DNA of 64,000 nucleotides from Ampullaceana balthica (Eukaryota > Mollusca > Gastropoda > Lymnaeidae): assembly GCA_944989445.1 (NCBI GenBank), contig CALYLW010001203.1, forward strand, positions 110,313 through 174,312, read 5' to 3'. Below the pieces are notes generated by a model. The model worked only from the letters and a program-made list of their open reading frames with translations, made no database searches and was not told where the DNA came from. This document shows positions 1 to 64,000 of the stretch, in pieces. How positions within the stretch are numbered: the first letter of the stretch is position 1; each line of letters begins with the position of its first letter. Made by a program: the position numbers and the translations under genes.

Positions 1-175
1 CCATTCTTGGTGAAAACTCTTCCCGGATACGAGCCCATGCCCATATCTTAGTTTCTTAATAAATATTTTAAAGAACTATTTTAATTGGATATACTATGTT
101 ATATTTATATGTACTAAAGTTTATCAACTCAGTGTGTATCTGTATGATGTGACCCGTATTTCATCAGTTGCCAGC
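1..175. repeat. Old repeat, copy A (truncated at the window start)
   Basis: This stretch resembles an interrupted second copy at 5124-5165, 5388-5484 and 9230-9265. Both share the order CTTCCCGGA, ATCTTA, GTTTCTTA, GTATCTGTATGA / CCTGTATGA, CCGTATTTCATC and TTGCCAG. Copy B was split by a hAT MITE and a 3.7-kb hAT element, so this copy shows the unbroken state. The family is not recognised and no coding signal was seen. Confidence 0.45.
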
Positions 176-1183
176 ATGGGCGCCCGCAGAAACAGAAAAT
201 TTTCTAGGGGGGAGGGGAAAAATATTTTCGAAGTGGTTATATCTCCGTGTAACGCTGACCATTATACGGAGATTTTTTTGATCCCCATAACTGTAAGGCC
301 GTCTGAAAGCGTTATAGCAAGATTTTTTATTTATTTATTTTTTGGCTGGTCACGTGACCATTAATTAAAATTCTATCCAGGTCAGTAAAACTTTTCGATT
401 GTAATAAAATATACGCGTACGCCTTTTACTTTTGCCAAAAAGTTTTGGAAGTGTGTTATGGTACTTGACTACCAAAAGCGGCAACTGCGGTAACCCCCCC
501 CCCTTCCCTTTCCTAAAAGCTTCTGATATAAGATTATTAAAATTTTAATTATTTAATTAATACATATTTCACCCCTTCACCCCTTTGTCACAAAAAGTTA
601 TACCCCCTACAATATGACGTCACAAAGCTTTGCGAAGCCCCCGCCCCCCCCCCATAAAAGCCATATTTTGTATTTGAAAATAAGAATGTTTTAAATCATT
701 TTTGTGTGGTCATTTAAGTATGTATTTAGTGTAATGCTGCACTCTAAAATTGTAGCACGCGTGAAGCCATTTAAAACTTCATTAAATAAATTGTAAGCAA
801 TCGAATATTAGAGTGGAAGTTTTATTTAAAGTTGCGCGATTTATGTGACGTAACAGTTCTTAAACTCACCCCTCCTCCTTATCACACATCGTCACAAATA
901 TTAACATATTCGCCTTAAAAATATACATAATAAAAATACTTATGTTCAAAACAACGTTTGACTCACAACATACAGTGGTACATAAAATAATTAATATTGT
1001 AGAGAGCCTCCGGGTATGTGGGTGTATTGAACCTCGTTACTGGTTGGACTTTACACTCTGCTTTCAGTCAACTCAAACACCAAGACTCTAAGACGATATG
1101 AACTGAAGAATTTCGCCGCTGGCGTGAGTGTGACGAAAAACTTCTTATTTCATTTTTGTGAACAAACATATTTTATAAATGAG
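176..1183. other. Non-coding stretch with a PIF/Harbinger-like MITE fragment (about 565-895)
   Basis: No gene is supported here. Within it, 565-895 matches the interior of the PIF-like MITE family seen more completely at 51069-51805: CCCCCTACAATATGACGTCAC, a TTTGAAAAT spacer, ATTAAATAAATTGTAAGCAATC and TTTATTTAAAGTTGCGCG occur in the same order. The ends are missing. The remainder is AT-rich with short G or C homopolymers. Confidence 0.45.
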
Positions 1184-3611
1184 CAGTGGCGTAGCTAGAA
1201 CTTTTGCCGCCCGGGGCGGTCTTCAATGTGCCGCCCTTTTTAGGCACCTGGGGCGGGGAGGGGAGTCATACACTTGTGACGATGTGTGACGAGGAGGGTG
1301 TGTTTGAGAAATGTGACGTCACGTCAAAATGTGCAACTTTAAATAAAATTTCCACTTAAATATTGATTACTGACACTTTATTTAATGACGTTTACGTAAA
1401 ACGCGTGTTACAATATTATAGTGCAGCCTTGCACTAAAAACATACTTAAATGACAAAATTTGATTTGAAACATGCTTATTTTTCAAATAGAAAAAATGGC
1501 TTTTAAGGTCGGGGCCGTTAAAGCTTTATGAAATAAAATTGAAGAAGGGGTCTAAGTTTTTGTGACGACGTGTGCCGAGGGCGGAGGTGGTGAAAAATCA
1601 GCAAAAATCGTGTGATGTCATTTTTGGACGGCAAATTACCTTATACTATGTATGTTTTTTATAAATTAATAAACATGAATAAATAATTGTAATTGAAACA
1701 AAGTAAAGGTGGGTAACATGTTTAGCATTGCATGCCATATTTATGTAAGCAGTAATAAAAGAGGCCTCATAAGATGATATATCTATAAATACACATTTAT
1801 AAAAACACACTATACATTTTTAAAGGCCACAAGAAAGTTACTGAGGCGCCCCCCCCCCATGAGACAAACAAAACATATCCAAAAATTACACACCAAAAAA
1901 AAACATTATCAATTACTATTCTTTTATTTTATATTTATAAATAAATGATTTTTTTAATTAACAACGAAATTGTACACATTAGTATGTAATCATATTTATA
2001 CATTTACTTTCATAACTTTTATAATAGAAAAATCGTGTATTATGCTAAAAAAAAACTTTAATGATTTGTAATATCTTGTTCTATGGACAAAATTGCAAGG
2101 TCTTAAATCGCTCATTGTGGAACGAAGATAATTTTTATCAACTTCACTTTGGAGAAGCTCCTTTCACAACTAGCGACACTGATAGCAATTCTTGAAAAAA
2201 TTCATAGCAAAATTACAATGTTGGGTACAGAATTTTCCAATCTTACTGTTGAATCAATTTTAATAGACCAAGGGGGCCTTGCAGCGCGCGCTTTTCTAAC
2301 ATAATGTCTCTTCTTGTAGTGTAGGCACAGCCATAAGAACCTGGATCCTTTTTCTTTCAATATTGAACTGTTCTTTATTTTATCAATGTCAATAAACTAA
2401 TTTATTTGATGTTCAAATGCATCATTTAGTAGGTTACATGTATTATATACGAATATTTTCTTGCAAGGATTTGCAACTCATCAAAGAGTTCTTTTATTTT
2501 CTTTTATAACTCCATCCATGGATAAAAACATTTCCCGTTGTGCTTCTCAATCTAAAGATAGAACCACGTCTTCTTAATTTTCCCACTCATATTTTTTTCT
2601 CCTTCTAACTCAGCTTTCAGTTGATAACTCCAACTTTTCACAAATTGTTTGGCTGAAATAACAGCGTTTTGTATTAGCACATCTCTTTGTTCCATGCAAT
2701 GGGTTTGCATTAATTTTAAAAAATGAAGGGTTCCCTTAAATTGAGATAACATCGAAAATGAAAGGATTGCATTGAATTGAGTAAAATTCCAGAATCTGAT
2801 CTCGTTTTATACGAGTTACTTCTTCAGATGTCAATTTTTCCAAGACGCTTGAAATTATAAGGTTATGTCTTTTTCGAAATTATTTATGCCTAATTTGGTG
2901 TTAGTTAACGGAGGAATTTGAATATTTTTATGTTCTTGCCATAAATCTTAATAATTTTCCATAAAATAGACGAATTCAAATTATTTACACATTACTTTAA
3001 TTGAATAAGCGTAACATTTTAATAAATAACCGTATTTTAATGAAAAACACAAATACTTATTTGTGTTACTTTAATGCAATATTAATAACGTACCTTACGA
3101 TATTTTTTCTTAAAACTCAACAGTAATATAAATTACTACTTTCAAGTTAATCACAATATTTGAACCACCATGCCTTGTAGGTACTTCTTCGGGCATCATT
3201 CTGCGATTGTCGAAATTCCACGCAAAAAACCATCGTGGCGCTATTAATAGCACATATTATTGGGCCCAGCGATGATGTGTGTTTTGTTTAGTTTTCTTAT
3301 AAAAAGCGTCACCTGGTCGTATACCGCTAAATTTTTCAATCAAATCGAAACCTTTTTTGAGTGATTTTAAATTTTTGAACGGTTTTACGTTAGTTATAAC
3401 ATCCACTATGTAATCAAACAAATGTTGTGGGAATCCTTTAAAAAAGATTAGAAATTACGAATATTTTTGTTTCACCTTGGTTTTCCCCCTTAAAAAGAAA
3501 AAGGGTGGTTGTCGGAATAGGTTGTACTTTTCAAATTCCCACAAATGCCGCCCCTATATGTGTGTCGCCCGGGGCGGACCGCGCCCATCGCCCCCTCTAG
3601 CTACGCCACTG
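1184..3611 (-). mobile_element. Degraded hAT element with transposase remnants on the minus strand
   Basis: The left end reads CAGTGGCGTAGCTAG and the right end is its inverse, CTAGCTACGCCACTG, matching hAT terminal inverted repeats. The flanking octamers do not match, so the target duplication is lost or one border is rearranged. The minus strand keeps pieces of a ZMYM1-type hAT transposase at 2552-2752 and 2060-2190. A reverse-oriented PIF-like MITE fragment sits inside at about 1247-1633. Confidence 0.6.
2055..2760 (-). pseudogene. hAT (ZMYM1-type) transposase remnant
   Basis: Minus-strand frames near 2060-2200 read CERSFSKVKLIK, then NYLRSTMSDLR, then LAILSIEQDI. These are the successive motifs of the hAT C-terminal dimerisation domain, but they lie in different frames, so at least two frameshifts separate them. 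The piece at 2552-2752 (start MLSQFKG, end KKTWFYL) is in the expected upstream position. The remnant cannot encode a working transposase. The hAT family is confident; the subfamily is a judgement from motif wording. Confidence 0.6.
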
Positions 3612-3902
3612 TGCCGGATACTTGAGACTGCGATTGGCCCAGCTCTTGATCCTGTGTGTGTCGACAATTCGGCCTGGACAGGACTGCAGTCAGGAGATCA
3701 GGTTAAATCGCTTACTGTCGGGTGCACCAGGAACCAGACTAAAAATAGAAAATTATATTTGGATAGTTTGCTCTATTTTGTCCATAATTCGTCCACATTG
3801 TCGGCAACCGCTAGTTACTGCAATCTCAGAAGGAAGGAAATTCTACACTATTGGTCCCATTTTATACCACAGACATCCAGTACGATTCCGTTGCATAATA
3901 AG
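3612..3902. other. Unassigned stretch between two hAT elements
   Basis: About 290 bp with an open frame that I cannot assign. It ends in ATAATAAG, the left copy of the target duplication of the next element. It looks like host or older repeat sequence exposed between two insertions. Confidence 0.3.
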
Positions 3903-5115
3903 CAGAGGCGTCACTAGGGTTGGTGTCACTCGGGGCGGTAGCTCATGGTGTCACCCCCCTCTCAACGACAAAACGGCCCCGACAATTGGGCTCCGACATA
4001 ACGGCTCTGACAAAACGGCCGTGTTCTAATAGACGGACTAATAGCAAAATGTACAATCAAATTTTATTTTCGTATCTTTATTCACCTATTCAGTTTCAGG
4101 TTTAGCTCACAATAAACAATAATAATGACATCACAATAGTGAATTTAATAGCCTTTACGCGAAATGGTACCAATCGCGGTAGTTTGTTGACAAGAAACAA
4201 TATAATAACATAACAAGAAATAATTTTACAATTCACCACTTTTTTAAGGGAGAAAAAATTGACAAAAGCTTAAAATGAAAAAAAAAGAAATAAAGTTTTT
4301 GTTATAAAATTATAACAATTTGTCTGGGGCCGTTTTGACCGGGGCCGTATGTCGGGGCCGTTTTGTCCGGGGCCGTTTTGGCGGGTCACTAACCCATAGA
4401 ATTCCTCCGAGTCTTCCAGTGCCAAATAACGATAACATACAGAATTTTAAATTTTGGTGTCACACCTTGTGATGGTGTCACCCGGTGCGGTCCGCACCCT
4501 TCACACCCCCTAGTGACGCCATTGCTTAGAGTACATTATATTAAAATAGATATGCATGTTTACACACCTTTAATAAATATAAATCAAACAAAAATATTAA
4601 CTCAAAGACATTTAATACATAATATTCTTATAAGAAACAACAAACAAGGAAACCTATCTTTTGATTTTTTGGAGAAAAATATTATTCCGCTACCCCTCCC
4701 CCCCCCCGATTGTGGTGTAGGGAGTAGTGAGGTGGGGTTCGTCTCACCATGGTGTCGGTATGTCAAAGCCAAGTTGGCTTTATTTCATTTAAAACAAAAG
4801 ACACCACCTTTTAATGTCCAGCCTTTTTAATTCTCTCTCCGGTGCGGCTGTTTCGTTTCTTTTTTTCCCCATAATTTGTTTTATTTTAGATTGTTGAGAC
4901 TGTTATATTATTGCATGGTAACTGATATTTTTTTTAATTAATAAGTTTCCGCGTTTAACGTATTTCATTGTATTTTTTTTTCCAAAAGAAATAATTGGTC
5001 GTCTCTTTTATGACATCAAATCTTACACAGTAACATTTTAGATGTTGGTGTCACCCCCCTGATGGTGTCACCCGGGGCGGCCCGCCCCCACCGCACCCCC
5101 CTAGTGACGCCACTG
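3903..5115. mobile_element. Non-autonomous hAT element, perfect 8-bp target duplication
   Basis: Termini are CAGAGGCGTCACTAGGG on the left and CCCTAGTGACGCCACTG on the right, inverted copies with one mismatch. The flanks 3895-3902 and 5116-5123 are both ATAATAAG, which fixes the borders. The element has two right-end-like segments: the real end at 5115 and an internal one at 4524. It also contains a nested palindromic MITE (about 3966-4387) and a fragment of a pogo-like element (about 4670-4880). No transposase was seen. Confidence 0.8.
3966..4387. mobile_element. Nested MITE with GGGGCCGTTTTG-type ends
   Basis: The left end carries GACAAAACGGCCCCGAC with variants and the right end carries inverse copies (GGGGCCGTTTTGTCC) repeated several times. 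A relative of the host hAT element at 31979-32175 lacks this block between CACAAC and TTACCCCATAG. That indicates a later insertion. Border positions are approximate. Confidence 0.55.
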
Positions 5116-5173
5116 ATAATAAGATTCAATTCTTGGCGGAAACCCTTCCCGGACACGATCCCATACTTTAAAG

Positions 5174-5379
5174 CAGTGTTTCTCAATTATTTTCTGTCAA
5201 GCGCCCCCCCCCCTTTTTAGGAAGAAAGAAAACATTTCGCGCCCCCCGCATAACTGTAAATAGTATCATTTGTCTATAAAATTGTTATAAATACACCTCT
5301 GCATAACGGTCAAACGAGCCCCCCTTTACGGAGTCTCGCCCCCCCCTGGGGGGCGCGCCCCACTATTTGAGAAACACTG
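5174..5379. mobile_element. hAT MITE (CAGTGTTTCTCAA family), copy 1
   Basis: The ends are CAGTGTTTCTCAA and TTGAGAAACACTG, flanked by identical octamers CTTTAAAG at 5166-5173 and 5380-5387. The interior is C-rich then G-rich and non-coding. A reverse-oriented copy lies at 46104-46308, with its own duplication CATTATTG. This copy interrupts the old repeat that is intact at 1-175. Confidence 0.88.
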
Positions 5380-5599
5380 CTTTAAAGGGATCTTACCAAT
5401 CATAGTTTCTTACTTTTTATATTATCTAAAAGAACTTTTTTAATTTGATAAATTCACTAAAGCTTATCAAATCTGTATGTTCCTGTATGAGACAGTGGCG
5501 GATTTAGCTATAGGGCAGGGGGGCGGTTTGCCCCCCCCCCGCGCCCCTGTTGGGTCTGAAATGGCGCCCCCTAAAGACGCCCTCGATGAACACTAAAAA

Positions 5600-7706
5600 G
5601 GCGTCACAAGAGCAGAAAAAAGATTGCTAAACACGAAACTTCTAATCAACACCAAACTGCTTGCTAAATATCGTATTTCAAATGACGAAACTGTACTATC
5701 TGGTTTAAATCAATCACTCGCATCTGAATTATCGGTGACTATTGATAATGAAGTTAACTCTGCACAATTCTTTTCTTTAATTATTGATTCGACCATTGAT
5801 ATATCTAGAATTGATCAGATGTCAGTTTCTTTATGTTAATTTTTTAAAATCAGGACATGTTGTGGAAATTTTTATAGGCTTTTATACTTTAGTAATCAGC
5901 GGTTGGATAGTGAAGTCAATACTGCGCTCAACTCCCAAGCTGAGGGGCGTGGGATCTAGCCCACGTTAAAGCCACAATAAAAATGGAATGACCAACGCTA
6001 AGAAAGTCCTCCACTGACTTAGGGGCGCCCACCAAGGTCTACAAAGCCCCGCCCCTAGTAAGTTCTAATGGAAAACATTAGGACCCCTTACGACCACCGG
6101 TTATGGGACTTATATTTTAAAATGCTGCCGCATTTGCTGAGAAGATTTTAACGGAACTACAAAAGCGAAACATTGATTTCACACTATGTTGAGGACAGGC
6201 ATACTCTGGAATTAAGAGTGGCCTTGAAACTCAAATAAAGAAACTTTCACCCAATTGTTGTGCCCATGTTTTGAATTTGGTTACTATCGAAGCAATGTCT
6301 GTAAATACTGATGTACAGTTGTTTTTCGGCACAGCTTTAAGGTTGTAGTTGTATCCATTCCTATCGTCTAGTTTACCACGTCTACATACTCTTAAAGAAC
6401 ACCAGAAATCTCAATATGAATCAACAGTAGATACTCTGAAACGACTTTCTGATACAAGATGTGCAAGCCGTAAGTATGTAGTTCATGCAGTTGTTGGATC
6501 ATTCTCTGCTATTCTAGCCATACTTTTTCAGGGGAATCAACAGAATATAAAGCAAGTGTCAGAGCAGAAGCTATGAGTCTATCTGTTTTAATAACAAAAT
6601 ATTATTTTGTTTTTCTGATGCTATTTGTACAAAAGTTATCTTCATGTTATCAAACTACTTGCAACGTCTTTGCAAAACGATGTTGGAAGAAATAAGTTTG
6701 TTGAAATTAGAAGCGATGAAGCTTATAAAATTCTGAATGTAGATGTCAAATCATTTATTAAAGAAAATTGTTCCAAACTAGATGTTGAAACAGAATTTAA
6801 AGAAAAGCGATGTGCAAAAAAGAAAAGTATGGCCGGCGAACTTAGCAGAGCTAAAATGGCTGATGATCCAACTACACGCTTTAAATCTGAAACGTACTTC
6901 ACTATCATGGATACACTTGTAACACAAATAGATTATCGATTTAAAGACTTTTGGAGAACAGTTACTTATTTATATTGTATTGATCCATCACAAATGTCGG
7001 AAGAAAATAAAGATTCTCTTCAACGTTTATGCAAAATTTACAAACACGACATTAACCTTGAAGAAGCAATCGTAGAATATGATACCTTCAAAGATTTGTA
7101 AGTATGGGCGTCATTAGGAATTTTTCAAGGGGGGGGGGAAATCCCACTTTTTTTAAATTTTAACTGACAATGCCATACAGGTACAATTTTCAATTAAATT
7201 CAAGTTCAGTATAAAATAAGGGTTGAAAAAAGCCTTAGAAATTAATAAGACTTACAAATTAGTGCTGTAATAGCTAAAATACAACATTTATTAATGCATT
7301 TAATAAATTAAAAACTTTTTTTCTCAAATGTAGGGGGGGGGGCAAATGCCCCCCTTCCCTACGCCCATGTTTGTAAGCAGCAATTTCACTATTATAACCT
7401 AGTGAACTACAACTTAAAAAAAAGGTTCAGCTATTCTTTGCTGAAAAACAAATGGCATCAGGTATCCCTAATTTGTCAATACTTTATAAAATTTACTTGA
7501 CTCTTCCTGTTAGCAGTGCTACTGCTGAAAGAAGTTTCAGTAGATTGAAACTCATCAAAAATTATTTGCGCTCAACAATGACAAACAAACGTCTGTCTGG
7601 ATTTGCATTAATTTCAATTGAACGTGATCTAGCTGAGAATGTTGACTTTGAATCAACGATAAATCGTTTTGCTTCAATGAAATCAAGTAGAAAACAATTT
7701 ATATAG
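5600..7706 (+). pseudogene. hAT (ZMYM1-type) transposase, frameshifted
   Basis: Open segments at 5624-5839, 6349-6576, 6625-7101 and 7452-7706 follow the order of a ZMYM1-like hAT transposase. The first carries AQFFSLIIDSTIDIS, matching the early catalytic strand with its conserved Asp. The middle has LKRLSDTRCASR. The last has LPVSSATAERSFSRLKLIK and YLRSTM, the C-terminal dimerisation domain, which is intact to its stop at 7706. Frames change between segments, and the 267-bp MITE at 7103 cuts the chain. The stop-bearing gaps make it a pseudogene. Genes of this family can be domesticated, but nothing here suggests constraint. Confidence 0.75.
7103..7369. mobile_element. 267-bp MITE inserted in the hAT transposase
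   Basis: The left end TATGGGCGTCATTAGG and the right end CCCTACGCCCATG are imperfect inverted repeats. Flanks 7095-7102 and 7370-7377 are both TTTGTAAG, an 8-bp duplication typical of hAT-type insertion. It is non-coding with G-rich and C-rich ends. A similar left end (CATGGGCGCCCGCAG) occurs at 175-189. Confidence 0.82.
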
Positions 7707-7723
7707 GGCCCAGGGCTCTATCT

Positions 7724-7850
7724 TATTTTATCTATCTTATCTTATCTGTTACAGAAGCTCCTTCTATACAGAAGACTATTGCGTCCTATGCTTATACATT
7801 GTGTGTGTTTAGTCCTGCATTCTCATTAGAGTTTTAAATGTTTATTTAAG
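7724..7850 (-). repeat. 3' tail of the Jockey/CR1-type LINE family
   Basis: The sequence TTATCTTATCTG, CTCCTTCTATACAGAAGA, TTGCGTCCTA and TTAGTCCTGCATT matches the 3' end of the LINE copy at 55203-56571, read on the minus strand. It carries no coding sequence. Related tails occur at 49490-49640, 51373-51716 and in the SINE at 57320-57606. Confidence 0.65.
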
Positions 7851-7989
7851 GAACTTAAAATCATTGTTTGTGTAAAGTTCATTGATTTTCCCAAAGTATG
7901 ATGCTCAAATTTCCAGTGATAAATTATTTTTTTTAAATTCTGAAGAATATTGTTAAGTTTATTTATAAGTAAAATATTATTGGCACTCT

Positions 7990-8022
7990 TTGTGTGTGTT
8001 TGTGTGTGTGTGTGTGTGTGTG
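7990..8022. repeat. (GT)n microsatellite
   Basis: About 30 bp of GT/TG dinucleotides with one TTT interruption, inside the hAT element. Confidence 0.9.
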
Positions 8023-8139
8023 TTATTAATCCTGACCAATCCGCTCCACCAAAGTCTCTGTGTTTTTAACCACGTTTTATTAACTCACTTTCGTTCCTGT
8101 GGCATTGTCCAAGATTTTTTCAAATCTGAATACGTAAAA

Positions 8140-8530
8140 TTGAACCACTTCTGATGGTCCTAGAGATCTGAAAATTTTACCACAGATAGATCTTGGATGA
8201 CAATGCATTGTGTCAAAATTTAAGATCGATCGAATGTACCGTTATTAAATTATTGAACTTTTTAGTTTATCTATAGTCTATATATAAGCATCTGTAACAG
8301 TCTGCTTTTGTTGACATCCGTGAGTTCACCCCGTGACCACATCACAGTGTTTTTAAAACGTTGGGCGGGCGCTTGTGAGGTGTTTGGTAAAATAAAAAGA
8401 GGTAAAAAAATATTTTTAAAAACCAGGTTGTTAGGCCTATAAGTGGACTAAAAAGAATAAAATAAATAGAAGTAAAAAAAAGATTTTAAAAACCACGTTT
8501 TTTATAAGCGGACTAAAAAGAAGAAAATAA
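8140..8530. repeat. Fragment of the CT-rich repeat family, then a local duplication
   Basis: 8140-8290 matches the interior of the elements at 10149-11112: GACAATGCATTGTGTCAAAAT, GATCGATCGAATGTACCGT and TTTTTAGTTTATC occur in order, without the CT-rich head. About 8380-8530 then holds two imperfect copies of a ~75-bp unit built on TTTTAAAAACCA, TATAAG and GGACTAAAAAGAA. Confidence 0.5.
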
Positions 8531-9237
8531 TTTAAAACTTATAAGTTCAAGTACTTTGATTTAATATGACTAAAAACGTGGGGCAGGTGTTTGGTATAAA
8601 AATTAAAGATTTCTAATTTAGAAGGCGAAAGAGAGATCTATAAGTGAGAGTATGAGTGATAAGCGCTTTTTAGACGTTTTATTTATCCCAAAGACTATAA
8701 ACTTATTATGATGAGTTTTCTATGTTAAAGTCTGCTAGGATATTCAGCAATTGAAAGTCAACACAAAAGGATTTTGAGAAATTTAGATTTTGTCACAAAT
8801 AACAGCTCCCAAATTAACTACCATTTTCATAAATTCAATTGATTAACCATATCTACTTAAGACTAGATGTTTCTTTTTGTCTAGCAAGTTGCCACAGGGC
8901 AACTCTGAAAATGTATGTAACATAAACAGCACACCTTAGATTTCATATTTGAGACTGCAGCAGTCTTTTAAGATGAAAACCTTTAAAGTAAATCTCAAGT
9001 GAGCAGATTTTTTTTCAACATAAAATATATAGCAATAATGGTGAATCTCATATCAAATTTCTAAACTTCATTGCAGAACCATTAATTTAGACAAATGAAT
9101 TTTATTTCAATTTCAGCACCTAGAAATATTTGCACTAAGTGAATGAATATAAAAAAATGTTGCGGCACCCCCTGAAATTCTCCTGCCCCCCCCCAACTCC
9201 CCACGCAGACAAACCTAAATCCGCCACTGGTATGAGA

Positions 9238-10145
9238 GCCGTATTTCATCTTTTGCCAGTGACCCATTACTTTTCAATATGATTTTAAGCACACTATGTT
9301 TATCATTCAACGTATTTTTGATTTTCAGTTCCCGTTTACTTTCCCCTTTATTATTGAAAAAAGTAATTTAATTGCTTTTTTAAAAAATCAAGAACCGATC
9401 GTTAGGTTTTGAATGAAGAATGGGGACGAAACATACGTTTTTTTTTAAAAATGAAATGAAAGGACCGGAAAACTATTTGCCCCCACCTTTAAAAAACCAT
9501 CGCAATGCCAACTACAACCTGTGATTGGTCGACCCCAGTGAGGGTCATTCGTAATGCTTATTTGCACACGACTTGTTCTTGTTCTGGTGAATTATATAGA
9601 TAGATTTTGCCACATCAATCTTTTGCTATCAGACGTCATGGAATTTGGTCCAAATTACAGCATATAGCTTCGTCGGCTTTTTTGTAATAAATACGTTGTT
9701 CAGTAATAAAACGCCATCAATTTTATTTTTTAACATCATTTTTACGTTATTGTAATGTGTCGTCATAACATCTTACAATGTTGAGTTTCCTTATAAATAT
9801 AATGTTTTCGATACAGAAAAAATCTACGAGTCGATATCTTTTTTTAAAGATGAGGTCGAGGGCCAGTTAAATTTAAAGCGCTGGCCGTATTTGGCCTGCG
9901 GGCCGGACTTTAAGACAACCCTTCCATAAAGGCACCTCATACACCTGTGAGAGGTATAAAAATTTAAATAAACAAACGTTGATGGGTTGTAGCTGATCGA
10001 GAGGGTGAAATTATTTTAAAGTCTCCTTTTTTCAGTGGCCTCATTGTCAGCAGTGCTTAGCTATTGTGGTCGGGGGAAGAGTTTCGTTATTGATGGGAGA
10101 TTTTTTTTTCTAATGCAGCTATTTTGTGTGGCTCGTTATTTTTAA
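9238..10145. other. Non-coding stretch; older repeat debris
   Basis: 9238-9265 continues old repeat copy B. A short piece near 9850-9920 (CTGGCCGTATTTGGCCTGCGG, GGCCGGACTTTAAGACA) resembles the right end of a hAT-type repeat; a related end lies near 14806-14840. No gene is seen. Confidence 0.4.
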
Positions 10146-10148
10146 TTT

Positions 10149-10605
10149 TAAATCCCTTATATTAACTTCACCGGCGTCTCTCTCTCTCTCTCTCTGTCTG
10201 TCTGTCATCATCTCTCTCTGTCTTGGGCGGGCGAAAAAACAAAAGTCGAAAATGACCCACTTCCCGTGATCCGATCGAGCTGAAATTTGGCACACGGACC
10301 CGTCTCTCCTAACAATGCATCGTATCAAAATTTCAAATCGATCGAACGTACCGTAATTAAATTAATGCATTTTTAGTTTATCATGAAATGAGGTATGTAA
10401 TTCAAATTCGCGGTTTGTTATTGTTTTTTTATCTTCCACTTCCATGTGAGAGTTTGAGTTGACGCCGACCGTCGTGCCGACACCCCCTCATGTCCCACCC
10501 CCACCCCCCGTTATTAAAGACAAGGGACATCACTCGGTGTCAGTCTGTAAATGTTTGTAGCGTTGGAACATAATCAATACTTTTAGTTCTGTCTCATATA
10601 TAAGG
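10149..10605 (+). repeat. CT-rich repeat element, tandem copy 1
   Basis: It starts TTAAATCCCTTATATTAAC, has a CT/GTCT microsatellite, a conserved core (GATCGAGCTGAAATTTGGCAC) and ends ATATATAAGGGATTTATAG. The ends are inverted relatives. A second copy follows after a 43-bp spacer and a third lies at 29903-30327. Terminal wording and the internal microsatellite suggest a Helentron- or HINE-like non-autonomous element; this class call is an inference. Confidence 0.6.
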
Positions 10606-10647
10606 GATTTATAGTCAAAAACTTTGTTTTTACGTGTTTGTTTTATT

Positions 10648-11112
10648 AAATCCCTTATATTAACTTCACCGGCGTGTCTCTCTCTCTCTGTCTGTCTGTC
10701 TGTCATCATCTCTCTCTGTCTTGGGTGGGCGGAAAAACAAAAGTAAAAAATGACCCACTTACCGTGATCCGATCGAGCTGAAATTTGGCACACGGACCCG
10801 TCTCTCCTAACAATGCATCGTATCAAAATTTCAAATCGATTGAACGTACCGTAATTAAATTAATGCATTTTTAGTTTATCATGAAATGAGGTATGTAATT
10901 TAAATTCGCGGTTTGTTGTTGATTTTTTATCTTCCACTTCCACGTGAGAGTTTGAGTTGACGCCGACCGTCGTGCCGACACCCCCTCATGTCCCACCCCA
11001 ACCCCCGTTATTAAAGACAAGGGACATCACTCGGTGTCAGTCTGTAAATGTTTGTAGCGTTGGAACATAATCAATACTTTTAGTTCTGTCTCATATATAA
11101 GGGATTTATAGT
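10648..11112 (+). repeat. CT-rich repeat element, tandem copy 2
   Basis: Nearly identical to copy 1 over its full length, with a few substitutions and a shorter CT tract. It ends GGGATTTATAG directly against LINE sequence at 11113. The close identity suggests a recent tandem duplication or insertion into a resident copy. Confidence 0.65.
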
Positions 11113-12350
11113 TCTTTTCCATGAATGTAATATTTTGAATTTATTTGTTTCTTTTTCTTTGTTACTCTTAACAGTTGACACTTTTCTGGGTGGAAAGACA
11201 TACTCCAGTTAGTTTCCCATTTTATCAATTCATCTAAGTCTTTTTGTAAAATTTTGCTATCTTGTTCTGATTTAATTGTTCTATAGATTATACAATCATC
11301 AGCAAATAACCTAACTTTTGTACCTGTTGAGATGTTGTTGGGTAAATCATTTATATAAATTAAAAAGAGTAAGGGACCTAGCACAGTTCCTTGTGGAACT
11401 CCTGAGTTAACCTTTATTGGTGCAGATTTAGATCCATTAATTATTACAGTTTGCTCCCTGCCCAAAAGGAAGTCTTGGATCCAGTGATGTAAGGGACCTG
11501 AGATTCCAAAGTAGTTAAGTTTTTTAAGTAAACTAAGGTGGTGAACTTTGTCAAATGCTTTTGAGAAGTCAAGTAATATTGTGTCTATTTGATCATTATT
11601 GTCTAAGCCTTTTGATAATTCATCTATTAAACCTATTAATTGTGTTTCACATGATCTGTTTTTTCTAAAGCCGTGTTGATGTGGGCATAGGGCATTATAT
11701 TTGTCTAGGTGGGCTAACTATTTTACTATATATTATGTGTTCTAGTAATTTACAGGTGATACTAGTAAGTGATACAGGTCTGTAATTACCAGGGTCTGAT
11801 TTATCTCCCTTTCTTAAAGAGTGGAGTTACGTTAGCTAATTTCCAATCCTGGGGCACTTTACCCTGGTTTAGAGAGGCTTGAAAAAGAACTACAAGGATT
11901 GGGGACAGTTCATTGCTTAGTTCTTTTAATAACCTTGCAGGCAATTCATCTGGGCCAGTGGCTTTGTTTATTTTTAAGTTTTTTAGGAGTGAATGTATAC
12001 CTATCTCGTCTACAGTTATGTTGTCTATTTCTTCCATTTTATTTAAATTTATTAAAACTTCCTTGTCGCCTGAGGCAGAGAATGATGATGCAAAGTATGT
12101 GTTAAGGATATTAGCTTTAGTCTCATTATCATTATAGGTTTTATCATTTAAGCCTTTTAGTGTGGCTATTCCTGTAGGTTCCATTTTTTTAGATTTGATA
12201 AAGGACCATAAGTTTTTATTGTTATCTTTAGAAATTAAATTGTTTATATATTCATTTTGGAGGTTTCGACTAAGTTTTTGTGTCAAGTGTTTAATCTTTA
12301 AGTACTTTTTGTGTATCCTTTTTGAATTGGTAGCCTTAAATTTCTTTCAT
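11113..12350 (-). mobile_element. Jockey/CR1-type LINE fragment, truncated at both ends
   Basis: On the minus strand, 12286-11801 reads into the N-terminal part of a reverse transcriptase (KATGPDELPARLLKELSNE, then VPQDWKLANVTPLFKKG). After a frameshift, 11465-11106 reads VPQGTVLGPLLFLIY and LFADDCIIYRT, the FADD catalytic block. The fragment lacks the endonuclease and the 3' tail. It is nearly identical to 55879-56571 over the shared part, so the family was active recently. Clade assignment (Jockey, CR1 or Rex) is uncertain. Confidence 0.8.
11801..12286 (-). pseudogene. LINE reverse transcriptase, N-terminal part
   Basis: A 161-residue open frame with the RT finger motif NKATGPDELPARLL and the VTPLFKKG strand. 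It continues after a frameshift into DKSDPGNYRPVSLTS-type sequence at about 11800. It is part of the fragment 11113-12350. Confidence 0.7.
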
Positions 12351-13641
12351 TAACCGTCAGAAGATAAGAGATACGGTGAAGCAAAATGAAGTAAGAATTC
12401 CTGACCTAGAAAAATTGAGACCAACGCCCTAGTCAACCTTTTACGTTATCCCCACCCCACCTCCCACATATTCACGTAGGTAGTAGTTATAATAATTCGA
12501 CTTTAGTCAAGTATTTGACCTCAGTCTATTCCCGTTTGATTGACCCGCTTAATTTCTTCTGCTCATTATTATTACCTTGACTCCCCTTACAATAGAAAAT
12601 AACATAATTTATACCCGCCTTCTGACCATGCATTGCCATCTACAGAACATAACAATTAATGGCATTGCCCAAATAGTGTATACCAGAATGTCATTATCAA
12701 AATGTTGCCAGGTATCTATAGACTAAGTAATTAAATATACTTGATAAACAATAATGGCAGCAAAAAAATCTTTTATATTGTTAATTTAGTTGGCAATATT
12801 ACATTGTGTAGATTACAAATTACATAATTTATAATTAAGTTATGGTAAATTTCAATGTTTCATAATAAAGATAATAATAATTTAAAATACAAAAACAGCC
12901 AAATCCACCGTGACTCTATCTTGCAATGTTGACATGAAAAAGATCCTATACAATAAATAAAATTGCAGATTAAAATCATGATTGAATTAATGGTACATTG
13001 CCTCAATGTATAAATTTACACACAAAATTATGTTCTGTATATAAGGAGCTATTTAATTCAAAATCTTAACAAGTGAACTGTCAATAAATTTATATTTTAT
13101 TATTGTTTACTGCTAAGTGGAATAATTTGAAGAAAATATTTATTTTTCAATTATTTCAGCATAAAAAAATAAGTAAATAATTAATTATTAGTGGTTTCTT
13201 TTGAGAATACATTCTTTACTCAAGAAAAACATTTACCTTCTTAAAATAATCTCCCTGTGAACCAAAGTTTTGTATTTTAAATTAGAATTCATGGTCTTCA
13301 AAAGTTTTATTTTTCTCTTTTACTTTTATTATTACAAAAAATTCAAAATTAATCAAACCATTCTTCAAAATTAATAATAAAATTATGTACTCATTTTTAA
13401 AATTAAAATAGAACAGTATCTTTGTTATGAAATACAACCAATTATACTGATATGGCACCTAATATTTACCATTGAATCTATATTAATAAAGTATGATCAT
13501 ATGGTCACATTACTAATACAGTAGTCATATACAACACTGATTCAAAAGGCATAAATATATATTAAAAAGCAATGTTTTACACAACATAACACTCAAGTAT
13601 AAGGAACACAATCTTGTCAGATTCTTGTGTAAGGAGAACAA
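12351..13641. other. AT-rich intergenic stretch downstream of the PARP gene
   Basis: No ORF, RNA gene or element border was recognised. The AATAAA on the minus strand at 13642-13647 just above this stretch is the likely polyadenylation signal of the PARP gene, so its end should fall near 13615-13640. Confidence 0.4.
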
Positions 13642-13647
13642 TTTATT
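13642..13647 (-). terminator. Candidate polyadenylation signal of the PARP gene
   Basis: The minus strand reads AATAAA immediately after the stop codon (stop at 13648-13650). It is the first such hexamer downstream. This would give a very short 3' untranslated region; other signals lie further down in this AT-rich stretch. Confidence 0.45.
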
Positions 13648-16600
13648 TTAGACTCTTGTATAAGTTATCACATATTCAGGGTAACACTGAGAACTTTCAT
13701 AAACAACAAACTCTCTAAAGAGCCACTTCCCATCTCCCATGACAGAATCAAATAAAGTTTGGTCTCTACATTTGCAGATATCTTCTGAAGATGACATACA
13801 AGGTGGGCGAGACAATTTCTTGGATCCTGTAAAAATAAAAATGATGGTTGTGTTTTTATTAGGGCAGGTCCTGATTTTAAAAAATTTGTTCGATTAATCG
13901 TTAACAAATTTTAATCGATTAATTTTGATTAATTATATTTGTATAACGCATATATAAATCCTGTTCAGTCACGATTCATTATTTCGCGAAATCGGTTTAA
14001 GTCGCGGTAACTCTATGGCTCCCAAATTTTGTGACGTAACACAGCTAACTCGTTCTGCTATGCAAGAAATAAGGAAGAAAAATCTTTTTGTTTACTTTTG
14101 CACATCTAGATAAATAATAATAATAATATGAGGGTATGTAAGTAACAAAAAGTATAAATTATTAAAAAATTGGACCAAAAAAAAATTGTCTTAAAATTTA
14201 ATCAAATTTCAATCGATCAAATTAATTTTAATCGATTAAACTTATTAACGATAAATCCATTAATTAATCATTAATTTCCGCAGCCCTAGTTTTTATATTC
14301 CAAATAGTTTGTAATATTCAGAGACTGCTCATATTTTTAATGAATTATGAATAGCAATTTAAAGCTTGTGAAAATATTAAACTTGTGTGTTAAATTGCAA
14401 AATTTTACACCCCACAAACATAGATATTTTGTTATTCTTATGAAACTTAGCTGCGCAGTAATTATAAAATGCTGCATGTTTCTGGTCAGATATATGTGCA
14501 TCCATGCAGCTTAAAGGGAACATTTCTTAACAGTCATGGCAAGGGCATCATAATAAAAAATTACAGAGATTTTTTGCTTGGTTATTTCATATTATTGACA
14601 GCAGAACAAAAGGAACCAAAATAGTCTGTTCTTCTTGTTTGGGCTTTAAGACAAAGAAAGTCAAGAAATTGGTAAACAATAAAACATCATCGATTTTTGC
14701 AATCATTTGACATTCTCAAAACAGCATAAAATTTTAAACTCTTCATATAAATAAAATGTCTTTACAGAAACAAAATGTCAGTAAATATTATTTAAGATGC
14801 GGCAGGCAATTAATTAAAATTCAAGCGGGCCAGACTTTGGACACTCTTGCTATAAAACTTAGATTTTTATTTTGTACACAGCTTTTACCTTTGCCTTGAA
14901 CAGATTTATGATTGTTGTCACAAAGAAAAACATTTCCAAGGAGCATTCTTGTTAATATAAGAGTGAGTTTTGTACCAGGGTGGGTCCTTTGTTGTTTTGA
15001 ATCTACAAGTGAAATAATATACATGTCTTATATAAAACATATATTTAATATATAATTTATTCAAGACAATAATAAAAAAATAAACCTAGAGAATTAATTT
15101 TTTTTTACTGTTTTTGTTTTCATGCTTTCAAAATAATCTAATTATGATATTAACCTACTTTATTGATCCATGTAAAATCTAGAGAAAATGATAAGGATGC
15201 TGAAGCTAAATTGTACGTCATATTTTATTAAGTGAAATTTTAAAGTTAATAATGTCAAATTTTATTATGTCCCTCGAATAAAAAAATATTCTTAAGTAAA
15301 CAGAAATGAATAAAGTTTGTAATTTTTTCAAACTGCAGTCTTAGAAAAATAAAAACACAACATCTAGTCTTTGAAAAAAGTATCATTATAAACATTATAT
15401 TTTAAACTTAGAAAACAACAACTAATTTACCAGTGTATTGATCCGACTTGGTAACTCTCTCTGCTGCATAAATTCCTTTTCCAAACATGGCAGCTTCATT
15501 AGAAAGTCTAGGGTCAAGGCCATTGTGAATGAGGGCATCTATTGTGTCTGATTTCGTTCCATGGAACAAATAATGTTCATTTATCTCGTAGTAAAGTTCT
15601 TTTTTCATTGAATCACTTAGCAGCTCTGTTGTGCACACTCGTCCTTTTGAACCTCGAAGTTTCCCAATATCTGGACAGATGTGTCCTCTCCTAACCATTT
15701 TCTCAAACAACCTCTTTCTTTGAACTCGATACAATTCAAACATTTCAGGATTTTCAACTCTTTTTATATCAAGAACTTTAAGACTAGAATATTGTATTCC
15801 TACTGCATCAGTTCCTTGCCCAACAAGACCTTTATCCAATGTTTGAGTAACAAGATTTGTAATGGCATCTTTGGTTTCCTTATCAACATCTAATAAAAGT
15901 TTTTTTTGCTTGTTACTAAACTTATTTCGTAAATCTTTCCAAAATGTTTTAGATTTGTTTAGACTCCAGTAAGAGGGGAAAAGCTCATCACTGTCAGCAG
16001 CATATCTCATGAAATCAACAGTTCCTCTTCTTGGCACTTGATCAGAAGTAAGACTTCTCTTTGGTAAATGACTTGATTCTTCCAGAAATTCTTGATGAAT
16101 AAATGCTTTAATCTGAATAACTGCAGCCTTTTCTCCCGTTAACTGAAATCCTACACGCTTTGTTTTAGGGTGAATTGATCGTTCAGCCCAGACAGATAAC
16201 TTCATAGCTTCTGTTAGAATTTTTTGCCTAGATTCTTTGGGCCAATGATTTATTATATTTTGGTTAAAGTAATCAACATGAAGACAGAGTTCTTGAATAT
16301 CATGTGTTATCATAATTTTTATAGCTTCAAAAGTTTTATTTCCATGAAGAGTTATTATAGTGAATTGAGGAGCTTTTGAATCTTTCGTATCATTCAAATT
16401 ACTCACTTCAAGTCCATCATCAGAACTTTCACTGTCATCAGTTTCCTCATCAGATTCTTCTTTGGCTACAGTTGGAGCAGGTGGAGCAGGTGGTGGAGGT
16501 AGCGGTGGAGCTGGCTTATTTTTTGGTGATGCTGCATTAAAATGTTTTGGCACTTCTGATTTTAATGCTTTAAACAACTCTTTGTCTAGTGCCAATAGAA

Positions 16601-19600
16601 CAACTTTATTTAAAAATGTTCCTACATTCATGGCACGAATACTGGCGAGAACTTGCTGAGCTTCATTCAATGGAGGAAACTGAAAAGCTCTGCCACATCC
16701 TAAAGCAGGAAAAGAAATAGACTTAGCACCAAGACTTTTAGCTTCATTCAATACAGTCTGAATGGCAACATTAAGCTGTTGAGAAGAATTGGGATTCCAC
16801 TTGGATAGAACTACATGACAAACAGCCATGCACTTTAAGCCTTTAGGGTTCTTTACAGTTAGTACAGGGGAATTAGGGTTACCTTCCTTTACCGTCTGAA
16901 GTTCCTTCCAATGAGATGTATATGTTTTATTAAATATTCTACCAACCATGGTTTTTCTCATGTCTATCTCTGGTCCTAAGATGGAAACCAAAATATCAGA
17001 TTTTTCTCTGATGATATCTCCATAAGACTTGATTATCAGCTGACATGTGTTAGAAATATCATAGACCAGTTTATCTCCTGATATCAGCTTTGGTGACTGT
17101 ACATGAGGAACTGGTCTGGAATCTCGAGCCCTGGACTTTGGTCTATTTGTCTTATCTGGGGTGTTTTTTTTCTTTGATGCTAAAGGCAGTTTAGTAGTGA
17201 AATTTGGAAACTTTGGAATAACAAGAATTTTCTCCCTGTACTTGTATGTTTCTAATTTTTCCTTCATTGCCCCACTGTTTAAACTTTTGGAAAGTAAGAA
17301 GAGTTCATGTTTCTTGAAATCACCTGATAAAATCCAAGTTTTTGACAAGATGTTGTTTTTTAGATCTTTCAAATTCCTTTGAACTTGGCTTGTTTCAGCC
17401 TTATTACCTTTAAATCTTATTGAAACTTTTGTTTCAGTTGAAGTTAATTCAGTTACATCGACTGATTTTAAACAAGAACTGATTTTGTCTTCACAACACA
17501 AATGCAAAAACCTGGCCTCTGGCTCCTCAACATTGAAAGACTTTTCATAGACTCCAAATTCTTCTAACAATTTCTCCACATCTCGTCTTGCCATCAGAAC
17601 ATCATCTTCAATACCTAACAGTTTAATTATCTTTCCATTGTCATCAAATGTAACATGAACAAGTAAACCATTTTCAATGTGATACTTTAAACTGATGAGT
17701 CTGTCATGTGGTATCACAACTTCACATTTCACTGATTCTACAAAATCCAGTTTACACTTCAGCATTTTGAAAGCCTCTGACAAGCTTATTTCTTCTTTAG
17801 CTGCTAACAAAAGTGTAAGATCATCTACTGCCACTTTTAGACCTGATGAATTTAAGTCTTCAAGATATTTTTTACCCTTTTCTCTTGATAGTATAGATTT
17901 CATATCAGAAGAGATAGTGATAGTTTCTTCTTTTATTTTTTTCATCTCTAACATTAACTTCAACTGGCACTCTCTAATTACACTTTCTGGTCCATATAAA
18001 ATTAATGCTTTATTTTGGGCATCAATTTGAATCATACAATCATTGAAATCACTAAAAGAAGTTTTCAAAAATTCAAGTTGCAGCAGAGTTGTTTCTAATG
18101 TACTTTTAATTGACTTTGCTTCCTGGAATTTGGCCTTTTCCTTGTCCAGCTCATTTTGTAGCTGTTTATTTCTCTCTTCAGACGCCTCTTGGTTGCCGTC
18201 CAGTTTAGTGGGATTTCCAGAAACAAAAGATTTGGAAATATCATGACGGCGTGGTTCTTTAGAAGCCATTTCATTATTATCAACATTTATTCTTTCTTCT
18301 TGAAGTTTTGATTTGTTATCAAATTTGCTGAATTTTTGCTGCCCTGCATTGTCCCAGATAAAAGTGCTGCCACCTCGACCACCTCTTGCGCCTGATGGTG
18401 TATTTATACGTCCCCGTCCAAGATACTGTTGTGAGTTACTCAGTGGTTCAGGTTTAGTGTGTAAACCAAAGGGTCCTGGCTGATCATAATCATCCTCCAA
18501 ACTTTCCCTAGAAAGTGAGTGTCCCAATCGCCTCTGTGCTTCCATTCTATTGAGGCTCTTTCCACTAAACTGATTTCCAGAAAATGAATGTTTTCTTTCT
18601 TTAGACCTATGATTTGATCTACCTCTGTTTTCAAAATGGAAGCTTCCATCTTTTCTTGATTGCCTTCCTCTGGAATTGCCTAAACCTCTTGAAAAATTAT
18701 CTGTTTCCTTTTCCCCTTTTGAAAATTGTGGCTTATTACTAAAACCCATTTGTGATCCACATTGCCCCATTTTACCTCTGAATTTGCCTCCTCCTCGTCC
18801 TCTCATAGGAAATATTTGTGAATTGTCACTATTAGGTTCCTCTACTTTATGAAACCCATCTTCTGGGCTAGTTGTAACATTTTTATTCATGCCACGTGTC
18901 ATCAAAGTACCACCCCTGAATCCTCTACCTCTAAACTTAGTTTCGTTCACAAGATTGGGCTCTTTTTTATAACCAGAGCTGTTACCACTTCCACGATCAC
19001 CCTCATAGTCATTGTCATTATCTTCACTGTCATCGTCCCTTACTTGATGAAACACATGTTGTGACCTGGATGCCGCATTACTCACACCACGAGTCATAAA
19101 ACTACCACCACCTCTGAATCCTCTACCTCTAAAATTAGTTTTGGTCACAGGATTTTGATCTTTTTTATAACCAGCGCTGTTATCTTTCCCATCATCATTC
19201 TCAGAGTCGTTGCCATCTCCTTCACTTCCAGTGTGATCATCAGTTTCTGAATCTTCTATTTTATCACCCTCCATGTTATCTTCATCATCCTCTTCACTCA
19301 TATCTTTGCTGTCTCTAGCATCAGTATTAATTGGGGAAGGATTATCATTTTTACAAAGAACATGATCAAAGGCCTTCACAATGCTTTTCACTGAGGTGGT
19401 GATTTCATTCGTCTGCTGGCCAATGTACTCATGGAAGTTGCTATAAAAATGACTGATTTTGATGTGGTAATCTTCTGATGGTAAAGGTATGTGATCTGTT
19501 TCATTCAAAATTTCATCAACAACTGAAGAAGAAAAAAATGTAGGTACAAAAATTAGTTCGAAATTTTAAAACTGAGCTATGATTGAATAAAAAGGTGGAG

Positions 19601-22600
19601 TAAACAACAAAATTAAACTGTAATTGAAATATGACAATTTAATATCTGAAATATTAAATCACTTTAGGGGCCATCCATATATTATGTACGCTCAAAAGTC
19701 GTATTTTCGTACCTCCCTCCCCCCCTGTTGCACCCTGTGCATTTTCGGAACTTCATGTGTACATACAAAACATATTGGAGGGGCGGTCTACGTTTTGTGA
19801 CGAGGGGGGCAAAAATTGCGTGACGTCATTCATGGAGGGCCAAAATAACTGATCAAATAGAACAATATAAGCAGTGAAATTGCCATCCCGTTATGTTTAT
19901 GTAACGGCTGAGGCACCGGTGGGCGAAAGAGAAAATTCTACTAATTTCAAGAAATGGAAATATAAATCGTAATAGCAATGTGTGAACGTTTTGGTCTGAA
20001 TCAAATATTAATTACTTCCAAGTAATTAAAAGTTCAGAACTTCGTTTGCATTAAATTATAAAACATTATTGCAGTCTCAGTGGGTCTCAATGCCGTTTAC
20101 AGTCTGAGCGGTTTACGTTACTATGCTTAGTATTATGCAAATTAAATTTGTAGTGCGTGTGTACACATTCAGTCGGGACCCCCTCCCCCCTGTATGCATC
20201 CATATGCAAAATGCCGTTAATTGAAGACCCCCCTCCCCCTCCTTGCGGATGCAATATATGGATGGCCCCTTACTTAAAGTTAAAGGGTTAATTTACTACA
20301 AAGCAGGAATACCAATAATATTACACTTATAGATCAAAACGCAAAATTTAGTTTGATGCATTAATTAAGTAAAATCTTTACTAGTATTAAAAGGTCTCTA
20401 ATTGTGATGCCAGTCAAAAACATATTTTGGGCCAAATGACAATTATTGTTTTCAAACTTTTAAAAATAAATTGATGTACAACTTAATTTTTGAAAATTGG
20501 TTGTTTAAATACATGTACATGTATAAAGAACAAAGATAAAGGATACAAAGGTTTATAGGAAAAAGATAGGGATTTTAATTTTTTTTTAAACCATATATTG
20601 TAACAGTAAGACTCTCTTGGTTTTTCATGTACACAGTAAGATTGAGGGTTAGAAAGAGAAATCATAGAATTATAATAGTCTAATGAGATGGAGGTTAGCA
20701 AGTATAGAAATGGTTTCATATGTTGAAAATTTGTATTTATTCTTATAGAAGATTCATACATAAAGAAATTTTAAAGAAAAAATATGAAAATTAAAAAAAG
20801 TAAAAAATACTATTTATCTATAATCAGGCCAAGATTGCTATTAAGAGTCTAAGAGCAGAAAAGTAATTTGCTCACCATTTTCATGTTGAGAAGAAAAATG
20901 AACTGTTGCGAGGTGATAGTCTGGCCATGTCTGACAACTCTGTATAACTTCCTCTCCATCAGCGAATGTGTTCTCCAAGTACAACTTTAAGAAACACTCA
21001 GACAGCTTATCAATGTTCAGCTCATTGATGACAATGGCAGGTTTTCTGTGTGTGTCCAAAAGTTGGACTTCACTTCCTTCTATTGGAGATTCTGCAACAA
21101 GTTGGGCTGCATCACTAAAGTCTTAGAAAATAAAAAATTATATTACGTCAAAATATTTTTGAAAAAATACATTTGTTGATTTCCCTTAAAATCAATTGAT
21201 TTAAAGATTCTTCACATGTCAAAAATAATGTTATTTAATCTTTGATTGATAAGACAGTAAGATAATAAGATGAAAGGATTACTCATATCTAATCCTCAGA
21301 ACTGATTTAATGACATTATTTTCGTGAAGCTTCACAAAAATGCAATAGATTTCTTAAAAGCAATATTAAAACCTCAAATTGTTTTTTCTTATAGTGTAGC
21401 TCTCCCCTGGTTTGCGCAAACTCCATGATTTACATTATAAATACTGAGTGAGAACAGAAGACCATCAAAAAGGGGAATTATAAATTTTTTTTGTTATGGC
21501 TCTCTCCTACCTGCTTTGTTAGTTATTTTTATTTAAACCATACCTCCTGGAAACTTAAAACTGCATACTGTATCTAGTTTTATTTTTGCTTAAGGTCAAT
21601 ACAGCTAATAGAAGATTACCGAAAAAAATAAATGCTGATTTTAGAAAACTTACAGAGAAGAAGAATGTCGAAAGGTAAAAGGAAGATTGTTTTCAGTTTG
21701 AAGGAAGTGTGTAGGAAAATTAAAATAAGATGAAAGGAAACAAAATCAACAGAAAAGTTAATAGAATATTAAGAAGATTTAAGATGTCCCTATATGCGCA
21801 TGGTCTGACGACACAGTAACATGTGTGTAATTTAGAGAAGAGATTAAATTATGACATACGGTTTTCATTCGTTCATGATAATACAACATTTTGAGTCCAA
21901 CTGTGCCAGACAACATGGAACTATTGTTCCAATTCTTATTAACAACAGATAATCATTTCAATAATAAATCTCTAATTGTATGTATACAGCTGTCATTATG
22001 TGTGCGATAAATTCATAAAATAGAATTTCCAGAAGTTAGCTCTAATTGTGAGGAATGTAAAGTAAGATTTGTCAAGTAATTTTAGAAGATGGGATTTTCA
22101 AGCCTCCCCACATCCCATTTGGTGATTTTGTCTAGTTGTTAATATTCAGGCTAACTGAAGTTTAATTTTCACATTACCATTTTCTTTTAGTTTAATATTG
22201 CTCATGCATCAACATTGTGTAGTATTCACATAGTTTATGTTTACTACTGTCTAAAATAAAACTGGATTTCCCAGGCAAACCTTTCAGATCCTCCTTGGTT
22301 GTAACAAGAGCTCTCCCTGGAATGTATGGATAAATGTTGACTTCAATTGTATCAATATCAAGAGTACCTTCGATATAGTCCTTTACAAGTTCAGCATCAT
22401 AGGAGGATGGAATATTCTAAGGATTATACATGATTTAAATGATGCAACTAATGTTTATGATAAACCAATCTTGAAGTATAAAAATGTTTGGTTAATAGAT
22501 TTGAAAATAGGGTCTACTACAGCCAATCACTTTTGAATTTCTTTACTATAGTAAATTATTACATGATTCAAATCCAATATTTGTGCCTGGATTACTTATT

Positions 22601-22902
22601 GGTAAAATACTTAATTAAATGTTAAATTGAAGATGAAATAAAGATATCTTAGATAGTGAGAGAAAATAATTGGTGGTGTAGAATTTTGTGTACTTCAAAC
22701 TTCAAATGAAAATTCACTCCATGGAGATTAAATTATAAAGGAATTAACACTTTTGAAATCCTAAAGATATATTGACTATCCAAGACCTATAATCCCAAAA
22801 TATATAATTTGAATTGAATGGTCTCTAAGAAAGAAGACACATCAAAAAGCAATAAGTACTCACCGTTAGGACAATTTTTTTAGATTCTTTATATGTTGCC
22901 AT
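13648..22902 (-). CDS. PARP14/PARP10-like ADP-ribosyltransferase (RRM, RGG, KH-like, macro, PARP), 1,601 aa
   Basis: Predicted ADP-ribosyltransferase that moves ADP-ribose from NAD to proteins or nucleic acid; PARP14 and PARP10 relatives act in interferon and stress responses. Exons: 22902-22864, 22416-22281, 21121-20876, 19522-15431, 15002-14889, 13826-13648. Each has GT/AG borders, phases agree, and the total is exactly 1,602 codons. The ATG at 22902 opens MATYKESKKIV. Residues about 9-60 and 70-150 are RRM-like, 270-535 acidic and RGG-rich, 600-870 KH-like, 950-1135 one macro domain, 1149-1165 proline-rich, 1309-1601 PARP catalytic. The triad is His1461 (LFHGT), Tyr1492 (GKGIYAAE) and Glu1581 (REFVVYE). 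Two tiny upstream ATG frames precede the start. The gene seems intact; introns carry MITEs at 13860 and 19667. The family is certain; orthology to one vertebrate member is not. Confidence 0.9.
13860..14288. mobile_element. hAT MITE in PARP intron 5 (TAGGGC...GCCCTA, ATCGATTAA-rich)
   Basis: Ends TAGGGCAGG and CCGCAGCCCTA are flanked on both sides by GTTTTTAT (13852-13859 and 14289-14296), a perfect 8-bp duplication. Both ends carry arrays of AATCGATTAA-like motifs. A longer relative lies at 45063-45877. The left border is 34 bp from the acceptor of the last exon (exon begins 13826), so the element sits close to the splice site. Confidence 0.85.
15431..19522 (-). other. Large fourth exon of the PARP gene: RGG region to the start of the catalytic domain
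   Basis: A 4,092-bp exon encoding residues 141-1504. In order it holds: a highly acidic run with DDEDN-type stretches; three RGG/FRG clusters (FRGRGFRGG twice, RGRGGGKFRGK); a Lys/Glu-rich coiled-coil-like stretch; KH-like repeats; and a macro domain ending with ISFPALGCGRAFQFPP. Then come a polyproline run (PPLPPPPAPPAP), an acidic patch, a further KH/WWE-position segment, and the catalytic start (LFPSYWS, then HYLFHGT and GKGIYAAE). The acceptor follows a TTCTTCTTCAG tract and the donor is CACTG/GTAAAT. One very large exon bearing most domains is unusual next to the small flanking exons. Confidence 0.85.
19667..20269. mobile_element. PIF/Harbinger-like MITE in PARP intron 3
   Basis: Ends GGGGCCATCCATATATT and ATATATGGATGGCCCC are inverted repeats flanked by TTA on both sides (19664-19666 and 20270-20272), the 3-bp duplication of PIF/Harbinger elements. 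The interior is non-coding, with C-rich and G-rich subterminal tracts. Confidence 0.8.
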
Positions 22903-24816
22903 ATTTTCCACTTTCTATTTCAGTTATTTTCGGTCTGTCATTTTTCCATCTTATTTCTGTTTTTAAAAAAAAATACAATCAAACTATTTTTAACATGAAT
23001 ACATAAAGATGAAAATTATATTGAAAACATTGCTCTGCATCTCATCTAGATATGTCCCATCATTACTTTAAAAAATCTCCCACAAACAAAATTCTTTAAA
23101 AAACTGGTAACATTGTATGTCTGGTCACCCATAATATTATAAATCTTAACTGAGCCAAATAAGACATAAGGTAATTAAATTGGTTCTTGTTGGTTTTGAA
23201 TGACTAGCTATGCTATATATTAAAAAACTAAAATCACAAGAATTTTGAATAGCTTAAATTTGGAAGTATCATCTGTATTAGTATAAAAGTCTTAATTTCC
23301 TTGGATGTGAAGACGATGATGCTTTTCTTTTGTCAAATGATGTTTTTTAAGTAGGTTGAGTTGAGGAAAAGAATAATTTGGAGCAGTTTTGATACATTAT
23401 CATTTATACATTTTTGAGAATGCAGATAAATAGTTTCATAAATTAATCAATTTGAAAATCACTTTGAAGCAGCTGACATCCAGGGAAATCAAAATGTGAA
23501 ACTTAAACTTCCTGACAGGATAAAAAGTAATAAAAACAACATTATTTTTACTTTCATGCAGTTTTATAACAAAAATCACGTTTACAAATAAAAATATTAA
23601 TATTTACAATATCAAACAATCAGGCAACTTGCAGTCTAATAGAATGTCTAATAGTTAAAATTAAAGTCTTGACAAATAATAAAACCTATACTATACTATG
23701 ACTATGAATATTACGATAAAAAGATCAAACCAAAGCTAACATTTTACATTCAGTTTCAGTAACAGTAATTAGACAGTAACATTCTCAACACATTTTTTTC
23801 CATCAGCATTTTCACCCTCAGGTGACATAACTGACTGTGGACGCAAGAGGAATAAATAAACTCCTAACAAACTTATAAAACAAACAAATTACAAAACTAG
23901 TGGTCCAGAAGAATTACCAGTACCAGCTAGACTTAAACTTGACTGATTTAACTAAGTAAGCTAGGAAAAGAACTAACACTATTTCAAACTTTGGGCACTT
24001 TTGCTACTTTCTATTATAATGTCAATGTAATTTACATGGCTGAGGCTTGATTCATCTGGCTTTGTCGTCACTGACACTGTCATTATTCAATTATTAATAT
24101 TATCAAATATTAATCTATTGAAAATTATTGTCACTTTGACTTATTAAATTTTAAGAATTAAGACAATTAAGTTATTTACTTATTTTTATTTTGTAGTTGA
24201 TCGTTCAATCATTATGATAATATCATTCAATCAATCAGTCACTCACTGGACTGATACTTACACTGATACTTACTTCAACTAAAATAACTAATACTCATAC
24301 TAATTATACTGTACTAAGCAACATAAATTAAAAAGGCAATACCTTTTTAATGAGTTAGTAAATTAAATATTTTTTGGTATTTAACTTAACTTAAATATTA
24401 ACTTTACTTTCATAGAGAAAAGTTGCAGTTTCAATGTTGATCGGAATTCCTAGAAAGTTATTTTGAACGTTTGGATATTCCCGAAACCGGGTCACATTAT
24501 TTTCATTATAACTTTTTAAAATCCCAAACAATATATAAATACCCATTACTTAAGTTTATGATAAGATAGTGACTAGACCAGGGCCAGAGGCGTCCAAACT
24601 TTTTGCAAAGAGGGCCGTATTCCATTAAGTAAAAATATGTGGGGGCAGGATAAATATAATAATAATAAATAAAAATGGCATTTTTACTTTACTTTAAAAT
24701 TAAAAAACTTCGTTAAATTAAAGTAAGTAAGAATTCCCTTTTAAAGACTGATGAGTCTGATGTACGAGCTTTTCAATTATTATACTATACTATACATACA
24801 CAATTTTATGTGGTTA
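22903..24816. other. Upstream region of the PARP gene
   Basis: No coding exon was recognised. On the minus strand an acceptor-like TTAAAAACAG lies about 60 bp before the start codon, so a 5' untranslated exon further up is possible. Tiny ATG frames (MEK-stop and MTDRK-stop) lie between that site and the start. A short hAT-like piece lies near 24590-24640 (AGAGGGCCG motif). Promoter elements could not be assigned. Confidence 0.35.
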
Positions 24817-25075
24817 GGGGACGTCCATAAATGACGTCAAGCGATTTTGGACAATTTTTTACTCCCCCTCCCCCCCTCGTCACGTTTCGTCACAAAAACT
24901 TTTGACCCCCTACAATATGACTAATATGACGTCACAAATTTTTGCAGCTAATTTTATTGACCTGCGCCCTAAATTTTCTATTTGAAAATGAACATGTTTC
25001 AAATCACTTTTTTGTCATTTAATTATGTATTTAGTGTAAGATTGCACTCTAATTTTTTGTGAGAGAAAAAATAGG
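24817..25075 (+). repeat. PIF/Harbinger-like MITE, left half
   Basis: It begins GGGGACGTCCATAAATGACG after TTA (24814-24816) and continues with the family order CCCCCTACAATATGAC, GTCACAAA, TTTGAAAATGA and TTAGTGTAAGATTGCACTCTA. The right half is missing. An inverted partial copy lies at 25738-25925. Confidence 0.6.
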
Positions 25076-25312
25076 ATGACCGCCGGGGCTTCTTAATATC
25101 ATCAAGTCTTATACATTCGGCATTTAAATACAAAATATTTTGTTTCTGTTGCAAACTTTTTGGCAACACTGTCTGCTCTGGCATCCGACGGGATTTTTGA
25201 CTGGAAAAGTGCCAGTTTTAGAGTGCATGATCATGAGAAATCCAAGTGGTAATAGTATGAATATTTGGAAATTGTTGAAATTGCGGTTTTGAAACAGCAA
25301 TAGCAATTTCAA

Positions 25313-25735
25313 AAAAAAATTACCACTGACCTAGAAGTTGAGCCCATTTTCAAAGAGACGATTGTGCGAAAAAGAAAGAAACAAACAATTTACATATGAA
25401 GGAAAAGATGAAGGATTTATAGATGCACAAGAAAACTTCCGCAAATATTTATTTAACCAGATTGTTGATAAGGCAATCATTTCGATGGACATTCCCTTTG
25501 AAATACTACGAAGGCATCTTTAATCGTTTGGATCTATTTATAATAAATTTAATCAATTACAACAATAAGAACAACTACAACAACAGCAACAAAAACAAGT
25601 GTCATATGCAGCATGAATCTGGAGAAAAAGCTCACAGCCTTCGAAAGTTAGGATCTTGGTGATTTCATGCTGAGTTGCAATCATTGAGTTCTATAATTCC
25701 TGCAGTCATCTAAAACGATCCAGATATAGTGACTT
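25313..25735 (+). pseudogene. hAT (ZMYM1-type) transposase remnant, central part
   Basis: Plus-strand frames read RKKQFTYEGKDEGFIDAQ, FNQIVDKAIISMDIPFEIL, then after stops NLEKKLTAFES and ELQSLSSIIPAVI. These follow the middle of ZMYM1-type hAT transposases. Frameshifts and stops are present. A C-terminal piece at 26113-26235 probably belongs to the same decayed copy, separated by a PIF-like fragment and other debris. Confidence 0.55.
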
Positions 25736-25737
25736 TG

Positions 25738-25925
25738 GGGCCGTCCATAAATGACGTCACGCACCTAGGGGGGGGGAGGGGGTCACACTTTTGTGACGTT
25801 GCGTGACGAGGGGGAGGGAGGGGGGTTGAAGAAATGTGACGTCACATCAAAAGGGTAACTTTAAATAAAACTTCCACTGAAATATTTGGTCGCTTACAAT
25901 TTATTTAATGACTTTTTTTTCTTTA
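25738..25925 (-). repeat. PIF/Harbinger-like MITE, inverted partial copy
   Basis: GGGGCCGTCCATAAATGACG, then GTGACGAGGGGGAGGG, GTGACGTCACATCAAAA, AACTTTAAATAAAACTTCC and CTTACAATTTATTTAATGA. This is the reverse complement of the right half of the element at 51069-51805. The other end is absent. Confidence 0.6.
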
Positions 25926-26112
25926 ATCAGTGCTTCTCAATATGCTGGTCGGTAGGCCATCAGACGCTGGTTGGCGTATGCTATCAAGACACGAAAATTA
26001 AATCTAATTATAATCCTTAAGTTTGAGAATCCACAAGATAACATATGAAATTGTTACACTGCGTCATTTGATGTTGACATCAAAGCATTTGTGATCTGAA
26101 TTTCCTAGTACA

Positions 26113-26235
26113 CACATTGCACTTAGAATACTTTTAACTATTCCTGTCCCAATGGCTCTCGGAGAAAGAGGATTTTTGAAATAAAACAAACTTATTGAAA
26201 CCTAAATGCGTTCAACAATGATTCAAGACAGTGGC
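26113..26235 (+). pseudogene. hAT dimerisation-domain remnant with two stops
   Basis: One frame reads LTIPVPMALGERGF, then NKLIET and MRSTMIQD, separated by in-frame stops. This matches the hAT C-terminal dimerisation pattern (P..A..ERSFS..K.IK.YLRSTM). A hAT-like end CAGTGGCGTATATC begins at 26229, probably a further insertion. Confidence 0.55.
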
Positions 26236-26726
26236 GTATATCTAGGAATTAGTAGGGGTTTTGGGGCCCTAGGGGCTTAATCTCTTTGGGGGCCCCACAT
26301 ACATGGCGGTAGCGTTATATTTAATGTACAAAATTTCGGACACTAATTTGCCCCCCCCCCTCAAGTGGGGCCAGGGGACTTTCGAATTTTGTCTCCCCTC
26401 CCATAGCTACAGGCCCGGACTTAACAGACTCAGGGCCCCTAGGCACTTGACATTCTGTGCAAAACCATCTCGAAACTATTTTGGAAAGTTTGCAATTTAA
26501 ATTCACTAGTACAGAACATATAATTATAATTGACTTTAATTAATGACGTTAATAAAGATCAGAATAATACAGTCTATGTTACTATACTTACGTTATTGAA
26601 TAAAATTTATAGAATCCTACGACGAACTTTCATCTGTGCAAAAGAACGAATGACATCATCATAGTCAATTGACTTCATTATTTCTGACTCTATGTACATT
26701 AAATAGAGTAAATTGATCCTGTTTTC

Positions 26727-28473
26727 GCAGAATGCCACGTTTGCTGACGATCTGGCTATATGGAGTTCCGGAAAGGACGTCGCAACTCTGCAGAACAGGC
26801 TGCAGGAAGATCTGAATCGAATCGAAGACTACGCCAACCGTTGGCGCCTAGTAGTCAATACGGAGAAAACGGTCCACTCCATTTTTACAAATGGACGGAA
26901 TGCACTGAATCATGAGGTGGTGCTTCAGATATGTGGGAAAAGATTGAATTGGGATCGGACACCAACGTACTTGGGAATCAAGTTGGACCAGAAGGTCCAG
27001 CTACATAACCATGTGCGTGAATTGTGCGCCAAAGCCACAGCTAAACTGTCCCTGGTGAAGAAACTGGCTAGCACTAGTTGGGGTGCGGACGCAAGATTAC
27101 TGAGAGCTCTCTATCTCGGTAGTGTGAGGGGTGCCATTGACTACAGCCTCCCGGTCCAAGCCTTTGCGAGCCGTACGGCTCTAGAGGGACTGGACCGAAT
27201 ACAGAACCAAGCTCTACGGTTCGTATGCGGGGCGTTACGTACGACACCCACAGCCGCTGTAGAAATTATGTCAAACGTAGAAACCCCTGGCGATAAGGCG
27301 AGAAAAAGCAATCATGACCACGGTAGAGCGATACCGTAGGTTGGAGCATGACGAACCCTGCTTCCAATTACAAGACCGATGGGTAAAGAGGACCCGACTG
27401 AAAAGGCCATCCTTCATGGATACGGTCTACGAACTAGAAGACTCAGTCCCCATACCCAAGCACAGGGAACGAATGCAACTGGTCCCTGCTCGAGGGACCA
27501 CATGAGAGCTTTGACTTGCCTGAACTACGTTTGACCCTGGCAAATACAGCGGTGACGAAGGCCATGAGTCCCGTCGAGCTCAAGCGAGACGAGACTCTGA
27601 AGACAATCGAAGCTTATGGCGACAGCGTGGTAAAAGTCTTCACGGAGGGCTCACGTTTCAAGGATGGCAGAAGTGGATACGGAGTACTAATTCAATACCC
27701 TCAACCTGGACCTGACAGTATCGAACTGTCAGGGCCGTGCGGATCTGCATACAGTAGTCACGACGCCGAACTGGAGGCAATCTGTAAGGGTTTGAAGGAA
27801 GTGCGCCGACGTCTAGCTAGAAGAAAGGTTTTCCCGACTGTCGTAGTTTTCACCGACTCACGGTTTTCGCTCGAGACTGTGGGTCGATCCTCTCTGGAGA
27901 CGAAAACGGTCAATGTCATTTTGGAAACAGTAGGTGAAATCCCAGCACGAGGCGGAAAAGTAGTCCTTCAGTACATCACTGGGCACAGTGGCGAGACTCA
28001 TTCAGACAGGGTCGATAAGTTGGCGAGAGAAGGTTCAGCTCAGCCCCAACCCGATCGCCCGATGACCCAGCTGGGGGGTCAGATCGTGGCTTAAGGACCA
28101 TTTCCTAGAGAAATGGCTCCAGGGCTGGGCATCTGGAAGCACGGCCAGAAAAGTATTCCAGTACATGCCGCGACTGAGCAAAAGCGACTCCTGGTGGAAA
28201 ATTGGACGTAGCAATCAGACGCTCATAACTACAATGAGAACTGAGCATTGTCCCATACGAAGCTACTTGTACAAGTTTAACACTAGAAGGGAACTGGCCT
28301 GTCGGCTGTGTGGCCACCCGGAAGAGACGATGGCCCACGTACTCGAAGAGTGCCCCGAGCTGTGCGGGGATTTGGAAGGAGAAATAACGATACCTGCAGA
28401 GGATTACCTCTACGGCGATGCCCGCTTGATGAGGCTCGCTTGCGATAAAATGAACTGGGTCTTAAGAGCCTAA
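26727..28473 (+). pseudogene. LINE polyprotein 3' part: RT, RNase H, zinc knuckle (frameshifted)
   Basis: 26713-27339 reads FADDLAIW (catalytic Asp pair) and YLGIKLDQKVQ, the RT palm end and thumb. 27516-28094 reads the RNase H fold: the first acidic strand is VFTEGSRFKDG, where Glu replaces the usual first catalytic Asp, then AELEAICKGL and VFTDSRFSLE keep Glu and Asp, and TGHSGETHSD keeps the His loop. 28165-28473 ends with CRLCGHPEETMAHVLEEC. The three segments lie in different frames, so at least two frameshifts occurred. It is truncated at the 5' end on insertion. Confidence 0.8.
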
Positions 28474-28504
28474 CAGCTCGACCCAAAAGAGAATGAACAT
28501 TCAC
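26727..28504 (+). mobile_element. 5'-truncated I-clade LINE (nimbus-like), 12-bp target duplication
   Basis: The segment is flanked by GATCCTGTTTTC at 26715-26726 and 28505-28516, a perfect duplication of the target. It starts inside the reverse transcriptase (ATFADDLAIWSSGKD), then carries the RT thumb, an RNase H domain and a C-terminal zinc knuckle. RT followed by RNase H and a CCHC-type tail is the layout of the I clade, to which the snail element nimbus belongs. The resemblance to nimbus is from memory of its architecture. Confidence 0.82.
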
Positions 28505-29303
28505 GATCCTGTTTTCTCCTATGTTTGATCTTAACTAATTCTTTACTCTCTTTAGCGCCGAGAACGACCATTCTGCTGAGCAGTTTGACGCTGGTGTGCA
28601 CAACAGTATTCGGAGCGCAATTACTACCTTTGAATAAATGTCCAAAAAAGCCTTTTCCCGTTAAGTATTTGTATAGATTCATTGACGATAACTCCATAAC
28701 TTCATCATTCGATAACAAATGAGCTTGCAAGTGCAGACACTCGTTTTCCAAAGTCCTATCCAAATCCCCCGGATAAAAAGTGATAAGGTTTCTGGCTCCT
28801 TCTAGGATGTCTTTAGATTCCAAAACATGTAGTTTCGTAAGAAAGTCAAACTTTTTACTTAACTCCTCATAAGCAGATCCGCGTCTCCGTAGTTCTGTAA
28901 TTAGTCTATCTATAATGACGTTATAAATGATACCTCTGAATCTTTCCCCTTCCAGAGAATTCTGTCTCGTTTCCTTTTGCTTCGTCGAACTGGACTTTAC
29001 GCTTACGTTTCCTCTGCATGTCAAATGCATTGCTATTTTCATAGGACTTTTCAATAACTTTCGATTCATAATGATCAAATGTACTGGGTTTCCTTAAATG
29101 TTCTAGGTATGTTACCAGAAACTGATACAGTTCAACGATTTTACCCAGGTCGATGAAAAGAAAATTGTTACCTGGTCCAGCGTGAAGCGTCTCTGTTCCG
29201 TACTGCGTCCCTCGACACACTGGCTCCCTATTCGGTGGCTCCCTGGCTTCGACTCGTGGCATCCTGTCTTCTGTCTTGCCTCCCTGGTTTCCTATTCCCC
29301 AAT

Positions 29304-29480
29304 CTAACAAGATAGGCTCAGTAACTTAGCTATTTTGTCAACTGAGAATGATTTTGCTAAGGATATTGCCAATAATGAACTTATTTCAGATTTTGGCCCA
29401 AGCTCGCAAAATGAACTTGAGCGTTGTAAAAACAAGGTAGAAGTAGAAGATAAAAGCAAACCAGCGCTAGTGTATATAGT
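29304..29480 (+). pseudogene. hAT C-terminal remnant on the plus strand
   Basis: One frame reads QDRLSNLAILSTENDFAKDI followed by ANNELISDF, the end of the hAT dimerisation domain. It opposes the minus-strand transposase beside it, so it derives from a different copy. The rest of that element was not found. Confidence 0.5.
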
Positions 29481-29902
29481 TTATAATGTTAAGTTACATA
29501 CATGTATATATACACTCTCAATTAGCATACCAAAAATAACACATTTTAATTACAGTATTAACATCGTTTTTGAGTTTTAGGATCTTCAATTCAATGAACA
29601 AAACTGTAATTATTGATGTATCAGTGCCTTTATAGACTAACATTTTGAGTACTTTATGTTTTCCCTTTCTTTTAATCTATGTAGAATTGCAACTTTTTGA
29701 ATGGGTCTCACACCTCGTCTGCTGCCTTGTGCCTGGGGCCCCGCTCATAGTTTGCTGCCTTGGGCCCCGCGTACTATAGGGCCGGCCCTAGTTATATGTT
29801 ATAAACGAAAAATCTTAATTTCATAAATTGTTCAGGAACCGCAATGTGATCACGGAAGAGCCGCATGCGGCTCGCAAAACGCAGTTTGGCCACCGTTGAT
29901 CT

Positions 29903-30327
29903 ATTTAAATCCTTTATATTAACTTCACCGCCGTCTCTCTCTGTCTGTCGTTCGTCGTCGGGTGGAAAAACAAAAGTAAACAATGACCCACTTCCCGAGA
30001 TGCCATCGTGCTGAAATTTGGCACATAGACTAGTGTCACCTAACAATGCATCGTATCAAAATTTCAGATCGATCGAACGTACCGTAATTAAATTACATGT
30101 AATGCATTTTTAGTTTATCTCTATATAACATATATAATTCAACTTTGTTATTGTTTTTCTTTCACGTTCCAGTTCACGCGTTGACGCCGACCGTCGATGT
30201 CGAAATCCCCTCCCGTCCCTTCCCCCGGTTTTAAAGCCATGGGCTGTGACTCGGTGTCAGTCTGTTAATATTTGTCGCGTTTGAACATAATAAATACTTT
30301 TAGTTATGTGTCATATATAAGGGATTT
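29903..30327 (+). repeat. CT-rich repeat element, copy 3
   Basis: It starts TTTAAATCCTTTATATTAACT, has a short CT/GTCT tract and the core GCTGAAATTTGGCACA, and ends ATATATAAGGGATTTATAG. It is more diverged than the tandem pair at 10149-11112. Confidence 0.65.
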
Positions 30328-30363
30328 ATAGTCAAAAACTTTGTTTTACGGGTCTTTTTATTT

Positions 30364-31374
30364 CTATACTAATAAAAGCCAAAGCCTTCACTGACTGACT
30401 GACTCATCACTAATTCTCCAACTTCCCGTGTAGGTAGAAGCATGAAACCTTGGGAAGTTGTTGAGTTCACTCACGACGATAATTGGCGAAAAGGAATTTT
30501 AAAATTTCCACTCATGGGGGACCGGGGGCCCAAAAGAAGTTTTTCCCCTAAATGAACTTTAAAAAAATTGAAAATTACTAAATCTCCAATTTCCCGTGTA
30601 GGTAGAAGCATGAAACTTTGTGAATTTGTAGAGTACACTTCCGCGATGGTAACAGGTGAAAAATATTTAAATTATCACTTACTGGGGGCCAGAGGCCCAA
30701 ACGCAGTTTTTTTCCTTATATGAGCTATATACAAAAAATTGAAAATCACTAATTCTCATACATCCCGTTTAGGTAGAAGCACGAAACTTTGGGAAGTTGT
30801 TGAGTACACGTACACTCCAAGGACGATAATTGGCGAGAAAAGAATTTTAAAATTCCCACTCATTGCGAATGTAGTTTTTTTTTCGTATATAAAACTGACT
30901 CATCACTAATTCTCCAACATACTGTGTAAGTAGAAGCAGGAAAATTTTGGAAGTTGTTGAGTACACATCCGCGATGTTAACAGGCTTAAATAAATTTAAT
31001 TTATCCCTAACTGGGGGCCCTAATGTAATTTTTTTCTTATATAAAAACTGACTAATCACACATTTTCCAACTTCCCATGTATGTAGAATTATGAAACTTT
31101 GGGAAGTTGTGGAGTACCCTCCCGCAATTGTAACAGACGAAAAAAATATTTAAATTATCAGCTCGAAGGGATCACGGGAAGTGTGTCATTTTTTGCTTTT
31201 TGTTTTCCGCGGGATCACGACAGACAGACAGACAGGACGGTGAAGTTAATGTATTTATTATATCCATAGTGATCCAGATTGAAATCAATTGGTGTTTTGA
31301 ATTGGTGGTACGCCGGTTCTCAACGCTAACTGAAATCCTAATTTACCGCTGAAAAGCACGGGTAATTTGCTAGT
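30364..31374 (+). mobile_element. Non-autonomous Helitron with ~150-170-bp internal repeats
   Basis: The 5' end reads TCTATACTAATAAA and the 3' end CACGGGTAATTTGCTAGT, the TC start and CTAGT end of canonical Helitrons, without target duplication. Inside are five imperfect repeats anchored at about 30422, 30591, 30762, 30917 and 31070 (AACTTCCCGTGTAGGTAGAAG type). A reverse-oriented piece of the CT-rich family lies at about 31180-31262. No Rep/helicase was seen. Confidence 0.65.
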
Positions 31375-31569
31375 TATTTATATTCTTCATATAATCTCTT
31401 CTCTTTGTTTTGCTTATCATATGTTAACAAATGTTGAAAATCTCAGCCTCAGGGGTGCGTTACAATATATTACGTTAGAAATAATTTGCACGGCTTGAAA
31501 TGGCAGCAATTGAAGACAGAAATTTAGTGATATTGCTCTGGCCATGTACGTTCAGATGAGACCTTTGGG

Positions 31570-31745
31570 GGACCGGGGGGGGGGAGGACACGTCCATAAA
31601 TGACGTCACGTGATTTAGACCGATTTTTACCCCCTCTCCTCCCTCGTCACACTTCGACACAAAAGCTTAGAACCCCTTCCAATTTGACGTCACAAATATT
31701 AGTTTAAACCAGCCTCTAATTAGAAAACGAACGTTCACCTAAAAC
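31570..31745 (+). repeat. PIF/Harbinger-like MITE fragment
   Basis: ACGTCCATAAATGACGTCACG, CCCTCGTCACACTTCG and CCAATTTGACGTCACAAA follow the left half of the family. The right half is absent. Confidence 0.55.
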
Positions 31746-31978
31746 GAAAATTCGGCAAGCAATATTTCGGCATGCATTTGGAAAATTTTTCACCGACCTA
31801 ATTATCTTTCTGTGACCTAGTTTTTTGTCAAGGAAAAAAACAACATCCGGGAAAAGAAATTAAAAATCAGTAAGTGCCTCTTCTAGGTCCAATATCAGTT
31901 CGTGTCTTGGAATTAGAAAATGTTTAATCCATTGAGTTCTTTCTGTACATGCAGGTGAAAGTTAAGCCTTCGTGTAGT

Positions 31979-32175
31979 CAGAGGCGTCACTGGGGTTGGT
32001 GTCACCCAGTGCGGTAGGTCATAGTGTCACCCCCTCACAACTTACCCCATAGACCTCCTTCGAGCCTGCCAGTGCCAAATAACGGGAATATACATATTAT
32101 TACCCTTTGGCGTCACTCCTTGTGATGGTGCCACCCGGTGCGGTCCGCACTCCCCTAGTGATAGTGACGCCTCTG
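31979..32175. mobile_element. hAT MITE related to 3903-5115
   Basis: Termini CAGAGGCGTCACTGGGG and TAGTGACGCCTCTG are inverted repeats, and the interior (GGTGTCACCC, GTGCGGTCCGCAC) matches the element at 3903-5115. No target duplication could be confirmed. This shorter copy shows the state without the nested insertions. Confidence 0.65.
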
Positions 32176-33060
32176 ACTGAAAGGATGTAATTTGTTATCA
32201 ATAACTCCTTATCAATCATTGACCCAAGATTAAACTACCAACTCCTATTACTTCTCTTCTGGCTTTCGTTTCACTAAGTGAGACATCGGGTTTTTCGTCA
32301 TTCAAATTCAGGGGATTTCTTGCCATTTGTTGCTTGATGGCCATGCAGCACTAAATAAGCTTTCTAAAGACTGTGCTTGATTTGCATCTGGACTGTGTCC
32401 AATTAACAAAGAACTGATTGTTCTATGGCTTTGCCTGCATTATTGTCCAATGTAGATTGAGAACAAAAGATGTGCCAACATGCAACGCCAAAAGTCAGTT
32501 CAATTATCCGAGAGAAAGCAGAACCAACAGCAACTCTCTGAGTAAAATTTGAAAGGTATGGCCAAAAATTAAGGCAAATCTATTTGAACTGAAGCCGCAT
32601 TGCCATCAGTCAATGGTATTGTGAGCAGTAGCTGGTGATCGATCAGATCATGTTGAATGTGACTCTCAAAATGAGCAAAAAGACAAGTCTGCCAGAGTTG
32701 ACAAACAACAGAATGTCATTAACAAACCTGAAGTAACAATTTCAATACTGAACCTTATAAGCCTTCTGAAATTTGCTTAGAGAGTTAAGCCTGCTTAAGT
32801 GCTTGATAAGTTTGCTTAGCAGCCATATATACTTTCATACATTGACCAGGAATCGACACAAAATACTCTACACACAAAAATGTTCTCAGCGGAAGTTTGA
32901 CTATGTTGTCTGTTACAAAAAACAAAAACACACAAGAATCATTAATGATACTGTATTTTAATTATGTTTTGTATTAATCTGCGCCACATCTTTTTAAAAA
33001 AAAGTTAGTAATATCTGGTGCACAATATGTGTAAAAAAAAGAACAGATTGACACAGCATG
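32176..33060. other. Stretch without recognised features
   Basis: AT-rich sequence with short open frames on both strands, none of which I recognise. No element borders or RNA gene seen. Confidence 0.3.
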
Positions 33061-33061
33061 T

Positions 33062-33290
33062 AAAATGTGTCAAATATCAGTTGGTCTTTACGTTATGTCA
33101 TGGTGTCAAATATCAGTTGGTCTTTACGTTATGTCATGGTGTGAAATATCAGTTGGTCTTTACGATATGTCATGGTATCAAATATCAGTTGGTCTTTATG
33201 TTATGTCATGGTGTAAAATATCAGTTAGTCTTTGCGTTATGTCATGGTGTGAAATACCAGTTGGTCTTTACGTTATGTCATGGCGTTGAA
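33062..33290. repeat. 36-bp minisatellite, about six copies
   Basis: The unit runs from AAATATCAGTTGGTC through TTTACGTTATGTCATGG, with few substitutions. Because 36 is a multiple of three, two plus-strand frames stay open as 12-residue repeats (for example QLVFTLCHGVKY). It lies downstream of the Roco gene end and is not treated as coding. Confidence 0.88.
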
Positions 33291-33332
33291 CATTACCTAT
33301 TTAAAGTTCTCAGTCAATTAAGAAACATCTAA

Positions 33333-34526
33333 ATGTTATAAAATATCTTTAAAAACGATGGACATTGAGTAGTGATATGAAATAACCAATAAATATTGGT
33401 TGACAAAATGACAGATTAATGGCATAATACACTTTAATATCTAAGAACCTTAATTTTGAATATCTCTAATATAATAATAGACTTTCCAAAAATATGAGGT
33501 ATTGAAGGATTAAAGCCATTTTAAGCTTGCACACTTATTTGGCATTTTAGACACTGATCATTTATGATACCTTCTACACTCAAATTATTAATCTTAATTT
33601 GGTTTATACATAAATGAAAGCGTAAATTGCAAATGAATTCAAATGATACAAACTGAGTAATTTTGTAAGACATAAAAGCTGAAATGACTAATTTAAAAAA
33701 AAGCAACACATTTTTAAAAATTCAAATTAAATGGCTCAAATTGTATATTAAAAAGATATATATCACTGAGGTTGCATTGTGTTATAAAAATTCAAAATAT
33801 ATCAAACAATGGTACAAATCATGAAAAAAACAATGTCATGAATTCCCATTGTGGTGAAGCAAAAAATTTAAATTGTATCCAAAATTGAGCATTGAAATTG
33901 TAAATATAAGAATTATGGGACAAAACTTATTGAGCTTTACAAATAAAAACATAAAAATAATAAAATTGAGCTAATGTTAGAAATAGAAATATTGCTAAAA
34001 AATTCCAATTGACAATTAAATAAATCCAATAAATAAAATTGATAACTTTCTCATCAAATGAAATAGTGTAAAAACAACGTTAAGTGTTGTGTAATAAAAC
34101 AGTAAATATTTGTGCAGAAAAGTAAGTGGAGGTATGTCAATATATATATATAAGAAAGCTTTAAACCACATGCAAGTGGCTTGGGGAGCTGTTTAAAAAA
34201 AGGCGCTTGGTAATACTTAGTAAAATTAAATATACGGATGATTCTCTGATTTTAATTTTGAAAAACACAGCCTTAATACAAAAAACAACGTAAGTTTATA
34301 GTTCAAAATAAAATAAATCTGAGTTAAATAAAAGTCAATATTTTAAATTAATTTTCATTAATTTTGCAGTTTGGCTTGAGTATTTATTTGAATAAATATT
34401 TATCATTTACCCTATTTATGTAAACATAAACTTGTAAAATATCTATTGCTATTTCATGAGTACATCTGTGTAAATAAATATTGCTATAATTGATACATTA
34501 ACAATAGTTCACAATTTAGTTGTACA
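33333..34526. other. Intergenic or 3' flanking stretch, AT-rich
   Basis: No ORF, RNA gene or repeat border recognised. It lies directly downstream of the likely polyadenylation site of the Roco gene. Confidence 0.35.
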
Positions 34527-34532
34527 TTTATT
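34527..34532 (-). terminator. Candidate polyadenylation signal of the TIR-Roco gene
   Basis: AATAAA on the minus strand about 64 bp after the stop codon at 34596-34598. It is the first such hexamer after the stop. Confidence 0.5.
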
Positions 34533-34595
34533 ATTAATGTCATGTTTTTATGTCTTTATACTTTGTTTGCATTTTGTGTCCTCAAAACAAAAAAG

Positions 34596-37500
34596 CTACT
34601 GAAGTGCGCAAGCCTTACTGCCCCTAGCTGCTGTTGAAGCCTGCGCATTGCCATAGTTCAATGAAGCAGCCGTTTTGTTTTGAGGCTTGGCAGGTGGCGT
34701 TGGCGTCAAGTTATCTCTGAGGGTGTCCTTTGATGTGTCCTGTGGTTTCTTTTCACTTGCTTTTTTACTTCCTTCTGCTAGTGCATCCAAAATAATTGCA
34801 TTGTCATCTGAAGATTGGTTACTGGTCAGCAGGTCAAGCACTGCGGACAATTAATAACATTCAAGATCAAGATTTTATTAAATCATAGTAAACCTTATAG
34901 CCTGAAATCTCTTTTTAAAAAAATGGGTTAGATTGTTAGGTTTGTTTACAGTGAAAAAAGAAAAGTTTAAAACGTTGAGCTTCTATAAGGCATAAAATAA
35001 AAATATGAAACAAATAATCACCAACATTGCTAAATGAGATGATTAAAGATACCACAAGAATTTTGTGTGTAATACTTTGTTTTGAGGTACAGAGATTTAA
35101 ATACTGATGTAATAAATCTGTCATGTAAAAAAAAGGGTGTTAAAATATTAATAGAGCTCGGAGGCATGAAAAAAGTTGGGGACTATATGAGATTCCTAGG
35201 AAGATAATAATAATAATAAATGAATTTATAATTTTTATAGCGCTGTATCCCAGCAAGGAGCCGGGCTCACAGCGCTTTACATGGAGATAATAACATACAT
35301 ATAATAATTAAACATACACATAAGCTACGTTATTCATTAAATAGAAATGTTGTTTCTTTAATTTTGAAAATAAATTTTGAAAAGATGCGTCTTAAGTGCA
35401 GTCTTAAAGGACTTGGTAGATGAAATACTCAGACATAGCATGTTTTGTCATGTCACTTTTAGTTGATCAGTCAACACATTAGTATTTAATAATTGATTAC
35501 TGCTTCGATGTAAAGTAATACTGTATTTAGTTTTGATCATTCCCTTTCAAGTAATTAAAATCTTAACAGGTACCTAGCCCCAATGTTCCCTTCAACCTGC
35601 ATGGGTCCATTGCTGCACAGATATTTGATCTGCAGTTTAGAATTACAGCGCAGCAAAATTTGATAATAATAATAATAAGCTGTGTGTGGGGTGTAAAATT
35701 TTAGCAAAAAAAAGAAAAAAGAATGGATGCTGTTTAACTTTGCAAATGAGTATATTATTTCGCAAACTGATCAATGAACCTTAAGAACATTGAATAGTCC
35801 TTCGTCAGTAAAAAAACAACTTACTTACTTAGAGGCAGTTTTATATCGGCAGCTAGACTCTTGGCCTTTTTTCTCTGAGTGTAAGTATCCGATAGTTCTA
35901 TGTTGTCCCGAAGTTTGATGTCCTCTTCATATATGACCCTGCCTACTTCATTTCTTGATGTTGCCTCAAGACTCAGCTTTGTTATCCTGGGCCCTTCAGA
36001 ATGAGTGTCACACAGCCAGTTTATCTTTCCTGTTGCCAAGTGGCATCTGTAAGAGGACAAGGAAATTATGTCAAATATGAGAAGCAAAAATCAACAAAAA
36101 TATTGAAACAATCTGTCATTCAAAGAGCAAAACCATATATGTCATTCCTAAATTAAAAAATATTTTTTCTACAAATGCCCCTCTTTGACTGGATTGCATT
36201 ACTGTTAAAGTTTCTTTTCATATAACATTTTTAAAAAAGTTTATAAGCTGTAAAAATTATTAAAAAATCTTTAAACAAATAATTTCAGGATTCTAAAATT
36301 TAAAAGAATCTTTCCATAATAAGCATAAAAAAAGAAAGTTTATAAAAGTAGCAAACAGCAGCACCTTTTTTTCCAACATTATTTTTTTTATTTAGAACAG
36401 ACAAATGAACTCACCTCTTGAGCTGTGACAAGAAAGGCTGAGCTGAATCATCTTCTACAAGATTAGTCCTGAACGCTATATAAGAATCCAAGAAATTGAT
36501 GTTTTCCAACATGGACTGAAAAATATTTAAAAAATAATATTACAAATTTAATAGGTAACACTATTAAAAGTTGCAATACACACAAATTTAATAACCACAA
36601 CATTTTTAAATTTATTAATACATTATATAATATATATTATAAAATTTAATAAAAACAGTAAGAAGAATGGATTAATTCAGTTGACAGCATTAAACAGATT
36701 CAATTAGCTAAATTCCATGATTGACCCCAGGATTACAAATACTCAATTCAACTTTTTTGATAATAAAAAAACAACAACAGGAAAATGAGAAACCCATAAT
36801 AATTTTAATGTGTTAACAAATTTCCACATAACAGTGATTCTATTGCAGATCAAATTTAAATGTTAAAATCCACAAGTGGGATTGTTTTTAATATTTGTGT
36901 TTTGGCACCGATTCGCATGCCTTGTTTCAGTGCTTAACGCATAAAGACAATGCTGGCGATTTACTAGGGCATAACCGAGTAGACAATTTCCACTGAGTAC
37001 CGAGTCCGAGTATTTGGATGTACTATTTGCCGGATCCGGATACGAACCGAGTAGTAGCTGCGACTTAGGAGAGTACCATTTCTGTCATCATCATAAGCGC
37101 AAAGCCAAAACTGTTCGCTGTTTTCATATAATCTAAATTCTAAAATAGCTAAATAATGTTTTACCTGTTATAACTTAATAATTAATTCATATTTTTAATT
37201 TGTACTTTTAATTTTTACTTTCCGCCAGTAAGTGGCATATATCTCTACAACCATTGCAGTCGGACGGAAGTATATTAGTATAATGGCCATCGTTTGAAAG
37301 AAAGTTAGACTATGCGTGACCCAGTAACAACTGGTTACGCCACCTGCGGAATGCTACTGAAATTATCGTGTATTCTTTGCCAGCTGTTCAGTATTTATTG
37401 AATTCCATTTTCTTAATTTTAATTTATTATTTTTTTTAGCTATTTGCGTGTGTAATATTTGCCGAGGCGAATACTTCCGGATATTACCGAAAATCGTAAT

Positions 37501-40500
37501 ATTCGGCCGAGGCGAATGTCCGAGGCAATTTCCGGTTATGCCCTACGATTTACCTGTTCGATCCAAGAAGTGAATTTTGTTCCTAGTGGCCCTTCAAAGC
37601 AATTGAGGTTGACAGCACTCTGGCGTAAAATGGCAAACATCCTTGCAAAGTAAGACGAGCATTTCTGTATTGTCTCTTTCAGTTCTGGGGTCATCTTCAC
37701 TGGGTAGCTTGACTTGCAAAGGTGCCAACCCTGGTTTTAAGGGGAAAGGTACAATCATTAACTTTTTTTAAATTTACAAATATTAATTAAAATTTGAAGC
37801 TGATTAATATAATTTAACCAGGAAGTTGCTTAAAATTAGTAATTTATTATCTATTTTTAAAAGCACCTTATGAATATTTACTAAAATTAAATTATGTATT
37901 GGTTAAAAATAAAATAAATTTATTTCTAAGTATACAATATGTGAAAAAAGAATCAGAAAACATAATCAGAAAATTTACCAAGTTAGGAATAAAACTATTT
38001 TATTTAACTTTTAATTGTTCCATGTATTTTTAAATAAATGTTTTAAACTACTGTAAAATATCATAATGGTTTTTATTCTATTAGAATTTAGAATTCATTT
38101 TTCTATAACAACACAATATTAAGTTTCACCTTTTCGTCCTCACACAGTAGTTTCCAACAAAACTGTTCACTTTCCCATTGGTCATCTTCATCCTCTACAA
38201 CAGCCTGACAGAATACCAAGGGTTGAATAAGATTGAGCACATTTAGCAGAATTAAACAGTACTGAACACAAGCTGTGAGGAGAACAGCTAATAACTCAAG
38301 TTTAATTCCACTGAAAAGCTAGAAAAAGTCTACAGTGTTCCTAAGTGAACACATTGACAAAGAACAAGAACAAGAACTTCATGTTCTGGACAGCTATTCT
38401 GTAAATTTATGCTCTGCCCTCTCTCTGCACTGTCTTTCACCATGCCATGTCTTGTCATCACACACTAATTTAAGGTTAAAGTCAGAGATCTAGCTCTTAT
38501 TGACATGGTAACCAAGTCCATCTTGGCCAACAAGTGTAAACTTCGTTCAACCATGAGTTTCAAAGAATATAACCAGACAGTAACAATGACCAGATTGTAT
38601 ATCTCAGCCTAGATCTAGGGCACAATGCTACACAAACAACTTCCAGCATTGTTTTAATTACTACTGAAATGTAATTTTTAAAAGTAGTAATTAAATCAGT
38701 TTACCGTCATAAACTTTTGAGCGACTTGCAGTTTTTGGCCTAAGAGCTGGTCGCATCTTTGAATGCATGTGGCTTGTGAGACTGTCTGTGTCATTTTGGT
38801 GATCTTTCTTGTTAATCAGACGAGCTCATGACAGAAAAAAACCCAACAAAATCTTAACATTTCACACAAATGAAAAGATGAAACTAACTTTTTTTAAAAC
38901 TAAAACTCCTAGAGAAAAAAAAACTGTTATGGAAATGGTCCGCGTTAATAAAAAAAAAGTTTAAAATAATATTAATTTAGATACATATCCCCAGCATACC
39001 AGATACACATCTCCTAACATACCGGATACACATCTTCAAACATACCAGATACATATCTTCAAACATACCAGAAACACATCTTCAAACATACCAGATACAT
39101 ATCTTCAAACATACCAGATACATATCTTCAAACATACCAGATACATATTTCAAACATACCAGATACATATTTCAAACACACCAGATACATATCTCCAAAC
39201 ATACCAGATACATATTTCAAACATACCAGATACATATTTCAAACATACCAGATACATATTTCAAACATAACAGATACATATTTCAAACATACCAGATACA
39301 TATTTCAAACATACCAGATACATATTTCAAATATACCAGATACATATTTCAAACATAACATATACATATCTCAAACATGCAAGATACATATCTCAAACAT
39401 ACAAGATAAATATCTCAAACATACAAGATACATATCTCAAACATACCAGATACATATCTCCAAACATACCAGATACATATTTCAAACATACCAGATACAT
39501 ATTTCAAACATACCAGATACATATTTCAAACATACCAGATACATATCTCAAACATACCAGCTACATATTTCAAACATACCAGATACATATCTCAAACATA
39601 CCAGATACATATTTCAAACATACCAGATACATATTTCAAACATACCAGATACATATCTCAAACATACAAGATACATATTTCAAACATACCAGATACATAT
39701 TTCAAACATACCAGATACATATTTCAAACATAACAGATACATATTTCAAACATACCAGATACATATTTCAAATATACCAGATACATATTTCAAACATACC
39801 AAATACATATTTCAAATATACCAGATACATATTTCAAATATACCAGATACATATTTCAAACATACCAGATACATATTTCAAACATACCAGATACATATTT
39901 CAAACATAACAGATACATATTTCAAACATACCAGATACATATTTCAAATATACCAGATACATATTTCAAACATACCAGATACATATTTCAAACATACCAG
40001 ATACATATTTCAAACATAACAGATACATATTTCAAACATACCAGATACATATTTCAAATATACCAGATACATATTTCAAACATAACATATACATATGTCA
40101 AACATGCAAGATACATATCTCAAACATACAAGATAAATATCTCAAACATACAAGATACATATCTCAAACATACCAGATACATATCTCCAAACATACCAGA
40201 TACATATTTCAAACATACCAGATACATATTTCAAACATACAAGATACATATTTCAAACATACCAGATACATATTTCAAACATACCAGATACATATTTCAA
40301 ACATAACAGATACATATTTCAAACATACCAGATACATATTTCAAATATACCAGATACATATTTCAAACATACCAGATACATATTTCAAACATACCAGATA
40401 CATATTTCAAATATACCAGATACATATTTCAAACATACCAGATACATATTTCAAACATAACAGATACATATTTCAAACATACCAGATACATATTTCAAAC

Positions 40501-43500
40501 ATAACAGATACATATTTCAAACATACCAGATACATATTTCAAACATAACAGATACATATTTCAAACATACCAGATACATATTTCAAACATAACAGATACA
40601 TATTTCAAATATACCAGATACATATTTCAAACATACCAGATACATATTTCAAATATACCAGATACATATTTCAAACATACCAGATACATATTTCAAACAT
40701 AACATATACATATTTCAAACATACCAGATACATATTTCAAACATACCAGATACATATTTCAAATATACCAGATACATATTTCAAACATACCAAATACATA
40801 TTTCAAACATACCAGATACATATTTCAAACATAACAGATACATATTTCAAACATACCAGATACATATTTCAAACATAACAGATACATATTTCAAACATAC
40901 CAGATACATATTTCAAACATAACAGATACATATTTCAAATATACCAGATACATATTTCAAACATACCAGATACATATTTCAAATATACCAGATACATATT
41001 TCAAACATACCAGATACATATTTCAAACATAACATATACATATTTCAAACATACCAGATACATATTTCAAACATACCAGATACATATTTCAAATATACCA
41101 GATACATATTTCAAACATACCAAATACATATTTCAAATATACCAGATACATATTTCAAATATACCAGATACATATCTCCAAACATACAAGATACATATCT
41201 CCAAACATACCAGATACATATTTCAAACATACCAGATACATATTTCAAACATACCAGATACATATTTCAAACATACCAGATACATATTTCAAACATAACA
41301 TATACATATTTCAAACATACCAGATACATATTTCAAATATACCAGATACATATTTCAAACATACCAAATACATATTTCAAATATACCAGATACATATTTC
41401 AAACATACCAGATACATATTTCAAATATACCAGATACATATTTCAAACATACCAAATACATATTTCAAATATACCAGATACATATTTCAAATATACCAGA
41501 TACATATTTCAAATATACCAGATACATATTTCAAACATACCAAATACATATTTCAAATATACCAGATACATATTTCAAACATACCAGATACATATTTCAA
41601 ACATACCAGATACATATTTCAAACATACCAGATACATATTTCAAACATACCAGATACATATTTCAAACATACCAGATACATATTTCAAACATAACATATA
41701 CATATTTCAAACATACCAGATACATATTTCAAACATACCAGATACATATTTCAAATATACCAATACATATTTCAAACATACCAAATACATATTTCAAATA
41801 TACCAGATACATATTTCAAACATACCAGATACATATCTCCAAACATACCAGATACATATCTCAAACATACCAGATACATATCTCAAACATACCAGATACA
41901 TATTTCAAATATACCAGATACATATCTCCAAACATACAAGATACATATTTCAAACATACCAGATACATATTTCAAACATACCAGATACATATTTCAAATA
42001 TACCAGATACATATTTCAAACATACCAGATACATATTTCAAACATAACAGATACATATTTCAAACATACCAGATACATATTTCAAACATAACAGATACAT
42101 ATTTCAAACATACCAGATACATATTTCAAACATAACAGATACATATTTCAAACATACCAGATACATATTTCAAACATAACAGATACATATTTCAAATATA
42201 CCAGATACATATTTCAAACATACCAGATACATATTTCAAATATACCAGATACATATTTCAAACATACCAGATACATATTTCAAACATAACATATACATAT
42301 TTCAAACATACCAGATACATATTTCAAACATACCAGATACATATTTCAAATATACCAGATACATATTTCAAACATACCAAATACATATTTCAAATATACC
42401 AGATACATATTTCAAATATACCAGATACATATCTCCAAACATACAAGATACATATCTCCAAACATACCAGATACATATTTCAAACATACCAGATACATAT
42501 TTCAAACATACCAGATACATATTTCAAACATACCAGATACATATTTCAAACATAACATATACATATTTCAAACATACCAGATACATATTTCAAACATACC
42601 AGATACATATTTCAAATATACCAGATACATATTTCAAACATACCAAATACATATTTCAAATATACCAGATACATATTTCAAACATACCAGATACATATTT
42701 CAAATATACCAGATACATATTTCAAACATACCAAATACATATTTCAAATATACCAGATACATATTTCAAATATACCAGATACATATTTCAAATATACCAG
42801 ATACATATTTCAAACATACCAGATACATATTTCAAATATACCAGATACATATTTCAAACATACCAGATACATATTTCAAACATACCAGATACATATTTCA
42901 AACATACCAGATACATATTTCAAACATACCAGATACATATCTCATACATACCAGATACATATCTCCAAACATACCAGATACATATCTCCAAACATACCAG
43001 ATACATATCTCCAAACATACCAGATACATATCTTCAAACATACCAGATACATATCTCAAACATACCATATACATATCTCAAACATACCAGATACATATCT
43101 CAAACATACCAGATACATATCTCAAATATACCAGATACATATCTCAAACATACCAATACATATCTCCAAACATACCAGATACATATCTCCAAACATACCA
43201 GATACATATCTCCAAACATACCAGATACATATCTCAAACATACCATATACATATCTCAAACATACCAGATACATATCTCCAAACATACCAGATACATATT
43301 TCAAACATACCAGATACATATCTTCAAACATACCAGATACATATCTTCAAACATACCAGATACATATCTCAAACATACCATATACATATCTCAAACATAC
43401 CAGATACATATCTCAAACATACCAGATAAATATCTCAAACATACCAGATACATATCTCAAACATACAAGATACATATCTCAAACATACCAGATACATATC

Positions 43501-46500
43501 TCCAAACATACCAGATACATATTTCAAACATACCAGATACATATTTCAAATATACCAGATACATATTTCAAACATAACATATACATATCTCAAACATACA
43601 AGATACATATCTCCAAACATACCAGATACATATTTCCAAACATACCAGGTTTTTCAAAGTCAATAACTATCAATCGTGGTGTTGGGAAGGAGTCCTTAGA
43701 ACTGATGTACGTGATGATGTGTCTCATAAATTTTCTCTGGATCAACTCAGACTCTTCCTGTAGAGTCATAGCATTGTTTATATAATATTATATTTATAGA
43801 ATATTTCTAACTTAATTTATTACAATTCTACTTTGACTGAAAAGCTAAAGTAAAATTGATAATTTATTGTACACAAATTTAGATTTTGCACACAATTGAA
43901 GATTTACAACATTTAAATGTTAATATAAAAAAATACATTTTCAAAAGTAGCTGTATATTGCAAATAAATACAGTCGGACCTTGCTAAGTTGACCTTCACT
44001 AAGTCGAAAACCTCCCTATATCAAATCAATTGTTAGTTCCCGGCCAAATTCCGTAAGACAAAATTTATTTTAGATCTCCCAAACACAAAGATTTTTTGGT
44101 TTCCAACCTCCATTAGTTGAATTTTCCAAGGGGTTTCGGTTATTATTCTGGAGCGAAATTTCAGAACACGTGTTCTGTAGAGCCGGGTAAATTGATGCAA
44201 ATTCTTATCTTAATGCATTCCACAAGGGATTAAGCGGCTTTTGCAAGTGGGATGTCTATTTTGAGACAGAAAATGACCAAGACAAAAAAAAGGAGTAGCT
44301 GGAAGAAGGGTAACTAATCCGCGTCCCTTTGCTGCAAGCTGTGACTCTTTTTAAAAAGAAAAATGTTACTTCCCCCCATCTCACTGTGGAAGGAGTAAAG
44401 TGTGGAGAGGAGGGGGTGGGGAAGGTGTCTCCTCTCACAGGCTTACTCAGTGGTGTCGGTATGTCAAAGCCAAGTTGGCTTCCTTTCATATGAAACATCA
44501 GATGCCGCCTCACTTTCCTGTCAAGCCTTCTCGCTGGCATGGCTGTCTCCAATCATATTTTGTTTATTCACTGATTCGAAAACTCCATAAGTCAAATTTT
44601 TCTTATCGGGTCTCTTTGAGTTTGAATTAGCAAGGTCCGATGGTAATCACTGAATGTATTTAATTTTTCCACCCAATTTGACATTTGATCTTCATAGACA
44701 CATTCCCATAAAAGCAAGGTTTAATCATAATTTTTACAACTTTCAGTTCAATTATTTTATGCGATTAAAAAGATTTGATTTAGAAACATTAACAATGATC
44801 AAAACTTGACCTGGATGGCAGTGTTGTCTGGCACAGAGGTGAAAGTTTTCTTTTTTTCTACTTTGTTCTTCTCTTGTTCTTGAACAGCTTTGAGGTTTTC
44901 TTTCACAGCTCTTTTGGCAGTCATCTGATCAGCATTCTCGGGCAATCTCTTTCTGCCAAAGATTTGAATGTAAACTTATTTAGTTTCAAGAATCAGACAC
45001 ACAAAATGAAGGTATAGCAAGATACATGTTAAGGTTCTACATGTATATATAATACTATATTTTAGGGGTGTTAACGATTAATTTAAATTTAATCGTTAAC
45101 TTTTGAAAAATTAATTAATAATTAATCGTTAATTTCAATTAAAGCCAAAAATTGAAATGTATGGTGTCACACGTAATATTTATTAAACAAACTTGTTGAA
45201 AATCGAAATAACACTGGAATGTCTTCTTTATTTGACATCTTTTAACCAACAACGCAAACAGACAAGTGTATTGACATTATTTGGTTCAAGTGATGAGCGG
45301 GTCTTATTGACAATATAACCAGCCGAGCTGAACAATCTAGCTTTAGATTGTTTAAGCTAAAGTTTCTGATACTGTAGTGGATGATTGGTTTGCAGGTGAT
45401 ATGTAAGGGAAGTGTTAAAAAACATAGTAGCAATGTTCCCTTTAAGCAGCGCGGCTGCGCATATATTTGACCGACACCAAGCAGGAATTTAGAATCACCA
45501 CGCAGCATATTTTTTAAAATATTGCACACAAAATTGGACGTTGTGCCACTTTGCACACGAGTTGTTGTTTTTTAACTGTGCACACGACCAACGAAGCTTA
45601 GACTTGGGAACATTGCATTGTAGGCAAACAATTTCTCTCAATTAGACACAATAATCTTTATCAACATTTTGAACATTCACGTCAGTCATTACTTTAAAAC
45701 CAAAATGTCCCTGTAATCGTCCAGAAATTAGTGTATATTTATCGGCTGAAATAGTTTACTTTTTTTTACTTCCAGTACATTTATAAGTGGTGGGTCGATT
45801 AATCGTTAAAAATTTTTTAATTGTTAAAATATTTTAACGATTAATCGAGAAATTAATCTTTAATTTCCGCAGCCCTACTAAATTTTAAGACATTCAATCT
45901 TGTATACATCATTTTTCATCAGTTTTGATACCTTATAAAATTTTCCAAAACATTCAATGCCTCTGGATTTTCCTGCTGCATGTAAACCCTCTCAGCATTA
46001 GCTCTAGTGGCCAAAATACCCACCTGTTGAGAAAACATAAAATTTGTACTTCATTTATGGTATCATTCTTTTGTTTTTACTGCTATGAACACTTTCATTA
46101 TTGCAGTGTTTCTCAAATAGTGGGGGCGCGCCCCCCAGGGGGGGTGAGCGAGGCTCCGTAAAGGGGGGCTCATTTGACCGTTATGCAGAGGAGTACTTAT
46201 AACAATTTTATAGACAAATGATACTATTTACAGTCGTGCAGGGGGCGCAAAATGTTTTCTTTCTTCCTAGGGGGAGGGGGGATGACAGAAAATAATTGAG
46301 AAACACTGCATTATTGTGTTGTAATAGTATTTCATTCAAATATGTAAAACAAAAATTTCACACTAAGCTGATTTTCACAACAGCCATCTATATATATATT
46401 TTTCACCTAAACAAGCATGTGCAAATGAGCATGATGAATGACCCTCGCTGGGTCGACCGATCACTGTTGGCAAGCATAGTGGGATGAAAAGAAAAAAAAA

Positions 46501-49500
46501 GGGGGAGGGGGGGCAACAATTTTTCTTGCGTAACTAGCTGTGTTCCTTCACAGAATAAAATGTGATTCGTAGTGTAGTGGTTATCACGTCCACATTGCAT
46601 GCGAAAAGTCCTGGGTTCAAGCCACAGAGGGAACATTAAAAAAAATATTTTGCTTCTGCCCATTCTTTATTCCCCTTTTTTGCGAACATGTCTAACCATC
46701 ACTAGAGTCAAGCAATCAGAGTTTATGGTTGGCAAGGGATGGTAGTACAGGGTGGGGGGAAGGTATCAACCAAAGTGCACATGTACGCTTTTTTTTCTCC
46801 ATTACTTAGTGCTGCTGTATGTGTCCGTTCTCTCACCCCCCCCCCGTTCTTTGCACTATCTATGATGAGCAGGTCTGCGGTGTAAGTTACGCCGCGGGTC
46901 GTATCTAGTTTTAGTAAATAAAACAATAAATTTTAATAAAAAGATTTTTCAGCTTTAAAAATTAGCAATATTTATTTTTTAAAATCAAAGGTATAATTGA
47001 TCAATACATATATATCTTTATATTTATTTAACTGACTCTATGTCGTCATCAAAAATGTAATAGTTAACTGTAATTCAATTTCTTGTAAGAGTTGCTGCTA
47101 TTTCACCTCTGATTTTTTCCATTCTCTTCCAGTACCAACAACTACAATAATGGTAGGTAACTCTAGTGTCAAGACACCAAATCTCAGCTCCATCATGCAG
47201 TTATCTGACTTCACATACTGGTTAAAAAATAAAAATAAAATGTGTGAGATTTTATTTCTAAAAGTTTTAACATAAACCTTTTAGTAACAGATATGAAATT
47301 TATTTCACTAGAGATGTTCTTTAAAAATATAGAAAATATTCATTCCCTCACCTCATCTGAGACAAACGCCACCAGAACTTTAGAATTTCTCATCCCCTCA
47401 GAAATTGTTTTGAATAAACCTTTTCCCTGAAAATAAAAAAAATCATTCAAAATAACACTTAAATTTATCTTTGAAGTATTTTCAATTTCTTATAATCATA
47501 AGTGTTTTTAATTGCTATTTGTATCAAATATTTAAAATTTTTAAAATGCTACTCACTGCAGGTGGTTGGTCGTAATCCAACCAGCAGGAAAATCCTCTTT
47601 TTTCCAAATCAACCTTGACCTGACGCGGGTCTCCCCAACCAAGGGCAGCTTGGTCTGCCTTAGTTCCCCTCTCTACAGCGTGTTTGGAGTTGCTCCATGA
47701 GTAGCTAATGAAAACACTGGGATGTTTCTCGAGCTGCAGCGAGTATTCAAAAAAATAAATAAATTATTAGCATTGAAAAATTTGTACAAGCAGCAAATGA
47801 TATTGCACTTAATGAATTGCTAACTCACCAATTTATTACTCCACACGTTGCAAGCAGCCATATTTTCTAGAATATTCTATGTAAGTACCAGACATTTATT
47901 ACCTGTTGTTGGTTTAATTTGAGTTTGCTTTTGACAGTTGCCACCAGTTGCTGGATTCTGTCCTCATTATATCTGTCTTTGGTTCTAATCATCACCATTT
48001 CCTACATGATCAAAACTTTTACATCTAAAATTTACTTATAATATGTTTTCAATGCAAGGTAAAATTAAATAAACTGAATTAAAAAAACTTAAGTCGAAAT
48101 CTAAATTAGAAGGATATTTCTTCAACTAAAGCTGCGTCATATTATGGTAGGTATTATTGCTTGGTTTGCGTAAGAGTTTATATTCATTTGTTATGCACAT
48201 TTTTTATATTTACTTTTAAATTGTTGTTTTTTTCCTACTAGTTTTTTCACTAAAGAAGATGAGCAATGACCTTTCTTATGTATTTCATATCTAAAAAAAA
48301 TTTTTGAAATTTTTATACCTCTTGATAAGACTTTGGTATATTGTACACTTAACCAATTTCAAAGTAAAATAAACATATTTTGAAAATAATCTTCTCAAAA
48401 ACATAAATAATTGTTTAAAGACAATCAAAACTAAATATATCAGATGAAGAACTAAATACCAATAATGTGAAAAATTTGTGAATTAATTTTTTTTACTCTC
48501 TATCACTATATAATTTCTGAATTATACACCGTTATTCTGTTGATTTTTTCCCTTCAAAATGCAGCTCACCTCTTGTTTTCCAATCCTCATTCCCAGATCA
48601 GTTTTCTGCCACTCCAAGCTCTCTCCAATGACAACGATGCAGAAGTCTTTATGAAGTGTGTCAATGGCATATAAAACATGGTCATTGGATCTCAGATCTG
48701 ACTCAAAGTTGTTTGAGACCAAAGCGACCACAACCTTTTAACAAAGAAACAGTAAGACATACAACAGTCGTCCACAGCAGTGCATATGTTATAATAAAGA
48801 TATTGATTAATACAAATTAAGATGCATGAGTAAAAGAAAAAAAAATGAGTCAGATGAATTGCAACCAAAAAAGATTCTTACACAGAATTCCTCTTGAATG
48901 TGTAGCATTTGTATGTTCTAATGAATAATTAAGGTGTTATTACATGGAAATCTATCAATTTTTGCAGTTTTTAGTCCATTTTGATGTTTTTCTTTAAATG
49001 ATTTACTCCATCCCCCTCACACCATTCCATCAGAAAAAACATCTTAATTTTAATTTTAGAAGCAAAGTTACCTTGCAGTTTTTGAGAGCTAACATGACAT
49101 CTTGTTCTGACACAGACTCCATATTATCAGAGAGCCAGCTGAAAATACAAGAAATTTGAATATTTTATCAATTTGAAATTCTTTTAAATCAGTGCTTCTC
49201 AAACTTTTTAGTATTGCGGACCGGCAGGAATTTTTTCCATTGCACCAGGGACCGGTCAACTATTTTCCCTGTACTAACGTGGTAGCGAAATGTCCTTTCC
49301 TTGTAACATCTGCGGACCGGCATTGGATGGCCCACGGACCAGCACCGGTCCGCGGACCACCAATTTGAGAAGCACTGTTGTAATTAATATTCAAAATGTT
49401 ACTCTAACTATAATTGTCAAAATTGATTTTAAAAATATTTTCAATTATTTTAAAAGCTGATAATGAAAATAAAAATTTCTTAATTTGTCTTCTTATCTTA

Positions 49501-52500
49501 TCTTCTATAGAGTATTAATGCCTGTAACCTACATTATTGCAGATTCTATTTCTATAAAGAAGATTATTGCATCCTTCACTTATCCATGGTATGTATCTAG
49601 GGTTGAAATTCATTAGAGTTTTGATTGTTGATAGTGTTTTTTAATTTCCATACAAATCCTATCTGGATTTTGAAAGTCTATAATGTATGTAATCTAACAG
49701 CTCATTATTTAAATTTTAAAATAAAATATTTGCTGGCTGTGCACTTCAGTGAAAGCCCCACTGGACCCGAATTTGTGTTAAATTCATGGTCTTACCATGA
49801 TATTTTGGCTGCTTCAAGATCCTTCTTAATCTGTGCAGGGTTCAATTGGGTCTTGTGGTCATCCCCTACTTTATCTTTGGCACTGTAAATAATGGTGACG
49901 TCTGTCGACAGAGCAGAATTGAGCTGCTGCATGACTGTTAGACTGTGCTGCAGCTGAGCATCAATGTCTGACATACCATCTGATGGCATACCCTCTGTAG
50001 AGTTGATGTCAAACAATTGTTGGAAAAAAAATCATTGGGTTTTAATGAGATATTTAAAATGAACATGAAAAAAATTTATGAAATGATTTAAATATTATCG
50101 CTCTAAGGAAGAATAATTTTTATAGTGAAGTTTTAGCAGCAATGATTACCAACAAGCTGTGACATAGAAATAGTGTGGAAGAACTTTCTACATTGTAGAA
50201 ACGGAGCCCTGTTATCTCGTGCTAGTTTGATCAGACTTCTTTCAAACATGGCAGGATCAAGTGTGCCCTGAATGGATTGGAAGAAAATTTTTTCACATCA
50301 ATAATGTGCCACTGTTACATAGATGCTACACATATAGTTATAAATAAGTTATAATTTGATTCATTGACATATTTAAGCTGATTTGGTTAGAGGTTTGCGA
50401 ATCCTTAATCTCTAAGTTGTGTGAGACAGTAATATTGACTTAGATTTGATTATGACGATCCCATTGAAATAATTTGTGTGTACCAACCTCTTTGAGAACA
50501 CAGTCAGGGCATGGAACCAAAAACTCATAGACGACTCCATGGAAGGATTCCTCTATCAGGGACTCAAAAATTTCATGAATGAGAAAGATGACATTTTCAG
50601 GTCTGGGGCCCTTGACCTTGACCTGCAGCTCACAATCGCTGGTGGACAACAGGAGTATAAGAAATATTTGTACACTTATACGACATCAGGATTATAAGAA
50701 ATGTTTGTACACATATCCAATTTTCCGTAAATCAATCACATTTATAGATAACATTCAAAGGTGTGTTTACATATTTAACATTACAATGATTAACCTGAAA
50801 AGTTGAAAATAAATACATATTTTACAGAAAAACATTTTCACTAAAGAAAAAAAAATCTCATCAGTTGCCTTTTGTTATTTGCAGTGTAATTAGGGCTGTC
50901 AATATTGTTGAAATATGCTGCCCGGGTACCCGTCCAAATTTCGAATGGGTACTCGGGTTACCCGATCGAAACATCGCATAATTTTCCCAGTCATGACCAC
51001 TATACAAAGCTACCTAGCCACCTTCCATGCACTTCATTTCACACAGTAGCTACACGGCCGGCCTTTTAGGGGCCGTACAAAAATGATGTCATGCGATTTT
51101 GGCTGATTACACGTCACAGGTTGTCACAAAAACTTAAAGCCCCCTCCAATATGACGTCACAAAGCTTTACGCCCCCCCCATAAAAGATGTACTTCCTGTT
51201 TGAAAATGAGCATATGTCAACTTTATTGTCCTTTAATTTTGTATTTAATGTGAAGTTGAACTCTAAAAATCGCTACACGCTTAAATCCGTGTAAAACATC
51301 ATTAAATAAATTGTAAGCAATCAAATATTTTAGGGGAACTTTTATTTAAAGTTGCGCGTTTTGATGTGACGTCTTATCTTATCTTATCTGTTTACAGACA
51401 CTCCTTCTATACAGAAGATTATTGCGTCCTACGCTTATCTATGGTTTGTGTTTAGTCCTGCATTTTTATTAGAGATTTAAATGTTGATAAAGTGTTGGTT
51501 TTCCTGGATTCTTCAGGCAACCCATTCCCCGCCCGAATTCCGGACGGGAAGAAGGAAAACTTGTATGTGTTTGTTCTTGCATACGGAATAAGAAAGGTGT
51601 TTTTATCCTTATGTCTATCTGAGGGTTGTATTAAGCTATCTTTGTGTTGTATTTCTAAATTAGAATTAATTGCTTTATGTATAATTAATACTTTGCTCTT
51701 GGTTCTTCTATCCTCACATTTATTCTTAAACACATCCCTCCCCCTCGTCACAAATGTGTGACCCCCTCCTCCCCTAGGTGTGTAACGTCATTTATTGACG
51801 GGCCCTTATCCATCTTACACTGTTAGTAATAGTAACTAATTTATTGACTTTAAAAAATTACACATTTTGGTGTATTATTAAAAACAGTTTTTGGGCAAGG
51901 CACACGCTGTAATGAACACACGATACACAATCGAATGGAAGGAGGAGGGGTAGATAAACAACATCACCAATCGTAAACCCATTGTCGGCGTATTTCAAAG
52001 ATCAAAGTTAGTTTCAAAGCAGGGGTGTTTTTATTAACGGTTCCCAGGTACCCGTTGACAGGCCTAATTGTAATATCGTTTTTTTTAAAAAAACAATCAT
52101 TTTAAAAGTGATTTAAGTTTTAACTTTGAGGTTTGTTCTAATGTACATCATCCCTAGTGCAAACCCATCCCAAATTTTGTTGCTTTAATAAATTATGTCA
52201 AAGTTAGATTTGCTTTCAATGTTGTTTGCTAATAAAGTGAACGTTTGCAGTCAGGCTATTGGGAACACCGATTCTAATTAAAGCAGAGAGTTGATACTGC
52301 AGGTAGGACGGTGGCTTCTCATTTAACAAACACCTTGTTTGCAGAATCAGAGCTTCATGTTTGTTCTTTTTAAGCAGCGAGCCTCGCTTCCATATAAGCT
52401 TCCCGTCTGATAACTGGAAAAGTCTGACCTGAAAGTGCAGGTGCAGGAAAAAATATATTAATATGTTGCAGGGTGTCCAAGAAAAAAACGTTTTAACTTT

Positions 52501-55500
52501 TACATAATTGAATTGCGAATCTCAAAGCAAAATATCTTTTTGAAAGTTTTATGCCGCTTAATATTTCCTTCTTTGTAATAGGGAAATAAACATCATGGTA
52601 GAAAATTAAATAAAAAACTATTGTGACTTTTAAACAAACCTGAGCTCTGTTGAAGAGACCTGCTGGCAAGTAAGAAAACTGGTAAACAAGCTTTGTCTCC
52701 TTCTCATTCTTAGAATGGTCAACAAGTGTCCAAGTCAGCTAAAAAAAAATCAAAAAAAAATTCTATTATAAATATATGTTGATAAACAGTGGCAGGGGCG
52801 AGATGGTCGAGTGGCATGCGCGCTCGGCTGGCGTACCGATGGTCACGGGTTTGAATCCATGTGAAGGCAAGGATTTGTTCGCGGGGCCTAGGGCGTCCCT
52901 TATGAACAAACGGGCTATAGAACGATTATACACAATAAATATAATAAATATATGTAAAAACACTAAATTATGTCATAGTGTTGAAATGTGGACAATTTAT
53001 TTTATTTTTAAAACATTATTTAGCAGACAATTAAAGTTTTTTTCTCCGTATTGTAGGCTATATTTTATAAAGTTATGGGTTATATTTAATACACTTATAG
53101 GCTATATCTAATAAATAAATGTATAGGTTATATTTCTATTTTATTATAAGCTCACATCACTTGGCACTTCCTGAGGAAGTAGACATGGGACAATGTTCAC
53201 TGGCTCTTCTGGGATGGGAAATGTCAAATCAAACTGTTCAGTCAGTTGTAACAACCAGTGGTGTAGGTTCTCAGGGTAGTCATGCCATATTTCTGGTATG
53301 TACTTGTGAAGGAAACGACCATGATGCTCCTGACAGATGTTTAAATTAAAGCCATTAACTGCTGAGGTAATAGCGGATACTCTGTGATATAATTTATGTT
53401 ACTCATGTGGAGATATTCATTAGCAATGTTCATTAATGTTATTTCCTTGTATATAATATGCAGGAGACCACATAAAGTACTGTTATTTCTGGTATAAATT
53501 TCAATCATTCATGATTTTATGTAAAGAAAAAAACAACAAAAAACATTGGCACAGATAAAAATTCCAGAATTAAAAAGAAATGATAAAGAAAGAAGTGATT
53601 TTTTAGTGGATATAATTAATTGTTAACACAGGAATAAATGCATGACGTTTGTGGTTAAATGAAATTTATTCAATGTCATGGTTAACCTTTGACTTACTTG
53701 TATTTGTGAATTTTTAATAGACATAACACATGAAATGACATTTGACTTAATTGTAATGGTCAATTTTAAAAGACACAATGCATGACATGACATTTGACTT
53801 GTATTGGTGAAATTTTGACAGACACAACACATGAAATGACATTTGAATTAATTGTATTGATGAATTTTTACATACACAATGCATGAAATGACATTTGACT
53901 CACTTGTATTGGTGAATTTTTGACAGACACAACACATGACATGACATTAACTATCCACTGAGGGTTGATGACCACCTGTTCCCTCAGGAACTCATTGTCA
54001 AAGTACTGCACGGTGCCAAGCTCATGCAGGAACTGGATAGCTTCTCGAATCTTAAGTCAGATGTTAAAAAAAAATTTATTTTAACAGATCTAAGTTTATA
54101 CATTTCGTATATCCAATTTTAAAGATTTGCCATTTTTTGGGGGTATAATTTCCTTATTAAGTTGTGATCATATGTTAATTCAATTATAAAACAACACAAC
54201 TGGTATTATAAACAATTATATGTCAGTTTCACTTACATCTTTCTCATCATAGATGCCAATATTCATGCCATATTCTTGTATAAATTTCCAAGGTAGAATA
54301 CTGGTCTTAGAGCGATCTCTAATTTAAAAGATTTGAAATTTGGGCATTAAGAAATTTCACAATCGAAAAAATAAACAGAATAAAAATTTTCGAAAAATAA
54401 AACACAATTTAATGTATGAAATACTTAGCACCAACATCACTCTTTCAGCTTCTTTAGTACAAAACATTTTAAAGTAATTCTGATATGATTTATTAAAATT
54501 GCTTTAGCTCACCCCAGAATTTTTTTCTCCAAGTCAAGCCAGACTTTAGGAACTTTCTCCCCCATGTTTTTCTGTTCCAGTGTCACACGGAGGAGTTCCT
54601 CTTCCAGTTTTTGAATGCCCTGATGGTAGTTTTAAATTAAACAAATTTAATTCACACTTTTTGGCAGAAAAAAACCTATAAGAATGATAGTTCCCAGTAT
54701 GCAAGAGACAAATGATGCTGCTGTCACAGTTGCTTAAGAGCTTGCTGGGGTTCTGTGCTTTATAAGTTCTTAAATAATTATAATAATTGTTAATATTCTT
54801 TAGGGGTCTACCGATATGCATTTTTGCCGATATTGCCGATACCGATATTACAGATATTTTTTTTGCCGATATGAGTATTTGTTAGGACAAAAACCAGCTG
54901 TCATATTTGATGACGTCATTCCTAAATTTATCACTCGTAATTATTTATATTTCAATTAGGGGTCTACCGATATGCATTTTGGCCGATATTACCGATATTT
55001 TTTCCCGATATGAGTGCCAATATGAGTATTTGTTAGGAAATAAAATAACAGCAGTCATATTTGATGACATCATTCTTAAATTTATCACTCGTAATTGTTT
55101 ATATTTTATAATTTAGGGGTCTGCCGATATGCAGTTTTGCCGATATTACTGATTTTTTTTGTTGGCCGAAACGAAGTTTCTGATATGTTTGAAAGTTCCA
55201 ATTCTTATCTTATCTGTTTACAGACGCTCCTTCTATACAGAAGATTATTGCGTCCTACGCTTATCTATGGTTTGTGTTTAGTCCTGCATTTTTATTAGAG
55301 ATTTAAATGTTGATAAAGTGTTGGTTTTCCTGGATTCTTCAGGCAACCCATTCCACGCCCGAATTCCGGACGGGAAGAAGGAAAACTTGTATGTGTTTGT
55401 TCTTGCATACGGAATAAGAAAGGTGTTTTTATCCTTATGTCTATCTGAGGGTTGTATTAAGTTATCTTTGTGTTGTATTTCTAAATTAGAATTAATTGCT

Positions 55501-58500
55501 TTATGTATGATTACTACTTTGCTCTTGGTTCTTCTATCCTCTAGTGTTTCAAGGTTTAATGATTTAACTAATGGTGTTACTCTTGTCAGTTTCGAATATT
55601 CTCCAGTAATGAATCTGGCAGCTCTTTTTTGAATTTGTTCTAGTTTATCAATGTTTTCTTTGGTGGATGGGTCCCATACAGAAGATGCATATTCTAGTGC
55701 AGGTCTCACCAAAGTGAGGTAGCATTTTAGTTTTATATCTCTATTACATTTGTTAAAGTTCCTTTTTATAAAGCCTAAGGCTTTGTTTGATTTTTTAATA
55801 ACTTCATTGACATTGGGATTTCATGATAGTTTCTCATTTATTAAGACTCCTAAGTATTTTGCATCTTTAGTTTGGGTCAGTTCTTTTCCATGAATGTAAT
55901 ATTTTGAATTTATTTGTTTCTTTTTCTTTGTTACTCTTAACAGTTGACACTTTTCTGGATGGAAAGACATACTCCAGTTAGTTTCCCATTTTATCAATTC
56001 ATCTAAGTCTTTTTGTAAAATTTTGCTATCTTGTTCTGATTTAATTGTTCTATAGATTATACAATCATCAGCAAATAACCTAACTTTTGTACCTGTTGAG
56101 ATGTTGTTGGGTAAATCATTTATATAAAATAATAAGAGTAAGGGACCTAGCACAGTTCCTTGTGGAACTCCTGAGTTAACCTTTATTGGTGCAGATTTAG
56201 ATCCATTAATTATTACAGTTTGCTCCCTGCCCAAAAGGAAGTCTTGGATCCAGTGATGTAAGGAACCTGAGATTCCAAAGTAGTTAAGTTTTTTAAGTAA
56301 ACTAAGGTGGTGAACTTTGTCAAATGCTTTTGAGAAGTCTAGTAATATTGTATCTATTTGATCATTTTTGTCCAAGCCTTTTGATAGTTCATCTATTAAA
56401 CCTATTAATTGTGTTTCACATGATCTGTTTTTTCTAAAGCCGTGTTGATGTGGGCATAGGGCATTATATTTGTCAAGGTGGTTAACTATTCTACTATATA
56501 TTATGTGTTCTAGTAATTTACAGGTGATACTAGTAAGTGATACAGGCCTGTAATTACCAGGGTCTGATTTATCATGACCTATATAAGACTCATGACAAAA
56601 CGAACCGTCCTTTATAAAAATGTACAAGCAAAATTAGGAACTCCTTTTGAAACTTTAACTCATAATTATTAATTCTAACCAATAGTTTAATGGCTTTTGC
56701 ATACGGCCACCTTTTATGAATGAAACAATGAGAACAACGTATTTGTAATAGAGTGAAAATGAGGTTGAAGGATCAATGGTTGCCAATGACAACAAGTCTG
56801 CACACGGTAAATTTTGTTATTCCATTCGAAACTAAATGTTTTAGACATCTGTGATTCTGCGTGCATCTTTGCTATTATAGCAATTACGTCAACATATTGT
56901 TTACATGTTATCCATTTATTAGAGCAATTACGGTATACTTGGCATCGGCACTAGTTACACAGTATTTCCGAGTATACGAAAATTGGCCGATACCTAAACA
57001 ATATCATAGCACATGGCATACTGTATCGTGACTGTACATATTAATACTAGGACTCTTTTGGCTATTTCAATACCGGTATCGGGGTCGATATAATAATTTG
57101 TCGAGATATTGTAAATCTAATGATAGGGTTTTTTCGTGTTTTTTTTTGACATAAAAAAAAATATCGGTGACGTCAATATCGGGATCTTTACATGCTACCG
57201 ATATATCGGTAGACCCCTAATATTCTTATAATCTCACTTTTGCACTTTATTAATTGAAGGAATTTTACAATACTTGTTAACTAAAATTATATTTGTTTTT
57301 ATAATGCTGGGGCAATGAAGTTATCTTATCTTATCTACACAGACGCTCCTTCTATGCAGAAGATAGTTGCGTCCACAGACCATGACAGATAATCTGTTGG
57401 CAAGTGATGCAGCGTTCACAGGCCACGGCTTTGTGGGTTCCACGCATTATCCAGCCGCCTAACTACATGTAGTGTTAGGTACCCATTCGGAGCTGGGTGA
57501 CTCAGGGACGCCCTAGGCCCCGGGAACAAACCCTTGCCTTCACACGGATTCGAACCCGTGACCATCGGTACGACAGTCCAGTGCGCTGCCACTCGACCAC
57601 CGCGTTGATTAATTAAAATTTATTTTTTTTATATAAGACTGAGTATTTCAGTAAGACCCAAATAATTCTCCACACTATAGTATTAAAAAATTGTGACTGA
57701 CTTACAATTCCTTCTACAGAGCTCACAAAGTGGAAGCCAGCTATTTGAGGATATCTCTCCTTCAGATCAACCATTGGGATATCAGCTTTAGGAACCTATG
57801 CCGTAAAATATGAACCAATAAACATATTAAAAATGTTTCATTAAAATGCTGATGGGGTAATTATTTAAGTCTACTACAGTAGCAATTAATATTTGGGATG
57901 GCATTTGCTTGACAAATGACATATACATAAAAACAGTTATTCTAAAATTATTTTAGGCAACTGAATCATATTTCTATAGGCAGACTAAAGAATGCATCCA
58001 TACAAAATTATTGCCATAAACATTTTACTAGTTACATCTCATCTCTTTAATCCCACCTCTTTAAAACCATCAACACATAATCCTCATACAATATGGATAA
58101 CATTTTTTTTCCCCTCTACGTTACTGATAAAAATTTCTGCCATTTAAAAGCTGATCTCCCACCTGATCACAGTGGGTCCCCACAACAAAGATGGGTGTGT
58201 TAGGGGCATGACTGGCTATTGAACTGAGCCAGAATTCTAGACCTGCGTGCTCAAACCCTTGCCTGGTCGACCACAACAGGAGGTACACGGCTCGTTTGGA
58301 CAGGAAAAACTGAAACAATAAGAAGATGTTTGATTTAATGCAGCTCAACATTTATATGATGTCTAATTATTAAACAATATAATTTGCAATTGTCACGCTA
58401 GTAGTGTCTGTCAGTCAGTCCTGACGCTACTAATTTTAGAAAGCAGGGAAAACCAAATTACTGCACCAATGCATCAAAAGGTGTGCAAATTAAAGATGCG

Positions 58501-59407
58501 CTGTAAAAAAATATTATTATGACGCCATTGATTTAGCTCATATTTTAATTTTGGAAAAGGGATCAATGTAAAAAGAGGATTTGATGATGGTTAATTATAA
58601 ATAAAAAAAACAAAGGGGGCGCCGTAGGCGCCCTACAACACCTATTATAAAATACTTTGTGTACATTTCAGAAAGTTTAATATTTCGTATATATCAAACA
58701 AAGACAAGTTAGTTGGGCTTTTGAAAAAGGTGGGTGCCGTAGGCGCCCTAAAAAAAGTGCATTTTTTATAAAATAAATAGATTTCAGCTGGAAACTTCCG
58801 TCATTTTTGACGGGTGTACGCTAGTTATAAATATAATTTCTTAAAATTAAGCAAATAACATTACGTGACTAATTACTGCTAAAAGATTATTTGTCTTACT
58901 TGACAAATTATTATAAGTTTTTGCTTTGATTGAATATAAAATTTACTTTTGTATTAATTTTTGACATTTAATATGTACTGCATTTTTACGTGTATGTGAC
59001 TGCAGAAATGATTCTTTTACTATTTATGCTTTCCTGAAGTTGGCTTTATTGGAGTCTGACACAGAGCAAGGGAGTTACACCTTTCAATTAAACAGAACTA
59101 CCATGCACCTCAGAGAAAAAAAACACCAAAAAACCCCCACAAAAAACAACATGCACCTCAGATTTTAAAATATGTGATATCTTGTCTTGCATTAAGAAAC
59201 AGAAGAATAAATCTCGAATCAAAGTTCTATGTTACCTGGTGAGTGTTGTAGTAAAGTGTCTGACCGGCAAAGTCCCATGTGTTGTAGGTGACCTCTACGT
59301 TGTTGCTTGTCTTTACAGTCCAAGACAGAATATCAATACCATTTGTGATGTCCTCCCCTTTGGTGCCCGCAGTTCTTTTAAGGTTACTCATCAGAGCTCT
59401 TAATAAA
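34596..59407 (-). CDS. Roc-COR GTPase with two TIR domains (TIR-Roco protein), 5' end outside the window
   Basis: Predicted GTP-controlled signalling protein: Roc binds GTP, COR dimerises, TIR domains signal or cleave NAD. Exons: 59407-59236, 58309-58163, 57795-57706, 54619-54513, 54318-54237, 54050-53904, 53329-53156, 52738-52640, 52428-52334, 50638-50488, 50267-50150, 49994-49796, 49138-49072, 48734-48570, 48001-47903, 47733-47557, 47426-47352, 47217-47107, 46023-45932, 44952-44811, 43757-43646, 38803-38705, 38204-38130, 37730-37554, 36515-36415, 36046-35829, 34840-34596. All have GT/AG borders; phases agree except across the minisatellite, where extending the exon at 43646 to a second donor (43623) restores frame, giving about 1,185 residues here. 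The P-loop exon lies upstream, beyond the LINE. Family call strong; the 38705-38803 exon is uncertain. Confidence 0.85.
35200..35300. repeat. AGCGCTG...CAGCGCTTTACAT repeat
   Basis: After an (ATA)n run, TTTTTATAGCGCTGTATCC faces GGCTCACAGCGCTTTACATG. This inverted GCGCT motif pair is a common dispersed repeat in animal genomes, often SINE-associated. Class assignment is tentative. Confidence 0.4.
35581..35792. mobile_element. MITE with CAATGTTCCC ends (copy 1)
   Basis: Left CAATGTTCCCTTCAA and right CTTAAGAACATTG are imperfect inverted repeats. The interior (TGCACAGATATTTGATCTGCAG, GAATTACAGCGCAGCAAA) parallels the copy at 45431-45615. Flanking octamers agree at only five of eight positions. 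Confidence 0.55.
36965..37545. mobile_element. 581-bp hAT-like MITE abutting a Roco splice donor
   Basis: Ends TAGGGCATAACCG and CGGTTATGCCCTA are perfect inverted repeats flanked by CGATTTAC at 36957-36964 and 37546-37553. On the gene strand the right-hand duplication is GTAAATCG, the first eight intronic bases after the exon ending at 37554. The interior has CCGAGTAC/CCGAGGCGAAT-type subrepeats and no coding signal. Confidence 0.88.
38979..43648. repeat. 4.7-kb minisatellite, ~22-bp unit, about 210 copies, in a Roco intron
   Basis: The consensus unit is ATACCAGATACATATTTCAAAC (split here as ATACCAGATACA then TATTTCAAAC), with 22-, 23- and 24-bp variants (TCTCCAAAC, TCTTCAAAC). Variant order is repeated at larger scale: a ~330-bp offset (near 40591 and 40921) and a ~1,257-bp offset (near 41031 and 42288). 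On the gene strand every unit contains CTG/GTATGTTTG, matching the donor of the exon that ends at 43646. Open frames inside it are repeat translations, not genes. Confidence 0.95.
43972..44643. mobile_element. Pogo/Tigger-like MITE
   Basis: Ends CAGTCGGACCTTGCTAA and TTAGCAAGGTCCGATGG are near-perfect inverted repeats flanked by TA on both sides, the target duplication of Tc1/mariner-pogo elements. AAGTCGAAAA motifs near the left end fit the pogo type. A fragment of the same family (GGTGTCGGTATGTCAAAGCC, AAGTTGGCTT) lies at about 4670-4880. Confidence 0.75.
45063..45877. mobile_element. hAT MITE (TAGGG...CCCTA, AATCGTTAA-rich) with a nested MITE
   Basis: Left TAGGGGTGTTAACGATTAA and right TTTCCGCAGCCCTA; flanks CTATATTT and CTAAATTT agree at seven of eight positions. 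Both ends carry ATTAATCGTTAA-type repeats like the copy at 13860-14288. It contains the MITE at 45431-45615. Confidence 0.75.
45431..45615. mobile_element. MITE with CAATGTTCCC ends (copy 2, nested)
   Basis: Left CAATGTTCCCTTTAAGC and right GACTTGGGAACATTG, flanked by CATAGTAG and CATTGTAG (seven of eight match). The interior has GCTGCGCATATATTTGA and CACGCAGCATA. It lies within the hAT MITE 45063-45877. Confidence 0.7.
46104..46308. mobile_element. hAT MITE (CAGTGTTTCTCAA family), copy 2
   Basis: Ends CAGTGTTTCTCAA and TTGAGAAACACTG flanked by identical CATTATTG (46096-46103 and 46309-46316). It is the reverse orientation of the copy at 5174-5379 and nearly the same length, so both are recent. 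Confidence 0.88.
46562..46636 (+). ncRNA. tRNA-Val-like sequence (tRNA pseudogene or SINE head)
   Basis: TTCGTAGTGTAGTGGTTATC with ACGTC and GCATGCGAAAAGTC, then GGGTTCAAGCC, matches the A box, anticodon-arm frame and B box of a tRNA-Val. The acceptor stem is mispaired and the anticodon loop is altered, so a working tRNA is unlikely. It lies in a Roco intron. Confidence 0.55.
49190..49377. mobile_element. hAT MITE (CAGTGCTTCTCAA family)
   Basis: Ends CAGTGCTTCTCAAAC and TTTGAGAAGCACTG; flanks TTTTAAAT and TTGTAATT agree at six of eight positions. The interior has GCGGACCGGCA and CGGTCCGCGGACC motifs typical of a common animal hAT MITE type. A left end alone (CAGTGCTTCTCAA) occurs at 25928. 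Confidence 0.72.
49490..49640 (-). repeat. Degenerate LINE 3' tail
   Basis: CTTATCTTATCT, TTCTATAAAGAAGATTATTGC and CATTAGAGTTTTGA follow the tail of the LINE at 55203, with more substitutions than other copies. Confidence 0.5.
51069..51805 (+). mobile_element. PIF/Harbinger-like MITE, most complete copy
   Basis: It starts GGGGCCGTAC after TTA and ends GACGGGCCC before TTA, giving the 3-bp TTA duplication (51066-51068 and 51806-51808). The interior is the reference for fragments at 565-895, 1247-1633, 24817, 25738 and 31570. A 5'-truncated LINE interrupts it. Confidence 0.72.
51373..51716 (-). mobile_element. 5'-truncated LINE insertion
   Basis: Nearly identical to 55203-55540 (TTATCTTATCTGTTTACAG end, then TTGGTTTTCCTGGATTC). 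It encodes the last part of the LINE ORF on the minus strand (KFSFFPSGIRAGNGLPEESR). PIF sequence resumes at CATTTATTC. The high identity indicates recent movement. Confidence 0.8.
52797..52935 (+). repeat. tRNA-derived SINE, head region
   Basis: GATGGTCGAGTGGCATGCGC (A box) and GGTCACGGGTTTGAATCC (B box) give a tRNA-like head, followed by GTGAAGGCAAGGATTTGTTC and AACAAACGGGCTATAGAACG. The same head occurs on the minus strand at 57320-57606, with a different tail. Confidence 0.72.
53685..53950 (-). repeat. ~51-bp tandem repeat made from an exon end and its splice donor
   Basis: Anchors ACATTTGAC at 53739, 53790, 53839, 53891 and a relative at 53944 give spacings of 51, 49, 52 and 53 bp; a further copy starts near 53685. 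On the gene strand each unit contains the last codons of the exon ending at 53904 (VVSVKNSPIQ) and its donor region. The distal copy also has a good donor, ATACAA/GTAAGT, near 53695. Confidence 0.8.
54801..57219. mobile_element. hAT-like element (TAGGGGTCTACCGATAT ends) containing a LINE
   Basis: Left TAGGGGTCTACCGATATGC and right ATATCGGTAGACCCCTA, flanked by ATATTCTT at 54793-54800 and 57220-57227, a perfect 8-bp duplication. The left end is repeated three times (54801, about 54958, about 55116). CCGATATT motifs fill both arms. The LINE at 55203-56571 is inserted in the middle. Confidence 0.85.
55203..56571 (-). mobile_element. Jockey/CR1-type LINE, 5'-truncated with intact 3' tail
   Basis: The minus strand reads PGNYRPVSLTSITCKLLEHI, DTILLDFSKAFDKVHHLSLL, VPQGTVLGPLLLLFYIND and LFADDCIIYRT, then after a frameshift near 55820 VRPALEYASSVWDPSTKENI to the C-terminus at 55278. 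The 3' end has ATAAGATAAG repeats. Endonuclease and N-terminus are missing. It is the most complete copy of the family that also gave 11113-12350 and 51373-51716. Confidence 0.85.
57320..57606 (-). repeat. tRNA-derived SINE sharing its 3' tail with the LINE
   Basis: On the minus strand the head has GGTGGTCGAGTGGCAGCGC and GGTCACGGGTTCGAATCCG, the A and B boxes. The body has GGGCCTAGGGCGTCCCTGAG and the tail ends TTCTGCATAGAAGGAGCGTC then GATAAGATAAG. That tail matches the LINE at 55203, which is how SINEs borrow a LINE's reverse transcriptase. Confidence 0.8.
58393..58825 (+). mobile_element. Small non-autonomous Helitron-like element
   Basis: It begins near TGTCACGCTAGTAGTGTC and ends TTTTTGACGGGTGTACGCTAGT, a hairpin-plus-CTAGT 3' end like that at 31374. 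GGCGCCGTAGGCGCCCTA is repeated twice inside. No coding sequence. The 5' border is uncertain. Confidence 0.45.
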
Positions 59408-59899
59408 CTAAATTTTTTTTTAAAAAGAAAGACATTGCTGATCAATTTAAATAAAGTGTAAACAAGTAAAAAAAAAGTTAATTTAAATAGCAATTCCCTT
59501 TTTATTTTGATCATAATTACTTCATTGAGTTTTGTTAGACATGATATGAAAATGATTTGTGTGCTTACAAAAATTAATGTAATACATCTATTTGTCCGTA
59601 AATAAATATAAATATTATCACACAATTTTGTTGTTTATCTTGTAGTTTATTTGAAAGCCTTATTGCAATTCCATTCTATTTTAAGTTTTGTTATACGATT
59701 TTAATAAAATAAACTGATTGAACTTATTTTTTTTCCACAGATACTTCAAAGCCATCAAAATCTTGAAAACATTTAATGGAAATAAAATTCTATGTATATC
59801 CAGTGACAAAATATAAATTTTTTGTTTTATTTTTCTGTTATTTTAACTGCAAATTTTAAGAACTGTTACAAAATGTTTCAGTGTAGGTTTAATTGTATG

Positions 59900-62800
59900 G
59901 CAGTAGTGATTAGTGGTCCAAGGTTGTCATTGCCAGGGCGGGGGTGGAAGATAAGCATCCACCCCTCTAGAAATGCCCTAAAAGGCTTGCGTCTCTTAAT
60001 GCCTCTGTCAACCAAAATCCAGCTCCTGGCCTTCTCGCGTGGCTCACACAAAAGCCCGGCGGACCATGTTTCTACTAACAGGAGAAGGGATGAAGGCGGT
60101 CAACTGGCGCCTCAAAACCAGTAGCTTCGGGTAGATGAGACTCGTTAACCATGGTCGGTAGCTCATCTAGGTGAGGGAAACTCTTATTCTAAACCTCCGC
60201 TGCCTTGCGGCTAAACCCTCATGGGAAAGGCTAGGGGAGTAAACCCCGACAGAAAATCAGGAAATGGAGCTCCTAAGGCGGTCTGCTACTGAAACAAATT
60301 GCATTCCGACAGCTCCTGCGACGCGAATGGTGCCAAGCCGTATCGACATTAGTCGTTCCATTGGATCCACCATTGGCGTGGAGAGGGGGGATCTGCTGTT
60401 TGGGCAGCAGCTGGTTCTCCATAGTAACACGCCCAGGCTTTATCTTTACTGGAGAGGACACTCCAGCATCGCCGCAAGGTGTGAACACAACACGGGAAGC
60501 AGCAGTTTACCGGTTATAAGCCATAGCTCAATTGGCGTAGAGCTAGGCGCCAGGGGTTGCTTCTGACGGTGGGAGAGATCACCATGTCTCAATGGATCGC
60601 TACCGCCCGCCTCAAGCTGGGCAGCTCCCAGCCAATAAGGTGCTATCCCGCCATGGCCTACCTGCTCCACTGGGTGCGTGGAGCTCAGAGGAACTTCTCA
60701 ACAAGTAGGCCAGTAAATCCTGCACCTAGAAATAAAAAAACAAAAGATAAGAAGACTCCAGCTCTTCGCCTAGCAAGCTGGAACGTTAGGACTATGTGTC
60801 CAGGCATTACTGCCGACCTGCAGCTTATTGATGATGCCAGGAAGACAGCCATCATTGACAGGGAGCTTGCCAGACTAAACATCGACATTGCCTGCCTTCA
60901 GGAGACTAGACTCCCAGAAAGTGGTACCATAAAAGAATGCAACTACACTTTCTTCTGGCAGGGTGGACCAATGGACACACCAAGGCAACATGGGGTTGGT
61001 TTTGCCATAAAAAATGGACTCTGCTCCTCCATAGAACCCCCAACAAAGGGCACTAACAGAATACTAACAATACGACTATCTACATCCTCAGGATTAGCCA
61101 ACATCATCAGTGCTTATGCTCCAACCTTACTCTCGAGCTCAGAAGCGAAAGATCAGTTTTATGATGATCTCAATCAAATACTAGCCAGCATACCCACCAA
61201 TGAAGCAATCTACCTCCTTGGTGACTTCAATGCAAGAGTTGGAAGTGATCACATGGCCTGGCCAACTTGCCTCGGTTATTTTGGAAGAGGCAGGCTAAAT
61301 GAAAATGGGCAGAGATTACTAGAGATGTGCTGCTTACATGGACTATGTGTCACAAATACTTTCTTCAACTGCAAAGCAATCCACCAAGTGTCATGGAGGC
61401 ATCCCCGCTCTAAACACTGGCACCAACTAGATCCTATCATCACAAGACGCACACAACTGGCCAGTGTCCTCCTCACACGCAGTTACCACAGTGCAGACTG
61501 CGACACAGATCATTCCTTAGTGGTTAGCAAGGTAAGGTTACTGCCAAAGAAATTGTACCGCAACAAAAACAAGGGAAAATCTCGCATAGGCATCTGCTCC
61601 ACCAAGAATCCAGAGAGAACAGCAGAATACGCCCAGAGACTACAAGAAGCTCTTGTACAAATGCCACCAGTAGACACTATTGAGTCCAAGTGGTCACATC
61701 TGCGGGACACCATATATGGCTCAGCTATTGCGGCATTCGGCAAGAGAGAACGCAAAAGTGCAGACTGGTTTGAGGCCCATTGGGAGGAAATGAAGCATGT
61801 CACCGATGCAAAAAGAAAGGCTCTTTTAGCCTATAAAGACAGGCCTTGCCCAGAAACTCTACATTCCCTTAAGAGCGCCAAGAAAAATGCCCAGCAGGCA
61901 GCTCGCCACTACGCTAACACGTATTGGCTCAATCTAAGTTCCAGCATACAGTCAGCTGCTGATAGAGGCGATACAAAGGCTATGTACGAGAATATAAAAC
62001 AAGCAACAGGCACTCGATACAAAGGCTATGTACGAGAATATAAAACAAGCAACAGGCACTCTGACCTCCAAGACAGCACCCTTAATGTCAAATGCAGGGG
62101 AAATTATCACTGATCGGGACAAGCAACTCAAACGGTGGATCGAGCACTACCTTGAATTGTACGCAACTATAAACCATGTCTCAACTGCTGCCCTGGACGA
62201 TATCCCAGACCTGCCGGTCATGGAAGAGCTCGATAGCCTACCCACAATGGTCGAGCTAAGTAGAGCCATAGATTGCCTAGCCTGCGGGAAAGCCCCTGGT
62301 AATGATGGAATCCCACCAGAAGTTCTCAAATGTGGAAAAGAAATACTTTTACAGCCTTTGCATGACCTCCTCACTCTGTGCTGGGAACAGGGGCAGATAC
62401 CACAGGAGTTAAAAGATGCCAACATCGTTACACTGTATAAAAATAAAGGAGACAAGAGTGACTGCAACAACTATCGTGGAATCTCTCTCCTCAGTATAGT
62501 TGGAAAGGCCTTCGCCCGAGTTGCATTGACACGCCTGCAGACCCTAGCATCGCGTGTACTCCCAGAATCGCAGTGCGGTTTTCGAGCCGGAAGATCAACC
62601 ATAGACATGATCTTCTCTCTGCGCCAGCTGCAGAAGAAATGCAGGGAGCAACATATGCCTCTATACATCGCGTTCGTCGACCTAACTAAAGCTTTTGATC
62701 TTGTCAGCAGAAGCGGCCTTTTCCAGATCTTAGTAAAAATAGGCTGCCCTACACATCTGCTTAACATCATCAAGCAATTCCACGAAAACATGCAGGGCAC

Positions 62801-64000
62801 AGTGTGCTATAACGGTGCCACCTCAGAGGCTTTCCCAGTAAGTAGTGGAGTAAAGCAAGGCTGCGTGTTGGCACCTACTCTATTCGCAATATTCTTTTCC
62901 ATCTTACTCCAGTATGCCTTCAAGAACAACAGCGAGGGGATATACATACACACCAGAGCTGACGGGAGATTATTCAATATTGCCCGACTTAAAGCCAAGA
63001 CCAAAATAAGGAAGATTTTGCTGTGCGAGCTCTTATTTGCAGACGATGCCGCCTTAATATCCCACACAGCAGACGGCCTGCAGAACCTGGTATCCAACTT
63101 CTCCGCTGCCTGCAAAGAGTTTGGCCTGACCATAAGTATAAAGAAAACCAACATTATGGCACAGGATGCTGCCTCTCTCCTGACTATCACCATTGACGAC
63201 TGCAACCTGGATGCTGTTGACAGTTTTACTTATCTGGGATCAAACATCTCGAGCACCCTCTCACTGGAAGATGAGATAAGTAGTAGGATAGGGAAGGCAG
63301 CAACTGTTATGGCTAGACTGTTCAAAAGAGTCTGGTCCAATGCCAAACTCACAGCAAGGACTAAGCTGCAGGTATACCAGGCCTGCGTACTGAGCACACT
63401 CCTCTATGGATGCGAGTCATGGACCACCTATACCAGGCATGAAAGAAGGCTCAATAGCTTCCACCTCAGATGCCTGCGCCGCATCCTAGACATCAAATGG
63501 CAAGAGAAAGTCCCCAACACAGAGGTCCTGGCTCAAGCAAGCATGAGTAGTATTGCAGCAATATTAAGCCAAAGATGCCTCTGTTGGCTTGGACACGTCA
63601 AGAGGATGCAAAGTGGTCGCATACCCAAGGATGTGCTTTACAGCAAGCTGGCGACAGGGAAAAGGTCGGTTGGTCGGCCATGTCTCAGATACGTGGACAT
63701 ATGCAAGAGAGACATGAAAGTAGCCAACATTGATATACAAAACTGGGAAAACCTGGCAGAGGATAGGTCCACGTGGCGGGCTATAGTGAAAGAAGGATCA
63801 CTAAGAGCAGAGGAGCAAACTAGGGCAGAAGCAGTCGGGAAAAGGGCGAGGAGAAAGGCCAGGCAACACTGCCCCACTGCTTTCGTGTGTGTGTCATGCA
63901 GAAAAGACTGCCACTCAAGGATTGGTCTCATCAGCCACACCAAGAGCTGCAAATAATAAAGATAAATCTATCGTCTTTCGTAGACGGACAGATGCCATAC
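59900..64000 (+). mobile_element. APE-type LINE (RTE/Proto-like), nearly full length, runs to the window edge
   Basis: A GC-richer block inserted upstream of the Roco exons. It has a long 5' leader (about 59900-60583), an endonuclease-RT coding region and a 3' untranslated start after 63956. Its composition contrasts sharply with the AT-rich intron. The leader has an open frame at 60264-60566 that could be a relic of ORF1 but shows no known motif. Clade is uncertain: there is no RNase H and the C-terminus has a zinc finger. Confidence 0.85.
60584..63956 (+). pseudogene. LINE endonuclease-reverse transcriptase, one ORF split by a 46-bp duplication
   Basis: The first part (ATG at 60584) is the APE endonuclease: LASWNVRTM, LQETRLPESG, LLGDFNARVG and CDTDHSLVV keep the Asn, Glu, Asp and His positions. 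The second part (to the stop at 63956) is the reverse transcriptase: GKAPGNDGIPPEVLKCG, FVDLTKAFD, GVKQGCVLAPTLF and ELLFADDAALIS, followed by a thumb and CVSCRKDCHSRIGLISHTK, a Cys/His finger. A 46-bp segment at 61969-62014 is repeated at 62015-62060, shifting the frame; without it a single ORF of about 1,108 codons would run through. No other defect was noticed. Confidence 0.85.

Follow-up and report, generated by a model that had tools for sequence, protein, structure and literature searches.

A 211-unit minisatellite that probably grew from a splice donor in Ampullaceana balthica, and further arrays at splice junctions of its genome

The window analyzed here is a stretch of 64,000 nucleotides from the gastropod Ampullaceana balthica. 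It holds, on the minus strand, a gene for a Roc-COR-TIR protein with two minisatellites that each start at a splice donor. The features are the following, where a slash marks a splice junction:

34599..59418, minus strand: host gene encoding the Roc-COR-TIR protein; its exons are spread over the stretch and its outer limits are approximate
53904..54050, minus strand: exon IREAIQFLHELGTVQYFDNEFLREQVVINPQWIVNVMSCVVSVKNSPIQ, whose 3' end and donor probably seeded array B
53688..53948, minus strand: minisatellite B, probably grown from a donor of the same gene; its 5 units, about 52 bp long, consist of 45 exonic bases (NVMSCVVSVKNSPIQ) and GTGAGTCA (8 intronic)
43646..43757, minus strand: exon EESELIQRKFMRHIITYISSKDSFPTPRLIVIDFEKP, which ends in phase 1 and has CCTG/GTATGT as the real donor; homologue in Aplysia P0001
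38979..43648, minus strand: minisatellite A, probably grown from the donor; its 211 units measure 22-23 bp (21 bp in two of them) and read, on the gene strand, CTG/GTATGTTTGAAATATGTAT, with 3 exonic and 19 intronic bases
38825..43645, minus strand: intron of 4,821 nt, 97% of which is array A
38705..38824, minus strand: next exon, (A)RLINKKDHQNDTDSLTSHMHSKMRPALRPKTASRS..., with the acceptor CATGAG/CTCG

The Pfam domains Roc, COR-A, COR-B, and TIR_2 were matched in the joined exon pieces of the host gene. Its protein has four protein matches, all from gastropods: Aplysia (P0001, 54%), Elysia (P0002, 51%), and Patella (P0003) and Lottia (P0004) at 41% each. The 3' end of the gene was set by eye from the likeness of ...KACALQ to ...KTCVLQ in Aplysia, and the 5' part probably lies beyond the end of the contig. 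The exon end at 43646 with the donor CCTG/GTATGT, given in an earlier note on this DNA, is borne out by homology: Aplysia P0001 reads ...RLIIIDFEK VAKGVVKK... where the window reads ...RLIVIDFEK P/ARLINKK... across the splice. Since this protein fixes the splice (...IDFEK/P-A/RLINKK...), the next exon is the one at 38824-38705 and the intron measures 4,821 nt; the earlier note had placed that exon near 38204, which the same homology corrects. The window copy of the exon at 38824-38705 contains a suspicious extra A.

TRF delimited array A at 38979-43648, with a period of 22, 211.1 copies, and 93% matches, and our own segmentation found 211 full units, belonging to 27 types, and 2 leftover bases. 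These figures agree with the earlier description of a 4.7-kb minisatellite of about 210 units at a splice donor. The commonest unit, CTGGTATGTTTGAAATATGTAT, occurs 76 times. Unit 1 starts at 43648, three bases within the exon, whose last base is 43646. The unit therefore consists of the last three exon bases followed by the donor, i.e., it spans the exon-intron boundary. The nine bases of the real donor from -3 to +6, CTGGTATGT, are exact in 115 of the 211 units, GTATGT is present in 140 of them, and the GT at +1 is kept in 182 (183 of the 210 decoys by a second segmentation). As a description of the sequence, the "field of decoy donors" proposed in the earlier note is thus correct. Runs of up to 24 units recur exactly within the array, and a CT...CT direct repeat flanks its seed.

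An exact-match search of the 1.1-Gb assembly for the unit returned 76 occurrences, every one of them within array A, which leaves a dispersed satellite inserted at the junction unsupported as far as exact matches go. Within the window, there are 181 matches to the unit with at most 2 mismatches, all inside the array, and 0 in 100 shuffles. The plus-strand frames of the array stay open for up to 465 aa, despite which we deduce no gene and do not regard the array as translated sequence. On the gene strand, read-through from the exon meets a stop 53 bases into the array.

A second contig (C2417) holds a syntenic copy of the window from 32807 to 59451, where the synteny stops at 32807. The aligned blocks are 84-98% identical, in a comparison that left out blocks beginning inside array A. 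The end of the exon, the donor, and the unique intron bases that follow the array (CTAAATTAATATT) are identical in the two copies. In C2417 the intron is 390 nt long and has 9 units: seven identical ones of the GAG type (CTGGTATGTTTGAGATATGTAT) and two of the GCTGG type (CTGGTATGCTGGAG), these two being interrupted by some 37 bp of inserted sequence. The unit number, 211 in the window and 9 in C2417, thus differs between the two locus copies. These are probably paralogues; it is less likely that C2417 is an unpurged allele of the window locus. Among 7 scored candidates, the neighboring PARP-like stretch had no further copy that exceeded 88%. The edges of array A are closer to the unit form of C2417, while its core has drifted to AAATATGTAT. 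The same borders in both copies, together with window edges near the C2417 form and a drifted core with long exact runs, suggest that a short ancestral array at the donor grew from its interior in one of the copies. Hence, the ancestral donor probably expanded in place.

Two distant paralogues give an indication of relative age. In one of them (C94), a phase-1 intron lies roughly where the array A intron does and opens with an unrelated donor; the other (C43) lacks an intron at this position. The array is therefore probably a young feature of an old intron. An array-free sister of array A itself was not found among the copies compared (C2417, C94, and C43), and its single-copy ancestor is therefore one that we infer.

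Counting each window/C2417 pair once, the genome yielded nine arrays that appear to be donor-grown. Array B starts at the donor of its own exon, likewise has five copies in C2417, and repeats 45 coding bases (NVMSCVVSVKNSPIQ) that are identical in Aplysia; GT is kept in 2 of its 4 decoys. The seven arrays beyond A and B are found in a paralogue (one), an ABCA gene (two), an EB/EGF-like exon (one), and myosins (three). The paralogue, on C94, carries 35.8 copies of ACTTGAAAG/GTGAGTCTATC after the exon ...KLER, which joins CLLPSGK (compare QLHR/CHLPTGK in Aplysia). The ABCA gene, on C1, has units with 20 exonic bases at two successive donors. The first follows ...ENKLTVNY and has 6.6 copies of a 41-bp unit including the 20 exonic bases, and the second follows ...TLVLTSH and has 6.6 copies of a 33-bp unit. 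In the intron of the first donor, an array of a 66-bp unit reaches the acceptor. The match to human ABCA3 takes the first exon to residue 1536 and the second from 1537 on; the first exon had no Pfam match. The EB/EGF-like exon, an identity that is probable given a weak Pfam match below the cut-off, is followed by 34.2 copies of a 29-bp unit with CAG/GTAAGT.

The three myosin arrays (L058, L070, and L083) include two for which an array-free sibling has the same exon end and donor (L076 for L058, L071 for L083). In the pair L058/L076, comparison by eye finds the match restored beyond the array, and this rematch to an array-free sibling shows growth in place from a single donor. The array of L083 extends to the end of the fetched stretch. 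Acceptors are also concerned: a 78-bp array spans the acceptor in the myosin pair L077/L078 (2.1 and 4.0 copies). These are two of the 20 exons examined with both flanks, and they probably go back to one event. Junction arrays are thus present at unrelated genes, at 5' and 3' boundaries (Roc-COR-TIR, ABCA, the EB/EGF-like exon, and myosins). At the level of sequence, we regard as established where array A lies and what its unit is, that its two copies have common borders, and that arrays in two other genes grew in place out of a single donor.

A chance likeness between the border and the unit of array A is unlikely, because the copy on C2417 has the same border and eight other arrays of the genome start likewise at the end of an exon (the EB/EGF-like exon being only probable). 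The earlier proposal that the array grew from the donor is also supported, since the units carry the junction, the exon end and the bases after the array are the same in both locus copies, other arrays copy conserved coding bases, and two have array-free siblings. An array without the donor motif at its border, which the earlier note named as the contrary outcome, was looked for and not found in C2417, the one close relative compared. Array A might instead be of intronic origin, with a likeness to the donor that came second, when the array extended to the exon border or converted it. Although it overlaps the exon by just three bases (CTG), and many arrays of the genome lie inside introns without touching a junction, we consider this very unlikely: the border is identical in both locus copies, the Aplysia protein likewise has the Ala whose codon (exonic G) the intron splits, and the units of the eight arrays other than A hold 9 to 49 exonic bases, which are not derivable from an intron.

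We therefore favor, as very probable, the reading of array A as a minisatellite of the "mirage" type, i.e., a tandem duplication of a junction that expanded to 211 units and is silent while the exon-proximal donor is used. The mechanism of duplication and the use of the first donor, as we reconstruct them, would be as follows. A short tandem duplication of 3 exon and 19 intron bases would have arisen across an existing exon-intron junction, by slippage or by end joining between short repeats (CT...CT), and slippage or unequal exchange would then have expanded this seed to 211 units. The extra copies, lying downstream of the original junction, would be removed with the intron if the spliceosome takes the exon-proximal donor, and since they would leave with it, they would be unseen by selection. 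The same blind tandem duplication has probably taken place at several other junctions of this minisatellite-rich genome, acceptors included.

The splice outcomes predicted from the sequence are in line with a silent array. If the next exon is spliced to the exon-proximal donor, the conserved protein results, as read from the sequence, for array A, for the C94 paralogue, and for the first ABCA donor, and by this reading the conserved host protein requires the exon-proximal donor of array A. The inner donors of array A are predicted to cause a frameshift or to lie beyond an in-frame stop. The first decoy of all nine arrays is likewise predicted to lead to a frameshift or an in-frame stop, which is no more than chance might give. 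The predicted U1 pairing of the 115 units with all nine donor bases ranges from -5.3 to -7.2 kcal/mol, at least as strong as the -5.3 kcal/mol of the real donor. In array A, variants fall preferentially on the donor bases (106 of 1888 cells there vs 60 of 2730 elsewhere). This concentration is unlike pure neutrality and could result from a few amplified mutations. In the eight arrays outside A, GT is kept in 100 of the 104 decoy units, which argues against a general decay of decoys and makes array A the exception. Selection against decoys finds a hint in array A only; none of it is seen in the other eight, and we rejected it.

The decoys could alternatively be a functional splice regulator that sequesters U1 or yields frameshifted (NMD) isoforms in a length-dependent way. 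Units that equal the real donor in its nine bases, 115 out of 211, with a predicted U1 pairing no weaker, would suit such a role, as would human IFI6, where downstream repeat units are used as donors according to the available text of PMC4526556. Yet the copy number varies from 9 to 211 between the two locus copies, similar arrays at unrelated genes and at acceptors look like general turnover, and amphioxus mirages are apparently without effect on regular splicing in the available text of PMC3087553, all of which makes a regulator very unlikely. Finally, an assembly error in the array or in its length, for which one may argue that long arrays are hard to assemble and that the next exon of the window has its extra A, is hardly credible in view of the ordered mix of 27 unit types, the runs of up to 24 units that recur exactly, and the second contig with the same borders.

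If array A is a junction duplication of the mirage type, how frequent is such growth at donors? Arrays cover 3 of the 38 myosin donors and none of the 20 kinesin donors (3/58), as compared to 6 of the 38 myosin and 5 of the 20 kinesin positions at +200 nt in the intron (11/58), in a small survey of homology-picked stretches with donors placed by eye. We thus rejected donors as a hotspot of arrays: they are merely not wholly spared, and ordinary growth of intronic arrays suffices for the rate. The myosin set was drawn from 40 stretches without internal stops, half of 80 matches, and two of them (L068 and L080) were dropped for want of a clear donor. Its first batch skipped matches with long open frames, and its second includes seven with frames above 400 aa. 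The kinesin set comprises 20 of 127 matches in rank order, with the exclusion of internal stops and of matches reaching the profile end. Several of the surveyed stretches come from sibling genes (C208/C719), and not all are independent. In the window gene, a spanning array is present at 2 of the 23 donor places, which were taken from tblastn ends and are in some cases approximate.

Genome-wide, AGGTAAGT repeated three times at a spacing of 5-35 gave 4272 matches vs 3412 for the reversed pattern. As the two strands of this control differ by 830, the excess of tandem donors is unconvincing. The 3412 tandem triples of the reversed control 8-mer alone reveal a genome rich in minisatellites. At least seven AGGTAAGT arrays are found among the matches listed, one of them on C2 near 3.18 Mb. 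We read the 5' end of six such arrays on the gene strand: two start at an exon (L043 and L044), and four start at no visible exon (L048, L050, L052, and L053), which counts against our explanation.

The minisatellite of human IFI6 is located at an exon end, and Zhuo et al. reportedly described introns from tandem arrays in 2007. Among the closest known systems are the amphioxus "mirages", minisatellite-like duplications of exon-intron boundaries, 5' and 3' (PMC3087553, PMC3902484). They are given for Adh3, the globins BflGb6/BflGb9, troponin C, and PGBD5 (PMC3087553, PMC3902484; Canestro et al. 2002 as cited there), with splicing apparently unharmed when checked by RT-PCR (PMC3087553). The available text of these papers and our data have in common splice signals in many units and the involvement of several unrelated genes (PMC3087553, PMC3902484). 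The copy number of amphioxus mirages varies (PMC3087553), and that of array A is 211 vs 9 between probable paralogues. The differences are of scale and of evidence: BflGb6 haplotypes are given with 6 and 3 units, as compared to 211 in array A, and splicing was checked by RT-PCR in the lancelet, whereas the mollusc arrays were read from genomic DNA.

In human, the available text of PMC4526556 states that the minisatellite of IFI6 (6-16) provides several donor sites (Turri, Cuin and Porter 1995, cited via that paper) and that downstream units serve as donors, whereas the inner donors of array A are predicted to shift the frame or to follow an in-frame stop. Human segmental duplications contain roughly 30-bp minisatellites; some of these lie where exon and intron meet in young paralogues, and their number varies between paralogues (De Grassi and Ciccarelli 2009, PMC2812944). 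These are tied, in the available text, to the gain of new introns, whereas the mollusc intron was already present. In the RdRp of potato, as far as the available text goes, a tandem duplication crosses an intron-exon boundary and an intron is gained (Ma et al. 2016, PMC4974935), whereas in the mollusc case an existing intron grows and none is new. Our literature search of open-licence papers found no mollusc report of junction-spanning minisatellites. The available text on abalone gives an intronic 27-bp minisatellite of about 62 repeats without mention of a junction (PMC6905558), and that on Conus introns gives simple repeats only (PMC3862624). Hence, the mollusc arrays are of the known mirage kind, here in several mollusc genes and with an array much longer than those of the amphioxus globins.

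We give even chances to the broader view that this mollusc has a genome-wide habit of tandem growth across splice junctions. About 1 donor in 20 may then precede a field of decoys, of up to 211 near-identical units and consensus-perfect in some genes, and a strict exon-proximal rule would save splicing. If so, the genome would be a natural experiment on splice-site choice where the 5' sites are many and identical. A real donor followed by dozens to hundreds of nearly identical copies would put this choice to a sharp test: as local sequence hardly separates the donor copies, the decision must fall to position, exon definition, or kinetics. With 9 and 211 units at the same exon, the two locus copies would be a ready-made dose series. 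These results suggest that an intron can lengthen from its own end with no apparent harm, and that duplicated AG/GT junctions, the proposed raw material of new introns and exon extensions, may accumulate in the genome.

Two tandem arrays lie in the distant Roc-COR-TIR paralogue on contig C94, at these positions of the fetched stretch:

3783-4351, gene strand, array with an acceptor-like stretch at its unit ends
8490-8609, gene strand, array with an acceptor-like stretch at its unit ends

The acceptor-like unit ends read TTGTTATATTTCAG and TTGTTGTGTTCAG, and a real acceptor directly follows one of the two arrays. Both arrays may have grown from acceptors. A tandem array lies across an acceptor in two sibling myosin genes (contigs C719 and C208), where the 78-bp unit includes about 38 coding bases (TYTGSILVAVNPY) and the copy number differs between the siblings (2.1 vs 4.0).

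At the second copy of the Roc-COR-TIR locus, on contig C2417, the short array's two final units are parted by an insert of about 37 bp (in the region 36680-36760; about 1294-1332 of fetched stretch L009), which on the plus strand contains a TTGTTGTTG run and is flanked by about 20 repeated bases. The exon following the long array in the window (38824-38705) has an extra A relative to the C2417 copy (TCAAAAG vs TCAAAG), and it is the frame of the latter that resembles the Elysia protein (RSKIMSVVLED). Three readings fit the extra base: an error in the assembly, a frameshift in this copy, or use of a different acceptor downstream that absorbs the shift.

Elsewhere, an open frame identified by eye as macrodomain/PARP14-like was observed at window 15408-19565; its DNA has further copies at 82-88% on the same contig (C1203:67967-109044). 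The window also holds open frames resembling, by eye only, LINE reverse transcriptase/endonuclease:

60527-63956, LINE-like
55278-56633, LINE-like
11106-12346, LINE-like
26707-28473, LINE-like

In the first of these intervals, a 46-bp exact duplication (61969-62061) lies at the overlap of two frames, 60527-62113 and 61998-63956.
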